Assembly: GCA_016936255.1 (NCBI GenBank)
Contig: JAFGYE010000056.1
Coordinates: 1-64,000, forward strand
DNA: 64,000 nucleotides
Source: Marinifilaceae bacterium
Lineage (GTDB): Bacteria; Bacteroidota; Bacteroidia; Bacteroidales; Marinifilaceae
Reading direction: 5' to 3'
A program made the position numbers and the translations under genes. The notes below the pieces were generated by a model. That model did not search any database. It was given only the letters and a program-made list of their open reading frames with translations, and was not told the origin of the DNA. How positions within the stretch are numbered: position 1 is the first letter of the stretch; each line of letters begins with the position of its first letter. Shown in pieces: positions 1 to 64,000 of this stretch.

Positions 1-635
1 GTATCGGCAGGCAATAGTACATCGCGGCTAAACTCAAGCTTTCCCTGCAAGCCCATTCCCCTGTATCCGTTGCAATCCCAATCAACAAAGGTTTTTTTAT
101 TCTCCCCTACAAATACCATTGTCATGTTCTTGTTAAGCGGAAAAGACTGATTCCCAATCAGCATCAATCGGGCATCGCCGGTAAATCCGCCACGGTTAAA
201 GCCAATCCGGCTTCCGGCAAATCCAAGTTGTCTTTTTGCAAGAGGTACATCAATTAATGCTGAAGCACAAAGTTCGCCTCCTTTCGGAGTTAGAAATACG
301 GAATCGATGCATATCGTAACTCCTCCCACTCCCATTGACTGATCTTTACCCAACGGCAAATCGAATGATTTTGATGAATTGATTAAGTCCTGGAGCTTAC
401 GTGATTCGGTTCTGATTTTTTTTGCGGTAGCAATCAATTTCGCCATTCGCTTAACATCCTTCGGATTAAGCAAAGATGCAGCCATCGAAGCTCCTTGCGA
501 TTGAACAGAATCCTCTTGAAAGAGTTTTATTTCATCAATATCATTTTCAACAGCAAAATGATTTGCAGAAAATCCAACTTTAAATACAGAAACAAGCAAA
601 ATCAGCAATATCAAATTTCGCAGCGATTGCCTCAT
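1..635 (-). CDS. Secreted protein of unknown function, C-terminus cut by window edge
   Basis: The minus strand is open from an ATG at 635 to the left edge, giving about 211 residues without a stop. An in-frame ATG at 692 exists, but the one at 635 begins directly with a textbook signal peptide (MRQSLRNLILLILLVSVF, then a cleavage region near GFSA), so I prefer it. The visible part has a short helical stretch (KDVKRMAKLIATAKKIR) followed by a beta-rich, glycine-containing region (GVGGVTICIDSVFLTPKGGE). I do not recognise the family. It starts shortly downstream of the beta-barrel gene at 707 and is probably the third gene of a leftward operon whose first gene is PorP/SprF-like. In Bacteroidota such genes often accompany a long surface protein; that is only inference here. 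Confidence 0.7.
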   Translation of the reverse strand, partial: MRQSLRNLILLILLVSVFKVGFSANHFAVENDIDEIKLFQEDSVQSQGASMAASLLNPKDVKRMAKLIATAKKIRTESRKLQDLINSSKSFDLPLGKDQSMGVGGVTICIDSVFLTPKGGELCASALIDVPLAKRQLGFAGSRIGFNRGGFTGDARLMLIGNQSFPLNKNMTMVFVGENKKTFVDWDCNGYRGMGLQGKLEFSRDVLLPAD

Positions 636-706
636 CGTTGCCTTGCAAATTCCATCTTGAACTAATTTATTCCCTATTGAATCGAACTTCATTTTCTGCT
701 GTTTGT

Positions 707-2473
707 TTAAAAACTGTAATTGTAACCCATACTAAGCGTGAACTCTGCATATTTTTTCTCTTCGTGCCTATTCATATAATTCATGCTGAGAGTAAAACTA
801 TGCTTCTTTACTGCATAAGAATTATTGCAGCGAATCACATAAATCCGATTTGCGAAATCGCCGTTCTGATAAGATCTGTTCCAGGATCCGCTCACCGAAC
901 TTCTCAAATTCTTTTTAAACCTTTTGGACAAACTCAGTGTTGGCCCAAGAGTTAAGGCGTCACCCGATTCCATATCGTTGTAATTCCCATTTATTGAGGA
1001 GGACAATGAAACTCCACTGTTTTTCCAACTAATACTATGCGTTATTCCGGTGCTGTAGAATTTATTTCCAGGCTTTTTATCCTGCCCTTCCTGTTTTTCC
1101 GAAGCCATTTGCACATTCAGATTAACATTTAAATTTTGTCTGGCATCTGCATTTTTCACATCACCCAAAACCTGCGACAGAGTAAGTGACATATTCTGAG
1201 AAACCTGGGTAAAATCGAGGGTATCATAAACCTGTTGCTGATTCACTTCGTTTATATCTTCGAAATCGGATCGGATATTCGTGAAAGAACTATAGTTTGA
1301 GTAGGATAAATTCAGATTCGTTTTGGCGCCTGTTTGTATTCCAACATTTACAGCTCCAACCACATTATTCATCCTTGATTTTTTCTCGTTTTTCAGATCA
1401 TTCCTTTGCAAACCGGCATTTGCAGAAATATTTAAGTGTCCCTTTAAAAACTGTTTGGCAGTTGTCACTGATATATTCTCCATATCATTGGTAAAATAAT
1501 AGGCTCCCAATGTTTGGTACTCCGGATCAACCCTTTCGTACAACATCGACACAGAAAAATCCTGACTTTGATAGGATACATCAGTTTTGATAGCGGTATA
1601 AACAGAACTGGATGAGTTGGCGTTCATAATGCCATTGGTAAGTACGAATACACCGGTATTCTTTTCGCCCCTGTTTTCAAGTCTTTTATCCTGCGTCAGC
1701 ATACTATTGGTATATTCAACACCAACAAATATTTTACTGAACAGATTTTTACGAACATTCACTCCCAATACCAGGTTTTCCATGGGTGTGATTTCGGTGT
1801 TGTCTGGAATGAATTTTACTGAATTCTCATCATCCTTAGCCCCAAATGCAATAACACTCAAATCATCCCCCTTGTCTTTGTAATTTAGCTTTAAACCGTA
1901 ACCCATCCTTTTGTAGGAGAACAATGTTTCCTTTTCCGTACCTACTGGTTCTTCCGCTTTCCGAAGCCTTCCAAACATAAGGCTGGCGCTTAGTTTTATT
2001 GGTGGAGTCAGCTCAAGCCCTACTCCTAAAAAACTATGTCCGCTTAAACTATAAGGCGAGAAACTCATGGCAGAATAACCCGCATGCAGCTTCACCCACT
2101 TGTAAGTTGGAGATATTCCTATCTGGTTAAAACTAACTCCACGCGATAATTCTACATCCTGATTGGAATAGGTAAAATTTAAAGGAATTGACCACTGTTC
2201 AAACAGTGACAAATTCAAACTGCCCGTAGCATAAAACGTATGTGCGTCTCTGCTGCGCTTAACCCCTATTGCCGAATAATTAACATTATTGGCTGAGATA
2301 CTACCCGAAACACCAATCTTTTTTGCATTGATTACTTGCTCAACATCCTGAGCACAAACAACAAGAAATGAACTTAACTGAATAAACAGGAAACACAAGA
2401 TCCGGGCAAACATCCGGGTTCTCTGATCTCTATTTCTCCTCAAACTTATTATATCGTGAACCCCTTTATTCAT
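707..2473 (-). CDS. Predicted outer-membrane beta-barrel protein
   Basis: The 588-residue product has a hydrophobic signal segment starting near residue 21 (MFARILCFLFIQLSSFLVV, then CAQD), so a second possible start is the ATG at 2413. The rest is dominated by alternating hydrophobic and polar residues typical of antiparallel outer-membrane strands and ends in a short aromatic strand finishing MGYNYSF, a terminal Phe as expected for BAM-dependent barrels. Using the start at 2473 leaves only 3 bases after the stop of the PorP/SprF-like gene, so the two are almost certainly cotranscribed. The specific role is unknown; an export or anchoring partner for the secreted protein encoded next downstream is possible but unproven. 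Confidence 0.8.
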   Translation of the reverse strand: MNKGVHDIISLRRNRDQRTRMFARILCFLFIQLSSFLVVCAQDVEQVINAKKIGVSGSISANNVNYSAIGVKRSRDAHTFYATGSLNLSLFEQWSIPLNFTYSNQDVELSRGVSFNQIGISPTYKWVKLHAGYSAMSFSPYSLSGHSFLGVGLELTPPIKLSASLMFGRLRKAEEPVGTEKETLFSYKRMGYGLKLNYKDKGDDLSVIAFGAKDDENSVKFIPDNTEITPMENLVLGVNVRKNLFSKIFVGVEYTNSMLTQDKRLENRGEKNTGVFVLTNGIMNANSSSSVYTAIKTDVSYQSQDFSVSMLYERVDPEYQTLGAYYFTNDMENISVTTAKQFLKGHLNISANAGLQRNDLKNEKKSRMNNVVGAVNVGIQTGAKTNLNLSYSNYSSFTNIRSDFEDINEVNQQQVYDTLDFTQVSQNMSLTLSQVLGDVKNADARQNLNVNLNVQMASEKQEGQDKKPGNKFYSTGITHSISWKNSGVSLSSSINGNYNDMESGDALTLGPTLSLSKRFKKNLRSSVSGSWNRSYQNGDFANRIYVIRCNNSYAVKKHSFTLSMNYMNRHEEKKYAEFTLSMGYNYSF

Positions 2474-2476
2474 TTC

Positions 2477-3868
2477 TTACCGATAAATAATAAATTTGAT
2501 TCGTCTGTTCTTTAATCTTTCCTGACCATATGCATTGGCAACAACTGGATTTGAGTTTCCTTCCCCAAAATAATCCACTCTGTTTCCTGCAATTCCATGC
2601 TGCTCGAAATAATCGGAAATAATTTCAGCCCTATGAACAGATACTTCCAGATTCTTCGCATCATTTACCATCATATCGGTAAAAACATGTATATGAACAA
2701 TTGAGTTTTTATGCTTTTGCATCCGTTCAATCAAAGAGTCAATAAACTTCTTCAAACTCTTATCTATAATTTTGTGCTGATCAACGGTTGAATAATCCCA
2801 GTACTCATCATCCCAAACAAACTCCTCCTTCTTTTTGCGTACAAGTCCACTTGCATTTCTTATCTTATCAGAGAAGCCGGATTTCTTTTCCCGACTAAAA
2901 TTCTTATTCAACGAAAGCATCACTTCATTGCTTGTCATGTAATTAGAATTTATTTTTGAAGATGTAATGGTACGGCCAACTCTTATTGAATAAAAAGATT
3001 GCGAAAACTCTAAAGCAAGTGCGTAGACTTTGTCCACAACGTACCGGGGAATTAAAGCAATACTTCCTTCCTTAAAAAAACCTCCGTTGGAATTCTTCCA
3101 ATAATATCTCATATCCAAACCAAGATTTAACCACTCATTCTCATCCTGAAATCTCAAATCACCATCTGCTAACAGACTTAATTCATTCCCTAATAAAAGA
3201 TTGTACCCAAACTGAAAACCGTATTGATAAGAAAGCTTCTCTTTTTGATCGTTCCCTGAAGTGTAAACAGGTCTATTTAAATTGGCCAGTGAGGCACCAA
3301 CAAAATAGTTAAGACTATTATTTCGATACATTTTTTCGAGTCGAATTCCGGAGTTCCATGAAGAATATCCATCCGATACATCCTGAAAATTTTCATTAAT
3401 AGCTAAACTTGGACTAAAACCTTCCCCTAAAACATACTGACTCCCCGTTGTAAAACCATTGTTGTCAAAAAAACGCTGAAGCACATTCCAGGAAATACCC
3501 AAACCTAAATTTAATTGATCCGACACTTTCAACTTATAGGCCAATGAAACGGCAAAACTCTCTTCCTTCAGCAAATCATCAGACGATAAATCATCAGACA
3601 TAAACGACACCCCTACAGCGCCCAAATGGCCTCGTTTCTTATCATTTAAAACCGGCAAAACACCAGTAACCAGAGAGGTCGTAAAAGCAGAACCTGATTT
3701 AATTTTCTGAATGCGATTGTAGAAACTTACTTTTGCGTACGGTAACCCGGCAATAGCTGAAGGATTGTATTGCAATGGAGATTCTGTATAGTTAACTAAG
3801 GGTATTTTTTGAGCCTTGAGGTGAAATGACACGACAATAAAAACCAATAAAATTATTTTCCCTCTCAT
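2477..3868 (-). CDS. PorP/SprF-like membrane protein fused to an OmpA-type peptidoglycan-binding domain
   Basis: The 463-residue protein begins with a signal peptide (MRGKIILLVFIVVSFHLKAQ). Residues from about 20 to 320 look like a PorP/SprF-family barrel: the YNPSAIAGLPYAKVSFYNR start and an AVGVSFMSDDLSSDD-type segment are typical. After a basic linker, residues from about 355 to 463 form an OmpA-like domain with recognisable landmarks (HRAEIISDYFEQHGI, GEGNSNPVVAN, and RLKNRRIKFII). PorP and SprF proteins are accessory outer-membrane components of type IX secretion and surface display in Bacteroidota. The fused OmpA domain would tie the barrel to peptidoglycan. It is the first gene of the leftward operon, with its promoter probably in the AT-rich region to the right. 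Confidence 0.8.
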   Translation of the reverse strand: MRGKIILLVFIVVSFHLKAQKIPLVNYTESPLQYNPSAIAGLPYAKVSFYNRIQKIKSGSAFTTSLVTGVLPVLNDKKRGHLGAVGVSFMSDDLSSDDLLKEESFAVSLAYKLKVSDQLNLGLGISWNVLQRFFDNNGFTTGSQYVLGEGFSPSLAINENFQDVSDGYSSWNSGIRLEKMYRNNSLNYFVGASLANLNRPVYTSGNDQKEKLSYQYGFQFGYNLLLGNELSLLADGDLRFQDENEWLNLGLDMRYYWKNSNGGFFKEGSIALIPRYVVDKVYALALEFSQSFYSIRVGRTITSSKINSNYMTSNEVMLSLNKNFSREKKSGFSDKIRNASGLVRKKKEEFVWDDEYWDYSTVDQHKIIDKSLKKFIDSLIERMQKHKNSIVHIHVFTDMMVNDAKNLEVSVHRAEIISDYFEQHGIAGNRVDYFGEGNSNPVVANAYGQERLKNRRIKFIIYR

Positions 3869-4418
3869 TCTGGATTACTGTTTTATCTAATTCTCTAGCT
3901 CAGGAAATTAACCTTAACAGGTTGAAATTGCCTAAAACTAATAAATTTTATATGTTACATTATTCGGCCAACAATAATAAACACTAATATGTTAATACAC
4001 AATATTTTTTGTTAATATTTATTAAATAACACTCAATTTTATCAGCCTTAAAATAAATATTCTAATTAACAAGTAAATTAATGTTTAAATTTAATTTTAT
4101 GTTGAAATGAGTAAAAGATTATATCTTCATCAGCTTCGAAAACAATATATTTCACAGCTCTCCACGCAACAAAATAAATTGACACATAACTCTTAAAAAT
4201 AAAGACATACTGACATTACAGAATCACCCAACATCATTTTACTCACTCTAAAAACCTTTTTAAAGTGAATATTTTAAACAGAAAAACCTCATTAAAATAA
4301 AACGCAACTATGATTAATTTAGATGCATTATAACAAACAAGAGAGTATAATATCCCAAAGTTTTTCTCCAATTTTATTTTATTTATCTATATTCGAACAT
4401 AATTTTCAAAACAAAATC
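3869..4418. other. Divergent intergenic region, no gene seen
   Basis: About 550 bases of very AT-rich sequence separate the leftward PorP/SprF operon from the rightward HEAT-like gene. I see no open frame with coding character and no strong hairpin. It presumably holds both promoters; no match to the Bacteroidota -7 consensus (TAnnTTTG) was convincing enough to assign. Confidence 0.6.
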
Positions 4419-5357
4419 ATGAAATCAATTTTTAAGTTAATTACATGTGGTATTATTGTGTTATTTTTCTCAAACACCTCATTTACACAGGAGTTAAACA
4501 GAAAAGGGATACAATCCTTCTTTAAGGATGTAATATCAAATCCTGATTCATATCATAATACGCCAAGTGATTTTAGCACAAATAAGCTTGAAATCTTAAA
4601 TGATTTAGAAGTATACAGAATTGATTCAATTGACGCAGTTCGAAAATACGCTTACCTTATTGCCAATAACCTAACTAAAAATGACACAAATTCTATCCTT
4701 AAACAGGATGTGGTTAATTTTCTGTTAAAAGGATTTAATGACTCAAACTCCGGCATCTGCGGTATTGTAAGCGATTTACTGAAAGATTACGCTAAAAAAA
4801 GCTATAACAATAAGGCCCGAAACAAAATTCTGGAATTACTCTACCTAACCCCCCCTTACTATCATGAACTAATCAGATTAGCTGGATATGTTAATCCTGA
4901 CTCTACTCTAAAAAGCATTACAGAACTGCTGTTATCTGGAATTATCAAAAGCAATGAACCATACTGGGCAGCCAAACTGGCACTGGCAAGAATTGGAGAT
5001 CATGCAGCAATGGAATTCTGTATGAAACAGATTAAGATGATGGAGGCAAATGATGATTTAGTTTATGATTACGTTCCTGATCTTATCTACACACATCAGA
5101 GAGAAGCTTTTGATTTTTTAATCGGGTTATTAAACAGCAATGAAAAAAACTGTGAGTCTTCCAATGCAGAATCGACAGAGATGATCGTATGCGGATACAG
5201 AATCATGGAGTATCTGGCTCCTGTAATAAAAGACTTTCCTCTTAAAATAAGTGATAGCGGAGATATAGACACGAATGATTATACCGAAGCTCTTCAAATA
5301 TGCCGCGATTGGTTTTTACAACATCCTGACTACAAAATTATAAACGAAGAATACTAA
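4419..5357 (+). CDS. Secreted alpha-helical repeat (HEAT-like) protein, unknown function
   Basis: The frame is open from an ATG at 4323, but the ATG at 4419 starts a clear signal peptide (MKSIFKLITCGIIVLFF, cleavage near TSFTQE), giving a 312-residue protein. The mature part is almost entirely helical, with paired amphipathic helices resembling HEAT or Armadillo repeats (for example SIDAVRKYAYLIANNL and EPYWAAKLALARIGDHAA). The family is not one I recognise. It lies 27 bases before the large T9SS-sorted protein and on the same strand, so the two are likely cotranscribed. A protein-binding role at the envelope is a reasonable guess from the fold only. Confidence 0.7.
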   Translation: MKSIFKLITCGIIVLFFSNTSFTQELNRKGIQSFFKDVISNPDSYHNTPSDFSTNKLEILNDLEVYRIDSIDAVRKYAYLIANNLTKNDTNSILKQDVVNFLLKGFNDSNSGICGIVSDLLKDYAKKSYNNKARNKILELLYLTPPYYHELIRLAGYVNPDSTLKSITELLLSGIIKSNEPYWAAKLALARIGDHAAMEFCMKQIKMMEANDDLVYDYVPDLIYTHQREAFDFLIGLLNSNEKNCESSNAESTEMIVCGYRIMEYLAPVIKDFPLKISDSGDIDTNDYTEALQICRDWFLQHPDYKIINEEY

Positions 5358-5384
5358 TTCTTCCCATTCCTGAATAGTAAAAAA

Positions 5385-8300
5385 ATGAAAAAAATATTTT
5401 TAATCCCCATAGTTTGCCTTTGTTTTAATTTGTGTCTGGCTCAGTTTCAGGAGAAAGTTTTCACCAACATTCCCAATTTGAATAATAGTAAATGTGTTTG
5501 GGGCGACATCAATCACGATGGGCGCCAAGATTTAGTATTAATGGGCGAACAACCAGATAAATATGTAACCAGCATATATATCAATAACAATGATCACTTT
5601 TCTCAAATGATTGTTCCCGAATTAATACCTCTCAGCAATGGTTCTCTCTCCTTATTGGATTTTAACAATGACAACTACCTCGATTTATTTTATACCGGAA
5701 TGGATACGGATGGTATTAAACACACTCTCCTGTTTAAAAATATCAACGGAAACTCATATGTAAAAATGGCAACATCATTCGAAAATGTCAACCTTAGCAG
5801 CCATACTTGGTTTGATTTTAACAATGATGGGTTTCTTGATCTGGTTTTGTCAGGTTTGAATGATAAAAATCAAATCATTACAAAAACATATATAAACAAC
5901 AAAAATGAAAGCTTCTATTCACAAGAACACAATCTGGCAAGTATTTATTCAGGAAGTACAACATCAATTGATTACGACAAAGATGGATGGACAGATCTTC
6001 TAATCACAGGAAAATCGGAAGGCGCCCGCAGAATTTGTTATTTATATCGAAATGAAAAAGGCATTGCTTTCCATAAAGTAATAGAACTGGATGGTGTGAC
6101 AGATGGAGATTCAAAATGGGGCGACATCAACAATGACGGATTCCCTGACCTTGTAATTGCTGGATATGATGGTGAAAACTATCAATCAAGAGTATACACA
6201 AACAATAAAGGAACTTTACAGTTTTCTCAAAACTTATCTGTTCCACTTGGTGGCTGCGATTTAGAATGGCTGGACTATGATGGTGATGAAGATTTAGATT
6301 TGATCAGCATAGGAGGAATTAACAATACAAGCCCAAAAACCGTGCTGTATACCAATGACAACGGTCTACTTTCTAATTCCAACATCGTATTTCCAAATGT
6401 TTTTGCAGGTTGCCTGGCCGTTACAGACTTTAATGGAGATGGTAAAGCTGATATATTCATTTCCGGCACGCAAATCCCAGAAGGTCCTAAATCTCTTTTC
6501 TATACTAATAATTTCAGTTTCTCATACGAAAAACCAGCCCCTCCAACCTTATTGAATTCAGTAACAAGTTATCCTAATGTATCTTTAAATTGGAACAAAG
6601 GCAGTGATAATATATCTACCCCAAGCAGTCTTCAATACAGATTAAAACTTGGAACCACAGCCGGCAGATCTGAATTCTATCCTTTTTATACTAATCTAAC
6701 TACCGGTGAAAATTTATTGACTTCACAACATGAACTGTCAGACACAACTATCGAGTTAGCGAATCTCTCTGAAGGCAAATATTATTGGGCTTTACAAAGT
6801 GTAGACATTGCCGGCAATATTTCAGAATTATCTGATTTGCATCTGTTTTTCATTAATGCCCCAATAAGCTTAGGCGAAGATCTAAATGTTTGTCACGGCG
6901 AACAAATTCAACTATCAATTCCTGATGGCAATTACACCGCAAACTGGTATTCTAAAAGTAAAGGTGAAATTGCAAGCAATACGAACAAAATTTCTCTGTC
7001 AATTACCACTAATGATACCGTTTGGGTTAAATTGAACAAAAATTACGGAGGTGTTGTATACGACACAATTAATATTTTTTATCATGAAAACCCGATAATT
7101 GAATTAAATAATGAAACATACTCATGTTACGGTGAAAGTATAAGCTTACATCCCATAACAAATGGCACTATCCGGACATGGAAAACATTCCAAAACAAAA
7201 TACTCAGTAATAATCTGAACTACAATGTACTTACTACCGAAAAAGATTCCTTGATTTTTGAAGTACAATCAGAATACGGTTGCGTTGCAAAAGATACAAG
7301 TTTTATATTTGTACACGAACTTCCTGTAATTGATTTAAAAGACAATTATTTTGCTTGTAAAAACCAACAAATCACAATTCAAACAAGTGACTACTATAAA
7401 ACAGAATGGTTGAATCAAAATAAAAACTTACTATTTGAAAACACCAATAAATTCACTTATAAAGTCGACAAAGAATATGAATTTTATTTAAAAGTGGAAA
7501 ATAAAGAGGGATGTTCATCAGAACAGAAATTTACACTCCATCCTTACTCCCTTCCATCAGCTTACGCTGGAAAAGACACCCTAATTTGCGAAGGTTCTGA
7601 AATTGAACTTGGACCGGATGTAATGGCCGAAGGTGGAAGATCACCATACAGATACATCTGGACTTCATCAAACAACAATTTCGTTTCCGAAGAAATGCAC
7701 CCAAAGTTTAAGGCGCTTCAATCTACTGAATTTGCATTAAAAATTACTGACTCAAATGGCTGTGAAAATCGAGATACTACTGAATACAATATAAATCCGA
7801 TTAGCAACATAGATGCAGGATTAGACAAATCGATCTGTGTTGGAGAATCATTAGAACTTGGCGGCAATCCTACAGCTCAAAATAGTCTTAGGGAGTATAA
7901 ATATTTATGGATTCCTTCAACAGGACTTAACAATCCTAACATTGCCAACCCAACAGCAACGCCTTTGACAAGTACAGAATATCAATTAGTTGTTTCCACA
8001 CACAATTGCGAAAACTTAACAGATAAGATAAAAGTCAACGTGCATCAAACACCAATCATCACAATAAAACCCGACACTATTGTGGGGGCTAAGCAAGAAT
8101 TCAAGCTTTGGGCAAAAGGTGCAAACACTTATGAATGGACTCCGGAATTACCATTAAATGACCCTTCAAGCAATTCTCCAATAGCCAGCATTCCAGAAAA
8201 TACAATATTCTCAGTAATTGGCTATTCTGAATTTGGCTGTCAGTCAGACCAGAAAAATATTAGCGTTCATGTAAACAACGAAATTTTCATCCCAACTTTA

Positions 8301-8561
8301 TTCTCACCAAATAAAGATGGTAACAATGACAGATTCCTTGTGTACGGCACAGGGCTATCGAAATTAACAATTAGAATCTACAACAACTGGGGAAAAGTTG
8401 TTTATAGCAGCAATAACAATTCCGAAATTCAGAAAACAGGTTGGGACGGAAAAAACAACGGTAAAAATGTACCTGAAGGCAATTACATATGGGAATTGGA
8501 AGGAAGCTATTCTGATGGCCGATACTGGAAAAAAACGGGTACCATTTACTTAATGCGATAA
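5385..8561 (+). CDS. Large secreted FG-GAP propeller / Ig-like protein with type B T9SS C-terminal domain
   Basis: The 1058-residue product has a signal peptide (MKKIFLIPIVCLCFNLCLAQ) and about seven FG-GAP/VCBS-type calcium-binding repeats between residues 20 and 385 (DINHDGRQDLVL, DFNNDGFLDLVL, DYDKDGWTDLLI, DFNGDGKADIFI), which would form a seven-bladed propeller. A fibronectin-III-like segment follows, then about five Ig/PKD-like modules, several starting with a conserved Cys (NVCHGEQIQL, LICEGSEIEL, SICVGESLEL). The last ~93 residues are a gliding-motility-associated C-terminal domain (FIPTLFSPNKDGNNDRF ... RIYNNWGKVVY ... GWDGK), the type B sorting signal for type IX secretion. The protein is therefore expected on the cell surface or secreted, probably as an adhesin. 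The ligand is unknown. Confidence 0.88.
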   Translation: MKKIFLIPIVCLCFNLCLAQFQEKVFTNIPNLNNSKCVWGDINHDGRQDLVLMGEQPDKYVTSIYINNNDHFSQMIVPELIPLSNGSLSLLDFNNDNYLDLFYTGMDTDGIKHTLLFKNINGNSYVKMATSFENVNLSSHTWFDFNNDGFLDLVLSGLNDKNQIITKTYINNKNESFYSQEHNLASIYSGSTTSIDYDKDGWTDLLITGKSEGARRICYLYRNEKGIAFHKVIELDGVTDGDSKWGDINNDGFPDLVIAGYDGENYQSRVYTNNKGTLQFSQNLSVPLGGCDLEWLDYDGDEDLDLISIGGINNTSPKTVLYTNDNGLLSNSNIVFPNVFAGCLAVTDFNGDGKADIFISGTQIPEGPKSLFYTNNFSFSYEKPAPPTLLNSVTSYPNVSLNWNKGSDNISTPSSLQYRLKLGTTAGRSEFYPFYTNLTTGENLLTSQHELSDTTIELANLSEGKYYWALQSVDIAGNISELSDLHLFFINAPISLGEDLNVCHGEQIQLSIPDGNYTANWYSKSKGEIASNTNKISLSITTNDTVWVKLNKNYGGVVYDTINIFYHENPIIELNNETYSCYGESISLHPITNGTIRTWKTFQNKILSNNLNYNVLTTEKDSLIFEVQSEYGCVAKDTSFIFVHELPVIDLKDNYFACKNQQITIQTSDYYKTEWLNQNKNLLFENTNKFTYKVDKEYEFYLKVENKEGCSSEQKFTLHPYSLPSAYAGKDTLICEGSEIELGPDVMAEGGRSPYRYIWTSSNNNFVSEEMHPKFKALQSTEFALKITDSNGCENRDTTEYNINPISNIDAGLDKSICVGESLELGGNPTAQNSLREYKYLWIPSTGLNNPNIANPTATPLTSTEYQLVVSTHNCENLTDKIKVNVHQTPIITIKPDTIVGAKQEFKLWAKGANTYEWTPELPLNDPSSNSPIASIPENTIFSVIGYSEFGCQSDQKNISVHVNNEIFIPTLFSPNKDGNNDRFLVYGTGLSKLTIRIYNNWGKVVYSSNNNSEIQKTGWDGKNNGKNVPEGNYIWELEGSYSDGRYWKKTGTIYLMR

Positions 8562-8758
8562 AGAATGCAGTCCTAGAATAATATTTGGAGTATTATATAA
8601 AAACAAATTCGTCACCATTTTTTTATTAGAAGTCGAATTAAGTGAACTCTCAAGTGAACACTACATTTCAAACAGTAACAATACATTATAAATCAACCCT
8701 TTCAATATGGATGAGAAACTCCCTCTCTCTCCGCCATGCAGAAATGCAATAGAAGGAA

Positions 8759-8789
8759 AAGCCTTGTAAACTTAACGTTTACAAGGCTT
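8759..8789. terminator. Strong hairpin, probable terminator of the rightward pair
   Basis: A perfect 13-bp inverted repeat (AAGCCTTGTAAAC and its complement) encloses a 5-base loop, with T-rich sequence beyond the right arm (TTTCTTCATTT). It is about 200 bases after the stop of the T9SS-sorted protein. The flanking A and T runs would allow it to work in either direction. Confidence 0.6.
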
Positions 8790-8837
8790 TCTTCATTTAG
8801 TAACAAGGCAATTAAATACCTAAAACAACATTAAAAG

Positions 8838-8882
8838 GGTGTAGCATTCGGTGTAGATTGGAAAGCTTAATTTTGCTACACC
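8838..8882. repeat. Short inverted repeat next to recombinase remnant
   Basis: GGTGTAGCA at 8838-8846 is repeated inverted as TGCTACACC at 8874-8882, with a further GGTGTAG copy at 8851-8857. It lies just beyond the 3' end of the recombinase remnant and might be a relic of a recombination site. At 9 bp, chance cannot be excluded. Confidence 0.25.
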
Positions 8883-8928
8883 GCGAACAGGTGCCAATAC
8901 ACTGCAATTTATCCTAATGAAAAATAAG

Positions 8929-9084
8929 CTATAGAAATATCTTTCTATTTGCTTCATCCAAAACTTCGTTTTCAAAACCATCAAGATATGTTTGCATTGT
9001 TTTTTCTGTCGTGTGACCCGGTCTTTCAAAGATAACTGCAATTGACACACCTGAGCACTTAGCAATGGTTCCCACTATCAACTC
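8929..9084 (-). pseudogene. Remnant C-terminus of a tyrosine recombinase
   Basis: One minus-strand frame, bounded upstream by a TGA at 9087-9085 and ending at TAG 8931-8929, encodes about 51 residues that closely match the C-terminal end of Bacteroidota tyrosine recombinases. It contains GVSIAVI, then the box GHTTEKTMQTYLDGF, then NEVLDEANRKI. The catalytic His (GH) and nucleophilic Tyr (TYL) are retained, but the usual LGH is PGH. There is no start codon, and the rest of the gene, including the other active-site residues, is not recognisable in the following ~150 bases. This is a dead fragment of an integrase, left from a past integration or deletion. A longer open frame on the same strand is out of phase and is not the gene. 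Confidence 0.65.
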
Positions 9085-9188
9085 TCAGGTAAACACAAAT
9101 AATCACACCAATATAAAAGACAATAAATCAATCGTTATTGTTCGCTTCCCTCCCACCTCTCTCCACAATTTAGGATTTATCCAAAAAC

Positions 9189-9222
9189 AAAAGACTGTAA
9201 ATTCAATGATTTACAGTCTTTT
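9189..9222. terminator. Terminator of the uxu operon
   Basis: A perfect 13-bp stem (AAAAGACTGTAAA and its complement) with an 8-base loop lies 8 bases past the uxuA stop. Read leftward it is followed by TTTTGTTTTTGG, as expected for an intrinsic terminator. Confidence 0.75.
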
Positions 9223-9229
9223 GTTTTAC

Positions 9230-10435
9230 CTACTTTATAAACGATTCAATTCCTGTCATTAAACCATCGAGCTCAGCCAAACCCTTTAATCTACCTATTA
9301 ACGGATAACCGGGATTGTACTGATGTTCGTAATCTGACAGTATTTTAATTCCGTGATCGGGACGAACCGGCATGCGCACATCTTCCCGCCCTTCGGCTAT
9401 CCGGCGTTTCTGCTCTTTTAATAAAGCACTGATTATTTTTACCATATTCTGGCTTCCCGAGATATGGCCTGACTCATAAAAACTGCCATCTTCAAGCATC
9501 TGAGTATTACGCAAATGAACAAAATGAATGCGTTCCGAAAACCGCTCAATAGTATGTGGCAAATCATTTTCCCTGCGTGCAGACAAAGAACCTGCACAAA
9601 AGGTAATGCCATTATTTACTGATTTATTTGCTTCAAAAAGCCACTCGTAATCCTCCTCTTGCCCGATAATTCGAGGAAGACCCAAAACAGGAAATGGAGG
9701 ATCATCAGGATGAATAGCAAATCGGACTCCTGCTTCTTCAGCCACAGGGATAACGTCATCCAGAAACAACTTTAAGTTATTGCGCATCGAATTTTTATCA
9801 AGCCCTTTATACTTCTCGATAAACTGCAGAAAAAGTGCTTTTAGATCCGTAACTGAACCATCAATCAAACCATCAATAAATCCTTGAGTAACTACAATAA
9901 TGTTGTAAGCGAGCTCCTCTGCCTCCTCTTCCGACATTGATTCATATGCCTTGGTTGCTGCTGTCACAATCTCTTGTGGATAATCCTTATCGGCACCGGG
10001 TCTTTTTAGGATGTAGATATCGAAAGCCACAAAAGTGGGAAAATCAAAATACATAGACTCACCACCATTGGCCAGCTTGTAATGAAGATTTGTGCGGGCC
10101 CAATCGAGAACCGGCATGAAATTATAACAGATTGTATCAATTCCACACTCGCCCAAATTCCGAACAGATTTCTTATAATTTTCAATTAAACGGGGATAAT
10201 CCTCCGAATGTAGTTTTATCCCTTCGGATACAGGTAAACTCTCTACCACACTCCATCGCATTCCTTTGGATTCTATCAATTCCTTCACTTTAAGAATCTC
10301 AGATTTTTCCCAAATTTCCCCGTTGGGGATGTGGTGTAAAGCGGTAATTACACCTTCAACTCCCATCTGAACCAACATATCCAGCGTAATTGGATCTTTA
10401 ACACCAAACCAGCGCCAAGTTTTTTCTAATGCCAT
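9230..10435 (-). CDS. uxuA: D-mannonate dehydratase
   Basis: The 401-residue product has the family's usual length (about 390-400) and the characteristic start MALEKTWRWFGVKDPITL, followed by MGVEGVITALHHIPNGEIW. Other family features include FAIHPDDPPFPVLGLPRI, a metal-site region, HFVHLRNTQ, and the C-terminal MPVRPDHGIKIL. UxuA removes water from D-mannonate to give 2-keto-3-deoxygluconate in the cytoplasm. It is the last gene of a leftward operon, 10 bases after the SDR gene. Neighbouring xylan alpha-glucuronidases suggest the substrate stream is glucuronate clipped from glucuronoxylan. Glucuronate isomerase and KDG kinase/aldolase are not in this window. Confidence 0.95.
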   Translation of the reverse strand: MALEKTWRWFGVKDPITLDMLVQMGVEGVITALHHIPNGEIWEKSEILKVKELIESKGMRWSVVESLPVSEGIKLHSEDYPRLIENYKKSVRNLGECGIDTICYNFMPVLDWARTNLHYKLANGGESMYFDFPTFVAFDIYILKRPGADKDYPQEIVTAATKAYESMSEEEAEELAYNIIVVTQGFIDGLIDGSVTDLKALFLQFIEKYKGLDKNSMRNNLKLFLDDVIPVAEEAGVRFAIHPDDPPFPVLGLPRIIGQEEDYEWLFEANKSVNNGITFCAGSLSARRENDLPHTIERFSERIHFVHLRNTQMLEDGSFYESGHISGSQNMVKIISALLKEQKRRIAEGREDVRMPVRPDHGIKILSDYEHQYNPGYPLIGRLKGLAELDGLMTGIESFIK

Positions 10436-10445
10436 AATCTATGAT

Positions 10446-11252
10446 TTATACACCACTGAATGAGCTAAAACCTCCATCAACAGGCAATATCACACCTGTG
10501 ATAAAGGATGCTGCATCAGAACATAAAAATTGAACTGCTCCATTTAATTCTTTAATATCCCCAAATCGTCCCATTGGCGTACGTGCCAATACTTTTTCAC
10601 TTCTTTCGGTATATGAACCATCCGGGTTAATTAATACATTCCGGTTCTGATCTCCAATAAAGAAACCCGGAGCAATTGCATTTACACGAATTTTTTCGCT
10701 AAACTTCGTTGCCATTTCCATGGCCATCCATTGAGTGAAAATATTGATTCCCGTCTTAGCTACAGAATATCCTAAAACACGGGTAATTGCAGAATAAGTT
10801 GCCATTGATGAAATGGTTATTATACTACCTTCCCCTTGTTTAGACATTGCTTCGCCAAAAACAAGACTTGGATACACGGTTCCATTCATATTGAGGTTAT
10901 TTACTTTCTCAAAGTCCTCAATTTTCATATCGAAAACAGTTTGTTGTTCGGTAAGTGTTGCTCCGGGCAAATTACCACCGGCAGCATTTACTAAAATATC
11001 AACCTTTCCCCATTTTTTGATAATTGTTTCGCGAGCTTGTTTGAGCTCATCCATACTTAATACACTGGAAACAAAACCAATGGCCTCGCCACCCAATTCT
11101 TCCAACTCCTTTACCCGGTTATTCACATTTTTTTCCCGGATATCAAGAACAGCGACTTTTACTCCTGCGCTAATCAAACTACGGGCAATACTTCCTCCTA
11201 ATACACCGCCCCCACCGGTTACTACGGCAACTTTTCCTTTAATTTCAAACAT
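10446..11252 (-). CDS. SDR-family D-mannonate oxidoreductase (fructuronate reductase)
   Basis: This is a 268-residue short-chain dehydrogenase with the Rossmann glycine motif TGGGGVLGGSIA near residue 12, NAAGG, the catalytic Ser in TISSMA, the YSVAK catalytic Tyr/Lys, and a C-terminal ITGVILPVDGGFSSF. Classical UxuB is a larger, unrelated long-chain enzyme. Placement immediately before uxuA strongly suggests this SDR reduces D-fructuronate to D-mannonate, an arrangement known in other Bacteroidota and in Gram-positive bacteria. An operator-like palindrome lies just before its start. The reaction assignment rests on context; the fold assignment is certain. Confidence 0.87.
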   Translation of the reverse strand: MFEIKGKVAVVTGGGGVLGGSIARSLISAGVKVAVLDIREKNVNNRVKELEELGGEAIGFVSSVLSMDELKQARETIIKKWGKVDILVNAAGGNLPGATLTEQQTVFDMKIEDFEKVNNLNMNGTVYPSLVFGEAMSKQGEGSIITISSMATYSAITRVLGYSVAKTGINIFTQWMAMEMATKFSEKIRVNAIAPGFFIGDQNRNVLINPDGSYTERSEKVLARTPMGRFGDIKELNGAVQFLCSDAASFITGVILPVDGGFSSFSGV

Positions 11253-11267
11253 CGTTTAATTGTTTTA

Positions 11268-11284
11268 AACGTATATTATACGTT
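11268..11284. promoter_or_regulatory. 17-bp palindromic operator before the uxu genes
   Basis: AACGTATATTATACGTT is a perfect odd-centred palindrome located 16 bases upstream of the SDR start, overlapping a near-consensus -7 element (TACGTTTA read leftward). Its core ACGTA-N3-TATACGT recurs upstream of the NUDIX regulator. It is the best candidate for that regulator's binding site. Confidence 0.6.
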
Positions 11285-11305
11285 ATCTAATTTGTATAAA
11301 TTTTT

Positions 11306-11944
11306 TTAACTACTTTCTTTTAATCGATATAAAAAGGCTGGACGCTGTTTACCGCCGATTGTTTTTTCATTCAGTTTTTCAACCAGTTCCTGAGCCATTA
11401 CTTTTTTTCTGAAATTTCTATTGTCAATTGTCTGTTGCAGAAAAGTTTCATACAAATACTGCATTTGATTGAGCGGGAATTTTTCGGGTAATAGATTCAC
11501 TAAAATTGGTTTTCTCCAAATTTCCTGCTTTAACCACGTTAAGGAATATTCAATCATTGCATTGTGGTCGAAAGGCAATTTTTTAATATGATTCGTTTTA
11601 CTCCACTTGATTCTTTTTGCATGCGCTCCTGCTATCAATTCAAACTGTTCCGGTTTCACCAAAGCACAATATAATATTGAAACAACTCTGCGATCAGGAT
11701 AACGATTGGTTTCGCCAAACAAGCCTACTTGTGATAAAAAGAGATTTGACATTCCCGTTAACTCCTTAAGCAACCTATGAGCCGCATCATCGATATTTTC
11801 ATCGATATAAATATTTCCACCCGGAAGTGACCATTCATTAAATTCAGGCTCCTTATCTCTTTTTATTAATAAGACCTTCAATTCTCCATTCACGTAACCA
11901 AATATGGCACAGTCAATTGAAACATTTAATAATATCTCTCCCAT
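11306..11944 (-). CDS. NUDIX-type transcriptional regulator of hexuronate genes (NrtR/AraR-like)
   Basis: The 212-residue protein has an N-terminal NUDIX fold (SIDCAIFGYVNGELKVLLIKRD, then WSLPGGNIYIDENIDDAAHRLLKELTGM) and a C-terminal winged-helix region from about residue 140. The NUDIX box is degenerate: the usual REUxEE reads LLKELT, so hydrolase activity is unlikely and a ligand-sensing role fits. This is the architecture of the NrtR and Bacteroides AraR regulators. It lies upstream of the SDR and uxuA on the same strand, and near-identical palindromes precede both it and the SDR gene, suggesting autoregulation and control of the uxu genes. The effector is probably a glucuronate-pathway intermediate; this is inference. 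Confidence 0.85.
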   Translation of the reverse strand: MGEILLNVSIDCAIFGYVNGELKVLLIKRDKEPEFNEWSLPGGNIYIDENIDDAAHRLLKELTGMSNLFLSQVGLFGETNRYPDRRVVSILYCALVKPEQFELIAGAHAKRIKWSKTNHIKKLPFDHNAMIEYSLTWLKQEIWRKPILVNLLPEKFPLNQMQYLYETFLQQTIDNRNFRKKVMAQELVEKLNEKTIGGKQRPAFLYRLKESS

Positions 11945-11958
11945 TGAATAATTAGTTT

Positions 11959-11973
11959 ACGTACAATATACGT
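11959..11973. promoter_or_regulatory. Second copy of the NUDIX-regulator operator
   Basis: ACGTACAATATACGT shares 12 of 15 bases with the core at 11269-11283, differing only in the central triplet (CAA versus TAT). It lies 15 bases upstream of the regulator's start codon. The match points to a shared, autoregulatory operator. Confidence 0.55.
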
Positions 11974-12010
11974 ATATTATTTAAATAATAACAACTACTT
12001 AATATAGAAA

Positions 12011-12040
12011 ATGGTTGCCCGCGGAATAACGGACAACCAT
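12011..12040 (-). terminator. Terminator of the xylanase operon
   Basis: ATGGTTGCCCG and CGGACAACCAT form an 11-bp stem (one G-U pair in RNA) with an 8-base loop, about 40 bases past the stop of the GH43 gene. Read leftward it is followed by a short T run (TTTTCT). Confidence 0.6.
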
Positions 12041-12082
12041 ACTTTTATAAGCTTGAAATATTTAATAAAAACAGACTGTTAC

Positions 12083-13708
12083 CTATTTAGCATCATACTC
12101 AAACCAGTCAAATTCAGCCTCATTTGTTGACTCATGACCATTGCTGCTGGTATAAAAACCAATCATAGGTCCGGTAAAATCGGTACCGCTCTGACTAGCA
12201 TTTACAGTAGCATCCTGAATATCGCCAATAGGCTGAAGCGAAGTTTTATCCTTGCCAAAATAAAATTGATATTTTAATTTATTTGCTTTTAATCCCAAGA
12301 TTAAATTGCCTGACTTAACACGCTCCATAGCAACCAACTTTTCATCACCTTCTTTTACGCGATAAAGTTTTACAACATTTTCACCATTCTCTGATGATTT
12401 CACTAATCTGAAATTACGTGCATTATTATAAACAGCAACAAAACCAGCTTCTTCGTTATCATTGGCGGGATTAAAATTCACTTTTGTAAAAGATTCAAAA
12501 GAAAATTCGCTGATTCGCTGTGCCAATAATGAAGATTGCTCAAGTTTCGTCATCATTTGAGGACGAGTATCCAAAGTAATTTTGCCTTTTGAAATATCAA
12601 ACCATTTCTCATATGGAGTACGCAGAAAAACCCATTTCAAAGCCAAATTATCATCATCAAATTCATCACGGACTGGATACGACTCAACAGGTGTCCAAGG
12701 CAAATTGGGCCTTTTTTCCTCGAAACGCACTTTACCAACTCCACGATTAAACAATGGCCAACCATCTTCAAACTCCATTGGTACAAGGTAAGTTTCGCGA
12801 CCTAATAAATTTTTTCCCTCACACAAACGAACAGCTAACATCACAGCCCACCACTCATTATTTTGTGTTTGAATAATATCGCAATGCCCAACAGCAGAAA
12901 TAGGATAATCGCGTCCCAAATTACGATGAGTTAATACCGGATTAATGTTTGAAGGTGTATACTTACCATTCACTTTGTCACTTTCAAAAACCGTTATGGC
13001 ATGATTGAAACTTGTGCCCCCTTCGGCAATCATTAACAGGTACTGGCCATTTACTTTATATAGGTGTGGTCCTTCGCCCCAAACTGCATTTGTGGCATGA
13101 CCAAAAGTGGCCTGAACCGGCTCACCCAAAAGTTGTTTTGTCTCCAAATCAAGTTGTTGAATAAAAACTCCATTCTGACCTTCCCATTCACGTTTCCCTG
13201 AAATATTATGAGCTCCAACATACCAACAGGTTCCATCATCATCCCAAAAAAGAGTAGGATCTATTCCTGGTGTATTTAGCCAAACAGGGTCACTCCACGG
13301 CCCTGCAGGATCTTTTGCCGTAACGTAAAAATTACCTTTGCAACCTACACAAGTCGTTATCATATAAAATAAACCATCGTGATAACGCAACGTAGGAGCA
13401 AAAATACCTCTCGATGCTCTCAATCCTTCATTCAGCTGCAACTGTTCAGGTCTGTCCAACACATGACCTATTTGTTTCCAATTTATCAAATCTTTACTAT
13501 GGAAAATAGGTACTCCGGGAAACCATTCAAAGGAAGAATTGACCAAATAGTAATCATCACCTACCCGACAAATTGATGGATCGGGGTAAAATCCTCTTAA
13601 AATTGGGTTCTCGTAAGTTCTATTCGTTTCTGTGGTATTTTCTTGTGCTCTAAGTGCTGTAATTACGAGCAAAAATAATATCATCAGTGAAAATACATTC
13701 TTCTTCAT
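12083..13708 (-). CDS. Secreted GH43 beta-xylosidase / alpha-L-arabinofuranosidase
   Basis: The 541-residue enzyme has a signal peptide (MKKNVFSLMILFLLVITALRAQ) and a five-bladed GH43 domain. The three acidic residues are visible: general base Asp43 in GFYPDPS, pKa-tuning Asp150 in GIDPTLFWDDDG, and general acid Glu212 in VWGEGPHLYK. From about residue 340 a concanavalin-like beta-sandwich follows (DEFDDDNLALKW ... EAEFDWFEYDAK), the accessory domain of XynB-type GH43 enzymes. It would release xylose or arabinose from xylo-oligosaccharides in the periplasm. It is the last gene of the leftward operon that starts with the sugar transporter, 40 bases after the esterase gene. Xylosidase versus arabinofuranosidase cannot be settled by eye. 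Confidence 0.88.
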   Translation of the reverse strand: MKKNVFSLMILFLLVITALRAQENTTETNRTYENPILRGFYPDPSICRVGDDYYLVNSSFEWFPGVPIFHSKDLINWKQIGHVLDRPEQLQLNEGLRASRGIFAPTLRYHDGLFYMITTCVGCKGNFYVTAKDPAGPWSDPVWLNTPGIDPTLFWDDDGTCWYVGAHNISGKREWEGQNGVFIQQLDLETKQLLGEPVQATFGHATNAVWGEGPHLYKVNGQYLLMIAEGGTSFNHAITVFESDKVNGKYTPSNINPVLTHRNLGRDYPISAVGHCDIIQTQNNEWWAVMLAVRLCEGKNLLGRETYLVPMEFEDGWPLFNRGVGKVRFEEKRPNLPWTPVESYPVRDEFDDDNLALKWVFLRTPYEKWFDISKGKITLDTRPQMMTKLEQSSLLAQRISEFSFESFTKVNFNPANDNEEAGFVAVYNNARNFRLVKSSENGENVVKLYRVKEGDEKLVAMERVKSGNLILGLKANKLKYQFYFGKDKTSLQPIGDIQDATVNASQSGTDFTGPMIGFYTSSNGHESTNEAEFDWFEYDAK

Positions 13709-13748
13709 CAGTTATGCTTTGGTGATTAAAATTCTCAACACGTATCAA

Positions 13749-15689
13749 CTACCAAGTATCTGTTCTAAAAGGAGAAGCAGGCAAGCCTTCCTGATTAAAC
13801 AGATTTGCTTTATTTGGATTGTCGGCCCAGGCATATCTGATTGCCTTAGGATTTTTCACCTGATCACTCCACACAATTATCTTGTTGCCAACAATTTTTG
13901 CTTTTGCCCAGACAAATTTCTTATCCTTCCCTGCTATTGCAAATTCTTTTAGCTCTCCATCTCCTTTCGCCAAAAGCCCGCTTCCTACATTTTCAAAAGA
14001 AAGAATTACCTTGTTTTTTTCAACCTTCATAGATTGATACACTGGACCTGAATAAACAACATGATCGTCGCCATAAGCAATCTTTTTTGCCACAAGAAGT
14101 AATCTTTCACCTACATCCTTCTTATTAAGTGGATGAATATCGTTCCACTCTCCAATATCAATGGTTACAGCCATTCCTGTATTTGGAATTGACAATATTT
14201 TGAGCTGAGCTTCCCTTAACATCGCCCAATTACTTTCTGACGGCTGATCTTTAGGCGACATAAAATTAGGTAACTGAACACATAAAAAAGGAAAATCACC
14301 TTGCCCCCATTGCTTTCTCCAATTTTTAATAAGAGATGATAACAGATGTTCATACTCATTGGGGCGACCAGTATTAGACTCTCCCTGATACCATACCGCA
14401 CCTTTAATTTTGTAGTTCAATAATGGAGCAATCATTGCATTGTATAAGCCTCCTGATTTCCATCTAATAAAAGTTGGTCCTTGTAAAGGCTCCATTGCCA
14501 CTCCCAGTTTGTACTTCCATTCTCCTTTAAGATCTATTTGAAAATCATCGAATACGATTTGATATGGCTTACCGGCTACAAAACCACCTCTTCCACCATT
14601 ACTGATCACGCGAATAGAAATCGTATTTTTTCCTTCAACCAATACTCCTGCAGGAATTTTATACCGACGAGGTGGATATTGATAGCTGGTGGATCCAATA
14701 AATTTGCCGTTTACAAAGACAGAATCGGCATCAACAATTCGCCCCATATTTAGTAAGCCCTCTTTGTTACAATATTCAGCAGGAATTTCAATTTCCTTTC
14801 GAAACCAAACAACGCCATTCACATTTCCCAACTTCCCATCAGCCCAATAACCAGGAATGGTCATGCTACTCCAATCTGAAGTATTACTATCTTTAGCCCA
14901 CCAGTTTCCTTTCTGACCTTCGTCATTTACTGTTGATTTTTGATACCAATTATTACTTCTACGATTATCACTTTGCTCAATTGAATCAATTACAGCTTTA
15001 TTTTTAAACTTCTTCAATTCGGCACTATAAGACGGAAACTCTTTAAGCGCCTCCTCACTTAACCAAGCTTGTGCCGGAGAGCCACCTAAACTACTGTTAA
15101 TTATACCAATAGGAACATCATATTCTGAATTTAATTTATTGGCGAAAAAATAAGATACTGCTGAAATATTATTAATCGTGTTCTTATTAATATCTACCCA
15201 ATTTCCATCCGGCAAATCATTTTTAACAGTGTTGAAATTGTATTTCTTTGGCACTTCAAAATATCTGATGTTTCTGTTATCGGCTTTTGCAATCTCTTCC
15301 TTGTAAAGAGGACTCACTCTTCGCATGGGCAATTCCATATTGGACTGACCTGAACAAACCCAAACATCACCAACTAAAATATTTTTAAGATGAATCGTAT
15401 CGCTTGCGCAGATATTCATTGCATAAGGGCCACCGGCTTTCTGTGCAGGAAGCATAACAAACCATTCTCCCTTATCATCGGCAATGGTTTTATACAGAGA
15501 ATCTCTGTAGTTAACTGATACCTTTTCATTCTTCGCACTCCATCCCCAAATTTTAACATCCACATCACGCTGAAGCACCAATCCATTTGAGATCAGTTTA
15601 GGCAAACGCAACTGAGCTGATACCATAAAAGGCATCAAAAACAGACTGCCCAAAAGAATAAAAGAAAGAGCTTTTCGATTAAAATACAT
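13749..15689 (-). CDS. Secreted SGNH acetylesterase with inserted jelly-roll domain (sialate O-acetylesterase / CE20-like)
   Basis: The 646-residue protein has a signal peptide ending near MVSAQ. An SGNH esterase domain carries the nucleophile Ser116 in CSGQSNMELPM, then GGSPAQAWLSEEAL and GAVWYQGESNTG, with a DIHPLNK segment supplying the His. It is interrupted between about residues 240 and 390 by a beta-galactosidase-like jelly-roll (GVVWFRKEIEIP ... GKNTISIRVISNGGRGGF). This interrupted layout is shared by proteins annotated as sialate O-acetylesterases and by xylan acetylesterases of family CE20. The genes around it are xylan enzymes, so removal of acetyl groups from xylo-oligosaccharides is the more likely role than sialic acid deacetylation. 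Confidence 0.82.
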   Translation of the reverse strand: MYFNRKALSFILLGSLFLMPFMVSAQLRLPKLISNGLVLQRDVDVKIWGWSAKNEKVSVNYRDSLYKTIADDKGEWFVMLPAQKAGGPYAMNICASDTIHLKNILVGDVWVCSGQSNMELPMRRVSPLYKEEIAKADNRNIRYFEVPKKYNFNTVKNDLPDGNWVDINKNTINNISAVSYFFANKLNSEYDVPIGIINSSLGGSPAQAWLSEEALKEFPSYSAELKKFKNKAVIDSIEQSDNRRSNNWYQKSTVNDEGQKGNWWAKDSNTSDWSSMTIPGYWADGKLGNVNGVVWFRKEIEIPAEYCNKEGLLNMGRIVDADSVFVNGKFIGSTSYQYPPRRYKIPAGVLVEGKNTISIRVISNGGRGGFVAGKPYQIVFDDFQIDLKGEWKYKLGVAMEPLQGPTFIRWKSGGLYNAMIAPLLNYKIKGAVWYQGESNTGRPNEYEHLLSSLIKNWRKQWGQGDFPFLCVQLPNFMSPKDQPSESNWAMLREAQLKILSIPNTGMAVTIDIGEWNDIHPLNKKDVGERLLLVAKKIAYGDDHVVYSGPVYQSMKVEKNKVILSFENVGSGLLAKGDGELKEFAIAGKDKKFVWAKAKIVGNKIIVWSDQVKNPKAIRYAWADNPNKANLFNQEGLPASPFRTDTW

Positions 15690-15756
15690 TCCGTAATTTT
15701 TTTTAACTATAATTTAAAAATTGAATTCTCTTGCCTTAAACAATCAAAACATATGC

Positions 15757-16728
15757 CTAATCGGCCATTCCATCAATTGTTTTAATAGAACCATCTTCAT
15801 TGTATTCCAACTCTGTAACTTTCATGCTGCGAAGCCATGTTTTTCCTCCTGATGGCTTGGAATCGTGATGAAACAGGTACCATTTCCCCTTAAATTCGCA
15901 AATAGAATGGTGTGTAGTCCAGCCTACTACAGGTGTAAGGATTACTCCCTTGTAAGTAAAAGGGCCATAAGGTGAATCACCAACAGCATAACAAAGCAAA
16001 TGAGTATTTCCGGTTGAGTAAGAAAAATAATATTTGCCATTGTACTTATGCATCCACGATGCTTCGAAGAAGCGGCGATCATGATCTCCAGCTTTTAAAG
16101 GCTCTCCATTTTCATCTAAAATAACAAGGCTTTTAGGTTCTTCGGAAAATTCCAACAGATCATCTGACATTTTTACAACCCGAGCCGGTAATGAAGGCTC
16201 ATCATCGGCAGGTTCGGAACCACACTCCTGTGCTTTATTGTTTCGGTAACGTTGCAACTGTCCTCCCCAAAGACCACCAAAATACATATAATGCTGACCA
16301 TCCTCATCTTCAAAAACTGCAGGATCGATGCTATAACTTCCAGTAATAGGGTGCTTTTCAGGAACAAAAGGCCCTTCAGGCTTATCGCTTACTGCAACAC
16401 CGATGCGGAAAATATCTGTTTTATCTTTTACCGGAAAATATAAATAATACTTACCGTTCTTATGAGCAACATCAGTATCCCACATTTGACGACCGGCCCA
16501 AGGCACATCCTGCACATCCAAAACAACTCCATGATCTGTTACTTCACCATCTATATCATCCATTGAAAACACATGATAATCTCGCATATCAAAATGATCG
16601 CCATTATCATTTTCAGGAATACCTGATTCGATATCGTGAGATGGATAAATATATAGCTTGCCGTTAAATACGTGTGCTGATGGATCTGCGGTATATAAAC
16701 CATCAACTAAATACCTTGGGTTCTTCAT
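15757..16728 (-). CDS. Cytoplasmic GH43 glycosidase, probable beta-xylosidase
   Basis: I place the start at the ATG at 16728, giving 323 residues; the open frame continues ten codons upstream only through a TTG. GH43 landmarks are present: general base Asp in LYTADPSAHVF, tuning Asp in YSIDPAVFEDEDG, and general acid Glu in RFFEASWMHKYNGKYYFSYSTG. There is no signal peptide and no accessory domain, so the enzyme should act in the cytoplasm, unlike the second GH43 in this operon. With the sugar symporter two genes upstream, it fits hydrolysis of imported xylobiose or arabinoxylo-oligosaccharides. Confidence 0.87.
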   Translation of the reverse strand: MKNPRYLVDGLYTADPSAHVFNGKLYIYPSHDIESGIPENDNGDHFDMRDYHVFSMDDIDGEVTDHGVVLDVQDVPWAGRQMWDTDVAHKNGKYYLYFPVKDKTDIFRIGVAVSDKPEGPFVPEKHPITGSYSIDPAVFEDEDGQHYMYFGGLWGGQLQRYRNNKAQECGSEPADDEPSLPARVVKMSDDLLEFSEEPKSLVILDENGEPLKAGDHDRRFFEASWMHKYNGKYYFSYSTGNTHLLCYAVGDSPYGPFTYKGVILTPVVGWTTHHSICEFKGKWYLFHHDSKPSGGKTWLRSMKVTELEYNEDGSIKTIDGMAD

Positions 16729-16841
16729 TATTTTATTTTTTTCAAGCTCTTTTATCAAGCTTTATTCATATTATTAAATCGATAGAATAAGTGTATCAAA
16801 TTCTTATTTAAATGACACTTTGGAATAAACTCTTTAACCGA

Positions 16842-17975
16842 TTACAGATCTTCGTTAATTATTTTTTCAACAATTGGTTTTGCTTTATACTCTCTGTCAA
16901 ACAAAAGAGGATAATCTGTACGTCCGTTAACAGGCCAATAATTGCGCCATGACTGAGCATCACTAACTCCCCAAAGGGTAACACGGCTAATTTTATTGCT
17001 ATGTTTATAAAACAATCTGAAAAAATCCTGATATCGCTCTGTCATTTTTGTACTAATCAAATCTGGAAGTCCATTGGCGTATGGGTTTAACTCTTTCTTA
17101 AATTCAAAATTTAAAGCTATATCGGCTCCAGCATTCATATTTGGCATAGGAAGAACAGTCAAATCCAGCTCCGTAACCATCACTTGAACACCCAATTCGG
17201 AAAAAGCCACTATGCTTTTCTCAAAATCCTCAATCGTAGGATCATCCATTGAGATGTGCCCCTGCATGCCAATACCATCAATTCTTACTCCTTGTTCCTG
17301 CAATGATTTCACCATAGCCACAACCCCTTCTCTTTTCCCCTTTTTCGCCATCGAGTAATCATTGTAGTAAAGCTCAGCTTCCGGGTCAGCTTCATGTGCA
17401 AATTCAAATGCCAGCTTAACAAAGTCTGCACCAATTATTTCATAAAATTTGCTTTTGCGCCAGGTTCCATCATCCAAAATAGCTTCATTTACAACATCCC
17501 AGCCTTTTATAATTCCTTTATAACGACCTACCACTGTGTGTATATGACTTCTCATTCTTTCAATAAGAACATCTCTCGAAACATCATTTCCTTGCTTATC
17601 TACGAAAAGCCAATCTGGTGCCTGAGAATGCCAAATTAGAGTATGCCCCGTTATAAATAGCTTGTTATCAAGCCCAAACCGGACAAATTTATCAGCCATA
17701 TTAAAATCAAACTCACCTTCAACAGGTTGAACAACTTCACTTTTCATCACATTTTCAGCTACAACAGCATTAAAATGTTGTTTTATGATTTTTATGGCAG
17801 GGGTGTCAGCACCAACTATTTGGGCACTATTTAATGCTGTACCTATATAAAACCTATCGCCAACAGCCAATTTCAATGATACTGGCTTTACTTCTGTTTT
17901 TGAACAACTGCACAATACTCCAAGCAGTAAAAACGCCCAAAAACCGGGGTTGTATATTTTTTTAAATCGATTCAT
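16842..17975 (-). CDS. GH10 endo-1,4-beta-xylanase, lipoprotein
   Basis: The 377-residue enzyme begins with a lipoprotein signal (FLLLGVLCSCSKTE, acceptor Cys22 or Cys24), so it is membrane-anchored and possibly surface-exposed. The GH10 catalytic pair is clear: acid/base Glu164 in GWDVVNEAI and nucleophile Glu269 in MVTELDL. Substrate-site residues include HTLIWHSQAP and the Trp-rich VTLWGVSDAQSWRN. It cleaves the xylan backbone to oligosaccharides. It lies 111 bases after the transporter gene and precedes the cytoplasmic GH43 in the same operon. Confidence 0.95.
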   Translation of the reverse strand: MNRFKKIYNPGFWAFLLLGVLCSCSKTEVKPVSLKLAVGDRFYIGTALNSAQIVGADTPAIKIIKQHFNAVVAENVMKSEVVQPVEGEFDFNMADKFVRFGLDNKLFITGHTLIWHSQAPDWLFVDKQGNDVSRDVLIERMRSHIHTVVGRYKGIIKGWDVVNEAILDDGTWRKSKFYEIIGADFVKLAFEFAHEADPEAELYYNDYSMAKKGKREGVVAMVKSLQEQGVRIDGIGMQGHISMDDPTIEDFEKSIVAFSELGVQVMVTELDLTVLPMPNMNAGADIALNFEFKKELNPYANGLPDLISTKMTERYQDFFRLFYKHSNKISRVTLWGVSDAQSWRNYWPVNGRTDYPLLFDREYKAKPIVEKIINEDL

Positions 17976-18086
17976 TAATTATAAGTTTTCTAATTTGTAT
18001 TTTATGCCAGACTAAGCAGTAAATGTTTTTTTTCTTAGGATCATCAAGTTCGATGCCTGAAAAACGATTCTCCTACAAATCACTAT

Positions 18087-19574
18087 CTAGGAACGCTTAA
18101 AATCAGTCATTAATCCTCGTCTTTTGCTCAATTCATCTTCAATCTCTACTTCCTTCTTTTTATCAATCTTGTAGAAGAATAAACATCCTATTGCAATAAA
18201 AAATGTAATAGTTGGAAATACGCTTAAAGAAAGTTTTATACCATTAATTGTTTCAGGACTTTGAACATCCAGCAGATGATTATACCCATAACTTGCTAAA
18301 ATTCCCGCTACTAAAGCTCCACCAACGCTCAAACCTGCTTTTAAACCAAATATCATTGCTGAAAAAATAATTGCAGTTGCCCTACGGTTATTTTTACATT
18401 CGGAATAATCTGCAACATCGGCAATCATTGCCCACAACAGAGGTGTGGTAATTCCATAAAAGAAACCATGCAACAACTGACTTATAAATACCAAAGCTAT
18501 AGATTCCGGAGAATAAAAGTAAAATAAAAGCAAACATAAAGTGGCAAGAAAAAGACTCACTCCAAATACATCTCTTTTGCCATATTTATCGGCCAGCCCC
18601 TTTGAAAACATAATCCCAATAATCATGAAAATGATTCCTCCGGCATTAAAAAGACTAAAACCTGATGTTGCAACATCTTCGGGCCACAAGAAGCCCACAA
18701 AGCCCATATTTGACAAAAGATTATTTAAACCACTAATAAAAGCATTAAAGCCAATATCATTTAAAAAAACTGCTAAATGTTGTTCACTTAAATAATTCTC
18801 GAAATAAAACACATACATACCGCCTTTCAGCGACAGCGTAATAAATACGAATACAGTAACAACAAGCATTACAATCCACGGCCTGTTTTTCATCAAATCT
18901 TTAACATCTTGTTTTACCGATGTTGTTTCTGTTTGAGTCGAAACCACACGTTCCTTTGTTGTTAAGAAAGTGATGATAAAAAAGACAATACCAACAAGTG
19001 CAAAAACTCCCATTACATTTTCAAAGCCTTTTGCCTTATCGCCGTCACCAAATATTAACACCAATGGCAATAATAAACCTTGAACTATGAATTGAGCTAC
19101 CATTACTGCAGTAAAACGATATGATGAAATACTGTTGCGTTCTGCCATATTTCCGGTTAAAACGCCACTCAGAGCCGAGTAAGGTAAGTTATTGGCACTA
19201 TAAAGTAGTACTAATAAGATATAAGTAATAAATGCGTATGCAATTTTACCTCCCGGACCAAACTGCGGCGTACTAAAAGCCAATAAGGCCATTAGCCCAA
19301 AAGGGATTGATGTCCAAAGAATCCATGGACGAAATTTCCCCCACCTTGTTTTGGTACGATCAGCAATAACACCCATTATCGGGTTAAAGCATGCTCCAAT
19401 CATACCTCCCGAAAAAATAATTACGGAGGCTGTTCCTGCCGGAATCTTATACACATCGGTATAAAAGAAGGCTAAAAACGTCATCAACGTTTGAAAAATG
19501 AGGTTAGCCGCAAGGTCGCCTAAGCTGTAGCCAATCTTTTCAACTACCGATACTTTATCTGATTTTAATGTCAT
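18087..19574 (-). CDS. GPH-family sugar:cation symporter (xyloside/pentoside type)
   Basis: The 495-residue protein has about 12 hydrophobic segments. It opens with VEKIGYSLGDLAANLIFQ, followed by MGVIADRTKTRWGKFRPWILW, the signatures of the glycoside-pentoside-hexuronide family (MelB/XynT/XylP). A second conserved loop is SKGLADKYGKRDVFG, and SQLLHGFFYGITTPLLWAMIADVADY is typical of the C-terminal half. It would import xylo-oligosaccharides, or possibly a glucuronate-containing product, across the inner membrane. It is the first gene of an operon with GH10, GH43, an esterase and a second GH43. Upstream lie a hairpin, a -7-like element and four phased GTTACA repeats. Confidence 0.9.
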   Translation of the reverse strand: MTLKSDKVSVVEKIGYSLGDLAANLIFQTLMTFLAFFYTDVYKIPAGTASVIIFSGGMIGACFNPIMGVIADRTKTRWGKFRPWILWTSIPFGLMALLAFSTPQFGPGGKIAYAFITYILLVLLYSANNLPYSALSGVLTGNMAERNSISSYRFTAVMVAQFIVQGLLLPLVLIFGDGDKAKGFENVMGVFALVGIVFFIITFLTTKERVVSTQTETTSVKQDVKDLMKNRPWIVMLVVTVFVFITLSLKGGMYVFYFENYLSEQHLAVFLNDIGFNAFISGLNNLLSNMGFVGFLWPEDVATSGFSLFNAGGIIFMIIGIMFSKGLADKYGKRDVFGVSLFLATLCLLLFYFYSPESIALVFISQLLHGFFYGITTPLLWAMIADVADYSECKNNRRATAIIFSAMIFGLKAGLSVGGALVAGILASYGYNHLLDVQSPETINGIKLSLSVFPTITFFIAIGCLFFYKIDKKKEVEIEDELSKRRGLMTDFKRS

Positions 19575-19624
19575 TTTGTAATATTTAATACTGACTTTAT
19601 TATTCGATGTTATTTATTAAAAAA

Positions 19625-19661
19625 GTGGCTCCTTATAAACTTTAATTACTGTGCGAGCCAC
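19625..19661 (-). promoter_or_regulatory. Terminator-like hairpin in the leader of the transporter operon
   Basis: Read leftward, GTGGCTC (19661-19655) pairs with GAGCCAC (19631-19625) and is followed directly by TTTTTTAATAA, about 45 bases before the transporter start. It lies downstream of the predicted promoter, so it would be transcribed in the leader. Attenuation is possible, but the loop is long (23 bases) and no antiterminator was identified. Confidence 0.4.
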
Positions 19662-19674
19662 CCAAACTGTCAAC

Positions 19675-19682
19675 CAAAAATA
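19675..19682 (-). promoter_or_regulatory. Candidate -7 element of the transporter operon
   Basis: The minus strand reads TATTTTTG, a full match to the Bacteroidota -7 consensus TAnnTTTG, 32 bases downstream of the first GTTACA repeat. No clear -33 element is visible, as is common for activator-dependent promoters. Confidence 0.4.
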
Positions 19683-19713
19683 CTTGTATCGAAATAAACT
19701 CTCGTGATGCTGT

Positions 19714-19781
19714 GTTACACAAATTTGTTAGTTTGTTACATGTTTTTCATTCCCGTTACATTTAATTTCATTTTGGTTACA
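19714..19781. promoter_or_regulatory. Four phased GTTACA direct repeats, candidate HTCS operator
   Basis: GTTACA occurs at 19714, 19735, 19755 and 19776, with steps of 21, 20 and 21 bp, all in the same orientation. The third and fourth copies are preceded by TTTCATT-type sequence, making a longer bipartite unit. Two-turn spacing of direct repeats is how AraC-type DNA-binding domains are usually arranged on DNA. The same array precedes the GH67-SusC-SusD operon. It ends about 140 bases upstream of the transporter start. Confidence 0.6.
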
Positions 19782-20364
19782 TCTTTGTTTTAACCATATG
19801 TTTTAAATACAATAAATCAATGGTAAAAAAACCGCACACTAATTGTTACCAATAAAAAACACACCTTACTGTAGTAGTGTACTATCTTCCTTAAAAGTAA
19901 TTTTGGGGTATTGAGCAGTAAGAAAAATCCACATTTTATCTTATCCCAAATTAACACCAAAACAGGCCTTATAAAAAGTTTCTTTTCAGCTATATCTTCG
20001 TTAAAAAAGATGCATCGTAACATGGCTATGCTTTACTTTTTTGCCTCGATACAGCTAAAAATTAATTCATTTTATTTAAAGTCTGTTTTGAAATTAAATT
20101 GGTATTAAAACACTGCACTTGATTCCTGTCTAAACAAACAGAAAACAACAGCGACCAGATATCTCCATCCTGACTTAAGAAACCTCTCCAATATTCAAAC
20201 CTCTCCCATCAAACATAGAAAATGGGACAATATAAATTCCCCCATTCTTCTATTATTTTACCTCAAATCATTTTACTGATTTATATATTCACCTGTTCTA
20301 TTTTATATCGTTTTTTCCACAATATCAGGATCTCGTTTTTACCTACAAAACTTTATATCCGATA
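19782..20364. other. Intergenic region without recognised gene
   Basis: This AT-rich stretch contains only short open frames on both strands with no recognisable protein. A weak AATGGG/CCCATT hairpin at 20221-20246 could end the beta-helix gene transcript, but its T run is poor. Confidence 0.5.
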
Positions 20365-22233
20365 CTATTCTGCGAAAGGATATGCTCCAACAAATGGCAA
20401 TTTAGGATTTACGGGACTTTGCAATAACTGATATACTTCTTCAGGTAATGATGTTGCTGCACCTTTCCCTTTAAAATCCGATAACAACTCATAATTGCCT
20501 AACAAAAGACTTTTAAATAATGGTCCGTTATAACGAGCTAAACCGATACTGCTTTTTGCATATTCCGGATGTTGCTTGTAAAAAGCTTCAGGATTACTAT
20601 AATTTGCCTGACATTCGGCATTTTTAGTATCGCTCAGCCAAATATCAAGCTTAGCATCATTTTTACTCACATAAGCATTGTGATCTAAATATTTAAGGGC
20701 TGGCTCTTTTAGTTCTCCGCATAAAACATCGGGTTGCCAGATCAGCAAGAGTGGACCGTTGTATTTTTCATCTTTCACCATCAGATTATTCACAAACTCA
20801 TGTCCGGTGCGTTCATCAACATCAGGTCCGGTGCTCGGATGCCAACCGAAATGATCTCCCTGAGCACTTCGCTCATTTCTTCCAAAACAAGCCAGACTAT
20901 TAACAAACGTATTCTGATACACTTTTACATTATTGCTATTCAGAATCAGAATACCATGATCGCAATTCGTAAACACATTACCTGCACAAACGGCGCCCTT
21001 GGATATTTCAAAAAAGAATCCATTACGCGAAGGCCAAACACTATGTGGCTGAAAGTTATTGTTAGGGAATCCAACCCCCTCAACCCAATTGTTAATAAAT
21101 CGACCATCAACATTACCAACATCATACCACACACCATTTGAATTCGGCAGATCAATTACAAGGTTATCATTAAACACAACCCGATTACTTTGATTAAATA
21201 TTTTTACTGCTGCAGGAAAATAGCCAACCAGATTCTCAATATTATTACGTGTGAAAATATTCTTTTCGATTAAAGCATCATCGGAGCTAACCAAATATAA
21301 ACCTTCAGTACTTGTATCGCTAATTTTACAATGCTTAAAGCTTATTTTATCGCCTATCAGATTCACACCAATTCGACCACAATAGCTCATGGTGCAATTT
21401 TCTATAGTTGTACCAACAACATCATTACCATGCTCATAATCAGCTGACAAACCTTCCGGATAATACCCCTCAACCTCGATAATCCGAAAAGGATATTGAG
21501 TAATTGTAATTCCTTTAATTACCGGTCCGATCCCATCAGATCCTTTGCCATGCACATCCTTTGTTGTTCGAACCAATCCGGTTGCAAAAGCAGTAATTTC
21601 CACCTCTTTATTTGTTGGATCGGTACCAATATAAACTTGTTGGGTTTCGTAATTAATAAAATATGTGTCTTCATTAACTTCTCCTTCCCAACCTACTGAC
21701 TGCAGAAAACGTCCATCAACAAAAACCAAGTCATCATTAAACCGATGTAAGGGAGTTATTTTTCCGTACACATCCTTTACCCACCAATCCTGAGGTTTGG
21801 ATGGAAATAAATGTGACCATGAAGTACGCCACAACCCATTTTTTAATTTTTCCCATTCAGTTGCAACTAATGTCCCTTTTATTACAGCTTGTTCATCTTT
21901 ATAGGGCTGCATTGTTATTCCCTGATTCAAGGTCAAATTGCCTGTACGGTAAATTCCGCCTCTCAAAACAATGGCATCACCCGTTTTCACCCTTTCAACA
22001 GCCGATTCAATATTGGTTGGCTCCGATAGCTTAAGTCCTTTTGCATCCTTACTCCCATCCGGAGATACATAATAGATGGTACCATCAACATTTGGTAAAT
22101 CATAGCTTTTATGTATTGGACCATATGATCCTCCCGAAGGCTGAGCCAATACTCTTTCTTGTTTTAAGAAAAAAAATAAAGATATAAATGATAAAAGAAG
22201 AATAAATTTATTTCCTGTAGTTTCCATAATCAC
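20365..22233 (-). CDS. Secreted right-handed parallel beta-helix protein, probable carbohydrate-active enzyme
   Basis: The 622-residue product has a signal peptide (FILLLSFISLFFFLKQERVLAQ). It then has the start of a parallel beta-helix (IYYVSPDGSKDAKGLKLSEPTN ... AIVLRGGIYR ... IKGTLVATEWEKLKNGLWRTSW), followed by many short strand turns rich in Asn (GITITQYPFRIIEVEG, NTFVNSLACFGRNE). The layout, including the small inserted domain after IKGTLVATEW, recalls GH120 beta-xylosidases as well as some polysaccharide lyases. The gene lies 15 bases after the GH115 alpha-glucuronidase, within the xylan cluster, which favours a xylan role. I cannot assign family or catalytic residues with certainty. 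Confidence 0.7.
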   Translation of the reverse strand: MIMETTGNKFILLLSFISLFFFLKQERVLAQPSGGSYGPIHKSYDLPNVDGTIYYVSPDGSKDAKGLKLSEPTNIESAVERVKTGDAIVLRGGIYRTGNLTLNQGITMQPYKDEQAVIKGTLVATEWEKLKNGLWRTSWSHLFPSKPQDWWVKDVYGKITPLHRFNDDLVFVDGRFLQSVGWEGEVNEDTYFINYETQQVYIGTDPTNKEVEITAFATGLVRTTKDVHGKGSDGIGPVIKGITITQYPFRIIEVEGYYPEGLSADYEHGNDVVGTTIENCTMSYCGRIGVNLIGDKISFKHCKISDTSTEGLYLVSSDDALIEKNIFTRNNIENLVGYFPAAVKIFNQSNRVVFNDNLVIDLPNSNGVWYDVGNVDGRFINNWVEGVGFPNNNFQPHSVWPSRNGFFFEISKGAVCAGNVFTNCDHGILILNSNNVKVYQNTFVNSLACFGRNERSAQGDHFGWHPSTGPDVDERTGHEFVNNLMVKDEKYNGPLLLIWQPDVLCGELKEPALKYLDHNAYVSKNDAKLDIWLSDTKNAECQANYSNPEAFYKQHPEYAKSSIGLARYNGPLFKSLLLGNYELLSDFKGKGAATSLPEEVYQLLQSPVNPKLPFVGAYPFAE

Positions 22234-22248
22234 TTTTATTTCTGAATT

Positions 22249-25140
22249 TTACTTGTACATTTTACACTCCGGAGATCCCAAATAAGATGGTTTGAGTCCA
22301 CCATTATCAATCATCAATTTTTGAAGCACAATTCCCGGATCAATCAACCAATATCTTACAATATGGGTTTCTGTATTATTCAGTTTGTGCTTTGACTTTC
22401 TTACTAATTTATTATCGGATACCGCTGTACACCACCATTCTGCGTAATTCCAATCCTTACCTATACAACCTTCATGCAGGTTAATAATCTGAGGTTCTTC
22501 ATCATCTACAGATACCGCATATTTTAATCCGTCTTTATTCTTAAAATCCTGCGTTGGTGCCAAACACATAAAAAGAGTAATGGAATCATTTTTAGGTTTA
22601 TTAAGCAATGTGAATGTATATTCCAAATGTGAATTGTCCTTACTAAACTCCTGATAACCTTTATTTACCGGCAATGATGTTACACCTCCTTTTGTGTTTC
22701 CCAAACCATTTATCACTTCCCAATCAAATCCCTGACTGGTACTGCTTGAATTAAAGTCTACAGCTTCAATGCTTACCACTCCGTTGTTCTCAATAAATCC
22801 TTGTAACTTCTTTTTATTCAGATCAATTTTATCTGCAATAACACCTAGTTCAATCACCTGACCATTACCAGATATAGAAATTGTTCCTGCTGAATTACCA
22901 ACAGGAAGTTGATCCCAGTTAACAGAAACAAAATGCCGATCTTCCTCTTTTAGATTATTTTCTGTTTCACTGATTTTCAACCATTCAGGAGCTTCAATTT
23001 TATAACCTATTGCTCTTTTTCCAGTGTTGAAAAGCTCAAAATAAAATTCCTGCTGATTGATATTATCGAAATTTGAAAGATTCGCGGTAGAATCATGCTT
23101 TGTCCAAATTTTATCTTTCCCTTCAATCTTTATACAAAGTTGTCCTACTTCCGGTACTTTCAAATAGGTTATCTGAGGCATCGTATTACTGTCCGGCTGG
23201 TTCCAATAGGTATAACCAATATGCTGCTGTGCCATCATATAATTCCACTTACCATCAGCTAATTCAGTATGAAACTCAAGAGTAAGCAGTGAATCACGCT
23301 TAAAAAGTTCAACTACTTTATCAGCCATTAAGTTGGTTACAGCTCTTTTTTCTTTAGCATATTGCTTATTTTTAGCCAAATACAAATACATTTCATTCAG
23401 ATTGGCACAAATGCTTACTGGGAAATAAACCAATTGATAAAATGCATCCTTTTGATTCTTATCTATTATATCATATAGACTTTTAGCCTTTTGTGCTAAA
23501 CGATTGTAATCCTCAACTACTTTTTCAAATTCCCGGTAATGAATCAAACTATAGGTATGATCGTCCAATAATTCAGGTGTGCGACGCCTGTTATATTTTG
23601 TATATAAATCCAGCAATTCAGCGATTTCTTCTGCATATTTTCCAGAGAATTGTTCTGATGCCCAATTCGTTGTATATTCTGATAATTCATTTACAGTAAC
23701 CGACTCAGGATTCCATGCATAGTCGAAGAAAAATGAAATAGGTAACTCCATTGGTTTCAAGTCGCCAACATTCACAATCCAAATACGATCAACCCCGTGT
23801 TCATATGTTAATCTTAATTGTTCCCAAACCCGCGGTAATGAATTCGTATTGAGCCACTTGTAATTACGCGGACCTCCCACATAATCAAAATGATAATACA
23901 TACCGTAACCTCCCGGACGTTCAGCAGCTTCTGGTTCCGGCAATACCCTAACATTTCCCCAGTTGTCATCACAAAACAATAGTGTAACATCATCAGGTAC
24001 TTTCATACCTTTGTCGTAATATTCCTGAACTTCTTTGTATAAAGCCCAAACCTGCGGTGTTTCATTAGCTGGCTTCTGAGTTACCTCTTCTATAATTTTT
24101 CGTTGATTGGCAACAATATCTTCCAGTAGTTCGATGTTGGTTCCTTCTTCCATGGCTTCATCGCCATCTCCTCTCATAGCCAGAGTAACAACACTTTCCT
24201 TATTACCCATTCGTTCAATTCCCTCTTTCCAGAAAGCATCCAATTGGCTTTTGTTGCTCTTATAATTCCATGCTTTTCCACCGTATGGTTTCCATTCTGC
24301 ATGCGCTCTCATCAATGGTTCATGATGTGATGTGCTCATTACAATTCCAAATTCATCTGCCAGCTGAGCATTTAAGGGATCGTCGCTATTAAAACTTGCC
24401 CACCACATAGCAGGCCACAAGAAGTTGCCTTTTAAGCGTAAAATCAATTCGAAAACATGCTCGTACATTTGATGATTGAATCCGCCGTAATTCTCAACTG
24501 CCCATCGTCCTAAAGCTGGTTCCTCATCGTTAAAAAAAATACCGCGATATTTAACTTTTGGCTCACCCAAATTATATCTGCCTGCTTTAATAAATACCTC
24601 GGAGTGCTTTTTTACAGGTACATCAGCCCAAAAATACCAAGGAGAAACTCCCATTTTACGGCTAATATCGAACATGCCGTAAATTGTGCCTCTTTTATCG
24701 CTCCCGGCAATCACTAAAGCTCTATCGACGTTTGGTAAAGGATTCTCAACTACTTCAATTAAACTATTATCCCATTTCCCCTTTACATCATTCACTTTCA
24801 ACTTTCCTGATGCAATTAGATCCTCTATTATCTGACTTTTTCCAATTGTACCAATAATGATAATGGTACCTTGCGGCTTTTCGCCAATGTGTAAAGAATT
24901 GGTTACTCCTGTTACTTTTTCGATGTCTTTTTGAAATAATTCAGCGACTTTGATTACACCTGAATAGTCTTTATCGTCAATATATATGGGAGTGCCTTTT
25001 TGAGATTTTACTATCGGGAAATTGTTCTCATTTACTAAAAAAGACACAAATTTATTCTCACTTAATTCCTTACCTGTATCATTTTTACAAGAGATTATAC
25101 TGAACAAGACAATCAACTCTAACACAATAAATCTTATCAT
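22249..25140 (-). CDS. GH115 xylan alpha-1,2-glucuronidase, lipoprotein
   Basis: The frame extends to 25191, but the ATG at 25140 starts directly at a lipoprotein signal (MIRFIVLELIVLFSIISCKND), giving 963 residues, a normal GH115 length. Family landmarks include YGMFDISRKMGVSPWYFWADVPV, the block KYRGIFFNDEEPALGRWAVENYGG, LKGNFLWPAMWWASFN, and MSTSHHEPLMRAHAEW. GH115 enzymes remove glucuronate or 4-O-methylglucuronate from internal xylose residues of polymeric xylan. It complements the GH67 in this cluster, which acts only on the terminal non-reducing xylose. A 500-base gap separates it from the susD gene, so it probably has its own promoter. Confidence 0.95.
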   Translation of the reverse strand: MIRFIVLELIVLFSIISCKNDTGKELSENKFVSFLVNENNFPIVKSQKGTPIYIDDKDYSGVIKVAELFQKDIEKVTGVTNSLHIGEKPQGTIIIIGTIGKSQIIEDLIASGKLKVNDVKGKWDNSLIEVVENPLPNVDRALVIAGSDKRGTIYGMFDISRKMGVSPWYFWADVPVKKHSEVFIKAGRYNLGEPKVKYRGIFFNDEEPALGRWAVENYGGFNHQMYEHVFELILRLKGNFLWPAMWWASFNSDDPLNAQLADEFGIVMSTSHHEPLMRAHAEWKPYGGKAWNYKSNKSQLDAFWKEGIERMGNKESVVTLAMRGDGDEAMEEGTNIELLEDIVANQRKIIEEVTQKPANETPQVWALYKEVQEYYDKGMKVPDDVTLLFCDDNWGNVRVLPEPEAAERPGGYGMYYHFDYVGGPRNYKWLNTNSLPRVWEQLRLTYEHGVDRIWIVNVGDLKPMELPISFFFDYAWNPESVTVNELSEYTTNWASEQFSGKYAEEIAELLDLYTKYNRRRTPELLDDHTYSLIHYREFEKVVEDYNRLAQKAKSLYDIIDKNQKDAFYQLVYFPVSICANLNEMYLYLAKNKQYAKEKRAVTNLMADKVVELFKRDSLLTLEFHTELADGKWNYMMAQQHIGYTYWNQPDSNTMPQITYLKVPEVGQLCIKIEGKDKIWTKHDSTANLSNFDNINQQEFYFELFNTGKRAIGYKIEAPEWLKISETENNLKEEDRHFVSVNWDQLPVGNSAGTISISGNGQVIELGVIADKIDLNKKKLQGFIENNGVVSIEAVDFNSSSTSQGFDWEVINGLGNTKGGVTSLPVNKGYQEFSKDNSHLEYTFTLLNKPKNDSITLFMCLAPTQDFKNKDGLKYAVSVDDEEPQIINLHEGCIGKDWNYAEWWCTAVSDNKLVRKSKHKLNNTETHIVRYWLIDPGIVLQKLMIDNGGLKPSYLGSPECKMYK

Positions 25141-25654
25141 ATTGATTTTATTTGTTTTTATCATTAAACTGAAACACATTACCCCAGGCATCAGGGAATT
25201 AAATCCCTGTTAACAAACAGATGAAACGTCCATGTATAAAGCTTTCTACACACAGGGAGGTGATTATATGGTAAGTTCCATGGCCGTAAAATAAAAATTA
25301 TAAACAGATGAAACTTTCGACAACTGACCCAATTGTTATAAAAAAAGTCAGCATCTGTAATTTCTAAAAAATTTCACTTATAAATCGGCCTTATTAATTT
25401 TGAAAAATTTAAATATTTAGAAATACGCAATCAATTGTCTCAATTCAAAAATATCGGATACTTCTGTAATATTACATTTCAATTCCGCAAATCTCTTTTA
25501 ATTTTAAAAATGTCCGCAAGTTGAACCCACGGACAGTTTATTCTTACTAATTCTTACTAAATAAACGTATCAAACCTACTTTCTTTTCAAAAGGAATTGA
25601 TGTCACCAACTCCAATTTACGAAAATGCAGTTTATCAATTATTAATATCCATTT
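25141..25654. other. Intergenic region before GH115, no gene
   Basis: The sequence is AT-rich with no coding character. A 13-bp direct repeat (AAACAGATGAAAC) occurs at 25215-25227 and 25302-25314. A weak TGTCCG/CGGACA hairpin (25511-25535) may terminate the susCD transcript. The GH115 promoter should lie here, but no phased GTTACA array is present. Confidence 0.5.
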
Positions 25655-27586
25655 TTACTCATAATATCCTGGATTCTGATAAGCTTCTTTTTCAGCCTCG
25701 CTCATTTCCATACCATCAAGCTGGCCTTGTGGAATAGGTCGAAGATAAAAATCAGGTGTTATATTCCGAGTTATGGTTTTAGGTGTGTGATCTGTAACTC
25801 CAGATCCGCAAATTTCATAACTGCCGGCGATTTCCGCCCATTTCTGTGTACGTACCAAATCGAACCAACGATACCCTTCACCAAAATATTCCCGTGAACG
25901 TTCAGCTAAAATATAGTTAATGTCTAAAGTAGTTGGAGTGGCAGCAATCATAGCAGCGCTGTTATCAACATCTTTAGCCACATTCCCATTATTATCAAAG
26001 CTCCACTTTCCTGCACGAGCACGGATAACTTTGATCAAATCTACAGCAGTTAACCCACCTTGAGTTGTTGCACCCTTTACGGCTGCTTCGGCTGCGATAA
26101 AATACAACTCCGAGAATTTATATATATTGAATGGACGAGTCGATGCAGCATTAGGTTGCCCCAAAGAAGTCCCATTGTCAGTACGATAAACACCAAGCTT
26201 CCAAAATCCCGGATACTTATATCTACTTATACCACTTGGATTCATAACAAAATCTGACCTTCCAGGTAATGTGCCGGCGCCAACATTACCACCTGTAGCT
26301 GCGTCAGTTCCCCAAACCAGAGCTGGATCGTCCTCGTTCAAGATTGTTAATACTGCATCACCAGGTACAATCGACATACCATTTGCATTAATTAAAGATG
26401 TTGCAGCGACTCCACCTTTTGGCCAGTTACCACGCCATACAGTAGTAAATGTTGCATCGTAACGCGAATCATTCGTTTTGTCGGCAAAGGTATTTTTAAC
26501 AACACCGATAGTAGGAGCCATACGTGTCCATGGTCGACCCAAGTGTTGTTCTGCTTCTCGCTGAACAGAACTTACACCATCACTTCGAAGCACTGTATAA
26601 TTCCAGGTCAACATCCAAACAGCAAAATTATCTGCACCACCGCCACCACCATAGGTAAGGCTGGATCCATTATAAAATTCGCTGTCCTCGGTATGATCAG
26701 CATATAACACACATTCTTTATTACGGTCATTTTTACCCACATTCAGATCATAAAATGTTGGCATTAAACCAAAAGGTCCTGGATCAGCAATCCCGTCTGT
26801 TGCCACATTATAAGCTTGTTGAAAATACCATGCAGCATCATGCCCGCTTGGGTCAATTCTATCACTTGCAGGATAAGTCGGAATATTGTTTGGGTTTTGC
26901 AACCACCATCCATAAGTCAAATAGGCTTTAGACAAACATATACGAGCAGCGGTTTTAGTCGCAGCTCCAGTTACCCGACCTGTTGCCGGCAAATCTTCAA
27001 TGGCAGTTAACAAGTCAGGGAAAATAGCTTTGGTATAAACTTCAGGAACTGTGTTTCGCACAGAAGTTCTTGAGGCACTGGTGTTAAACTTTAGCTCTCC
27101 AGCACCTAAATCCAATGGAACTCCACCAAAAGTTTGTACCAATAAAAAATAATCAAATGCACGGAAGAACCTAGCCTCAGCAATAATTTCATCTGAAATA
27201 CCAATAATCTCAGCATTCTCTATAATACCACTTGCAGTGTTTATATTAGAAAACGCGTTTCCCCATAAAACATTAGTATTGGCACCTGTTGCAGTAATCG
27301 ACCCTACACCTGACATATCCATATCCTTAAAGTTACCATCAGCGCTTTGCGCATATGTAACTTCATCGGTTCCTGTCAGGCAAGAATTAAAATAGTATGC
27401 ATTACCATAAATGTACCGCAGGTGTGCATACTGAGAGGTTATTCCTCCCAAAACACCTTTCTCGGTTTTAAAGTATTCAGGCGTATACTTACTACGTGGC
27501 TGTTCCTCTAATACATCGGTACACGCTATAAAGAACATGGTCATCAACATTGTTCCTATAAGAGGTTTTTTATAATTAAATTTCAT
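25655..27586 (-). CDS. SusD/RagB-family glycan-binding lipoprotein
   Basis: The 643-residue protein has a lipoprotein signal (IGTMLMTMFFIACTDVLEEQP). Typical SusD features follow: YFKTEKGVLGGITSQYAHLRY, EARFFRAFDYFLLVQTFGGVPL, AAKAYLT-type TPR helices (ARICLSKAYLTYGWW), and the C-terminal ILAERSREYFGEGYRWFDLVRTQKW with a final PQGQLDGMEMSEAEKEAYQNPGY. SusD proteins form the lid of the SusC transporter and bind oligosaccharides at the surface. It follows susC by 13 bases. The setting predicts glucurono(arabino)xylan fragments as ligand. Confidence 0.95.
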   Translation of the reverse strand: MKFNYKKPLIGTMLMTMFFIACTDVLEEQPRSKYTPEYFKTEKGVLGGITSQYAHLRYIYGNAYYFNSCLTGTDEVTYAQSADGNFKDMDMSGVGSITATGANTNVLWGNAFSNINTASGIIENAEIIGISDEIIAEARFFRAFDYFLLVQTFGGVPLDLGAGELKFNTSASRTSVRNTVPEVYTKAIFPDLLTAIEDLPATGRVTGAATKTAARICLSKAYLTYGWWLQNPNNIPTYPASDRIDPSGHDAAWYFQQAYNVATDGIADPGPFGLMPTFYDLNVGKNDRNKECVLYADHTEDSEFYNGSSLTYGGGGGADNFAVWMLTWNYTVLRSDGVSSVQREAEQHLGRPWTRMAPTIGVVKNTFADKTNDSRYDATFTTVWRGNWPKGGVAATSLINANGMSIVPGDAVLTILNEDDPALVWGTDAATGGNVGAGTLPGRSDFVMNPSGISRYKYPGFWKLGVYRTDNGTSLGQPNAASTRPFNIYKFSELYFIAAEAAVKGATTQGGLTAVDLIKVIRARAGKWSFDNNGNVAKDVDNSAAMIAATPTTLDINYILAERSREYFGEGYRWFDLVRTQKWAEIAGSYEICGSGVTDHTPKTITRNITPDFYLRPIPQGQLDGMEMSEAEKEAYQNPGYYE

Positions 27587-27599
27587 AATTTTTAAATTT

Positions 27600-30500
27600 T
27601 TAAAATGTTAATTCGATGCCGATCACGTATTTACGAACTGAAGGAGTGTTATATCCCTGAGTAAGTATACGTTTCATGTTATCAGAATAGGCAACTGCCG
27701 CATTTTCGTTTCCGTAAGAGTTGGTTTCCGGATCTAAACCGGTTTCTCTAGTATAAGGCGAGAACAACACAAATGGATTCTGTACAGTAGCATAAAGTCT
27801 TAATTTATCAAAACCAGCAGCCTCAATAATTTTTTGGCTGAAATTGTAACCAAGAGATAGAGAACGTATTTTTACATAAGATGCATCAAAATAACCTAAT
27901 GTACTGCCGTATTTAGGATTATCACCTGACTGACTACCTCCGGGAAGAGGATATTTGGCGCCAGTATTATCAGGCGTCCAATAATCAACATCTACATTAC
28001 CCCTACGTCCGGTTAACATGTTAAGGTAACCTCCTGACGAGTATAATGTACTGATGAGAGTCCCGCCATGTTGAAAAGCTCCAACCAAACTAAAATCAAA
28101 CCCTTTATACGCAACGCGAGTATTAAAACCACCCTGAAAATCAGGTTCAAGGTCCATTACCTGTAAATCTTCTGGTCCAATTTTTCTTGTAGGTATACCA
28201 TTTTCATCGTAATCACCATAATACTGAACCTTTATCATACCTATATTTCCTCCAGGTTCATATGATTGAAGGTTTGCATCACCTTCCTGCCAAATTCCTA
28301 TTCTTTTATAATCATAAACAACATTTATTGGATGTCCAACAAACCACCAGTTTCCTTCATCTCTAGTCTGTCCCGAAGCAAGAGAGGTTAATTTATTTTT
28401 ATTGGAATAAAAATTAACACCAACATCCCATGTCCAACCGTTTACATCATCCAGAATCACACCGTTAAGAGAAAGCTCCAATCCTTTATTTTCTGTGGTC
28501 CCAATATTTTGAGTTACACTTGAAACTCCTGATGTAGGAGGTAAACCAACACCTAACAGAACATCTTCCGTTTTCGTAATATAGTACTCGATAGCACCAC
28601 TCAATCGGTGATTCAAAAGCGCAAAATCCAAGCCATAATTCCAGGTTTTAGAAAATTCCCATCCTAAATCATTGTTAGGCAATTCTGTTACATAAGTTCC
28701 AGTAGAATAGGTAGTCCCATTATTATAGGGTCTGGTACTTAAAACACCTAGTGTAGCATATGGTTTTACAGATTGATTTGAAGTTTGTCCAAAACCAACC
28801 CGAAGTTTTAATGAATTTACTGCGGTGATATCAGACATAAAGGATTCGTTTGCGATATTCCAACCTACTGACAAAGCTGGGTATGTATGCCACTTATGTC
28901 CTTCTGCCAACCTTGAAGAAGCATCGGAACGTATTGTAGCACTAATCATATATCGATTATCATAGGAGTACATTGCACGTCCCATATAAGACATCAATCC
29001 ACTTTTTTCATAATTCTGATACTCCGGATTAACAGTAATTTCTCCTGCAGCACGGCCCAGATTATAAAATTGAAAAGCATCTGCTGGAATATCCTTAGCA
29101 GAAACATTAGAGCTATTATACAACGTTTCCTCCACAGAATACAAACCTACAACATTAATAGAATGTTTACCGAACCTACGGTCGTAGGTTAAAAGATTTT
29201 GAACTACCCAATTAGTATTTCGCGAGTTACTGATTCCGGCTGTAGAAACAGTGGTTGCATTAGAACTGCCTATACCCTCTCCGGTATAATTTCCATCGTT
29301 GGTCGTGCGTAAATTACCGGCAAGACTAATTCTATACTTTAAGCCTTCTACACCAGGTATTTTTACTTCAGCAAACAAGGTGTTATAAGAAGCAAATGCC
29401 TTTTTCTCATCAATGTATCTATCGCCTAAAGCATTTACAATATCTTTTGTCTGATTCCAGCTTTCATCTAATGGCATCTTTATGGTTCTTTTCCAATTAC
29501 CATCAGCATCATAAGGGTCCGCGATGGGAGACATACTTAAAACACCATACATACCCATTCCATTTTCACTCTTGGTATAATTATTATTTGTGCTAAAACC
29601 TATACGGAAATAACTACCTATTTCCTGATCAATAGAACCATGCAAAGTTAATCGGCTAAAATCCGTTCCTGGAGTTACAGCTTCTTCTTTGTAGAATCCA
29701 GTACTAAAGCTATAGCTTCCTTTTTCAGTACCACCTGTAAGCGCAATGTTATGATTGGTTACATTAGCGTTTCGATACCACAGATCCTGCCAATTTGTAT
29801 TTACATCATCGGCTTCATCCACTCCATTTGTATACTTATTGGCTAATTTACGTAATTCAACAAATTTGGATCCCTCCATCATTGGGTAGTCAGAAAAAAC
29901 AGTATTTATACCTTGATAACCATTATAGGTAACCTGAGCGCTTTTTCCTTTTTTCCCTGTTTTAGTGGTTACCATTATAACACCATTTGCACCACGCGAA
30001 CCATAAATAGCTGTTGCAGAAGCATCCTTAAGAATATCAATAGTCTTAATATCAGTAGGGTTGATATCGCTGATAGATCCCGAAAATGGCATTCCATCAA
30101 GTACCACCAAGGGGTCGTTATTGGCTGTTAGCGATCGTGACCCGCGAATACGAATCTGCATTAGTGCACCGGGTTTACTTGAGGTTTGCTGCATATTCAC
30201 ACCCGCTATACGTCCCTGTAAAGCTTGCGAAATATTTGCAGATGGCACTTCCCGCATCACTTCACCCTTAATATTAGCAACGGAACCCGTTACAGCTTCT
30301 TTACGTTGGGTACCATAACCAACAACTACTACTTCATTAAGGCCCACAACGTCCTCTTTTAAAGTAACATTAATTGTCGTTTGATTATTAACACTCACAA
30401 TCTCAGCTAAAAATCCAATGAACTGAAATTTCAACTGTGAATCTCCTGGCGCTTCCAAAGAATAGTTGCCATCTATATCCGTAATGGTTCCTTGGGTAGT

Positions 30501-30659
30501 TCCTACTATAGAAATGCTAACTCCTGGCAAGGGGACTCCCTTAACATCTTTAACTGTTCCTTGAAGCGATAAGCTTTGCGCCATTGCTCCAAAATGTACT
30601 GTTAGAAAGAGAAATAGCATAATAGCAATCACTTTCCTCTGTTGATAACACTTTTTCAT
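27600..30659 (-). CDS. SusC/RagA-family TonB-dependent oligosaccharide transporter
   Basis: The 1019-residue protein has a signal peptide (ending HFGAMAQ), a carboxypeptidase-D-like domain (LQGTVKDVKGVPLPGVSISIVGTT ... TDIDGNYSLEA), the linker NEVVVVGYGTQ, a plug (IRIRGSRSLTANNDPLVVLDGMPF ... ATAIYGSRGANGVIMVTTK), and a large barrel ending in VRKYVIGIELTF. It moves oligosaccharides into the periplasm with TonB energy. It lies between GH67 (45 bases upstream) and susD (13 bases downstream), so the three form one operon. It is the importer of the xylan system. Confidence 0.96.
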   Translation of the reverse strand: MKKCYQQRKVIAIMLFLFLTVHFGAMAQSLSLQGTVKDVKGVPLPGVSISIVGTTQGTITDIDGNYSLEAPGDSQLKFQFIGFLAEIVSVNNQTTINVTLKEDVVGLNEVVVVGYGTQRKEAVTGSVANIKGEVMREVPSANISQALQGRIAGVNMQQTSSKPGALMQIRIRGSRSLTANNDPLVVLDGMPFSGSISDINPTDIKTIDILKDASATAIYGSRGANGVIMVTTKTGKKGKSAQVTYNGYQGINTVFSDYPMMEGSKFVELRKLANKYTNGVDEADDVNTNWQDLWYRNANVTNHNIALTGGTEKGSYSFSTGFYKEEAVTPGTDFSRLTLHGSIDQEIGSYFRIGFSTNNNYTKSENGMGMYGVLSMSPIADPYDADGNWKRTIKMPLDESWNQTKDIVNALGDRYIDEKKAFASYNTLFAEVKIPGVEGLKYRISLAGNLRTTNDGNYTGEGIGSSNATTVSTAGISNSRNTNWVVQNLLTYDRRFGKHSINVVGLYSVEETLYNSSNVSAKDIPADAFQFYNLGRAAGEITVNPEYQNYEKSGLMSYMGRAMYSYDNRYMISATIRSDASSRLAEGHKWHTYPALSVGWNIANESFMSDITAVNSLKLRVGFGQTSNQSVKPYATLGVLSTRPYNNGTTYSTGTYVTELPNNDLGWEFSKTWNYGLDFALLNHRLSGAIEYYITKTEDVLLGVGLPPTSGVSSVTQNIGTTENKGLELSLNGVILDDVNGWTWDVGVNFYSNKNKLTSLASGQTRDEGNWWFVGHPINVVYDYKRIGIWQEGDANLQSYEPGGNIGMIKVQYYGDYDENGIPTRKIGPEDLQVMDLEPDFQGGFNTRVAYKGFDFSLVGAFQHGGTLISTLYSSGGYLNMLTGRRGNVDVDYWTPDNTGAKYPLPGGSQSGDNPKYGSTLGYFDASYVKIRSLSLGYNFSQKIIEAAGFDKLRLYATVQNPFVLFSPYTRETGLDPETNSYGNENAAVAYSDNMKRILTQGYNTPSVRKYVIGIELTF

Positions 30660-30704
30660 AAATTTAGAAATTGATTAATAAAACAATTTAGTAGTTAGTA
30701 ATCA

Positions 30705-32849
30705 TTAATTATGGTGAGTCATTGAAAATTTAAGCTTCTTAAGATCTTCCAATTTATTTTTAGGCTGATCCAGTTTCGAAGGAATTGCTTTGTGGGAAAA
30801 AGTTTGAAAATAAAGTAGACACGCATCCCTCCACCATATAGCTTCCTTCAATTGTATTGCCAATTTATTTTGTACATCATTAAATCTATTTTTATCCACT
30901 TTTGATTGAAGGGAATTCCAGACATATTGAAAATACTCTACCTGTTCAACACCTGCATTGTATCTGAAACACAATTCAGTCCATAAATCTCTCCCATTAT
31001 TTAATTCATAATCCCATGGTAAATGGTGAAACCATAACAAAAGTTCTTCCGGACAAAGTGCTGGATCATTATAAACTGATAGCAATGGTTCCGCATACTG
31101 ACTTACAGCATTACTTCCACTTGATGATCGGTTAAATCCAATACCGATACTATCTGCCTTATGGTAATAAGTAGGCAGCCAATCTGGTCTTGCACCGGAA
31201 ATCTCACACCAAGGCTCTGGACCGTGATGATGGTTCCATCCCATTAAATGATGTAATCCTAATGGTGTCATATAATTTACTGCCACTTCTCTGGATTCCA
31301 TCATTACACATGACATTTGATTCAGAAAATCCGGATCGTGTGAAAAGGTTTGCATTAACCACTCCATTGCAATTTTCCTGGCAGATAATTGATGATTCCA
31401 GGCCAAACGACCAAAAGCATACCAATTGGCCTGAGCAAAATGATGTCCGCACCAATTACTGTCTAAACCAATATTCGCAACACCTGCAATGGCTGTTATC
31501 GAATCGTTGTAAATAGATCCGTCAGTAAGCCTTGATATTGTAGAGTTTCTTCCTTTTGCGTAAGTGTCTGAGTTTAAAAACTCCTTAAACAATGTTCCCA
31601 AATAAACCAAGTGGTCCGAAAAACCCAAATATTCTTGTGTAATCTGCAATTCCGGCATCAGGGTAGTGTGCTGCATTGTACCAAACAAAGGACTGAGTGG
31701 CTCTCGGGGCTGAAAGTCAACAGGGCCGTTTTTCACTTGAAGTATTACATTTTTGCGAAATTTCCCATCCAGAGGTTTAAATTCATCATAAGCTTGTTTA
31801 GCGCGATCGTTTCCGTTGGAATTGTAAACAAAGGCTCTCCACATTACAATCCCTCCATGTGGTTTTAAAGCGTCGGCAAGCATATTGGCACCATCAGCAT
31901 GTATTCTTCCAAAATCCTGAGGACCAGGCAGTCCTTCAGAGTTTGCTTTCACTAAAAAACCGCCAAAATCAGGAATTAATGAATAGATCTCATTGGCCTT
32001 CTCCTTCCACCAATTCTGTACTTCTTCTTTTAAAGGATCAGAATTCTCTAATCCGCCTAATGCACTTGGAGAGGAAAAATTAATAGACAAGTAAACTTTT
32101 ATTCCGTATGGGCGAAAAGTATTTGCTAACACTTTTACTTTTTCCAGATATTCCGGTTTCAAAATATCAGGTTTCGCATTAACGTTATTCAATACAGTTC
32201 CATTAATACCTATTGATGCATTTGCCTTAGCATATTCCGCATATCGCGGACTGATCTTTTCCGGAAGCTCTTCCCATTGCCAAAGAGAATGACCTGCATA
32301 ACCTCTTTCAACAGTTCCATCCAGATTATCCCAATGATTAAGAATTCTCCGTTGGTAGGAAGGTATTTCAACTATGTCAAAATTACTTTTTGCTATGTTA
32401 TTCGTTTGCAGGAATCTTAAATAATGATACGTGCCATATAATGCTCCTAAATCTGTATTTGCAATAATTATGGTATTATTACCGGCAACTGTTCTTATGA
32501 TATAACCATCATTTCCTAATGCAATTAATTCTTCATTCTTAAAGTAAACTGATAAATCTTTTTGATTGGATGTGCCAACACATAAAACATTTGAATTCAA
32601 TTCGCTTATCTGCTTCACCTCCTTATTATACAATTTATCAAAACCATTTTTGAGTTCTTTATTAATGATAGCGAAGGTTGGAGATATTTGCGGCATATAT
32701 ATAAATGAAGGGCAAGCAAATTGTCCTTCATTGTTTGTTTCTGAATGTGTAAACCATAATGCAGAACCATCCAATTTATTTTGACTTGAAGCCCAATTTC
32801 CCAAAGTCATAAAACACAAAAAGATGATTAAGAAATATTTAGTAAGCAT
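30705..32849 (-). CDS. GH67 alpha-glucuronidase, secreted
   Basis: The 714-residue enzyme has a signal peptide (MLTKYFLIIFLCFMTLGNWASSQ). GH67 landmarks are DGSALWFTH near the N-terminus, RILNHWDNLDGTVERGYAG, IPDFGGFLVKANSEGLPGPQDFGR, MQHTTLMPELQITQEYLG, and the C-terminal LGLHHLMGWNHHHGPEPW. GH67 releases 4-O-methylglucuronate or glucuronate from the non-reducing-end xylose of aldouronic acids. The signal peptide predicts a periplasmic site, so the freed uronate would need inner-membrane transport. It is the first gene of the susCD operon, downstream of the second phased GTTACA array and divergent from the HTCS gene. Confidence 0.95.
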   Translation of the reverse strand: MLTKYFLIIFLCFMTLGNWASSQNKLDGSALWFTHSETNNEGQFACPSFIYMPQISPTFAIINKELKNGFDKLYNKEVKQISELNSNVLCVGTSNQKDLSVYFKNEELIALGNDGYIIRTVAGNNTIIIANTDLGALYGTYHYLRFLQTNNIAKSNFDIVEIPSYQRRILNHWDNLDGTVERGYAGHSLWQWEELPEKISPRYAEYAKANASIGINGTVLNNVNAKPDILKPEYLEKVKVLANTFRPYGIKVYLSINFSSPSALGGLENSDPLKEEVQNWWKEKANEIYSLIPDFGGFLVKANSEGLPGPQDFGRIHADGANMLADALKPHGGIVMWRAFVYNSNGNDRAKQAYDEFKPLDGKFRKNVILQVKNGPVDFQPREPLSPLFGTMQHTTLMPELQITQEYLGFSDHLVYLGTLFKEFLNSDTYAKGRNSTISRLTDGSIYNDSITAIAGVANIGLDSNWCGHHFAQANWYAFGRLAWNHQLSARKIAMEWLMQTFSHDPDFLNQMSCVMMESREVAVNYMTPLGLHHLMGWNHHHGPEPWCEISGARPDWLPTYYHKADSIGIGFNRSSSGSNAVSQYAEPLLSVYNDPALCPEELLLWFHHLPWDYELNNGRDLWTELCFRYNAGVEQVEYFQYVWNSLQSKVDKNRFNDVQNKLAIQLKEAIWWRDACLLYFQTFSHKAIPSKLDQPKNKLEDLKKLKFSMTHHN

Positions 32850-33021
32850 ACTGACTGTTTTTTGGTTTATTAAGAATTAAATTCTGGTACTCTTTTATTT
32901 ATTAATTTTCACTTTTTCAACTCAAGCTTTAATTAAGGCATAATAATACCATTCTTTATTTCAGGTGATAATTTCCATAGTATAAAGGTATGTATTGCAT
33001 CTTTGCGACTAAAACACACTG

Positions 33022-33090
33022 GTTACAAACTATTTCCTATTAGTTACTGCCTATTACACATTTGTTACATTAACTTTCCTATTGGTTACA
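33022..33090. promoter_or_regulatory. Second set of four phased GTTAC repeats, candidate HTCS operator
   Basis: GTTAC(A/T) occurs at 33022, 33043, 33064 and 33085, with exact 21-bp steps and the same orientation as the array at 19714. Copies two and four are preceded by TTTCCTATTRGTTAC. The array lies in the divergent region between the GH67-susCD operon (start 173 bases to the left) and the HTCS gene (77 bases to the right), so it could serve either or both. Confidence 0.62.
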
Positions 33091-33166
33091 TTGCTGCATT
33101 ATCAGTAAATTACAGATGAAAAATTTCACGCACTTTAGTATTTTTTAATATTTTTAGACACTCTTA

Positions 33167-36100
33167 ATGAAAACTGATAATATTATGCGTTTTAAAATAT
33201 ACTTTACCCTTCTTCTTATCCTGCTTTCAAACTTTATTTTTTCACAAAAAAAAAAATTATTTGACTATAATGAAGGATTGTCAAATAGTCTTATAAATCA
33301 GGTTTATCAGGATCATTTGGGTTTCTTATGGGTAGCTACTGAAGATGGATTAAATCAATTTGACGGAATAAAATTCAAGTCTCATACCAATAACATTAAT
33401 CTCAGCAACACATTAAAAAATAATTTTGTAACTGCAGTAACCGAAGATCACAAGGGAAATTTATGGGTTGCACAAATTAATGGATTGCAAATATACAAAC
33501 ATGAAACTGAATCTTTTCAAGAAATAGAATTGGCTCTGTCGCATCAAAAAGATCATCTGTTTATATCTTCCATTATAACATCCTCAAATGGTGATGTTTG
33601 GTTAACAACAACGGGGCATGGATTAATTCGAATAGATAAAAACACCCAAAAACCAGATTATTGCGAAAAACTAAACGAACAATTAGGCAAGCATGATCTG
33701 GTAGATATTTTTGAAGACAAAGAAGGAATATTATGGATCGCTTCCAATCAAAGTTTAAATTCGTTTGATCCCGCAACTAAAAAAATTAAGAATTTTACTT
33801 TATCCAAACACAATCAAACATTCTTCTCAAACAAAGAAATATCATGCATCTGCGAAGGAGATCAGAACATTATTTATATCGGATTTTTAAACGGCGGATT
33901 AGCTCAAATAAATAAACAAACCGAAATTGTTAATCAAATAAACTCTGCAAATCAAAATGAAAATAATTTGCCGGTAAAAGAGATTCTTTTTGATTCAAAA
34001 AATCGTTTATGGGTTGGCACGGATGGTTTTGGCCTAAAGCTGTTAAACAAAGAATCAAATCAATTGGAAAACTACACCACCGTAAATGCCTCTTTCGACT
34101 TTTTAAAGAGTAAAATTCATTCTATTATCGAAGATAATGAGGGTAATATTTGGCTTGGTATTTTTCAAAAAGGCATTTATTTACTGCCTGTATCACAAGA
34201 AACATTTAAGACCTACGGATACAAAGCCTTTGATCAGAATAGTATCGGATCAAACTGTATAACAGCAATCGATGGAAATGAAAAAGAACTTTGGATTGCA
34301 ACCGATGGAGATGGCCTGTACTATTTGGATCGATTAACTAAAAAAGTAAAACACATCCCGTTAAAAAATGAAAGCGGAAATTTCGTTGGAGAAAATATTT
34401 TAACCTTATACAATGATTCAAATGACTATCTATGGCTGGGCAGATTCATAAATGGCCTTATCAGATATGATAAGAAAAATCGAACCTTTAAAACCTTTAC
34501 ATCTAAAAAGAATAACGCCTCGGGCAAAGCCTACAATAAAATCACATCAATTACAAAAAACAATCATGACCAATTGATTATAGGAACCTTAGGCGATGGA
34601 ATATGCAGATTCGATACTCAAAAAGAACTATACTACGATGGACTCGATATTCCAGACTCATTAAATGAAAAAATCCCAAAATGGATACTTTGTGTTTATA
34701 TCGATAAAGACCAAAATTTATGGATTGGAACCTATGTAGGACTCTTTCATGTAAACTTAAAAAGGAAATCATTAACTCAGTATTCGAAAGAAAATGGACT
34801 TCTAAAAAATAATACTGTAGACTGCATTCTTGCTGACAGCAAAAATAACATATGGATAGGCACCTACGAAGGCTTGGCGAAAATAAACACCAGCAATTCA
34901 ACATCGGTATTTTATGATGTCAGCGATGGTTTGTGCAACAACGTGATATGCTCATTAATTAAAGATGAATACAACCAATTATGGATTGGCACACACAACG
35001 GTTTATCGCGGTTCAACCCTGAAGATGAAACTTTTACCAATTATTATTCTCATGACGGAATTCAGGCAAATGAATTTTCGAGAAACGCAGCTTTTAAGTC
35101 AGACAAACAGGAGCTGTTTTTCGGTGGCATAAATGGAATAACTCAAATCAGCAAAGACTATGCAACTATCAGCAGGGAAGTGAGAGATGTTATTCTGACT
35201 GAATTTTTAAGTTTCGATAAACCAGTGAAAATTGGTGACAAATCGGGTGAGCACGTAATATTAGATAAATCGATAGTGCTTGAAGATACGATTAGACTGC
35301 GCGAACAGGATAATGTATTTTCGATTGGATTTACTTCAACCGATTTTGCGAATCAAACAGCTGTTTCTTACGAATATATAATGGAAGGCTTTGATTTGAG
35401 CTGGAACGTAACAAACTCAACCAACAAAAGGGCTACCTACACCAATTTAAATCATGGAACCTATACTTTTTCGGTACGCGCCGTTGATAAAGAGAACCTC
35501 TCAACGCCAAGAAAACTTACCATTATCATCTATCCTCCCTGGTATAAAATGCTTTGGGCAAAAATTTTATGGACACTATTGATCGGCACGTTTTTCTATG
35601 GAATATTTCTGCTATACATGGAGAAAGTGAAACGCCTGCACGCCGAAAAGGTGAATGAAATGAAAATGCAGTTTTTCATCAATATATCACACGAAATTAA
35701 AACTCCCTTATCGCTAATATTAGATCCACTAGAAAAATTAATCAAACAAAATTTTGATGAGAAAAACTCAAGGCTGTTCTTTATAATGCAGCAAAACACC
35801 AATAGAATATACCGTTTGGTTAGTCAAATGATGGATGTGAGACGAATTGACAAAGGACAGATTCTTATAAAATTTCAACAAACAAACATCTACAGCTTTA
35901 TTAAGGAGATAGCTCAATCTTTCGAACTGTTAGCCAACGATAAGAACATATCCTTCAGTATAACTACCAGCGATCCGGATATTGAGGTATGGATAGATCC
36001 TCTGAATTTTGAAAAGGTTATTTTCAACCTATTATCAAATGCCTTTAAATTTACACTTTCGGGAGGTGAGATTGAATTAAGTATCGCTAAAGAAATCATT

Positions 36101-37249
36101 GAAAAAGGAAATCATCAGCATGAACAGGTAAAAATTTCTGTAAGCGATACAGGTGTTGGAATTAAGGAAAGTGAAATTGAGCGAATTTTTGATCGCTTTT
36201 ACCAAGTTTATTCGCCGGATACAAAACACTCAACAGGTACAGGCATCGGCTTGCATCTTTCCCGCTCTTTAGTCAGTTTACACAAAGGTAAACTTTTGGC
36301 GGAAAACCGTAACGACAGAACAGGAAGCCGATTCATCATTGCCCTTCCTCTCGGAAATGAGCATCTCTCCCCAAAAGATCTTATAACAGAAACAACAGCT
36401 CTTCCTGTGGCTGCAAATAAGTATACTCCGCAGGTATCCAAAGAAAACATCCAAATTCCCATTGATAAAAACGTAAAACGCAAAACCAATTACAAGGTAA
36501 TGATTGTTGATGATGAAGTTGACATCAGAAACTATCTGTACAATGAATTATCTACTTATTATAAAGTAGTGGCGTGCGAAAATGGGAGAAAAGCTCATGA
36601 GATTTTATTGGATGAAAAACCAGATCTTATCCTTAGTGATATTATGATGCCGGAAATGGATGGAATCACTTTGTGTAAAAGAGTTAAAGCAAATATTTTA
36701 ACGAACCATATTCCTGTTATTTTGCTTACTGCACTTTCTAAGGAAGAAAACGAAATAGAAGGCATTGAAACGGGTGCCGACATGTATTTGGTAAAACCTT
36801 TCAAAAGTGAATTTATCCTTAAGATGATTTCTAATATTTTAGAAAACCGGAAAAAAATATATAGCAAGTTACAGCCTAAGGCAGAACATGAAATAGAGAA
36901 TATTGAAATAAAATCGCACGACGAAATATTGATGCAAAAAGTAATGGACATTATTAAAGATAACATCTCTAACAGTGAGTTAAATGTTGAGATGCTGGCC
37001 GATGGTGTTGGAATAAGCAGAGTACATATGCATCGAAAATTAAAAGAACTAACCAATCAATCGGCTCGTGATTTTATCAAAAACATTCGGATGAAACAGG
37101 CAGCCTATCTGCTTACAACAAGTAAAATTAACATCGGAGAAATCGGTTATGCGATTGGGTATTCCAATTTATCACATTTTTCAAAATCTTTTAAAGCTTA
37201 TTATGGTGTGTCACCTAAAGAATATTCATCAAAGCAACACGAGAGTTGA
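33167..37249 (+). CDS. Hybrid two-component system sensor-regulator (HTCS) for xylan
   Basis: The 1360-residue protein (alternative ATG at 33185) has a signal-anchor start, then about 14 propeller repeats (GFLWVATEDGLNQFDG, NLWVAQINGLQIY, NLWIGTYVGLFHV) in the periplasm. A Y_Y_Y domain is at ~725-785 and a membrane segment at ~793-818. A histidine kinase follows with His842 in NISHEIKTPLSL and an ATPase domain (NLLSNAFKFT, DTGVGI, GTGIGLHLSRSL). Then come a receiver with phospho-acceptor Asp1158 in LSDIMMPEMDG and a C-terminal AraC-type helix-turn-helix (IGEIGYAIGYSNLSHFSKSFKAYYG). HTCS proteins sense oligosaccharides and activate the adjacent PUL. It diverges from GH67-susCD, and the phased repeats in between are its likely target. 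Confidence 0.96.
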   Translation: MKTDNIMRFKIYFTLLLILLSNFIFSQKKKLFDYNEGLSNSLINQVYQDHLGFLWVATEDGLNQFDGIKFKSHTNNINLSNTLKNNFVTAVTEDHKGNLWVAQINGLQIYKHETESFQEIELALSHQKDHLFISSIITSSNGDVWLTTTGHGLIRIDKNTQKPDYCEKLNEQLGKHDLVDIFEDKEGILWIASNQSLNSFDPATKKIKNFTLSKHNQTFFSNKEISCICEGDQNIIYIGFLNGGLAQINKQTEIVNQINSANQNENNLPVKEILFDSKNRLWVGTDGFGLKLLNKESNQLENYTTVNASFDFLKSKIHSIIEDNEGNIWLGIFQKGIYLLPVSQETFKTYGYKAFDQNSIGSNCITAIDGNEKELWIATDGDGLYYLDRLTKKVKHIPLKNESGNFVGENILTLYNDSNDYLWLGRFINGLIRYDKKNRTFKTFTSKKNNASGKAYNKITSITKNNHDQLIIGTLGDGICRFDTQKELYYDGLDIPDSLNEKIPKWILCVYIDKDQNLWIGTYVGLFHVNLKRKSLTQYSKENGLLKNNTVDCILADSKNNIWIGTYEGLAKINTSNSTSVFYDVSDGLCNNVICSLIKDEYNQLWIGTHNGLSRFNPEDETFTNYYSHDGIQANEFSRNAAFKSDKQELFFGGINGITQISKDYATISREVRDVILTEFLSFDKPVKIGDKSGEHVILDKSIVLEDTIRLREQDNVFSIGFTSTDFANQTAVSYEYIMEGFDLSWNVTNSTNKRATYTNLNHGTYTFSVRAVDKENLSTPRKLTIIIYPPWYKMLWAKILWTLLIGTFFYGIFLLYMEKVKRLHAEKVNEMKMQFFINISHEIKTPLSLILDPLEKLIKQNFDEKNSRLFFIMQQNTNRIYRLVSQMMDVRRIDKGQILIKFQQTNIYSFIKEIAQSFELLANDKNISFSITTSDPDIEVWIDPLNFEKVIFNLLSNAFKFTLSGGEIELSIAKEIIEKGNHQHEQVKISVSDTGVGIKESEIERIFDRFYQVYSPDTKHSTGTGIGLHLSRSLVSLHKGKLLAENRNDRTGSRFIIALPLGNEHLSPKDLITETTALPVAANKYTPQVSKENIQIPIDKNVKRKTNYKVMIVDDEVDIRNYLYNELSTYYKVVACENGRKAHEILLDEKPDLILSDIMMPEMDGITLCKRVKANILTNHIPVILLTALSKEENEIEGIETGADMYLVKPFKSEFILKMISNILENRKKIYSKLQPKAEHEIENIEIKSHDEILMQKVMDIIKDNISNSELNVEMLADGVGISRVHMHRKLKELTNQSARDFIKNIRMKQAAYLLTTSKINIGEIGYAIGYSNLSHFSKSFKAYYGVSPKEYSSKQHES

Positions 37250-37275
37250 AAAATCTTAATTCATTTTAATAAAAT

Positions 37276-37307
37276 AAAAAAGATGAACCGTTGGGTTCAT
37301 CTTTTTT
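37276..37307. terminator. Bidirectional terminator between HTCS and rha operon
   Basis: AAAAAAGATGAACC and its exact complement enclose the 4-base loop GTTG. The stem has A and T runs at its ends, so it can terminate both the rightward HTCS transcript and the leftward rha operon. Confidence 0.85.
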
Positions 37308-37328
37308 GCTTTATAATACTGATTCAAA

Positions 37329-38630
37329 TTAACTTAAAAATTTCTTTCTCAAATCTTCAACCTGCTCATCATTAATAGGAACCATTTTTCCTAACGGAGC
37401 ACCGATCACTAGAGATTTAGCACTAAACTCAGCCACCTCAAGTCTGTCAAATGCCTGCATCATTGAAGCCCCGGTGACCAAAAATGAGTTGTTTGCAACC
37501 AAAACAGCAGGAACTGTATCGCAAATCATTTCGGGAATTGTAGTATTCCCTTGAAATTGTGTTTCAATTGGTAAATAAGGTACATCCTGTAAGAAAATCC
37601 AGCTTTCAGGAATTGTTCTTACATCAAATTTAACGCCTGTTGTACCGTAAGCCATTAAATAGGGAGACTGAGTAATAATGATTGTATTCACATTTGGATT
37701 TTGCTCATAAATCATCTGATGCAACTTGGTTGAACGGCTTGGTGTTTTGCCTTCCTCCGGTTTACCATCTTTAATCTGAACAATATCCTCAGTTTTAAGA
37801 TCCCATCGGGCTGTTCCTGTTGGAGTAATCAAAAAATCGTTTCCTTCGGCACGCATCGAGATTGTTCCAAAAGAACTGATCATTAAATTTTGACGACAAG
37901 CACGGTGAACAAATTCAACAATCTCCGATCGAAGCGCTTTTTCGATGGTTGTATTTACCACATTGGTATTGCAGTCTTTAACTTCGGGCATTTGAGCTTC
38001 GTAGGCTTTAATTTGCTCATCGGTTAAGTAAGTTGGATTCCCAATTCCTTTGGCGTTAATGATGGTTTGACAGCAAAACTCCAAAGTTTCAAAACGAGTA
38101 TAAGCATCCAGCATATCTGTACCACCCAAAACAGTACCGTGATTTTCCATGATTACGGCCATGTAATCGCTGCCAATAAATTGTTTCGCAATTACTGCTC
38201 CCAAAGCCTCACTGCCTGGCAACTCATATTCTGCATAACCTATTTTTCCGCATACTTTTTTAGCCTGAGGAATAATATTGGTATTTGGTACTTCGCGAAC
38301 AATACTGAAAGAAACCAATGCCGGCGGATGCGCGTGAATTACTGCTTTTATTTCAGGACGAGCATCATATATTGCTTTGTGAAAAGGATATTCCGACGAA
38401 GGTTTGTGCTTGCCAACAATCGTTCCGTCTTTTTTCACACAAATAATATCATCTTCGGTCAATTTGCCTTTATCAATAGCCGATGGGGTTACCCACATGT
38501 CGCCATTTTCATCCATGATAGAGATATTCCCTCCTGATGTGGTGGTCATTCCATCTCTGTAAATTTTACCAATAACTTGTGTTAACTGAGTTTTTGGATG
38601 TAATAAATTCGGATTAAAATTTTTCATCAT
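37329..38630 (-). CDS. Two-domain class II aldolase, probable L-rhamnulose-1-phosphate aldolase
   Basis: I place the start at 38630 (433 residues); the longer frame to 38669 merely reads through a tandem repeat. Two class II aldolase/adducin domains lie in tandem. Domain 1 (about 1-200) keeps the expected residues: Glu80, the zinc ligands His99 and His101 in VIHAHPP, and His164 in MENHGTV. Domain 2 (about 230-410) has the same fold pattern (FGTISMRAEGNDFLITPTG) but lost all of them: ITQSPY replaces the HxH and ANNSFL replaces ENHG. Usual RhaD or FucA enzymes have one domain of 210-275 residues. Position after the lactaldehyde reductase gene indicates it splits rhamnulose-1-phosphate into lactaldehyde and dihydroxyacetone phosphate. 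Confidence 0.82.
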   Translation of the reverse strand: MMKNFNPNLLHPKTQLTQVIGKIYRDGMTTTSGGNISIMDENGDMWVTPSAIDKGKLTEDDIICVKKDGTIVGKHKPSSEYPFHKAIYDARPEIKAVIHAHPPALVSFSIVREVPNTNIIPQAKKVCGKIGYAEYELPGSEALGAVIAKQFIGSDYMAVIMENHGTVLGGTDMLDAYTRFETLEFCCQTIINAKGIGNPTYLTDEQIKAYEAQMPEVKDCNTNVVNTTIEKALRSEIVEFVHRACRQNLMISSFGTISMRAEGNDFLITPTGTARWDLKTEDIVQIKDGKPEEGKTPSRSTKLHQMIYEQNPNVNTIIITQSPYLMAYGTTGVKFDVRTIPESWIFLQDVPYLPIETQFQGNTTIPEMICDTVPAVLVANNSFLVTGASMMQAFDRLEVAEFSAKSLVIGAPLGKMVPINDEQVEDLRKKFLS

Positions 38631-38641
38631 TCTATAAGTTA

Positions 38642-38669
38642 GTATCAAGACACAAGTATCGAGACACAA
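38642..38669. repeat. Tandem 14-bp repeat
   Basis: GTATCAAGACACAA at 38642-38655 is followed directly by GTATCGAGACACAA at 38656-38669, one mismatch apart. It fills the gap between the lactaldehyde reductase and aldolase genes. It looks like a short piece of a minisatellite. Confidence 0.7.
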
Positions 38670-38687
38670 GATTTAAATAATTTCTTT

Positions 38688-39842
38688 TTAGTATGCTGCT
38701 TCGTAAATCTTAATGGTCTCTTCCAAGGAAACTTCTCTTGGGTTACCTCCAGTACAAACATCGGCCATTGCATTTTTCGCCATCGCTTTAAAGTCCTTCG
38801 GATCAACATTCAATTCTTTTAATCCTGCAGGAATACCAACATCTTTCGACAATTTTTTAATAGCATCAATAGCAGCTTTCTTCTTTTCATCTACCGACAT
38901 GCCTGTTGTATCAGCACCCAAAGCTTCTGCTACCTTACCCAATTTTTCGCCACACACCTCGGCATTAAATTCTTCTACATATGGCAAAAGAATTGCATTA
39001 CAAACACCATGAGGTAAATCGTACATTCCGCCCAGCTGGTGAGCCATAGAGTGTACATAGCCTAATCCACAATTTGAAAATGCCTGTCCGGCAATGAACT
39101 GTCCCCAAGCCATTTTAGTTCTTGCTTCGATGTTCTGTCCATCTTTTACTGCATCTCTTAAACTACTGCCGATTAGCTCTATCGACTTTAGTGCAAGCGT
39201 ATCCGACCATTCAAAAGCACCCGCAGTTACGTAAGCTTCAATGGCGTGAGTTAAGGCATCCATTCCTGTTGCGGCTGTTAAAGAGGCAGGTTTATTCAAC
39301 ATTAACATACTATCGTTAACTGCAATATCCACCAAACAGTTTTTATCAACCATCACCATTTTTACTTTACGCTTTTCGTCGGTGATCACATAGTTGATCG
39401 TAATTTCACTTGCAGTACCAGCAGTTGTATTGATTGCGATTATTGGTAAAGATTTCTTTTTTGAAACATGAATTCCTTCATAATCTTCAATAGAACCACC
39501 ATTGGTTGCTAAAATACCAACAGCTTTACCACAATCCTGAGGAGAACCACCGCCCAAGGTTATGATACAATCACATTTATTTTCTGTTAAAATAGCTAAA
39601 CCTTCCTTTACGTTTTCGGTATTTGGATTTTGCTTTACACTACTATAAGTCACATAATCCAGGCCAGCTCCTTTTAGTACATCTTCCACTTTTTCTGCCA
39701 CACCAATCTTCACCAAAATCTCATCTGTTACAAATAAAGCTTTTGTAAAACCTCTGGCGGCCAGTTCATCTTTTAATTCCAGTAAAGCATTTGGACCTAC
39801 CAAACTTAAAGGTGGCAGGTAAATTCGTCTGCAAGTATTCAT
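38688..39842 (-). CDS. fucO: Lactaldehyde reductase, iron-dependent alcohol dehydrogenase
   Basis: This is a 384-residue group III alcohol dehydrogenase. It has the nucleotide motif TLGGGSPQDCGKAVGILA, TAGTASEIT, and the metal-binding segments MDALTHAIEAYV, CGLGYVHSMAHQLGG and LPHGVCNAILLP. In rhamnose and fucose pathways this enzyme reduces L-lactaldehyde to 1,2-propanediol. It lies 27 bases after the kinase gene and upstream of the aldolase that makes its substrate. Bacteroides thetaiotaomicron calls the equivalent gene rhaO. The reaction is inferred from family plus operon; other short-chain alcohol substrates are possible. Confidence 0.9.
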   Translation of the reverse strand: MNTCRRIYLPPLSLVGPNALLELKDELAARGFTKALFVTDEILVKIGVAEKVEDVLKGAGLDYVTYSSVKQNPNTENVKEGLAILTENKCDCIITLGGGSPQDCGKAVGILATNGGSIEDYEGIHVSKKKSLPIIAINTTAGTASEITINYVITDEKRKVKMVMVDKNCLVDIAVNDSMLMLNKPASLTAATGMDALTHAIEAYVTAGAFEWSDTLALKSIELIGSSLRDAVKDGQNIEARTKMAWGQFIAGQAFSNCGLGYVHSMAHQLGGMYDLPHGVCNAILLPYVEEFNAEVCGEKLGKVAEALGADTTGMSVDEKKKAAIDAIKKLSKDVGIPAGLKELNVDPKDFKAMAKNAMADVCTGGNPREVSLEETIKIYEAAY

Positions 39843-39869
39843 TTTTGTTTATTTTGAGATTGTTATGTT

Positions 39870-41231
39870 TTATTTTGACTCTAATTCAATTTTATTGGTC
39901 GTAAAACCCTCTAAATTTCCGGCAATTACCAGGGCCGCTCCAAGCGCACTTGCATTATCAATTTCAGAAGTGCGAACTTTTTTGTCCGTAAAATAATCAG
40001 TAAGAAGACTTACAAATATTCTATTTCGCGAAAAACCTCCTGATACGTAAATCGTTTTTGTTGTATCCCTTTTCGGAATAACAAGTTCTATAGAACGAAC
40101 ACACAAACGGGTTAATTCCATTACCAAGCGAGTGTATGCCTCATCATAATCTGCGAAAACAGATAAATCCACTTTTTCGAGTCCTTCACTGAATTTTTCA
40201 ATTCCTTCGGGGAAAAACAATAAAGCTTTGCCGAATTTTAGATTGATGGAATTTACTGCATCTTCGCAATAATCGATATTTTGAAAATACTTATCACTTG
40301 CATTAAAATGATGATTGAGCCTGGCAATGCATGCTTCATGAAAATGCCCCATAAATAACCGGGATGACTTCACCTGTTGCTTTTCAGGAGTCAGAAAACA
40401 CAAGCAATCCTTCTTCAATTGTTCGCTTGTTAAAGGCTCATCGTTAAATGGATTCATGCTAATGCACCACGTTCCGGTGGAAACAAGAATAAAATCTTCT
40501 TTTGAATTGTGAAGATAAGGAACCAATGATGCGGAGCTATCGTGAATACCAACTCCTGTTTTAATTTCTTTCCCTTTAATCAAAGCAGGATAAACCTGAT
40601 CGTTATTAACAGGTTTTGGCAATTTAACGCCTTTCTTCTTTACCCATGGGTGATATTGCATTTTATCGAAATCCCATAGAAAAGTGTGACAGCCAATAGA
40701 GGTTGGTTCGGAAGTGATCTGCCCTGTTAAAACAAAAGAAAGATATTGTGGAAAATGAAGTGCATTCTCCACCTTTTCCCAAACATCTTGTTTTTCTTTT
40801 TTCAACCAAAGTGCCTGAATTCCAGAATTTAAAAGCAATCCTAAAGCCGGGCTGGCCGTTTGACGGCAAAACTCATCCATTCCGCGGTATTCTTGAAATA
40901 AGGATTCCTGAATTTCAGGATTTACTTGCTTTAGGTAGTTGTAAATTGGCGTTACTAATTTACCTTCTTTGTCTAAAAAGGCAAGAGATGCACCATAGGT
41001 TGAGAAATTAATGGCCTGAATATCGAACTTTCCTTCCTCAACAAGAACACTCAAAGTATTCACCATCCAATTTTGAATCAATTGAATATCATCGCATTCA
41101 AAACCATCATCGTCAACTGTCGTCGAAAATTTCTCTTCGTATTGATAAACCAAATTAAACACCCGATCGAATAGAAGTATTTTTTTATTGGTTTTGCCAA
41201 TATCAAAAACTGCGATTACTTTAGTATCCAT
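39870..41231 (-). CDS. rhaB: FGGY-family sugar kinase, probable L-rhamnulokinase
   Basis: The 453-residue kinase begins VIAVFDIGKTNKKILLFD, the phosphate-1 loop of the FGGY/actin-like ATPase fold. It continues with INFSTYGASLAFLDKEG, GIHDSSASLVPYL, ILVSTGTWCISMNPF and the adenosine motif TIYVSGGFSRNRIFVSLL. It would phosphorylate L-rhamnulose at O1. It is somewhat shorter than classic rhamnulokinases (about 485) and belongs to a divergent group, so the substrate rests on its place between rhaA and the aldolase. A strong hairpin precedes it. Confidence 0.85.
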   Translation of the reverse strand: MDTKVIAVFDIGKTNKKILLFDRVFNLVYQYEEKFSTTVDDDGFECDDIQLIQNWMVNTLSVLVEEGKFDIQAINFSTYGASLAFLDKEGKLVTPIYNYLKQVNPEIQESLFQEYRGMDEFCRQTASPALGLLLNSGIQALWLKKEKQDVWEKVENALHFPQYLSFVLTGQITSEPTSIGCHTFLWDFDKMQYHPWVKKKGVKLPKPVNNDQVYPALIKGKEIKTGVGIHDSSASLVPYLHNSKEDFILVSTGTWCISMNPFNDEPLTSEQLKKDCLCFLTPEKQQVKSSRLFMGHFHEACIARLNHHFNASDKYFQNIDYCEDAVNSINLKFGKALLFFPEGIEKFSEGLEKVDLSVFADYDEAYTRLVMELTRLCVRSIELVIPKRDTTKTIYVSGGFSRNRIFVSLLTDYFTDKKVRTSEIDNASALGAALVIAGNLEGFTTNKIELESK

Positions 41232-41260
41232 CTATTGTAATTTTGATTCAATAAAAAAGC

Positions 41261-41300
41261 GAACCAGATGATGAAACAAATGTGTTTCATCATCCAGCTC
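41261..41300 (-). terminator. Intra-operon hairpin between rhaA and the kinase gene
   Basis: A perfect 12-bp stem (GATGATGAAACA at 41267-41278 with TGTTTCATCATC at 41283-41294) can extend with G-U pairs to about 18 bp. Read leftward it is followed by GCTTTTTTATTG. It is a convincing intrinsic terminator placed inside the rha operon and may reduce expression of the kinase, reductase and aldolase relative to transporter and isomerase. Confidence 0.65.
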
Positions 41301-41307
41301 CTTCTAC

Positions 41308-42573
41308 TTATCTTTTAGATAAAACTTCTTTTTCGTAAGCTTGTATTTCTGCGATATAATCCTCGCTAACAGGTACTCCTTCTTGTAAACAGTAGTAATC
41401 CCAAACAGCACCAAATGGCTTTGTTTTCAACTCCTCAAAAAGTGCTAAACGTTCAAAATTCTGCCCGTTTTCTTCATATTTCACTAATGTAGAAGTAGGC
41501 TCCAACATAGCAATTATAAACGCTTTTTGTGCTGCACGTGTACCTACTACATAAGCACCAATACGATTGATAGAAGCGTCAAAAAAGTCAAGACCTACAT
41601 TTACGCGACCGATAAAGTCGTTACGTACTATTTCAGAAGCAATCAACTGTACTTCTTCGTTTAGTGTTACCACGTGATCAGAATCCCAGCGAACAGGACG
41701 TGTTACGTGAAGTAATACTTCGTCTACAAACTGAAGGCACGAAGAAATCTTATCGCCTACAACCTCTGTTGGATGGAAGTGACCATTATCCAAACAAATC
41801 ATTTTGTTGTTCTTGATAGCATATCCCAGGTAATAATCGTGTGAACCTACAGTCATAGACTCAGCACCTATACCAAATACTTTACTCTCAACAGCATCCT
41901 TCATGTATTCTTTTGGAAATTCTGCTGCGAAACCTTCATCAAGAGATTTAGTCAACTGTGAACGCATTCCGTTACGATCAACTGGTGTATCTTTAGAGCC
42001 ATCAGGAATCCAGGTATTCAATACACAAGGGCTTTCTAATTGTTTACCAACTTCAGCTGCAATTTCACGTGTACGCTTAAGGTGTTCTACCCAGAATTTA
42101 CGTATTTCTTCATCTTTAGAAGATAAAGTAAATCCACTATCAGCTTTAGGATGAGAGAAGAATGAACCATTAAAGTCCATACCAATACCTTGCTTTTTAC
42201 ACCAATCTATCCATCCTTGGAAATGCTTTACTTCAATAGCATCACGATCAGCAGCTCCACCAGAGAAGTCACCGTATAAAGCATGTACGTTTACGCGTTG
42301 CTTACCTGGCAGCAATGACATTACCTTTTCCAGATCAGCCATAATTTCAGTTATATTACGTGCTTTTCCAGGATAATTACCTGTAGCCTGAATACCACCG
42401 GAAAGTTGACCGTCAGGATTCTCAGTACCCGATACATCATCAGTTTGCCAACAGTGAAGACTGATTTTAATTTCATTGATTTTATTCAATACAGCTTCAG
42501 TATCAACACCTAAAGCTGCATACTGCTCCTTGGCCAACTCATAGGCCTTTTTAATCATTTCTTTATTTGCCAT
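41308..42573 (-). CDS. rhaA: L-rhamnose isomerase
   Basis: The 421-residue enzyme is full length for RhaA. Landmarks are IKISLHCWQTDDVSGTE near residue 35, GGIQATGNYPGKARN, MDFNGSFFSHPKADSGFTLS, the metal-binding CLDNGHFHPTEVVGDKIS, LHVTRPVRWDSDHVV, and VGLDFFDASINRIGAYVVGTRA. It converts L-rhamnose to L-rhamnulose in the cytoplasm. It lies 96 bases after rhaT on the same strand. Confidence 0.97.
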   Translation of the reverse strand: MANKEMIKKAYELAKEQYAALGVDTEAVLNKINEIKISLHCWQTDDVSGTENPDGQLSGGIQATGNYPGKARNITEIMADLEKVMSLLPGKQRVNVHALYGDFSGGAADRDAIEVKHFQGWIDWCKKQGIGMDFNGSFFSHPKADSGFTLSSKDEEIRKFWVEHLKRTREIAAEVGKQLESPCVLNTWIPDGSKDTPVDRNGMRSQLTKSLDEGFAAEFPKEYMKDAVESKVFGIGAESMTVGSHDYYLGYAIKNNKMICLDNGHFHPTEVVGDKISSCLQFVDEVLLHVTRPVRWDSDHVVTLNEEVQLIASEIVRNDFIGRVNVGLDFFDASINRIGAYVVGTRAAQKAFIIAMLEPTSTLVKYEENGQNFERLALFEELKTKPFGAVWDYYCLQEGVPVSEDYIAEIQAYEKEVLSKR

Positions 42574-42669
42574 AACACGTATATATTCTAAATAAAATAC
42601 TTCTTCTAATTCAACAGAAACAGGTGAATCATCTGAATTAATATTCTCTAAAACTTAAAAAAATGCCAT

Positions 42670-43740
42670 TTACATTGCATTCCCCAAACCAACAATCACC
42701 ACGGAAACAATAATAACGGCTATACCAATAGTTATCGTCCATTTTGTTTTAGGAGCTACTCCTTTCCATTCATTTCGGTAGATTCCCCACATATTCGCGG
42801 TTAGAATGATGGTGGACATATGAAGAATCCAGGAACTTGCACCATTCCCAAGTTTACTCTCGCCCATTCCGTAAAAGAAAAACTGAAGAAACCATGTGGT
42901 TCCGGCCAGTGCAGAAAACAAGATGTTATTCCGGATAGGTGTCGATTTATTTCCAAAATCTTTATAGGACTTATTTTTTAAACTTAAAATAGTAGTCCAT
43001 ATTAAATTGGTTGTTAAACCACCCCAAAGAATCACGACAAATGATACATTGTTTTGAAACAAGTGACTTGAACCTTCAAATAAATAATCGGGTAATAAGG
43101 CTGCCGATTCGGCCATGGTTTTACCTGCTTCAATACCAAAATTAAAGAATGAACTAAGGATACCAGATAAAATAGCGATCACTAAACCTTTCACCAAACT
43201 AAACTCTGCAACACTCTTTTTTTGATCCTCCTCGCTTAACTCACCTTCTTTCAACATTCCTGCATAACCACACAAGGCAATACCAATAAGACAAACTACT
43301 ACTCCAACTAACACTAATTGTCCCCCTGAAGAGGCCAACATATCGGTAAAAGAAACTTTCCCTGCTGTTGGATTAATATTGTAATATATGGAAGGAACGA
43401 TTGCGCCAAAAGCTGAACAAAACCCAAGAACTACCGAATTCCCTAATGACATGCCTAAATAACGAACACCTAAACCATAAGTAAGGCCGCCAATGCCCCA
43501 ACAAAGGCCTAATGTAAATGTAAGAGCAAAAATCTGGGATGAACTGGCTAAAATAATATCAAAAAAGCCTGGGATCGTTAAATATGCTGCTATTGGTGGT
43601 ACTATTAACCATGAGAATAAACCGCCAACAATCCAAAAGCTCTCCCATGCCCAGCCTTTTACTTTGTTAAAAGGCATGTAAAAACTACCTGATGCTACTC
43701 CACCTAATGAATGATAAATAATTCCTAATAACGCGTGCAT
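42670..43740 (-). CDS. rhaT: L-rhamnose:H+ symporter
   Basis: The 356-residue membrane protein has about ten hydrophobic segments and RhaT signatures: ALLGIIYHSLGGVASGSFYMPF at the N-terminus, WAWESFWIVGGLFSW, WGIGGLTYGLGVRYLGMSLG, and LAGTTWFLQFFFYGMGESKLG. It imports L-rhamnose with protons. It is the first gene of the operon, with a good promoter match upstream, and diverges from the AraC-family regulator. Confidence 0.96.
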   Translation of the reverse strand: MHALLGIIYHSLGGVASGSFYMPFNKVKGWAWESFWIVGGLFSWLIVPPIAAYLTIPGFFDIILASSSQIFALTFTLGLCWGIGGLTYGLGVRYLGMSLGNSVVLGFCSAFGAIVPSIYYNINPTAGKVSFTDMLASSGGQLVLVGVVVCLIGIALCGYAGMLKEGELSEEDQKKSVAEFSLVKGLVIAILSGILSSFFNFGIEAGKTMAESAALLPDYLFEGSSHLFQNNVSFVVILWGGLTTNLIWTTILSLKNKSYKDFGNKSTPIRNNILFSALAGTTWFLQFFFYGMGESKLGNGASSWILHMSTIILTANMWGIYRNEWKGVAPKTKWTITIGIAVIIVSVVIVGLGNAM

Positions 43741-43876
43741 ATTTTCGGATTTAGTTTGATTTAATTGGTATTTTTGTTTTTGTTATATTCTGATAATATG
43801 AAACACAAATGTATATTGACACCTACATAATTTCAATACACAAACTGGCGTTTCATTTGCACTTTTTGGACCAATA
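43741..43876. promoter_or_regulatory. Divergent rhaT / regulator control region
   Basis: Read leftward, TACATTTG (43813-43806) matches the Bacteroidota -7 consensus exactly, with a TTG at 43836-43834 separated by 20 bases, the preferred -33 spacing. ATGAAAC at 43798 and its inverse GTTTCAT at 43850 flank this promoter, and ACACAAA occurs at 43803 and 43838. These are candidate binding sites for the AraC-family protein encoded to the right. Confidence 0.5.
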
Positions 43877-44752
43877 ATGGAAGATTTTTTCAAATATATT
43901 TCTGCAAGTGAAGAAGACAAGGATTGGGGGCTCTATTTAAATGTGGCCGGAAAATCAAAAGTACCCTCAGGAATCAGCTATCCCTCTGCAGAACATCCCA
44001 GTGGATATCACTTTTCATGGGCCAAAGGGCGCACTCTAAATGAATATCAGATTAACTACATTACAAAAGGAACAGGGATACTTGAAAATAAACGAGGAAA
44101 ATTCGCAGTTAAGCCTGGTTCATTGTTAATTATCCGAAAAGGGGAATGGCATCGCTACAGACCTACCAAAAGTGAAGGATGGATTGAACATTACATTGGT
44201 TTTGACGGCATATTTGCCAACCATTTTTTACAGGAAAATCAAATTCTGCAAGGACAATCGGTTATCCATTGCGGTGTGCGTGAAGATTTTATTGATAATT
44301 ACTACAAAATTTTCGAGCTGGTTCGAAACGAAGATCCGGGAAATCAGCACATTGCAGCCGGACTAGTGATTAAGTTATTAGGCTGTATAGTCGCTTGGGA
44401 AAAACAAAAAAACTTCTCTGGAAAACCTATTGAAAAGCTGATTCAGGAAGCTCGTTTTTACATGCGGGAACATATTGAACAAGAGGTCGATCTTCAAAAA
44501 CTTGCCGAAGAGAATTGTATTGGCTACTCCTACTTCCGAAAAATGTTCAAAAAATACACGGGTATCTCTCCTCATCAATATCATTTGGATTTAAAAATCA
44601 TGAGATCCAAAGAATTGATTCTAACAACGAATAAATCGATGAAAGAAATCAGTTACGAACTAGGCTTTCAATCTATTCATTATTTTAGCCGGATATTTAA
44701 GAAAAAAGTAGGACAAAATCCATCTGAACTGCGTGGAACCGTTACTAAATAG
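43877..44752 (+). CDS. rhaR: AraC-family activator of rhamnose genes
   Basis: The 291-residue protein has an N-terminal cupin sensing domain (YQINYITKGTGILENKRGKFAVKPGSLLIIRKGEWHRYRPTK) and a C-terminal AraC helix-turn-helix pair. The first helix region is DLQKLAEENCIGYSYFRKMFKKYTGISPHQYH, the second MKEISYELGFQSIHYFSRIFKKKVGQNPSELR. It diverges from rhaT, as the positive regulator RhaR does from the rhamnose operon in B. thetaiotaomicron. The assigned role rests on this position. It would sense L-rhamnose or a close derivative. Confidence 0.87.
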   Translation: MEDFFKYISASEEDKDWGLYLNVAGKSKVPSGISYPSAEHPSGYHFSWAKGRTLNEYQINYITKGTGILENKRGKFAVKPGSLLIIRKGEWHRYRPTKSEGWIEHYIGFDGIFANHFLQENQILQGQSVIHCGVREDFIDNYYKIFELVRNEDPGNQHIAAGLVIKLLGCIVAWEKQKNFSGKPIEKLIQEARFYMREHIEQEVDLQKLAEENCIGYSYFRKMFKKYTGISPHQYHLDLKIMRSKELILTTNKSMKEISYELGFQSIHYFSRIFKKKVGQNPSELRGTVTK

Positions 44753-44762
44753 TTGAAAACAA

Positions 44763-44794
44763 AAAAGAGACGATCTATTTAAGACGTCTCTTTT
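44763..44794. terminator. Bidirectional terminator
   Basis: AAAAGAGACG and CGTCTCTTTT form a 10-bp perfect stem around a 12-base loop. It sits between the convergent AraC-family gene and the GH28 operon and has T runs on both sides. Confidence 0.8.
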
Positions 44795-44840
44795 CCTTTA
44801 CTTAGATATACTAAAAGCTAAATCCATTGAGTATAGCAAC

Positions 44841-46280
44841 TTAGTTTTTAATCCTTACATCTTTATTATTGCTAAGTTTTAACTTATTTTCCTTTACTCC
44901 CCGCACTTTAAAATCAGAAAACTTCCAGTTTCTTGCAAAGGATATATTCCCGGCATTATCTCCTTCGAAGCTAACATTCTTAAACTGAAAATTATCAATG
45001 GTACTTTCCTCTATTCCGGTTACCTTGATGCACGTTTGAGCATTAATGGCATGAATATTTTCAAAAAATACATTTTTGAATTTAGGCATGCCCTTTTCAG
45101 GTGGTACTACCCCTAATAATTTTTTCCAATGAATCGGTAACTCCTCATAATTATAACCTTCAGGCAATTTTGAATTGCTATAGGATGGATTCCAATTTAA
45201 GTTCACAACAAATGGATCTCTTACCCCATCCATTTGGATGTTATACATGTAAATATTTTCGATTGTACCTCCTCTTTGCGAAGTACTTTTAAATCGCAAA
45301 CCATATTTAGTTCCTAAGCCTTTCATGTTGTATATCAGTACATTTCTGATACTTCCTGAAGTTTCGCTTCCACAAGTAAACAAACCATCGCCACGGCCGG
45401 CAATACAATCACGAATCACAATATATTCACACGGACGATTTACTTTTAAACCATCAGAATCCCGTCCTGCTTTTAAGCAAAAATTATCGTCGTTACAATT
45501 TACGTAACAATTCTGCACCAGAATTCTGCTTGATGAATCAATATCGACGCCATCGGTACTAGGTCCTTTTCCTTCAATGTTATTATTGATCGTCATGCCT
45601 TGAACGGTTACGTATTCCGAATACAAAATATGAACAGACCAGAAACCAGCTTGATACAATACAAAATCTTTCAGCGTTACATCTTTTGAATTCTCAATAA
45701 TGATACCTCTTGGTCTTTTGCAATCGTAATCAACAACCCAACGCAAACCTTTCGGGTTATACTCGTCCCGCATGCTGTGATATTTGTCCCAAAATACTTT
45801 TCCTTTGCCATGAACAACACCATCACCAGTAATAGCCACATTATGCTGATCAATAATATTAATTAATCCTGCCGGCCAATCCATTTCAATACCCGCAACT
45901 CTTGTTGGAATTTCTTTATAGTCTTTAAGATCCTGACTTCCTGAAATCTGCACTCCTTTAGGAATTTCGAGAATTACGTTTGATTTTAAAAATATCGATC
46001 CTGTTAGGTAGATACCTGTTTTAAATCGAACAACACCACCTCCCAATTCAGCACATTTATCGATGCATGCCTGTATGGATTTGGTACACAATGTTACTCC
46101 ATCTCCAACGGCTCCAAAATCAGAAGGATCGTAGATTACTCCTCTTGAAACTGGTTGCGTTCTAGCCCCTACATCAGTAATCCAATCGCACTTCGAAAGA
46201 TCTAGCTCAAAATCCTGCCCCATACTTGAAATAGATATCATCAGGAATATTCCGATTAAACTAATTTGTTTCCAACTCAT
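44841..46280 (-). CDS. Secreted GH28 pectin hydrolase, atypical active site
   Basis: The 479-residue enzyme has a signal peptide (ISLIGIFLMISISSMGQ) and a parallel beta-helix starting DFGAVGDGVTLCTKSIQACID. GH28 aspartates are in place (GPSTDGVDIDSS and NCNDDNFCLKAGRDSDG). The third motif, normally G-H-G, reads GRGDGLFTCGSETSG, so the conserved His of polygalacturonases is missing. This suggests another linkage specificity, such as rhamnogalacturonan or a substituted galacturonide. It is the last gene of a three-gene operon, 45 bases after another GH28. Confidence 0.88.
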   Translation of the reverse strand: MSWKQISLIGIFLMISISSMGQDFELDLSKCDWITDVGARTQPVSRGVIYDPSDFGAVGDGVTLCTKSIQACIDKCAELGGGVVRFKTGIYLTGSIFLKSNVILEIPKGVQISGSQDLKDYKEIPTRVAGIEMDWPAGLINIIDQHNVAITGDGVVHGKGKVFWDKYHSMRDEYNPKGLRWVVDYDCKRPRGIIIENSKDVTLKDFVLYQAGFWSVHILYSEYVTVQGMTINNNIEGKGPSTDGVDIDSSSRILVQNCYVNCNDDNFCLKAGRDSDGLKVNRPCEYIVIRDCIAGRGDGLFTCGSETSGSIRNVLIYNMKGLGTKYGLRFKSTSQRGGTIENIYMYNIQMDGVRDPFVVNLNWNPSYSNSKLPEGYNYEELPIHWKKLLGVVPPEKGMPKFKNVFFENIHAINAQTCIKVTGIEESTIDNFQFKNVSFEGDNAGNISFARNWKFSDFKVRGVKENKLKLSNNKDVRIKN

Positions 46281-46325
46281 CTGTCTGTTTTTCTTATTAG
46301 TAATTGATTTTCTATTCTATTAATT

Positions 46326-47981
46326 TCAGTTCTTCAATTCAATTTTATCTTTTGGAAAACTGCCTGTTATTCCCTTAATCTGATTGATTTCTGTATTCCA
46401 AATTTCCAATCCTGTTTTCAAGTTCTCCGGATATGAAACATTCTCAAACTCTATGTTTGAAACATTTTCGACGATCATAGCTGGTCCCGAAAGTGACGAA
46501 ATGAAAACATTTTTCAGGCTAATATTTTCTGATTCACAGAATTTAGCACCTAATTGAGACGACATATAAACATTCTCAATTTGAATACCGCTGATTTTCA
46601 TTTCCGGCAGACCATTAAAAAACATAGCCCGTCGTGAATTTACAGATACAATATCCTTAAAATAAAGATTACGGAAACTTGGCGTTTCTTCATTTGCAAG
46701 AGGAATATTCGCTGACTCCCCATCAGATTTTTTGTCTCCTACGAGTTCAGCAGAAGGTGAATTTCCACCATAATATAAATTGAAAGAAAGCGCGTCAGTA
46801 ACAATATTTTGCATGCTAATGTTTGAAACATATATGTTCTCAACAACACCGCCTCTTCCTCTTCTGCTTTTAAAACGCAATCCAACATCAGTACCTAAAA
46901 ACGAGCAGTTACTTACTTTAATGTTTTTCACCCCGCCCGACATTTCACTACCAACAACAAAACCTCCGTGGCCTTTATACACAAAGCAATTATCAACAAT
47001 CACATTTTCGGTCGGAATTCCACGTTTGCGTCCATCTTCATCTTTTCCCGATTTAATGCAGATACCATCATCCCCTACATCAAATTTACTGTTTACAATA
47101 ATGGCATTTTCGCAGGACTCCAAATCAAGACCATCACCATTTTGAGCATAAGATGGGTTTCTAACGGTTACATTGTCAACAATTATATTTCTGCATAGTA
47201 GGGGATGAATATTCCAGCTGGGAGAGTTTGAAAAACAGACTCCCTGCAAAAGCACATTTTCACATTCGATCAAACTAATCATAACCGGACGCAGAAAATC
47301 TTTAATGGATTGCCATTCTTTCTCTGTCTTTACATTTCTTGGAACATTCATGTTGCTCACAGCATCACCTTTAAGTGATTTTTCACTGGGAAACCAATAA
47401 TCACTCCTTTTATAAGCACCTCCTTTTGCTGTTATTTTTTTCCATTGACTTTCGGTTACTTTTTGTTTTTTTACCGGTCGCCAAGCATCTCCGGATCCAT
47501 CGATACAACCTTGTCCTGTTATTGCAATATTTTTAAGATTCTTACCTGATACAGGCGATTGACAACGACGTGTATCGAGGCCCTCAAAACTGGTTTCCAC
47601 CAATGGATAATCGTTAAAGTCCCGGCTAAACTGAATCAAAGCTCCTTTTTCAAGATGAAGATTAATATTGCTCTTCAGTTCAATTGGTCCTGTTAACCAT
47701 ATCCCTTGAGGAACAAGCAAAGTTCCACCACCTTTTTCAGCCAATTCATCAATGGCCTTTTTGAATGCCACTGTATTTTTGAATTGCCCGTTACCAATAC
47801 CTCCAAAGGAGGTAATGTTTATTTCCCGATCGGGAAACTGCGGTGCATAAACGAAAGGCATGTTAAAAGGTAAATTTTCATATAAATATGAAAATCTATA
47901 AGACTCATTTTCTGCCTTTTCCGCACCTATGGAGCAACCCGCGAAAAAGATAAGCCAGATATATTTCGAAAATAATTTCAT
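46326..47981 (-). CDS. GH28 polygalacturonase, lipoprotein
   Basis: The 551-residue enzyme starts with a lipoprotein signal (YIWLIFFAGCSIG). Its beta-helix begins NITSFGGIGNGQFKNTVAFKKAIDELAEKGGG. All GH28 motifs are canonical: NGDGLDLES, VGDDGICIKSGKDEDG, and KGHGGFVVGSEMSGG with the catalytic-site His. A long insertion at about 165-230 resembles exo-polygalacturonases, which cap the cleft to act on chain ends. It lies 28 bases after the six-hairpin-like gene. Confidence 0.92.
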   Translation of the reverse strand: MKLFSKYIWLIFFAGCSIGAEKAENESYRFSYLYENLPFNMPFVYAPQFPDREINITSFGGIGNGQFKNTVAFKKAIDELAEKGGGTLLVPQGIWLTGPIELKSNINLHLEKGALIQFSRDFNDYPLVETSFEGLDTRRCQSPVSGKNLKNIAITGQGCIDGSGDAWRPVKKQKVTESQWKKITAKGGAYKRSDYWFPSEKSLKGDAVSNMNVPRNVKTEKEWQSIKDFLRPVMISLIECENVLLQGVCFSNSPSWNIHPLLCRNIIVDNVTVRNPSYAQNGDGLDLESCENAIIVNSKFDVGDDGICIKSGKDEDGRKRGIPTENVIVDNCFVYKGHGGFVVGSEMSGGVKNIKVSNCSFLGTDVGLRFKSRRGRGGVVENIYVSNISMQNIVTDALSFNLYYGGNSPSAELVGDKKSDGESANIPLANEETPSFRNLYFKDIVSVNSRRAMFFNGLPEMKISGIQIENVYMSSQLGAKFCESENISLKNVFISSLSGPAMIVENVSNIEFENVSYPENLKTGLEIWNTEINQIKGITGSFPKDKIELKN

Positions 47982-48009
47982 TTAGATTTTATTGTGTTTT
48001 TATTCCTGA

Positions 48010-50136
48010 TTAAGGCATTACAGCCAAATTTTCCCATACCACATTCCAGGTTCCATCTTTGGGGAATCCAGGAGCAGTAATCGTATTGTTATCCCATCCT
48101 GCACACATCATTGCAACAGCAGTTAATAAGCCACCATTACCAGGCAGATAAACCCTTAAACGATCATCCTGATAATTATGACCATTAACTAAATAGGTGT
48201 TGGTTCGTTTGTCCATTAACAAAGCTTCCACTGCTTTTTCAGGTTCACCCAATCTGGCCGCGCACATCGCTGTCATTGGATAATCCCATCCCCATGTTTT
48301 GTCCCAATTCCATTTATCTAAAATCCAATTAAGGGTATTTTTCATATCATCCGGTCTTGCCAATTTGCATTGAGGCAAAATTCCCAAAGCACCCAATACG
48401 GCAGGATGATCGGAAGTAAAACGAATATCTTCGTATGTATCCAAGGCATCTTCTGCAGCCAGATACAAACCATCCTTTTCGGCTAGTGGCGATAATTTAT
48501 TGATTATATCATCCCATTTTTCATTTCTTTTTTCGCCTAAGCGTTCGCGCCAATTTTGGGCAACTGATAAGGCATAATGCCAATAAGACAACTCGAATGG
48601 CGGATTAATAGTTTCTGCAGCCCGCAATGATTCCTGAGCAGGAATAATTCCTTTCAGAACATACCTGTCTCCCTTCTCATCATAAGTGGCAAACGAGGCC
48701 ATAAATTCAGCTGTTGCATTCACCAGATCCTTGTACTTGGTAAGCACTTCTTCCGAAGGATGACTGCGGTATACCAGCTCGCTCATGTAAATAAAATGTG
48801 GTTGCTGCCAAATTAAAAACGAACCTACCGAAGAAGGTGCTTCAGTGGCCGAAGGATCGGTCATTTTCATCCAGCGAACTCCATCAAAGCCTTGTCGTTC
48901 GGCTATTTCTTTTGCTACTGGATAAGCTGTAGAATACCAATCCAGACTTCTCTCCAATAAATCAGTCCGGTTCCATAATGCAAATTGAACAGCATGCCAC
49001 CAGTGCATTTCCAAATGAAATTTACCGAACCAACTGTTGTAGGTTAAACCTGTTTCCTGCGGAGGAATGGATCCGGCACATTGTATCGCCATTAAATATT
49101 GAGATAAAATTACGCGTCGTTCCAATTCGTTCGCTCGGTTATCAGTACATTTCGAAAAATCAATGGCACCACCATTTTTCCAAAATGATTGCCAATATTC
49201 CGATGATTTCACAAGAACATTGTCTAAAGAATCTGTATTATCAGGTTTCTCTTTCGAATAGGCACAGGTAAAAGAAAATTGATTACTGCTTGGCGATAAA
49301 ACAAAATAATGAGGAGCTTTTTCATCCATCTGCGCCTTTCCTTCCCATTTAATTTTCACAAAATAACAGTCATTATCCAATGTTCGTTTCAACAGACAAA
49401 ATCCATCACCTTGAGAAACGACCTCCGTTTTATGTTTTTCGGGGACATCCCAATTGCTGGCATCATCTGAATGGTTTCCTGTTGGGTAAGGAAATTTAAA
49501 ATTGATTTTTAACTGAGCCTTACCAATAAGAGCTGATGATATTTGTGCCTGCACTTCATCTATAGATGGATGACAGGCTGTCTTCACCAAAACAGAATCA
49601 GAATCCAGTTTGAATTGACTAAGCAGCAGACCATCCCACAATTTCAATTCCTGATGAATATCAGTTACATCTTCAGGACTAACTGCACTTCCATCTTGAT
49701 GACTTAATTCCAATCCGATATAGCCTAAATGTAAACGATGCGGATTTTCCCTGAACCAGTTGGCTGCATCATGAGCTCTTCCATGAGTTTTACTTTGTAC
49801 GGCATACAACTCATCTTTTCCTCTAAAATTGTAGGTTTTTAAGGATTCTTCCGGCTTATAATTATTGGGATTAAGAAAACTATGCCATCCCCATTGCGAT
49901 TGAGTTCCTAAAGGAACCCCGTTTTTATAGTTGTTTGGAAATGTCTGCAATCCTGTGGCATCTGCCGTAAAAGCAAAATTTCCATTCCCAACCGATAAAG
50001 AACTTAATTCGTCAATTTTGGTTACGACCGGATTATTTCGTGTTACCAGTTCGTACCGGTTTATTTTTTCAGGCACTTTATTTTGACAGGCGAATAAGGC
50101 CAAACAGGCGATTCCGATTGGTAAAAATGGTTTCAT
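48010..50136 (-). CDS. Lipoprotein with six-hairpin (alpha/alpha barrel) glycosidase-like fold, unassigned
   Basis: The 708-residue protein has a lipoprotein signal (LPIGIACLALFACQNK). Residues 30-320 look like a beta-sandwich (ELVTRNNPVVTKIDELSSLSVGNGNFAF, GTQSQWGWHSFLNP). The C-terminal half is helical with Trp-rich motifs such as FHLEMHWWHAVQFALWNR and WNWDKTWGWDYPMTAMCAARLG, as in (alpha/alpha)6-barrel glycosidases related to GH65/GH95-type folds. I do not know an established family or reaction for it. It is the first gene of an operon with two GH28 enzymes, so a role on a pectic oligosaccharide is likely. Glu in the FHLEMHWW block is a plausible catalytic acid. Confidence 0.6.
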   Translation of the reverse strand: MKPFLPIGIACLALFACQNKVPEKINRYELVTRNNPVVTKIDELSSLSVGNGNFAFTADATGLQTFPNNYKNGVPLGTQSQWGWHSFLNPNNYKPEESLKTYNFRGKDELYAVQSKTHGRAHDAANWFRENPHRLHLGYIGLELSHQDGSAVSPEDVTDIHQELKLWDGLLLSQFKLDSDSVLVKTACHPSIDEVQAQISSALIGKAQLKINFKFPYPTGNHSDDASNWDVPEKHKTEVVSQGDGFCLLKRTLDNDCYFVKIKWEGKAQMDEKAPHYFVLSPSSNQFSFTCAYSKEKPDNTDSLDNVLVKSSEYWQSFWKNGGAIDFSKCTDNRANELERRVILSQYLMAIQCAGSIPPQETGLTYNSWFGKFHLEMHWWHAVQFALWNRTDLLERSLDWYSTAYPVAKEIAERQGFDGVRWMKMTDPSATEAPSSVGSFLIWQQPHFIYMSELVYRSHPSEEVLTKYKDLVNATAEFMASFATYDEKGDRYVLKGIIPAQESLRAAETINPPFELSYWHYALSVAQNWRERLGEKRNEKWDDIINKLSPLAEKDGLYLAAEDALDTYEDIRFTSDHPAVLGALGILPQCKLARPDDMKNTLNWILDKWNWDKTWGWDYPMTAMCAARLGEPEKAVEALLMDKRTNTYLVNGHNYQDDRLRVYLPGNGGLLTAVAMMCAGWDNNTITAPGFPKDGTWNVVWENLAVMP

Positions 50137-50511
50137 AACAGAAAAGATTCGATATAATTTAAGGATTAATTTTTGTCATTAACTTAAATAAAACACTTTG
50201 ATTTAAGCGTAGTTATGGAATCTCAAATTTATATTAAGAAGCCAATGGATGGCATGAAGGATTGTACAAATCTATGGAATATTGTACTGGATATATAGTA
50301 GTCTAAATGACATCTCATTTTGTATTCAATAAATAATCAGGTTTATACGAGTTAATATTTTTTTAATCAGAAGAAGATATAACACTATTACAATAATTAG
50401 TGTTTTTAACTTCTTTTGGAATAAGGTATATTAGTACTTTTAACGAATTATTCCTCCAATTTAAAACTAAGGTTTATATTATATACATTTTTAATCCCAA
50501 CATAATTTCAG
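50137..50511. other. Divergent intergenic region, no gene
   Basis: This AT-rich region separates the leftward pectin operon from the rightward DUF4861 gene. A leftward TAGATTTG (50274-50267) matches the -7 consensus but lacks a clear -33 partner. No array of GTTACA repeats is present. Confidence 0.5.
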
Positions 50512-51381
50512 ATGAAATCAACAATCTTATCCATTGTATTATTTACAATGATCAGCTGTTCTGCAATAGGACAAAACCTTACCAATGCCAGCTTATTTCT
50601 TAGGAGCGACTCTGTTTACACCAATATGATTCAGGAAGAATCCGGTGACTTATACAAAACAATTGGACATCACGGACCTGCTGTTGAAAATGAATGGTTA
50701 GCACTTCGCTTGTATTTTAATAATAAAGCTACTTCGATTGATGTTTACAACAAACAAAAAAAAGGTCTCGAATTAAAAAATGCAAAATGGTATCCTTCCG
50801 AAAAAGAACAGAAAAAAGGTCTGGGTGCTGATTATTATAAAGTAGGATCTACAGTGGGACTTGGAGGTGTTCGCCTTTGGGATGGAGAAAATGTAGTGCT
50901 TTTAGCTCCTGTTTCGAATCGTATTGCCACGGTTAAAAAGGAAGCCACTTATTCTCAAATGGAAATGTTATCAAAAGATGTTCCATATAAAGGAAAAAAG
51001 ATAGATGTATTGGTTCGTGTAACCGCTTACACCGGAATTCGGGAAATGAGAGTGGAAGCTTTTGCTTTAACAGATGAGGATGTTCAGTTTGTTACCGGAA
51101 TTAACTACCACAGAGGGCAAAAAGTTGAAAAAGCCGATAATTATATGATTGCATGGGGTTATCATCCTGAAGATGTGGCCGCAGAAAAGATTCAAGTTGG
51201 AGCTGCAATAATGATTAATCCAGATGATTATCAGGACAGAAAAGATGATGGGAAACAACAACTTTACATCTCGAAACCGACAAAATACCTAAGCACGTGG
51301 GTAACATCCACTATTGAAAAAGATAAAAAAATGGGAACCTTTGAAAAATTTAAAGCATACGTTGGTAAAACTAAAAAATAA
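50512..51381 (+). CDS. Secreted DUF4861-like protein
   Basis: The 289-residue protein has a signal peptide (ILSIVLFTMISCSAIGQ). The conserved features GPAVENEWLALRLYFNNKATSIDVYNK, GLGGVRLWDGENV and RVTAYTGIREMRVEAFAL resemble the DUF4861 family, found near pectin lyases and GH105-type genes in Bacteroidota. No biochemical function is firmly known to me. It is the only rightward gene among the pectin enzymes and shares a bidirectional terminator with the esterase operon. Confidence 0.65.
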   Translation: MKSTILSIVLFTMISCSAIGQNLTNASLFLRSDSVYTNMIQEESGDLYKTIGHHGPAVENEWLALRLYFNNKATSIDVYNKQKKGLELKNAKWYPSEKEQKKGLGADYYKVGSTVGLGGVRLWDGENVVLLAPVSNRIATVKKEATYSQMEMLSKDVPYKGKKIDVLVRVTAYTGIREMRVEAFALTDEDVQFVTGINYHRGQKVEKADNYMIAWGYHPEDVAAEKIQVGAAIMINPDDYQDRKDDGKQQLYISKPTKYLSTWVTSTIEKDKKMGTFEKFKAYVGKTKK

Positions 51382-51388
51382 GCATGTA

Positions 51389-51414
51389 AGTAAGGGGCCG
51401 TAAAGCCCCTTACT
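51389..51414. terminator. Bidirectional terminator
   Basis: AGTAAGGGGC and GCCCCTTACT form a perfect GC-rich 10-bp stem with a 6-base loop, followed by TTTTTCC rightward. It lies 8 bases after the DUF4861 stop and 23 bases beyond the convergent esterase stop. Confidence 0.85.
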
Positions 51415-51437
51415 TTTTCCTTACAACAAAAAAATTA

Positions 51438-53684
51438 TCACTCCTGTTCAAGTATCGATTTTATTGTATCCGCCCAAATTTGATATCCTTTCTCTGTCGG
51501 ATGACAATAATCTTGAGCCATTTCTCTTGTCAAAACTCCATCTGGACTTACCAATTTCGGACCAATATCTACTAATTTAATGCTATTTTTCTTTGCAAAT
51601 TGCTCCAATTTGATATTGATTTTATTAATTAACTGTCGTCTCGGATGATCAGGTTTTTCTTCCCTTGGAAAAACAGACATTAAGATGATTTTAGCTCCAG
51701 GAACTTTGGATCGAACACATGAGTATACGGCCACAATCCCCTCCACAATTTCTTCAACCGTATTTGCCCGGGCATTAGATGTCTGACTGGTATTATTCGT
51801 ACCGATATGAATGATTACAGTCCGGGGATGCAAACCATCCAATTCTCCATGATCCAAACGCCACAAAACATTCTGTGTGCGATCCCAGCCAAATCCCAAA
51901 TTTAAAACCCGGTATTTGTTAAACAGATTGTTCCATGAAATAGGACCATTGGATTTTCGGGCTCTGCCATCAGCGTATTTTAAATCAGGTTTGCCTCCCC
52001 AAAAATGAGTGATCGAATTACCGATTAAAACAATTTCGGGATTGATTGAGTCTTTAATTGCCAGCACATCATTGTGTCTGTCCCACCAATTGTAACTGTC
52101 TTGTTCCAATTTTGAAACCGGTACGATAGCCGTATTGCTGTTAATTTCAGTATCCAATACCTTGTCGTTCATCAATTGCGACAACAATGGCTCCATTGAT
52201 TGAGCCCACAATTTTGCTCCCAGAGGCGTAGGATGCAACCAGTCAGACATCAACTCATGCTTGATTGAACCATCCAAATTGAGAAACAGATGGTTTACAT
52301 CACAATAGAATACATGCTTCCGGTCACTTAACTTAGAAATTAGATCGGCTGATCTGTCAAGAATGGCACGATGAGAAGTTGGATTGGGGCCATCGTAACT
52401 ACCTGGAAATGGTCTCAAAAGCACAATCTTAGTTTCGGGCAAACGAGTTCTAATCTCTTTTACAATTGCTTCAATACCTCCTGCCACTTGCGATGCCGTA
52501 TGCCGGGTAGGATAATGCTTTTCATCCACGTTGTTTGTGCCTACTTCGAGTATAATCGCCTTGGGAGATTGTCCATTAAGTATTCCCTTTTGAATATTCC
52601 ATAAAATATTTTCGGTTCGGTACCCGCTAAAACCCAAATTTACAGCATTTCTTGGAGCAAAAAACTGATTCCACACCTCTTGGTATTGTGTCTTTTCAAA
52701 ATTGTTAATGATCGAATTGCCCATCAATATCAAATCATATTTATTGTGTGCTATCAATTTCAGTTTTTCAGCCAAACGTCCCTTATTATAGCCCTCGGCA
52801 GGTATTGTTGCTGGATTCACATCAGTTTCAACTGACATTTTACTACATTCCATAGAGTTTTGAATGAAATGCTTCAATTGAAACTCTTCAGCTATTGGAT
52901 TGATATTTTCTCCTGCCAAATAAGTACTGTCTTTTATCACTTTCAACACGGCTCGCCCATCATAACCAATCCATGTTTTGTAATAATCAATACACCTTGT
53001 TTTGTTTTCAACTTGATCGTTTTCATTTACCAGCAAAAACAAATCAGATTCTGGATTCGTGGGAGGCATAATTGTCGGATACACAGTACCAGTCATACAT
53101 TTATCCATACCGGTTGGTGAAATCAGAATTAACTTTTCAGGTTGCTCGCCCTTATTCAATCTCCCGACTGCCTTTGCTGTAAGATTAGCTCCGGCAGAAA
53201 AACCAATAATAACCTTAGGGGAGTTGCTAAAACCAAGCTTCTCAAAATTATTTTTCAAATACTGACAGGCTGTCAATACATCATTCTCTGCCAAATTTTG
53301 AATGCAGGATTCTGTCCCGATGTGATAATCAAGTACTGCAACATCATACCCATTTTCAGTAAGAAAACGAGCTACCTTGATACCTTCCTGTTTGGTATAT
53401 ATGGAACTAAAATCGCCTCCGGGAACTACTAAAACCGTTCCTTTAGACATTTTTGTGCAGGTTCTAAAAATCCGGAACATCGGACTGTTCAGATGATGAA
53501 TAATTCCATCCTTTTCAATTTTATTTCCTTGTAAGACTTTTTCACCTGATATCAATAAAAATTTAGAATTCTCTACATTCTGCCCTACTGCCTGAGCCAT
53601 AATCACTTCTCCTACAAATAGCAGAACAATCAATAAAATAAAAATACCAAAGTCTGGAATAGAGTTATTTATATATTTTTTCAT
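51438..53684 (-). CDS. Triple-hydrolase fusion: alpha/beta-hydrolase plus two SGNH esterase domains
   Basis: The 748-residue secreted protein (signal peptide ending near VIMAQ) has three hydrolase modules. Residues ~45-275 are an alpha/beta-hydrolase with nucleophile elbow GFSAG (Ser163) and an oxyanion-type VVPGGDF. Residues ~300-505 are an SGNH domain with Ser324 (MGNSI), GTNN at ~382, and DWLHP (Asp481, His484). Residues ~520-748 are a second SGNH domain with Ser557 (IGNSITHFWGG), GTNN at ~628, and DYCHP (Asp725, His728). All three active sites look intact. Downstream of PL11 in the pectin operon, it probably removes acetyl or methyl esters from rhamnogalacturonan or homogalacturonan fragments; the exact esters are unknown. 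Confidence 0.85.
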   Translation of the reverse strand: MKKYINNSIPDFGIFILLIVLLFVGEVIMAQAVGQNVENSKFLLISGEKVLQGNKIEKDGIIHHLNSPMFRIFRTCTKMSKGTVLVVPGGDFSSIYTKQEGIKVARFLTENGYDVAVLDYHIGTESCIQNLAENDVLTACQYLKNNFEKLGFSNSPKVIIGFSAGANLTAKAVGRLNKGEQPEKLILISPTGMDKCMTGTVYPTIMPPTNPESDLFLLVNENDQVENKTRCIDYYKTWIGYDGRAVLKVIKDSTYLAGENINPIAEEFQLKHFIQNSMECSKMSVETDVNPATIPAEGYNKGRLAEKLKLIAHNKYDLILMGNSIINNFEKTQYQEVWNQFFAPRNAVNLGFSGYRTENILWNIQKGILNGQSPKAIILEVGTNNVDEKHYPTRHTASQVAGGIEAIVKEIRTRLPETKIVLLRPFPGSYDGPNPTSHRAILDRSADLISKLSDRKHVFYCDVNHLFLNLDGSIKHELMSDWLHPTPLGAKLWAQSMEPLLSQLMNDKVLDTEINSNTAIVPVSKLEQDSYNWWDRHNDVLAIKDSINPEIVLIGNSITHFWGGKPDLKYADGRARKSNGPISWNNLFNKYRVLNLGFGWDRTQNVLWRLDHGELDGLHPRTVIIHIGTNNTSQTSNARANTVEEIVEGIVAVYSCVRSKVPGAKIILMSVFPREEKPDHPRRQLINKINIKLEQFAKKNSIKLVDIGPKLVSPDGVLTREMAQDYCHPTEKGYQIWADTIKSILEQE

Positions 53685-53813
53685 CGGTGAATTATTTAGT
53701 TGTATTTGAGCGTTTTACAAAAAACTCTGATCGAAAATCATGTGGTAGAAATGGATACACTCCTGTCTTTGGTATTTAAGATCTTTTGCAGTAAGGCATC
53801 CCCACAGGAATTA

Positions 53814-56078
53814 TTAAAGCGTATTGTTTTCTCCAGTGAATCTCACATGAATACTATCCGCAAATACGCATCCCTTATAAAAAACCTGCAGCTTAACTTT
53901 AATCGCTTGATCTGCTGAATAATCTTTCGCCTTTAGAGTCAGCGACCTGTCTGAATTTATCTCTGCCTCGTTTACTGTCCAAATATACTTATCGTAATCG
54001 TAGCCGGCATCCAAAGTGTAAGTTTCCTGCGAGCATGTAATTGTATCAAGAATAATTCGTTGAGCTTCATGGTAACGTGCATTCATGCCATTGGCTTTTC
54101 CATCATTGGCTTTTCCCGATTTTGAACGAGCTCCTCTTTGAAGCCGGTATTCATTGTTCCAAAATTTCCCTAAATCAGATCCCAAATAAAAACCTGGTTG
54201 TGTAGGTTGATTGTAGCTTATGTTTTGATCAGCCACGCTAAGCCGGTAGATATGATCACTCAGCAAGGTGTGAAAACGATAAGGAGTGCTGTAATTGGTC
54301 ATGTACAAACGAAGTTCTTTGTTATCTTTTGTTCGCACCAGAATTTCTTCACGCCAATCTCCCACAATGTCGGCTTGAAGACAAGGATTCCCTTTTGTCC
54401 AGTTGTTAGCGCTTAAGTCTTCACTTAAAGGGATAGGTAAATTTATTACACCATCCCCAGTCCATTTTGTGATGCCAACAAATTCGCGGCCAGTAACACT
54501 CGATCCATCCAGCAATTCACGGTTTAAATCACCATCCCACCAAATGCCCATATTAATTGACGGAGTGTTTTCAGTAATAAATTTTCCATTGGCTGTATAA
54601 ACACCTCCTGAATGAGTTGTCCACAATTCACAGCCTTTAAATCTTGGATCAATATCAGCAGCCATAGCTCTTCCAACATCTTCGAAAGAAGGAATGCCCC
54701 AAATATACTCCCCTGTACAGGCATCACGTAATTCCGATCCGGCCTTAGTCGGAACGTGTTCATGACAATCCCAAACTTCCAGTCCCGGCCGTTCTATATC
54801 AATATCCGTTAAATGCAAAGCATCACCATGCCCCAGCTGTGTATTGTAACCACCTGTTCCATCTGCATTAATCAAACAAGCACCATAGGTAATTTCATCT
54901 TTACCATCTCCATTTACATCACCAATACTTAATTGATGATTTCCTTGTCCTTCGAAACTTTTGTATTCTCCATTGTTATCGGTTGTGCTAAAATGCCAGC
55001 GTTGCGTTAATTTCCCATCTCTGTAATCCCAGGCTTCCAGTACTGTTTTCTCGTAATAGCCTCTACATATTAGAATACTCGGACGCATTCCATCAAAATA
55101 CCCCACTCCTCCTAAAAAACGATCCACACGATTGCCAGTTCTGTCACCAAAATCATTTGGAGCCCCTCTTGAAATGTAATTTGCTCTGGCCAGCTCTTTC
55201 CCTGTTGCCCCTTCTATAACGGAGAAAAACTCAGGGCCATGCATTATTTTTCCATAAGTCCGAGAAGCAGAATCCCTATCCACATAATCACGAACACCAT
55301 CCTTATTTACGTCACCAATTACCTGTCCATCTCCAAATTGAGTTCCTTCTGCTGTTTTAACTGCAATTTCAGCTTTTCCATCCCCATCAAAATCGTATGC
55401 CATCATTTGAGTATAATGAGCACCTTGCCGGATATTAATTCCCAAATTAACGCGCCACAAAAATGTTCCGTCAAGTTTGTAAGCTTCCAGCAGCGGGCCT
55501 CCATTACACACACCGTTGTGCGAATTATCATGACCGCTATTTTCACGTTTTAGTACAATGTCCAATTCTCCGTCTCCATCCAAATCGGCCACAGTTGCAT
55601 CGTTGGGACTGTATTGCCATAAACTGTCACCGGGAAATGCTTGTATTGGAATTGATAAGTATGGATGATCGGCCATTTGCGGCGTGAGTACATAAGAAGC
55701 CAGCATACGATGTGTTTCTGCATCTTTTAAAACATAGGTTGTTGATGTTTTTGTATTTGCTAAGCTATCTTTAATAAAGGTACTTGTGGCTATTGGAGTT
55801 TTATTAAGCTTACGCTCTTTTTCGTTATTATCGATACAGTAAACGTCAAATTGTGTTTCGTCTTTATCTTTTGGAAGAAATCTCCAGCTTACCGCTACAA
55901 TTCCATTTCCCTGATGAATGGCAACTAATCCTCTCCCCAAATTTTCCTTTTGAATAGATGGAGCATAATTTGGTCCTTTTACTATTTGGGAAGGTGTTTT
56001 TGTGCAACAGGATTGCAGCACACCACAAAGAATCAGAATAAGAATTTTATCTGCAAACGAACCTAATGAATTAAACAT
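53814..56078 (-). CDS. PL11 rhamnogalacturonan lyase, secreted
   Basis: The 754-residue protein has a lipoprotein-like signal (ILILCGVLQSCC). The PL11 body starts NLGRGLVAIHQGNGIVAVSWRFL and contains an eight-bladed propeller rich in calcium loops: DLDGDGELD, DFDGDGKAE, DVNKDGVRD, DVNGDGKDE. Other family marks are GAHYTQMMAYDFDG and GDWREEILVRTKDN. PL11 enzymes cleave the rhamnose-galacturonate backbone of RG-I by beta-elimination. A C-terminal ~100-residue Ig-like extension (SQETYTLDAGYDYDKYIW) is added to the standard length. The unsaturated products are substrates for the GH105 in the same operon. Confidence 0.93.
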   Translation of the reverse strand: MFNSLGSFADKILILILCGVLQSCCTKTPSQIVKGPNYAPSIQKENLGRGLVAIHQGNGIVAVSWRFLPKDKDETQFDVYCIDNNEKERKLNKTPIATSTFIKDSLANTKTSTTYVLKDAETHRMLASYVLTPQMADHPYLSIPIQAFPGDSLWQYSPNDATVADLDGDGELDIVLKRENSGHDNSHNGVCNGGPLLEAYKLDGTFLWRVNLGINIRQGAHYTQMMAYDFDGDGKAEIAVKTAEGTQFGDGQVIGDVNKDGVRDYVDRDSASRTYGKIMHGPEFFSVIEGATGKELARANYISRGAPNDFGDRTGNRVDRFLGGVGYFDGMRPSILICRGYYEKTVLEAWDYRDGKLTQRWHFSTTDNNGEYKSFEGQGNHQLSIGDVNGDGKDEITYGACLINADGTGGYNTQLGHGDALHLTDIDIERPGLEVWDCHEHVPTKAGSELRDACTGEYIWGIPSFEDVGRAMAADIDPRFKGCELWTTHSGGVYTANGKFITENTPSINMGIWWDGDLNRELLDGSSVTGREFVGITKWTGDGVINLPIPLSEDLSANNWTKGNPCLQADIVGDWREEILVRTKDNKELRLYMTNYSTPYRFHTLLSDHIYRLSVADQNISYNQPTQPGFYLGSDLGKFWNNEYRLQRGARSKSGKANDGKANGMNARYHEAQRIILDTITCSQETYTLDAGYDYDKYIWTVNEAEINSDRSLTLKAKDYSADQAIKVKLQVFYKGCVFADSIHVRFTGENNTL

Positions 56079-56150
56079 GTTGTATAAAATTATATTGCAA
56101 CTGCTTACTAAAAGGCTGCAATGGTGTTTACGATTATTGAAATATTATTT

Positions 56151-57584
56151 TTAGTGAGCTTCGAATGGATTTTCTACCAAGTTGCCATCTACTCTTACGC
56201 GATCAACATCGCAATTTTTCACATCATCCAGCACAAATAAGGGACGTGCATCCTTTTGCTCAAAATAAAATCTGATATTCTCGAAAAATATATTTTCAGC
56301 ATGTCTCACATAAAAACCAGAAGCTGGAATTGTTCCAAACATCCAAGGTTCCGGATATGTTTTTTCACTTTCAGGAGGTACAATTTTCCCATCTTCTGCA
56401 GTGTAGCCTCCTTTAAAATGAATATTGATATTTGAAAAAGAAACTTCCTCAACCTTGTGACCAGGCACACCACTTATGATATTTGAAAATTGCGAATCGG
56501 CATTGTAAACATTCACATTACTGATTTGAACTCTTCGCAGCTTTCCAACGGGAGTGCCTTTCGGACTGCGCTGACGTGCTCCCAAGCGAATGAAAAATGG
56601 AGAATTGCCCACATTTCTCATCGTAATATTCGAGATAACTACATCTTCGAGCCAACCTCCGTCAACAGCCTCAATGGCCAAACCTCTGCTTCGTTCGAAA
56701 ATACAATTGGTAATAGCAATATTTTTAAAACCTCCACTTGACTCGGTTCCTAATTTAATACGTCCGGTATTTGAACCGTGATCAGGAGCTACAGCCTCGT
56801 CGGTTTCCCACTTCGCCGTCAATACAGATCCTTTATCGTAACCAGAAACAAAACAACCATTGACAGTAACGTTCTCGGTATCTTTAAAATATCCCAAAGC
56901 ATAACTCGATTTTAGAACAATGGCATCGTCCCATGGGCAATTTACACTGCAATCGGAAATACGTACGTTTTTACAGCAATCAATATCAAACCCATCGCGG
57001 TTCGTATCTACTTTAAGATTGAGTACGTGCAAATTATCTACTCCTGTTGCTAAAATGGCAAAATGACCGCAGTTTAGCATCGCTACATCCTTTACGGTAA
57101 TGTTGTGGCACTCCTTAAACGACAATGCTTTATTTCCAACTCCCTCTAGCCGACTTTCTTCTCTTGTTAAGCCTTGTCCATTAATTAATCCATTACCGCA
57201 GATCGTTATATCGTGCTCATTAACAGCCCAAAATAAGGAATTTTTCCAGTGGCTATGTCCAAAGTCCTGAAAAGAATTATCCGGATTTGATTCAGCAATA
57301 TCATAACCTTCCTTTTCGGAAGGAAAAGCCGCTAAAACTGTAGCACCGGATTCAATTTGAATAGTAATATTACTTTTTAAACGAATGGAATAGCAGGCAT
57401 ATGTTCCAGCAGGTATATAAATGGTTCCTCCTCCATTTTGAGTCGCCTCTTCAATAGCACTGTTAATGGCAGGAGAATCAATGGTAACACCATCACCCTT
57501 AGCTCCAAAATCTTTAATATTATAAGTTTCGGCCTTTAAAGTGATACCGTAGAGTAATGCAATAAGCAGGAATAATTGTCGCAT
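56151..57584 (-). CDS. Secreted GH28 rhamnogalacturonan/pectin hydrolase
   Basis: The 477-residue enzyme has a signal peptide (MRQLFLLIALLYGITLKAE) and begins its helix with YNIKDFGAKGDGVTIDSPAINSAIEEATQNGGGTIYIPAGTY. Catalytic aspartates are in NRDGFDIDCC and CPWDDAIVLKSS. The polygalacturonase G-H-G motif is absent; instead the region reads GRIKLGTESSGG. That pattern, and placement between a PL11 lyase and RG esterases, fits a GH28 acting on rhamnogalacturonan rather than homogalacturonan. It lies 12 bases after the DUF4450-like gene. Confidence 0.88.
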   Translation of the reverse strand: MRQLFLLIALLYGITLKAETYNIKDFGAKGDGVTIDSPAINSAIEEATQNGGGTIYIPAGTYACYSIRLKSNITIQIESGATVLAAFPSEKEGYDIAESNPDNSFQDFGHSHWKNSLFWAVNEHDITICGNGLINGQGLTREESRLEGVGNKALSFKECHNITVKDVAMLNCGHFAILATGVDNLHVLNLKVDTNRDGFDIDCCKNVRISDCSVNCPWDDAIVLKSSYALGYFKDTENVTVNGCFVSGYDKGSVLTAKWETDEAVAPDHGSNTGRIKLGTESSGGFKNIAITNCIFERSRGLAIEAVDGGWLEDVVISNITMRNVGNSPFFIRLGARQRSPKGTPVGKLRRVQISNVNVYNADSQFSNIISGVPGHKVEEVSFSNINIHFKGGYTAEDGKIVPPESEKTYPEPWMFGTIPASGFYVRHAENIFFENIRFYFEQKDARPLFVLDDVKNCDVDRVRVDGNLVENPFEAH

Positions 57585-57596
57585 ATTTTTTTGTTT

Positions 57597-58340
57597 TTAA
57601 TCTGGTGTCGATTTCATCCATTCTGTTTCTTTGTTTACCCTATAACTTCCTTCTTCAAAAAGCTTGGGAAGCATAAAATAATTGTAGTCGGCCGTAGGAT
57701 TCAGAAAATAGAAACAAAAATAGTAATCCTGTTCATCCACCATTTTAAAATCATCAGTCAACACTTGCGCCACTGTTTTCTTTTCGGATTTAAGCAATTG
57801 AATTGGATTCGCCTGTTCATTCGCATCTGCCAATCTCAATGTACCTCCAGGAGGTGTTAATCCTTCGATAATTTTAAGCTTACGGCTGTTTCCATAATAA
57901 AGAGTAAATGAATTCCCCTCAATACTAAAAACATTCTGGTAACAATCTTCGGGTAAAATAGCAGGAAGCCATCTGCTACTATCAACGTCTTTATTTGCAG
58001 CTCCTCCATAAGTCCATATCAGTTGCAAATCTTTAGGGAGATTTTCACCACATAGTTTCATTACAGCCCCTTTGCTGTCAGCCAAAGGACGAATTAAAAA
58101 TTCAATAGCGCCCTTAACCAATATCTCATCTTTCAGAATGTATTTTTTTTCCTTTTCAGATGATTTCAGCTTTATGCTTTTAAACTCCGAAAACCACTTA
58201 CTTGTACCTTGAGAAGCAACTCCAATTCGCAGTGTTCCTGCTAATTCTGGTGTAATTAGAGACCAATCCGGATTTTGAGCTTTAACAAAACCCAAACATA
58301 AAAAAGCCAGTAAAAAGGCGAATGTTTTTTTCGACATCAT
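57597..58340 (-). CDS. DUF4450-like N-terminal domain protein, short form
   Basis: I place the start at 58340 (ATG pair at 58340/58337), which gives a signal peptide (SKKTFAFLLAFLCLGFVKAQ), 247 residues, and 7 bases from the preceding stop. The body matches what I know of the beta-rich N-terminal part of DUF4450 proteins: LRIGVASQGTSKWF, KGAIEFLIRPLADSKG, LQLIWTYGGAANKDVDS, and NSFTLYYGNSRKLKII. Family members recalled from gut Bacteroides are much longer (about 1,000 residues or more) with a helical catalytic-like half. Here the protein ends after the first domain, and the next gene is an unrelated GH28. It may be a free-standing binding domain or a natural truncation. Confidence 0.6.
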   Translation of the reverse strand: MMSKKTFAFLLAFLCLGFVKAQNPDWSLITPELAGTLRIGVASQGTSKWFSEFKSIKLKSSEKEKKYILKDEILVKGAIEFLIRPLADSKGAVMKLCGENLPKDLQLIWTYGGAANKDVDSSRWLPAILPEDCYQNVFSIEGNSFTLYYGNSRKLKIIEGLTPPGGTLRLADANEQANPIQLLKSEKKTVAQVLTDDFKMVDEQDYYFCFYFLNPTADYNYFMLPKLFEEGSYRVNKETEWMKSTPD

Positions 58341-58347
58341 AAATTGT

Positions 58348-59559
58348 TTAGTTTCCGTCTGGTTTTTGAATTTCAGCAAAAGGTGTTGGATACCATTTAA
58401 AATTCTTGAAATCGTCAGGCTTTGCAGGATTAAAATCCTTTACATCGTCTCTTAAATACTGCACCAAAGGCAAATGAATTTGTTTCATACCATACACAAC
58501 ACATTTTGCAATTTGATCAGCACCAAAAGGATTAAAATGAGTGTTGTCTTTTAAAGGCGTATCCTGATTTGGGAAGGTATTGGCCGGATAATGAACAAAT
58601 GCATTCACTGAATTTTCTATCCCCATGGCTTCATAAAGAGTGCGCGTATAAGAGTGCAAATCAATCAAAGAAATATTTTCTTCGGCGGCCAGTTCTCTCA
58701 TCGCATCCGGGTAATCCATATGTGTGTCACCAATTTTCCCTTCCTCGTTAAAACTTCTGCGTTGAGTTGGGGTAACAAAAACAGGATTTGCTCCTTTTTC
58801 CCGGGCCGCAGCAATAAAATCTTTTAATCGATCCGTAAAATTAAGATAAGCTCCCTTCCCCTCTCCTCTTTCCTTCTGATCATTATGACCAAATTCAACA
58901 AATATGTAATCACCAGGCTTAACCTGCGTTAATAATTTCTCTAATCTTCCTCTGGCAATAAAACCACTTGCAGTTTCTCCGGATTCGGCATAGTTAGCAA
59001 AACAAACATCATCACTAAAAAAAGAAGGGATGATCTGCCCCCAGGAACACCACGGCTCGTTTTCCTGATCAACAACAGTTGAATCTCCGCATAAAAAAAC
59101 AGTAAGAGCAGAATCTGAAGGTGCTATTTCGATAGAAACAACCTGAGGAGACCCGCCGTTAAATTCAAAAGTCAGATTGCTATCCCAATTTAATTTGGTC
59201 TTTTCTCTTTCTTTGATTTTAACATTCCTTCCCGCTGTGATAATCGTATCTCTTTTATTGATATAGAAATAAACATCTTTAAATTCTCCTTTCTGAGTGA
59301 ATATTCCGGTATAAAACATTCTTCTGGATTCCCCTCTGATCACGGTATGTCCTTCACTGATTTCAGATCCGACTCTCACATGTACTTTGTAATTTCCATC
59401 CGGTACATCTTTAAAAGTAACAAAACCGTTATTTGCTTTGCTTAAAGGATTCATGATCTTAAACTGGCTGTCTTTTTCACTACACGACTGAAATACCATG
59501 ATTAAAACTACCACGATCATACATGCGGAGAGCTTCCTATTTACATTTCTAAAACTCAT
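58348..59559 (-). CDS. Rhamnogalacturonan acetylesterase, CE12 SGNH type
   Basis: The 403-residue protein has a lipoprotein signal (IVVLIMVFQSCSEKD), an N-terminal beta-sandwich (FVTFKDVPDGNYKVHVRVGSE, residues ~30-145), and a CE12 SGNH domain. Visible blocks are FLCGDSTVVDQ (Ser nucleophile), ANYAESGETASGF, FVEFGHNDQK, and the Asp/His dyad in DNTHFNPFGA. CE12 enzymes remove acetyl groups from galacturonate in rhamnogalacturonan. It is the second gene of the operon, 12 bases after GH105. Confidence 0.93.
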   Translation of the reverse strand: MSFRNVNRKLSACMIVVVLIMVFQSCSEKDSQFKIMNPLSKANNGFVTFKDVPDGNYKVHVRVGSEISEGHTVIRGESRRMFYTGIFTQKGEFKDVYFYINKRDTIITAGRNVKIKEREKTKLNWDSNLTFEFNGGSPQVVSIEIAPSDSALTVFLCGDSTVVDQENEPWCSWGQIIPSFFSDDVCFANYAESGETASGFIARGRLEKLLTQVKPGDYIFVEFGHNDQKERGEGKGAYLNFTDRLKDFIAAAREKGANPVFVTPTQRRSFNEEGKIGDTHMDYPDAMRELAAEENISLIDLHSYTRTLYEAMGIENSVNAFVHYPANTFPNQDTPLKDNTHFNPFGADQIAKCVVYGMKQIHLPLVQYLRDDVKDFNPAKPDDFKNFKWYPTPFAEIQKPDGN

Positions 59560-59571
59560 CTTAAAAAAGGA

Positions 59572-60726
59572 TTATTTGAAATCTTGTAATTTATATACTT
59601 CTACCCCAGCTAACAGAAAACAGCCAATACCATAATCCTCAAAATCAGGCATACTGTCGTATAATACCGGCTGTCCGTCTTTAGGTTCTTTTCCAGTGCC
59701 CTGTACATAGCCTAAAAATCCATTTTCGTGAATGGCATCCTTCACAATCGCATTCCATGCTTTTGCAACAACAGGCAGATACTTTTCTTTTGACAACAGC
59801 CCATTATTGATTCCCCATGCCATACCATATATAAATAAAGAAGTACCTGTCACCTCTTTTCCACCATAATTTTCAGCATCATGTAAACTCGCATTCCAAA
59901 ATCCATCTTTTCTCTGACATTTTACCAATGCCTTTGTCATGGACATAAAATCATTCACATAATTCTTATAATGCTTTTCGTCTTTCGGTATTTCGCTTAA
60001 TACTCTTACCAAAGCAGCATATACCCATCCGTTGCCTCTTGACCAATAACAATCTTCACCGTTTGGCTCTTTATAAGGAGGAACAAAATCCGCATCGCGC
60101 CACCACAAACCATCTTCCCTGTTATAAAGACCTCCTCCAATATCATTTCTGCTGCAGGCATACATATCCCACATTTTATCAAAATACTTAGCATCATTCA
60201 TTGTGGCACCATACTTCGCAAAAACCGGCATTCCCATTTGGATAGCATCAATCCATGTCCAATCATCCTTTTGTGGTGTATTCACCAACATATCTAAATT
60301 TGCTTTTACCTTTCGAAGGTATTTTGCGTCATTAGATAATCGATACAAATCGATATAGGTTTGACCGGCACAATAATCATCTGCATTTCTGGTGGTTGTA
60401 CCGTTTCTAAACCCCCACTTATGAAAATCGGACCATTGATAAGCATAATCATACAATTTTTCTTCCGGCAATATTGAATACAAGGACATTAATCCTTCAT
60501 AATAGACCCCTCTCGTCCAAATATTGCTTGGTCTTTCCCGCCCCACATTCGATGGTGCTTTATAATCACTGTATTTTTCCATGAAATAATTATTCACTTT
60601 AATTATTTCTTTCAAAGTTTGTTCATGATCTATCAATTTCTGCCCCAAAACCGGAGAATAATTCATCGATGTTGTGACAATCAGTAATATAAATTGCAAC
60701 AAATACATTCTGCTCAATAATCCCAT
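59572..60726 (-). CDS. GH105 unsaturated rhamnogalacturonyl/galacturonyl hydrolase
   Basis: The frame extends to 60774, but the start at 60726 begins a normal signal peptide (MGLLSRMYLLQFILLIVTTS), and a -7-like element lies inside the longer version. The (alpha/alpha)6-barrel shows GH105 motifs: RERPSNIWTRGVYYEGLMSLY, NADDYCAGQTYIDLYRL, DDWTWIDAIQMGMPVFAKYG with the catalytic Asp, and RGNGWVYAALVRVL. GH105 removes the unsaturated uronate left by pectin or RG lyases, here PL11. It is the first gene of the RG-I operon, which runs on through CE12, DUF4450-like, GH28, PL11 and the triple esterase. Confidence 0.93.
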   Translation of the reverse strand: MGLLSRMYLLQFILLIVTTSMNYSPVLGQKLIDHEQTLKEIIKVNNYFMEKYSDYKAPSNVGRERPSNIWTRGVYYEGLMSLYSILPEEKLYDYAYQWSDFHKWGFRNGTTTRNADDYCAGQTYIDLYRLSNDAKYLRKVKANLDMLVNTPQKDDWTWIDAIQMGMPVFAKYGATMNDAKYFDKMWDMYACSRNDIGGGLYNREDGLWWRDADFVPPYKEPNGEDCYWSRGNGWVYAALVRVLSEIPKDEKHYKNYVNDFMSMTKALVKCQRKDGFWNASLHDAENYGGKEVTGTSLFIYGMAWGINNGLLSKEKYLPVVAKAWNAIVKDAIHENGFLGYVQGTGKEPKDGQPVLYDSMPDFEDYGIGCFLLAGVEVYKLQDFK

Positions 60727-60755
60727 TCTATTTGATATTTTAGATATTTTTGCAC

Positions 60756-60763
60756 CAAATATA
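60756..60763 (-). promoter_or_regulatory. Candidate -7 element of the RG-I operon
   Basis: The minus strand reads TATATTTG, matching TAnnTTTG, 30 bases upstream of the preferred GH105 start. A TTTTTTG tract lies 16 bases further upstream, slightly closer than the usual 19-21 base spacing. Confidence 0.35.
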
Positions 60764-60963
60764 TTGCATCCCATTTCTGCAAAAAAGGAAAATTATACAC
60801 ATCCCTAGAAAATCATCCACAACACAAAAACCTTAAAATAAATACATGTTTTAGTACTATTTTCCATTTTTTGTCGTGTACGCCCACAGTATTTTTACAG
60901 CCATTGAACAAGCTGATTCGTAACTCAAGCTTCAATCTATGTTTAATCTATTAAAAAGTTTTT

Positions 60964-60993
60964 ATGAACCTATTTAAATCAAGTGTTGTATGA
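60964..60993 (+). promoter_or_regulatory. Nine-codon upstream ORF duplicating the susC start
   Basis: ATG at 60964 opens the peptide MNLFKSSVV, whose TGA overlaps the susC start (ATGA at 60990-60993). The first 20 bases closely repeat those at the real start (ATGAACCTATTTAAATCAAG against ATGAATTTATTTAAATCAAG), a 26-base tandem duplication. It could couple translation or simply be a duplication scar. Confidence 0.5.
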
Positions 60994-63900
60994 ATTTATT
61001 TAAATCAAGAAAGGAACAATTTAAAGTGTTTTTCATAACACTACTTACAGGTTGTTTTTTTATGGCTGGAAGCGTCAACGTTTGCGCACAGGAACAAACG
61101 ATTTCCGTTACAGGTAGTGTTAAAGATCTAACAGGCCAGTCTATAATTGGAGCCACTATCGTAGAAAAAGGATCTGTTACAAATGGTACTATAACAGATA
61201 TTGATGGAAATTACCAAATTAAAGTACCTAAAAACGCAACAATAACCGTAAGCTTTATTGGTTTCTCAACTCAGGAAGTACTTGTTGCTGGGAAGTCAGT
61301 AATTAATTTTGTAATCAGTGAAGAAACCACAAACCTTGATGAATTAATTGTAGTTGGTTACGGTGTACAAAAGAAGAGCGATGTAACAGGTGCTGTAACC
61401 AGGGTTAGTGCTGAAGATATTGTGGCAATGCCCGTTAAAGACGCTGTACAAGCCATGCAGGGAAAAACTGCCGGAGTTGACATTACCTCAAACCAGAGAC
61501 CTGGTGAGACTGGAAGTATTACGATTAGAGGTATTCGTTCATTAAATGCCAGCCAGAGTCCATTATACGTAGTAGATGGAATGGTTGTTCAAAGTGGAGG
61601 AATCGACAATATTAATCCAAGTGACATTGAAAGTATTGATATTCTAAAGGATGCTTCTGCTACAGCTATTTATGGATCAAGAGGTGCCAACGGTGTTATC
61701 TTAGTTACGACTAAAAAAGGAAAAGCGGGTGAAGTAAGTTTTAACTATTCGGGTTCGGTTACCATTGAAAAAATGTACGACGTAACTGAGATGATGGATG
61801 CTGCTGAATGGTTGGATTATGCCAGACTGGCAAAATACAATATGGGTAGTTATGCATCTGCTACACCTACATATGCTGCAGATTTATCCACTTGGGGATC
61901 TGTTGGAGCTACCTTCGCAAATATTGAAAAAGGATGGGTAAACGGAGTTTGGGATGCCAGTAAAGTAGGAAATTACAATTGGGGTGACCATGGTAAACGA
62001 ACTGCTGTTTCAACGGAACACACCATTAGTGCGTCAGGTGGTACAGAGAAGTTCAAGGGATATGGATCATTCGGATATTTACGTCAGGAAGGAACGCAAC
62101 CCGATCAACTTTATCAACGATATACTGCTAAAACTAATTTTGAAGTATCGCCTACAAACTGGTTCAAGTTCGGAACAACTATGAATCTTAGCTATGGAGA
62201 ACAAGACTATGGTTATAGCTTTACAAAATCAAGTACAGGACCTGGAGATTACTATTCTGCGCTAAAATCCATGTTGCCATGGACGGTTCCTTATGATGAA
62301 AATGGAGACTATATCAGAAACCCTGCCGCAGGAGATGTTAATATTATTAACCCGATCAAAGAGTTGGATTATAACACAAATAATCGTCAATCATTGCGTG
62401 CAACCGGAAGTTTTTATTCTCAATTGGATTTTGGGAATATGTGGAAACCTTTAGATGGTTTAAGTTACCGCATTCAATTTGGTCCGGAATTTAATTACTA
62501 TCGTTTAGGTGTTTTTAATGCTGCTGAAGGGATTAATGGAGATGGTAACAATGCGGCCAAATATAATACCAATAATACACGTGCCTATACATTAGACAAT
62601 TTATTGTATTATAATAAAACATTTTCAAACCTTCATAAGCTTGGTTTAACCGCAATGCAGTCTTTCTCAAAGTATCATTATGAAAATGGAGATATGAAAG
62701 CAACAGATGTTGCTTCAACTTCCGAATTGTGGTACAACCTTGCATCAGGAGGCGATGCATATAGTCTTGGCACCGGTTTATCAGAGAAACAAATGGAGTC
62801 ATATATGCTTAGGGGAAATTACACTTACAACGATAAATACATGTTGACTGCATCTATGCGTTGGGATGGTGCTTCTCAATTAGCTGCTGGAAACAAATGG
62901 GCAAGTTTCCCTTCTTTGGCGTTAGGTTGGCGTATTGATCAGGAAGATTTCATGAACAATGCTTCATGGATTGATGGATTAAAAGCCCGTTTTGGTTATG
63001 GTATAACAGGTAACGCTGCAATTAAGGCATATGATACAAAAGGTGGAGTTGCTTCTTTATACTATAATTGGGGTACTACATCATCTGAGTTAGGATATGT
63101 AGCATCTGATCCTTCAGTTAAATACCCTCCTAAAATGGCAAATACCGATCTTAGTTGGGAAAAAACAGGCCAATATAATGTTGGTATAGACTATGTTCTT
63201 TTTAACGGACGCTTAAGTGGTAGTGTTGATGCATATAAAACAAAAACCACCGACTTATTAATGATTATGTCGATTCCAAGTTTAACAGGTTATACTTCAA
63301 CCTGGGCAAACATCGGTGAAACAAAAGGTTCGGGTATTGATTTGCAAATTAATACAGTTAATATAAAATCAAATGATTTTAGCTGGGAAACCAGTATCTC
63401 TTGGTCAAAAGATCAAAGCGAAATTTCAAAATTGAATAATGGAAAGACTGAAGATCTTAATAATGCTTGGTTTATAGGTGAAGACATCGGTGTTTATTAC
63501 GACTATGTATATGATGGCATCTGGAAAACTTCCGAAGCTGCTGAAGCTGCAGTATATGGTCGTAAACCTGGTCAGATTAAAGTTAAAGACTTAAACAACG
63601 ATGGTACTATTGATGCCAACGAGGATAGACAAATTGTTGGAAATAAACGCCCGGACTGGTCTGGAGGTATGACCAACACATTTAAATACAAGAATTTTGA
63701 TTTATCATTCTTTATATACTCTCGTTGGGGAAATACTTTCAGAAGCGGAAAAGAAACATTAGATGGTCGCTTTGCAATGCGTAAAATTGATTATTGGGTT
63801 GCTGGAGTAAATGAAGATGCAGAATATTATTCTCCTGGTTCAAATGGAGAAGCTGCTGATACTTATGCCAGTTCTATGAATTATCAAGATGGATCTTTTG

Positions 63901-64000
63901 TGAAAATGCGTAACATCAGTTTAGGTTATAACTTTACTCCTAAACAGTTAAAAAAACTTGGAATCAGCAAACTTAAAGTGTATGCTCAATGTATGAATCC
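60990..64000 (+). CDS. SusC/RagA-family TonB-dependent transporter, cut by right edge
   Basis: The frame is open from ATG 60990 to the window end (about 1,003 residues). It shows a signal peptide (FITLLTGCFFMAGSVNVCAQ), a carboxypeptidase-D-like domain (VTGSVKDLTGQSIIGATIVEKG ... TDIDGNYQIKV), the linker NLDELIVVGYGVQK, and the plug (SITIRGIRSLNASQSPLYVVDGM, ATAIYGSRGANGVILVTTK). The barrel reaches FVKMRNISLGYNF, close to the usual C-terminus. It diverges from the RG-I operon, so it probably imports rhamnogalacturonan or other pectic oligosaccharides. Its SusD partner should follow beyond the edge. Confidence 0.93.
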   Translation, partial: MNLFKSRKEQFKVFFITLLTGCFFMAGSVNVCAQEQTISVTGSVKDLTGQSIIGATIVEKGSVTNGTITDIDGNYQIKVPKNATITVSFIGFSTQEVLVAGKSVINFVISEETTNLDELIVVGYGVQKKSDVTGAVTRVSAEDIVAMPVKDAVQAMQGKTAGVDITSNQRPGETGSITIRGIRSLNASQSPLYVVDGMVVQSGGIDNINPSDIESIDILKDASATAIYGSRGANGVILVTTKKGKAGEVSFNYSGSVTIEKMYDVTEMMDAAEWLDYARLAKYNMGSYASATPTYAADLSTWGSVGATFANIEKGWVNGVWDASKVGNYNWGDHGKRTAVSTEHTISASGGTEKFKGYGSFGYLRQEGTQPDQLYQRYTAKTNFEVSPTNWFKFGTTMNLSYGEQDYGYSFTKSSTGPGDYYSALKSMLPWTVPYDENGDYIRNPAAGDVNIINPIKELDYNTNNRQSLRATGSFYSQLDFGNMWKPLDGLSYRIQFGPEFNYYRLGVFNAAEGINGDGNNAAKYNTNNTRAYTLDNLLYYNKTFSNLHKLGLTAMQSFSKYHYENGDMKATDVASTSELWYNLASGGDAYSLGTGLSEKQMESYMLRGNYTYNDKYMLTASMRWDGASQLAAGNKWASFPSLALGWRIDQEDFMNNASWIDGLKARFGYGITGNAAIKAYDTKGGVASLYYNWGTTSSELGYVASDPSVKYPPKMANTDLSWEKTGQYNVGIDYVLFNGRLSGSVDAYKTKTTDLLMIMSIPSLTGYTSTWANIGETKGSGIDLQINTVNIKSNDFSWETSISWSKDQSEISKLNNGKTEDLNNAWFIGEDIGVYYDYVYDGIWKTSEAAEAAVYGRKPGQIKVKDLNNDGTIDANEDRQIVGNKRPDWSGGMTNTFKYKNFDLSFFIYSRWGNTFRSGKETLDGRFAMRKIDYWVAGVNEDAEYYSPGSNGEAADTYASSMNYQDGSFVKMRNISLGYNFTPKQLKKLGISKLKVYAQCMN

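Follow-up and report, generated by a model that had tools for sequence, protein, structure and literature searches.

A probable two-site fused esterase with an alpha/beta-hydrolase pseudoenzyme domain in a rhamnogalacturonan I cluster of a Marinifilaceae bacterium

Introduction

The 64,000-nucleotide stretch of DNA analyzed here (hereafter, the window) contains a gene whose product carries an alpha/beta-hydrolase (ABH) domain followed by two SGNH domains. A sequence-only reading of this gene had described one polypeptide with three intact esterase active sites that could strip several esters from pectin. The locus therefore raises the question of how many of the three sites retain the residues required for hydrolysis, and of what a domain without them would be kept for.

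Overall architecture of the three-domain protein

The reading of the open reading frame (ORF) as an ABH domain and two SGNH domains was borne out by the ORF, its translation and the Pfam matches. The gene and its parts are as follows:

51438..53684, minus strand: three-domain esterase gene (ORF and translation, 748 aa, ATG start, TGA stop; full-length homologues)
53586..53684, minus strand: probable signal peptide, residues 1-33, a hydrophobic N-terminal segment (hydropathy)
52830..53564, minus strand: ABH domain, residues 41-285, AxeA1/BD-FAE-like (Pfam, NCBIfam, hhalign)
52170..52754, minus strand: SGNH1, residues 311-505, triad Ser324-Asp481-His484, with Asn384 (PAF-AH Ib match, column check)
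52050..52169, minus strand: conserved linker between SGNH1 and SGNH2, residues 506-545 (identity)
51441..52049, minus strand: SGNH2, residues 546-748, triad Ser557-Asp725-His728, with Asn630, and Trp600 in the Gly74 column (Pfam, column check)

Pfam revealed Lipase_GDSL_2 in two stretches (E 1.6e-47), BD-FAE (PF20434) at residues 83-170 (E 6.4e-08; 32.8 bits against a cut-off of 26.8) and Abhydrolase_3 at residues 112-206 (E 1.1e-06). This search, which the sequence-only reading had proposed as a check, recovered the three domains, but the BD-FAE match spanned only positions 15-104 of the 215 in the model and would thus stop short of the part that should hold the Asp and the His. The homologue L039 (identical to L005) gave 24.0 bits with BD-FAE, under the cut-off, and Abhydrolase_3 over its own cut-off. 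Among solved structures, the SGNH part was closest to the subunits of platelet-activating factor acetylhydrolase Ib (PAF-AH Ib; 1es9, E 1.3e-33 in a whole-protein search), and the ABH part showed weak matches to MGS-M1 (4q3k, E 4.3e-05) and to some esterases. Predicted structures, both built on five-row alignments, were poor models, with a mean pLDDT of 52.1 for the full protein and 34.0 for the ABH domain alone, and they lend no support to the reading of the ABH domain given below.

The highest 15-residue mean hydropathy of the protein was 3.17, starting at residue 14, and the end of the putative signal segment was placed at residue 33 as a guess. There was no Cys in residues 1-45 and thus no lipobox. 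From this hydrophobic N-terminus, Cys-free over its first 45 residues, the protein is likely to be exported. The linker between the two SGNH domains was 75% identical to that of the homologue L008 and 95-100% identical within the genus Labilibaculum, to which the window belongs judging by the identity of its protein with the homologue L041.

Distribution of the three-domain layout

Homologues with all three domains over the full length came from Labilibaculum (L005, L006 and L007, 88.8-89.6% identical), from a Prolixibacteraceae MAG (L008, 55-56% identical; genome G450) and from two further genomes of the same order (L089 and L090). When identical copies were merged (L038 with L007, L039 with L005, L040 with L006, and L041 with the window protein), seven distinct sequences remained, namely the window protein, L005, L006, L007, L008, L089 and L090.

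Outside Labilibaculum, the ABH-SGNH-SGNH layout turned up in three Bacteroidota genomes and in no others among those searched. Five of the nine Labilibaculum genomes carried it, two of these five being one species, and none of the remaining family genomes did (56 family genomes searched). The 198 genomes drawn from the order, with up to five candidates scored per genome, yielded two further cases. With the two best candidates scored per genome, the 395 phylum genomes yielded only the window's own and the 398 genomes from the family of G162 yielded none; these samples overlap, and their genome counts are not additive. SGNH1 alone, searched against 395 class genomes, gave seven matches at 1e-15, in which the non-window frames were 248-608 aa long and hence too short. 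The few occurrences across the family, order, class and phylum samples indicate that the layout is rare.

Both SGNH domains retain their catalytic residues

The residues named in the sequence-only reading (Ser163 in GFSAG, Ser324 with Asp481/His484, and Ser557 with Asp725/His728) were all present at the positions given, and the two SGNH domains with their triads were recovered in all seven three-domain proteins. Both domains matched the PAF-AH Ib columns Ser47, Asn104, Asp192 and His195, which we take to be the catalytic positions, in 7/7 proteins. In SGNH1, Ser324, Gly354, Asn384 and Asp481/His484 were kept throughout, save that the Gly74 column (Gly354 in the window) was Gly in six proteins and Ala in L090. 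In SGNH2, Ser557, Asn630 and Asp725/His728 were likewise kept in all seven, and the Gly74 column was Trp in every one; the Gly73 column, two columns from Trp600, kept its Gly.

All 17 rows of the clade to which SGNH2 belongs had the same Trp at the Gly74 position of Block II. The clade comprised the seven SGNH2 domains, the stand-alone protein L009 and nine C-terminal domains of GxDLY tandem esterases, and every row kept the Ser, Asn, Asp and His. Because it is present in every row, Trp600 is a family trait, and judging from this alignment its occurrence in place of Gly is probably not a defect. Such a Trp in the oxyanion loop is unusual and characterises this clade.

We considered whether a single SGNH domain might be catalytically important while its partner binds substrate, a role that could fall to SGNH2 with its Trp600. 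The replacement of Gly by Trp in all SGNH2 rows would fit such an arrangement, as would the stronger conservation of SGNH1 than of the other domains within the genus (97.4-99.5% identity), but the retention of the four catalytic residues in all 17 Trp-bearing rows argues against it. Moreover, the backbone amides of the loop would serve whatever the side chain, and the available part of one report describes a characterised esterase with Ala instead of the Block II Gly (PMC9487903). We regard this arrangement as unlikely.

SGNH1 and SGNH2 shared 27% identity over 200 columns. In a tree of 45 rows, SGNH1 formed its own clade (100/100), the placement of which was an open fork, and SGNH2 grouped with the C-terminal domains of the tandem proteins (99/94) with SGNH1 outside, when the root was assumed to lie outside the SGNH2 group. 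A recent tandem duplication was rejected on these two grounds, and the two domains appear to come from separate lineages that were fused. The sequence-only reading had also argued that the pair is not a decaying duplication; this holds for the two SGNH domains, though not for the reason it gave, since what separates them is that SGNH2 groups away from SGNH1. The two sites, of different lineage, perhaps also differ in specificity. L009, a stand-alone protein of 285 aa with 66% identity to SGNH2, fell inside the SGNH2 clade (96/77, at a fork that was not starred); it may have been excised from a longer, three-domain protein or may predate the fusion.

The ABH domain lacks the catalytic histidine

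Upon alignment of the ABH domain with its relatives, three positions of the active site were assigned:

53196..53198, minus strand: Ser163, ABH nucleophile position in the GFSAG motif; Ser in 6/7 three-domain proteins, Ala in L008 (alignment)
53016..53018, minus strand: Asp223, ABH acid position; Asp in 6/7 three-domain proteins, Gly in L008 (alignment)
52920..52922, minus strand: Tyr255, column of the ABH catalytic His; Tyr in 6/7 three-domain proteins, Thr in L008 (alignment)

The catalytic-His column contained His in 18/18 relatives and in none of the seven three-domain proteins, on which four MAFFT modes agreed. The nucleophile column contained Ser in all 18 relatives and in six of the seven, and the acid column contained Asp in 17 relatives (Pro in L004) and again in six of the seven. 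The set of relatives initially comprised 15 sequences and reached 18 when the near-duplicates L044, L070 and L075 were restored; the ABH domains of L085, L088, L111 and L112, which are of another type, lie outside this count. In most relatives this loop has the sequence GGHG, which is replaced by DSTY in the window protein and by DSxY in five other three-domain proteins.

Comparison of the ABH domain with its relatives by hhalign gave a probability of 99.7% and an E-value of 1.7e-25 in local mode, with the alignment stopping before the loop. In global mode, a two-residue gap lay opposite the His of the relatives, and the query had no His there. Pfam and hhalign thus revealed fold-level homology to the BD-FAE/AxeA1-like esterases, but the Ser-Asp-His triad of these enzymes was incomplete, with the His absent in all seven proteins. 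The BD-FAE structure has a triad of Ser128, Asp237 and His269, as given in the accessible text of that report (PMC8165983). Replacement of the catalytic His by another His was rejected. The four His of the window ABH domain were not kept across homologues (His121 and His272 were not His in L007, and His63 and His64 were not His in L090 or L008), and no His common to all seven ABH domains was found in the alignment of the seven.

These results contradict the earlier statement that all key residues remain, for which only the Ser of the ABH domain had been given, and with it the description of three intact active sites. The absence of the His from all seven sequences points to its loss before they diverged. 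In L008 (L008:3619-5850), the Ser and the Asp were also replaced (Ala163 and Gly223) and the PGG loop had lost its second Gly; this ABH domain represents a further stage of decay, in which the rest of the site was lost after the His.

Conservation of the ABH domain

The ABH domain was the least conserved of the three; between the window protein and L008, identity was 33% in ABH, 70% in SGNH1 and 69% in SGNH2. Among four Labilibaculum proteins (six pairs), dN/dS was 0.16-0.27 in ABH, 0.019-0.063 in SGNH1 and 0.07-0.40 in SGNH2. The dN of ABH (0.049-0.098) equalled or exceeded that of SGNH2 (0.011-0.049), and dS was 0.18-0.51 in ABH compared with 0.09-0.23 in SGNH2, an inequality that weakens the comparison of dN/dS between domains and of which recombination may be the cause. 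The ABH domain is under purifying selection with a looser constraint than SGNH1, and SGNH1 is the only domain from which this test clearly sets it apart, since the dN/dS of SGNH2 overlaps and its dS differs. A Y-KTW-GYDG patch away from the ABH site was common to all seven three-domain proteins. This pattern of conservation fits retention of the domain for something besides ancestral hydrolysis.

The retention of both Ser163 and Asp223 in six of the seven proteins would be needless for a purely structural domain and argues against a pseudoenzyme. Together with Tyr255, these residues were retained as a set in six proteins and lost as a set in L008. One reading that would accommodate this is that the ABH domain has turned into a carbohydrate-ester reader, or a slow Ser-Asp-Tyr hydrolase, that positions acetylated RG-I for the two SGNH sites; we give it a small probability, similar to that of a single important SGNH domain. 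Slightly less probable still is an ABH domain that remains enzymatic through a rebuilt site, made of Ser163, Asp223 and Tyr255 or using another base. The joint retention and joint loss of the three residues speak for such a site, but they come from few independent lineages, as four of the seven proteins belong to one genus and L089 and L090 are close, and a BD-FAE-like enzyme in which Tyr does the work of the His is not known to us. Activity of all three domains, stripping acetyl esters at O2 and O3 and methyl esters at C6, is the least probable reading, because Ser163 in GFSAG, Asp223 and purifying selection on the ABH domain are outweighed by the absence of the His in 7/7 proteins and of the Ser and Asp as well in L008, and because we found no sequence evidence tying either fold, in any of the three domains, to the removal of methyl esters.

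Genomic context

The proposal that a single polypeptide with several esterase-type domains sits in a pectin (RG-I) and rhamnose cluster was supported by its neighbours:

37329-43740: rhamnose catabolism genes (class II aldolase, Fe-ADH, FGGY kinase, RhaA, RhaT)
44841..47981, minus strand: two more GH28 genes, 44841-46280 and 46326-47981 (domain match)
50512..51381, plus strand: DUF4861 protein, on the opposite strand to the esterase gene (domain match)
53814..56078, minus strand: rhamnogalacturonan lyase, PL11 type (Pfam RGL11_C, E 1.8e-183)
56151..57584, minus strand: GH28 (domain match)
58348..59559, minus strand: single SGNH esterase (Pfam Lipase_GDSL_2; NCBIfam PaeY weak, E 2.6e-13, 49.5 bits against a cut-off of 1000)
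59572..60774, minus strand: Glyco_hydro_88, unsaturated-uronyl hydrolase type (domain match)

The cluster also contained a DUF4450 gene. The single SGNH esterase is possibly a rhamnogalacturonan acetylesterase, putatively of family CE12. In L005, L006 and L007, six orthologues of the window's neighbours (Glyco_hydro_88, SGNH, DUF4450, GH28, PL11 and DUF4861) lay beside the gene and were 84-99% identical. The 8-kb flanks of these three loci contained no orthologue of the gene at 48010-50136 or of the two GH28 genes at 44841-47981, for which the best match there was 24%, to the other GH28. The gene at 48010-50136 encodes a 708-aa protein with a weak match to the NCBIfam kojibiose hydrolase model (E 0.0014) and no Pfam match over the cut-off; its product is possibly an unassigned glycoside hydrolase.

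The neighbours of L008 were of GH78, GH59 and GH38 types (four of the six other ORFs of at least 150 aa scanned), and those of L108 included SusC/SusD, a rhamnosidase-like protein and two beta-helix proteins (five of six ORFs over 200 aa scanned). L109 had a GH2 neighbour and no pectin gene among the five of ten ORFs over 200 aa that were scanned. Rhamnose or pectin chemistry was thus present in three of the four contexts and absent from the scanned part of L109. Because the contexts of L109 and L008 differ, we infer RG-I as the substrate rather than assign it. Elsewhere in the window, a cluster at 12083-32849 (GH43, SASA-type esterase, GH10, MFS transporter, GH115, SusC/SusD and GH67) looks directed at glucuronoxylan.

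Proposed function

In our judgement, the gene probably equips an RG-I (pectin) degradation cluster with a fused esterase, secreted or periplasmic, in which two sites are catalytic and the ABH domain is a pseudoenzyme. After secretion, both SGNH domains would hydrolyse esters, presumably of the acetyl type, through Ser-His-Asp triads, with Ser324 and Ser557 as nucleophiles and His484/Asp481 and His728/Asp725 as the His-Asp pairs. The oxyanion hole would be formed by the Ser, the Block II backbone amides, and Asn384 or Asn630. Given the neighbouring genes, these sites probably deacetylate the RG-I backbone or its fragments, which would clear the way for the PL11 lyase, GH28 and Glyco_hydro_88 enzymes encoded nearby. 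The ABH domain would derive from an AxeA1-like esterase whose catalytic His was already gone when the seven known sequences split, and would have been kept as a non-hydrolytic module, most likely for binding substrate or for holding the two SGNH domains.

A GFSAG-type nucleophile motif alone is not enough for an esterase domain to be active, and the annotation of multi-esterase proteins needs a check for the His. If the ABH domain is a binding module, the protein would provide a natural esterase pseudoenzyme that aids live esterases on the same chain. Pseudoenzymes are important for pectin digestion in beetles, where GH28 proteins are concerned, according to the accessible text of one report (PMC6549527).

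Comparison with known and related esterases

One close counterpart was the model of AxeA1 (NF042968, 459 positions), an acetylxylan esterase according to the model name; no paper on AxeA1 was found among the matches listed from the open-licence PubMed Central literature. Its N-terminal part matched the window ABH domain (E 1.7e-20, in three stretches). The model also matched the ABH-SGNH proteins L078, L081 and L083 (four stretches each, 141-158 bits), and its positions 274-457 matched SGNH domains on their own, which indicates that it covers an ABH plus an SGNH domain. In contrast to AxeA1, the window protein reached 72.8 bits against the equivalog cut-off of 700, lacked the ABH His and had an extra second SGNH domain; L078, L081 and L083 likewise fell below 700 bits. 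The Pfam family PF20434, which matches the window ABH domain, is named after BD-FAE, a bifunctional feruloyl/acetyl xylan esterase that keeps its His; it is described as an alpha/beta-hydrolase, and the text searched mentions no SGNH domain (PMC8165983).

Fused esterases of other families are known in print. As described in the available text of the report, Fll4 from Flavimarina sp. Hel_I_48 carries three carbohydrate-esterase domains on one polypeptide from a marine polysaccharide utilization locus, and one of the three was inactive on all substrates tried (PMC12247016). Unlike the window protein, it has a CE6 and two CE1-like domains around a central domain, in another order, and acts on xylan (PMC12247016). 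Natively fused CE6-CE1 acetyl-feruloyl esterases from polysaccharide utilization loci of Bacteroides ovatus and Flavobacterium johnsoniae, with intramolecular synergy in the B. ovatus enzyme, differ from the window protein in their two catalytic domains, xylan substrates and families, as far as the accessible text goes (PMC7110780). The earlier remark that no characterised enzyme has this three-part layout stands for the exact ABH-SGNH-SGNH order, for which none was found among the matches listed from the open-licence PubMed Central literature, but multi-esterase proteins as such are not new. The layout with a His-less ABH domain is a variant of the fused esterases, one of which has an inactive third domain.

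The GxDLY-GDSL_3-SGNH tandem esterases (about 600 aa, L010) also have two SGNH domains after an N-terminal accessory domain, and it is their C-terminal SGNH domain that groups with the window SGNH2. They differ in carrying GxDLY (PF14607) as the accessory domain and Lipase_GDSL_3 (PF14606) as the first SGNH domain.

L085 and L088 have the order SGNH-ABH-SGNH, that is, three esterase-type domains of the same two folds in another order. Their middle domain matched Peptidase_S9, over the cut-off in L085 and under it in L088. Inspection by eye revealed Ser, Asp and His motifs in all three domains of both proteins (L085:805-2913, 702 aa; L088:7819-9945, 708 aa), which on these motifs look more promising as true three-site esterases than the window protein does. 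In L111 and L112, an ABH domain was followed by another SGNH-like domain, as judged by eye. ABH and SGNH esterase modules, as these domain orders show, are commonly shuffled in these bacteria. In a 974-aa protein at L087:10561-13485, an SGNH domain is fused to an alpha-L-fucosidase domain.
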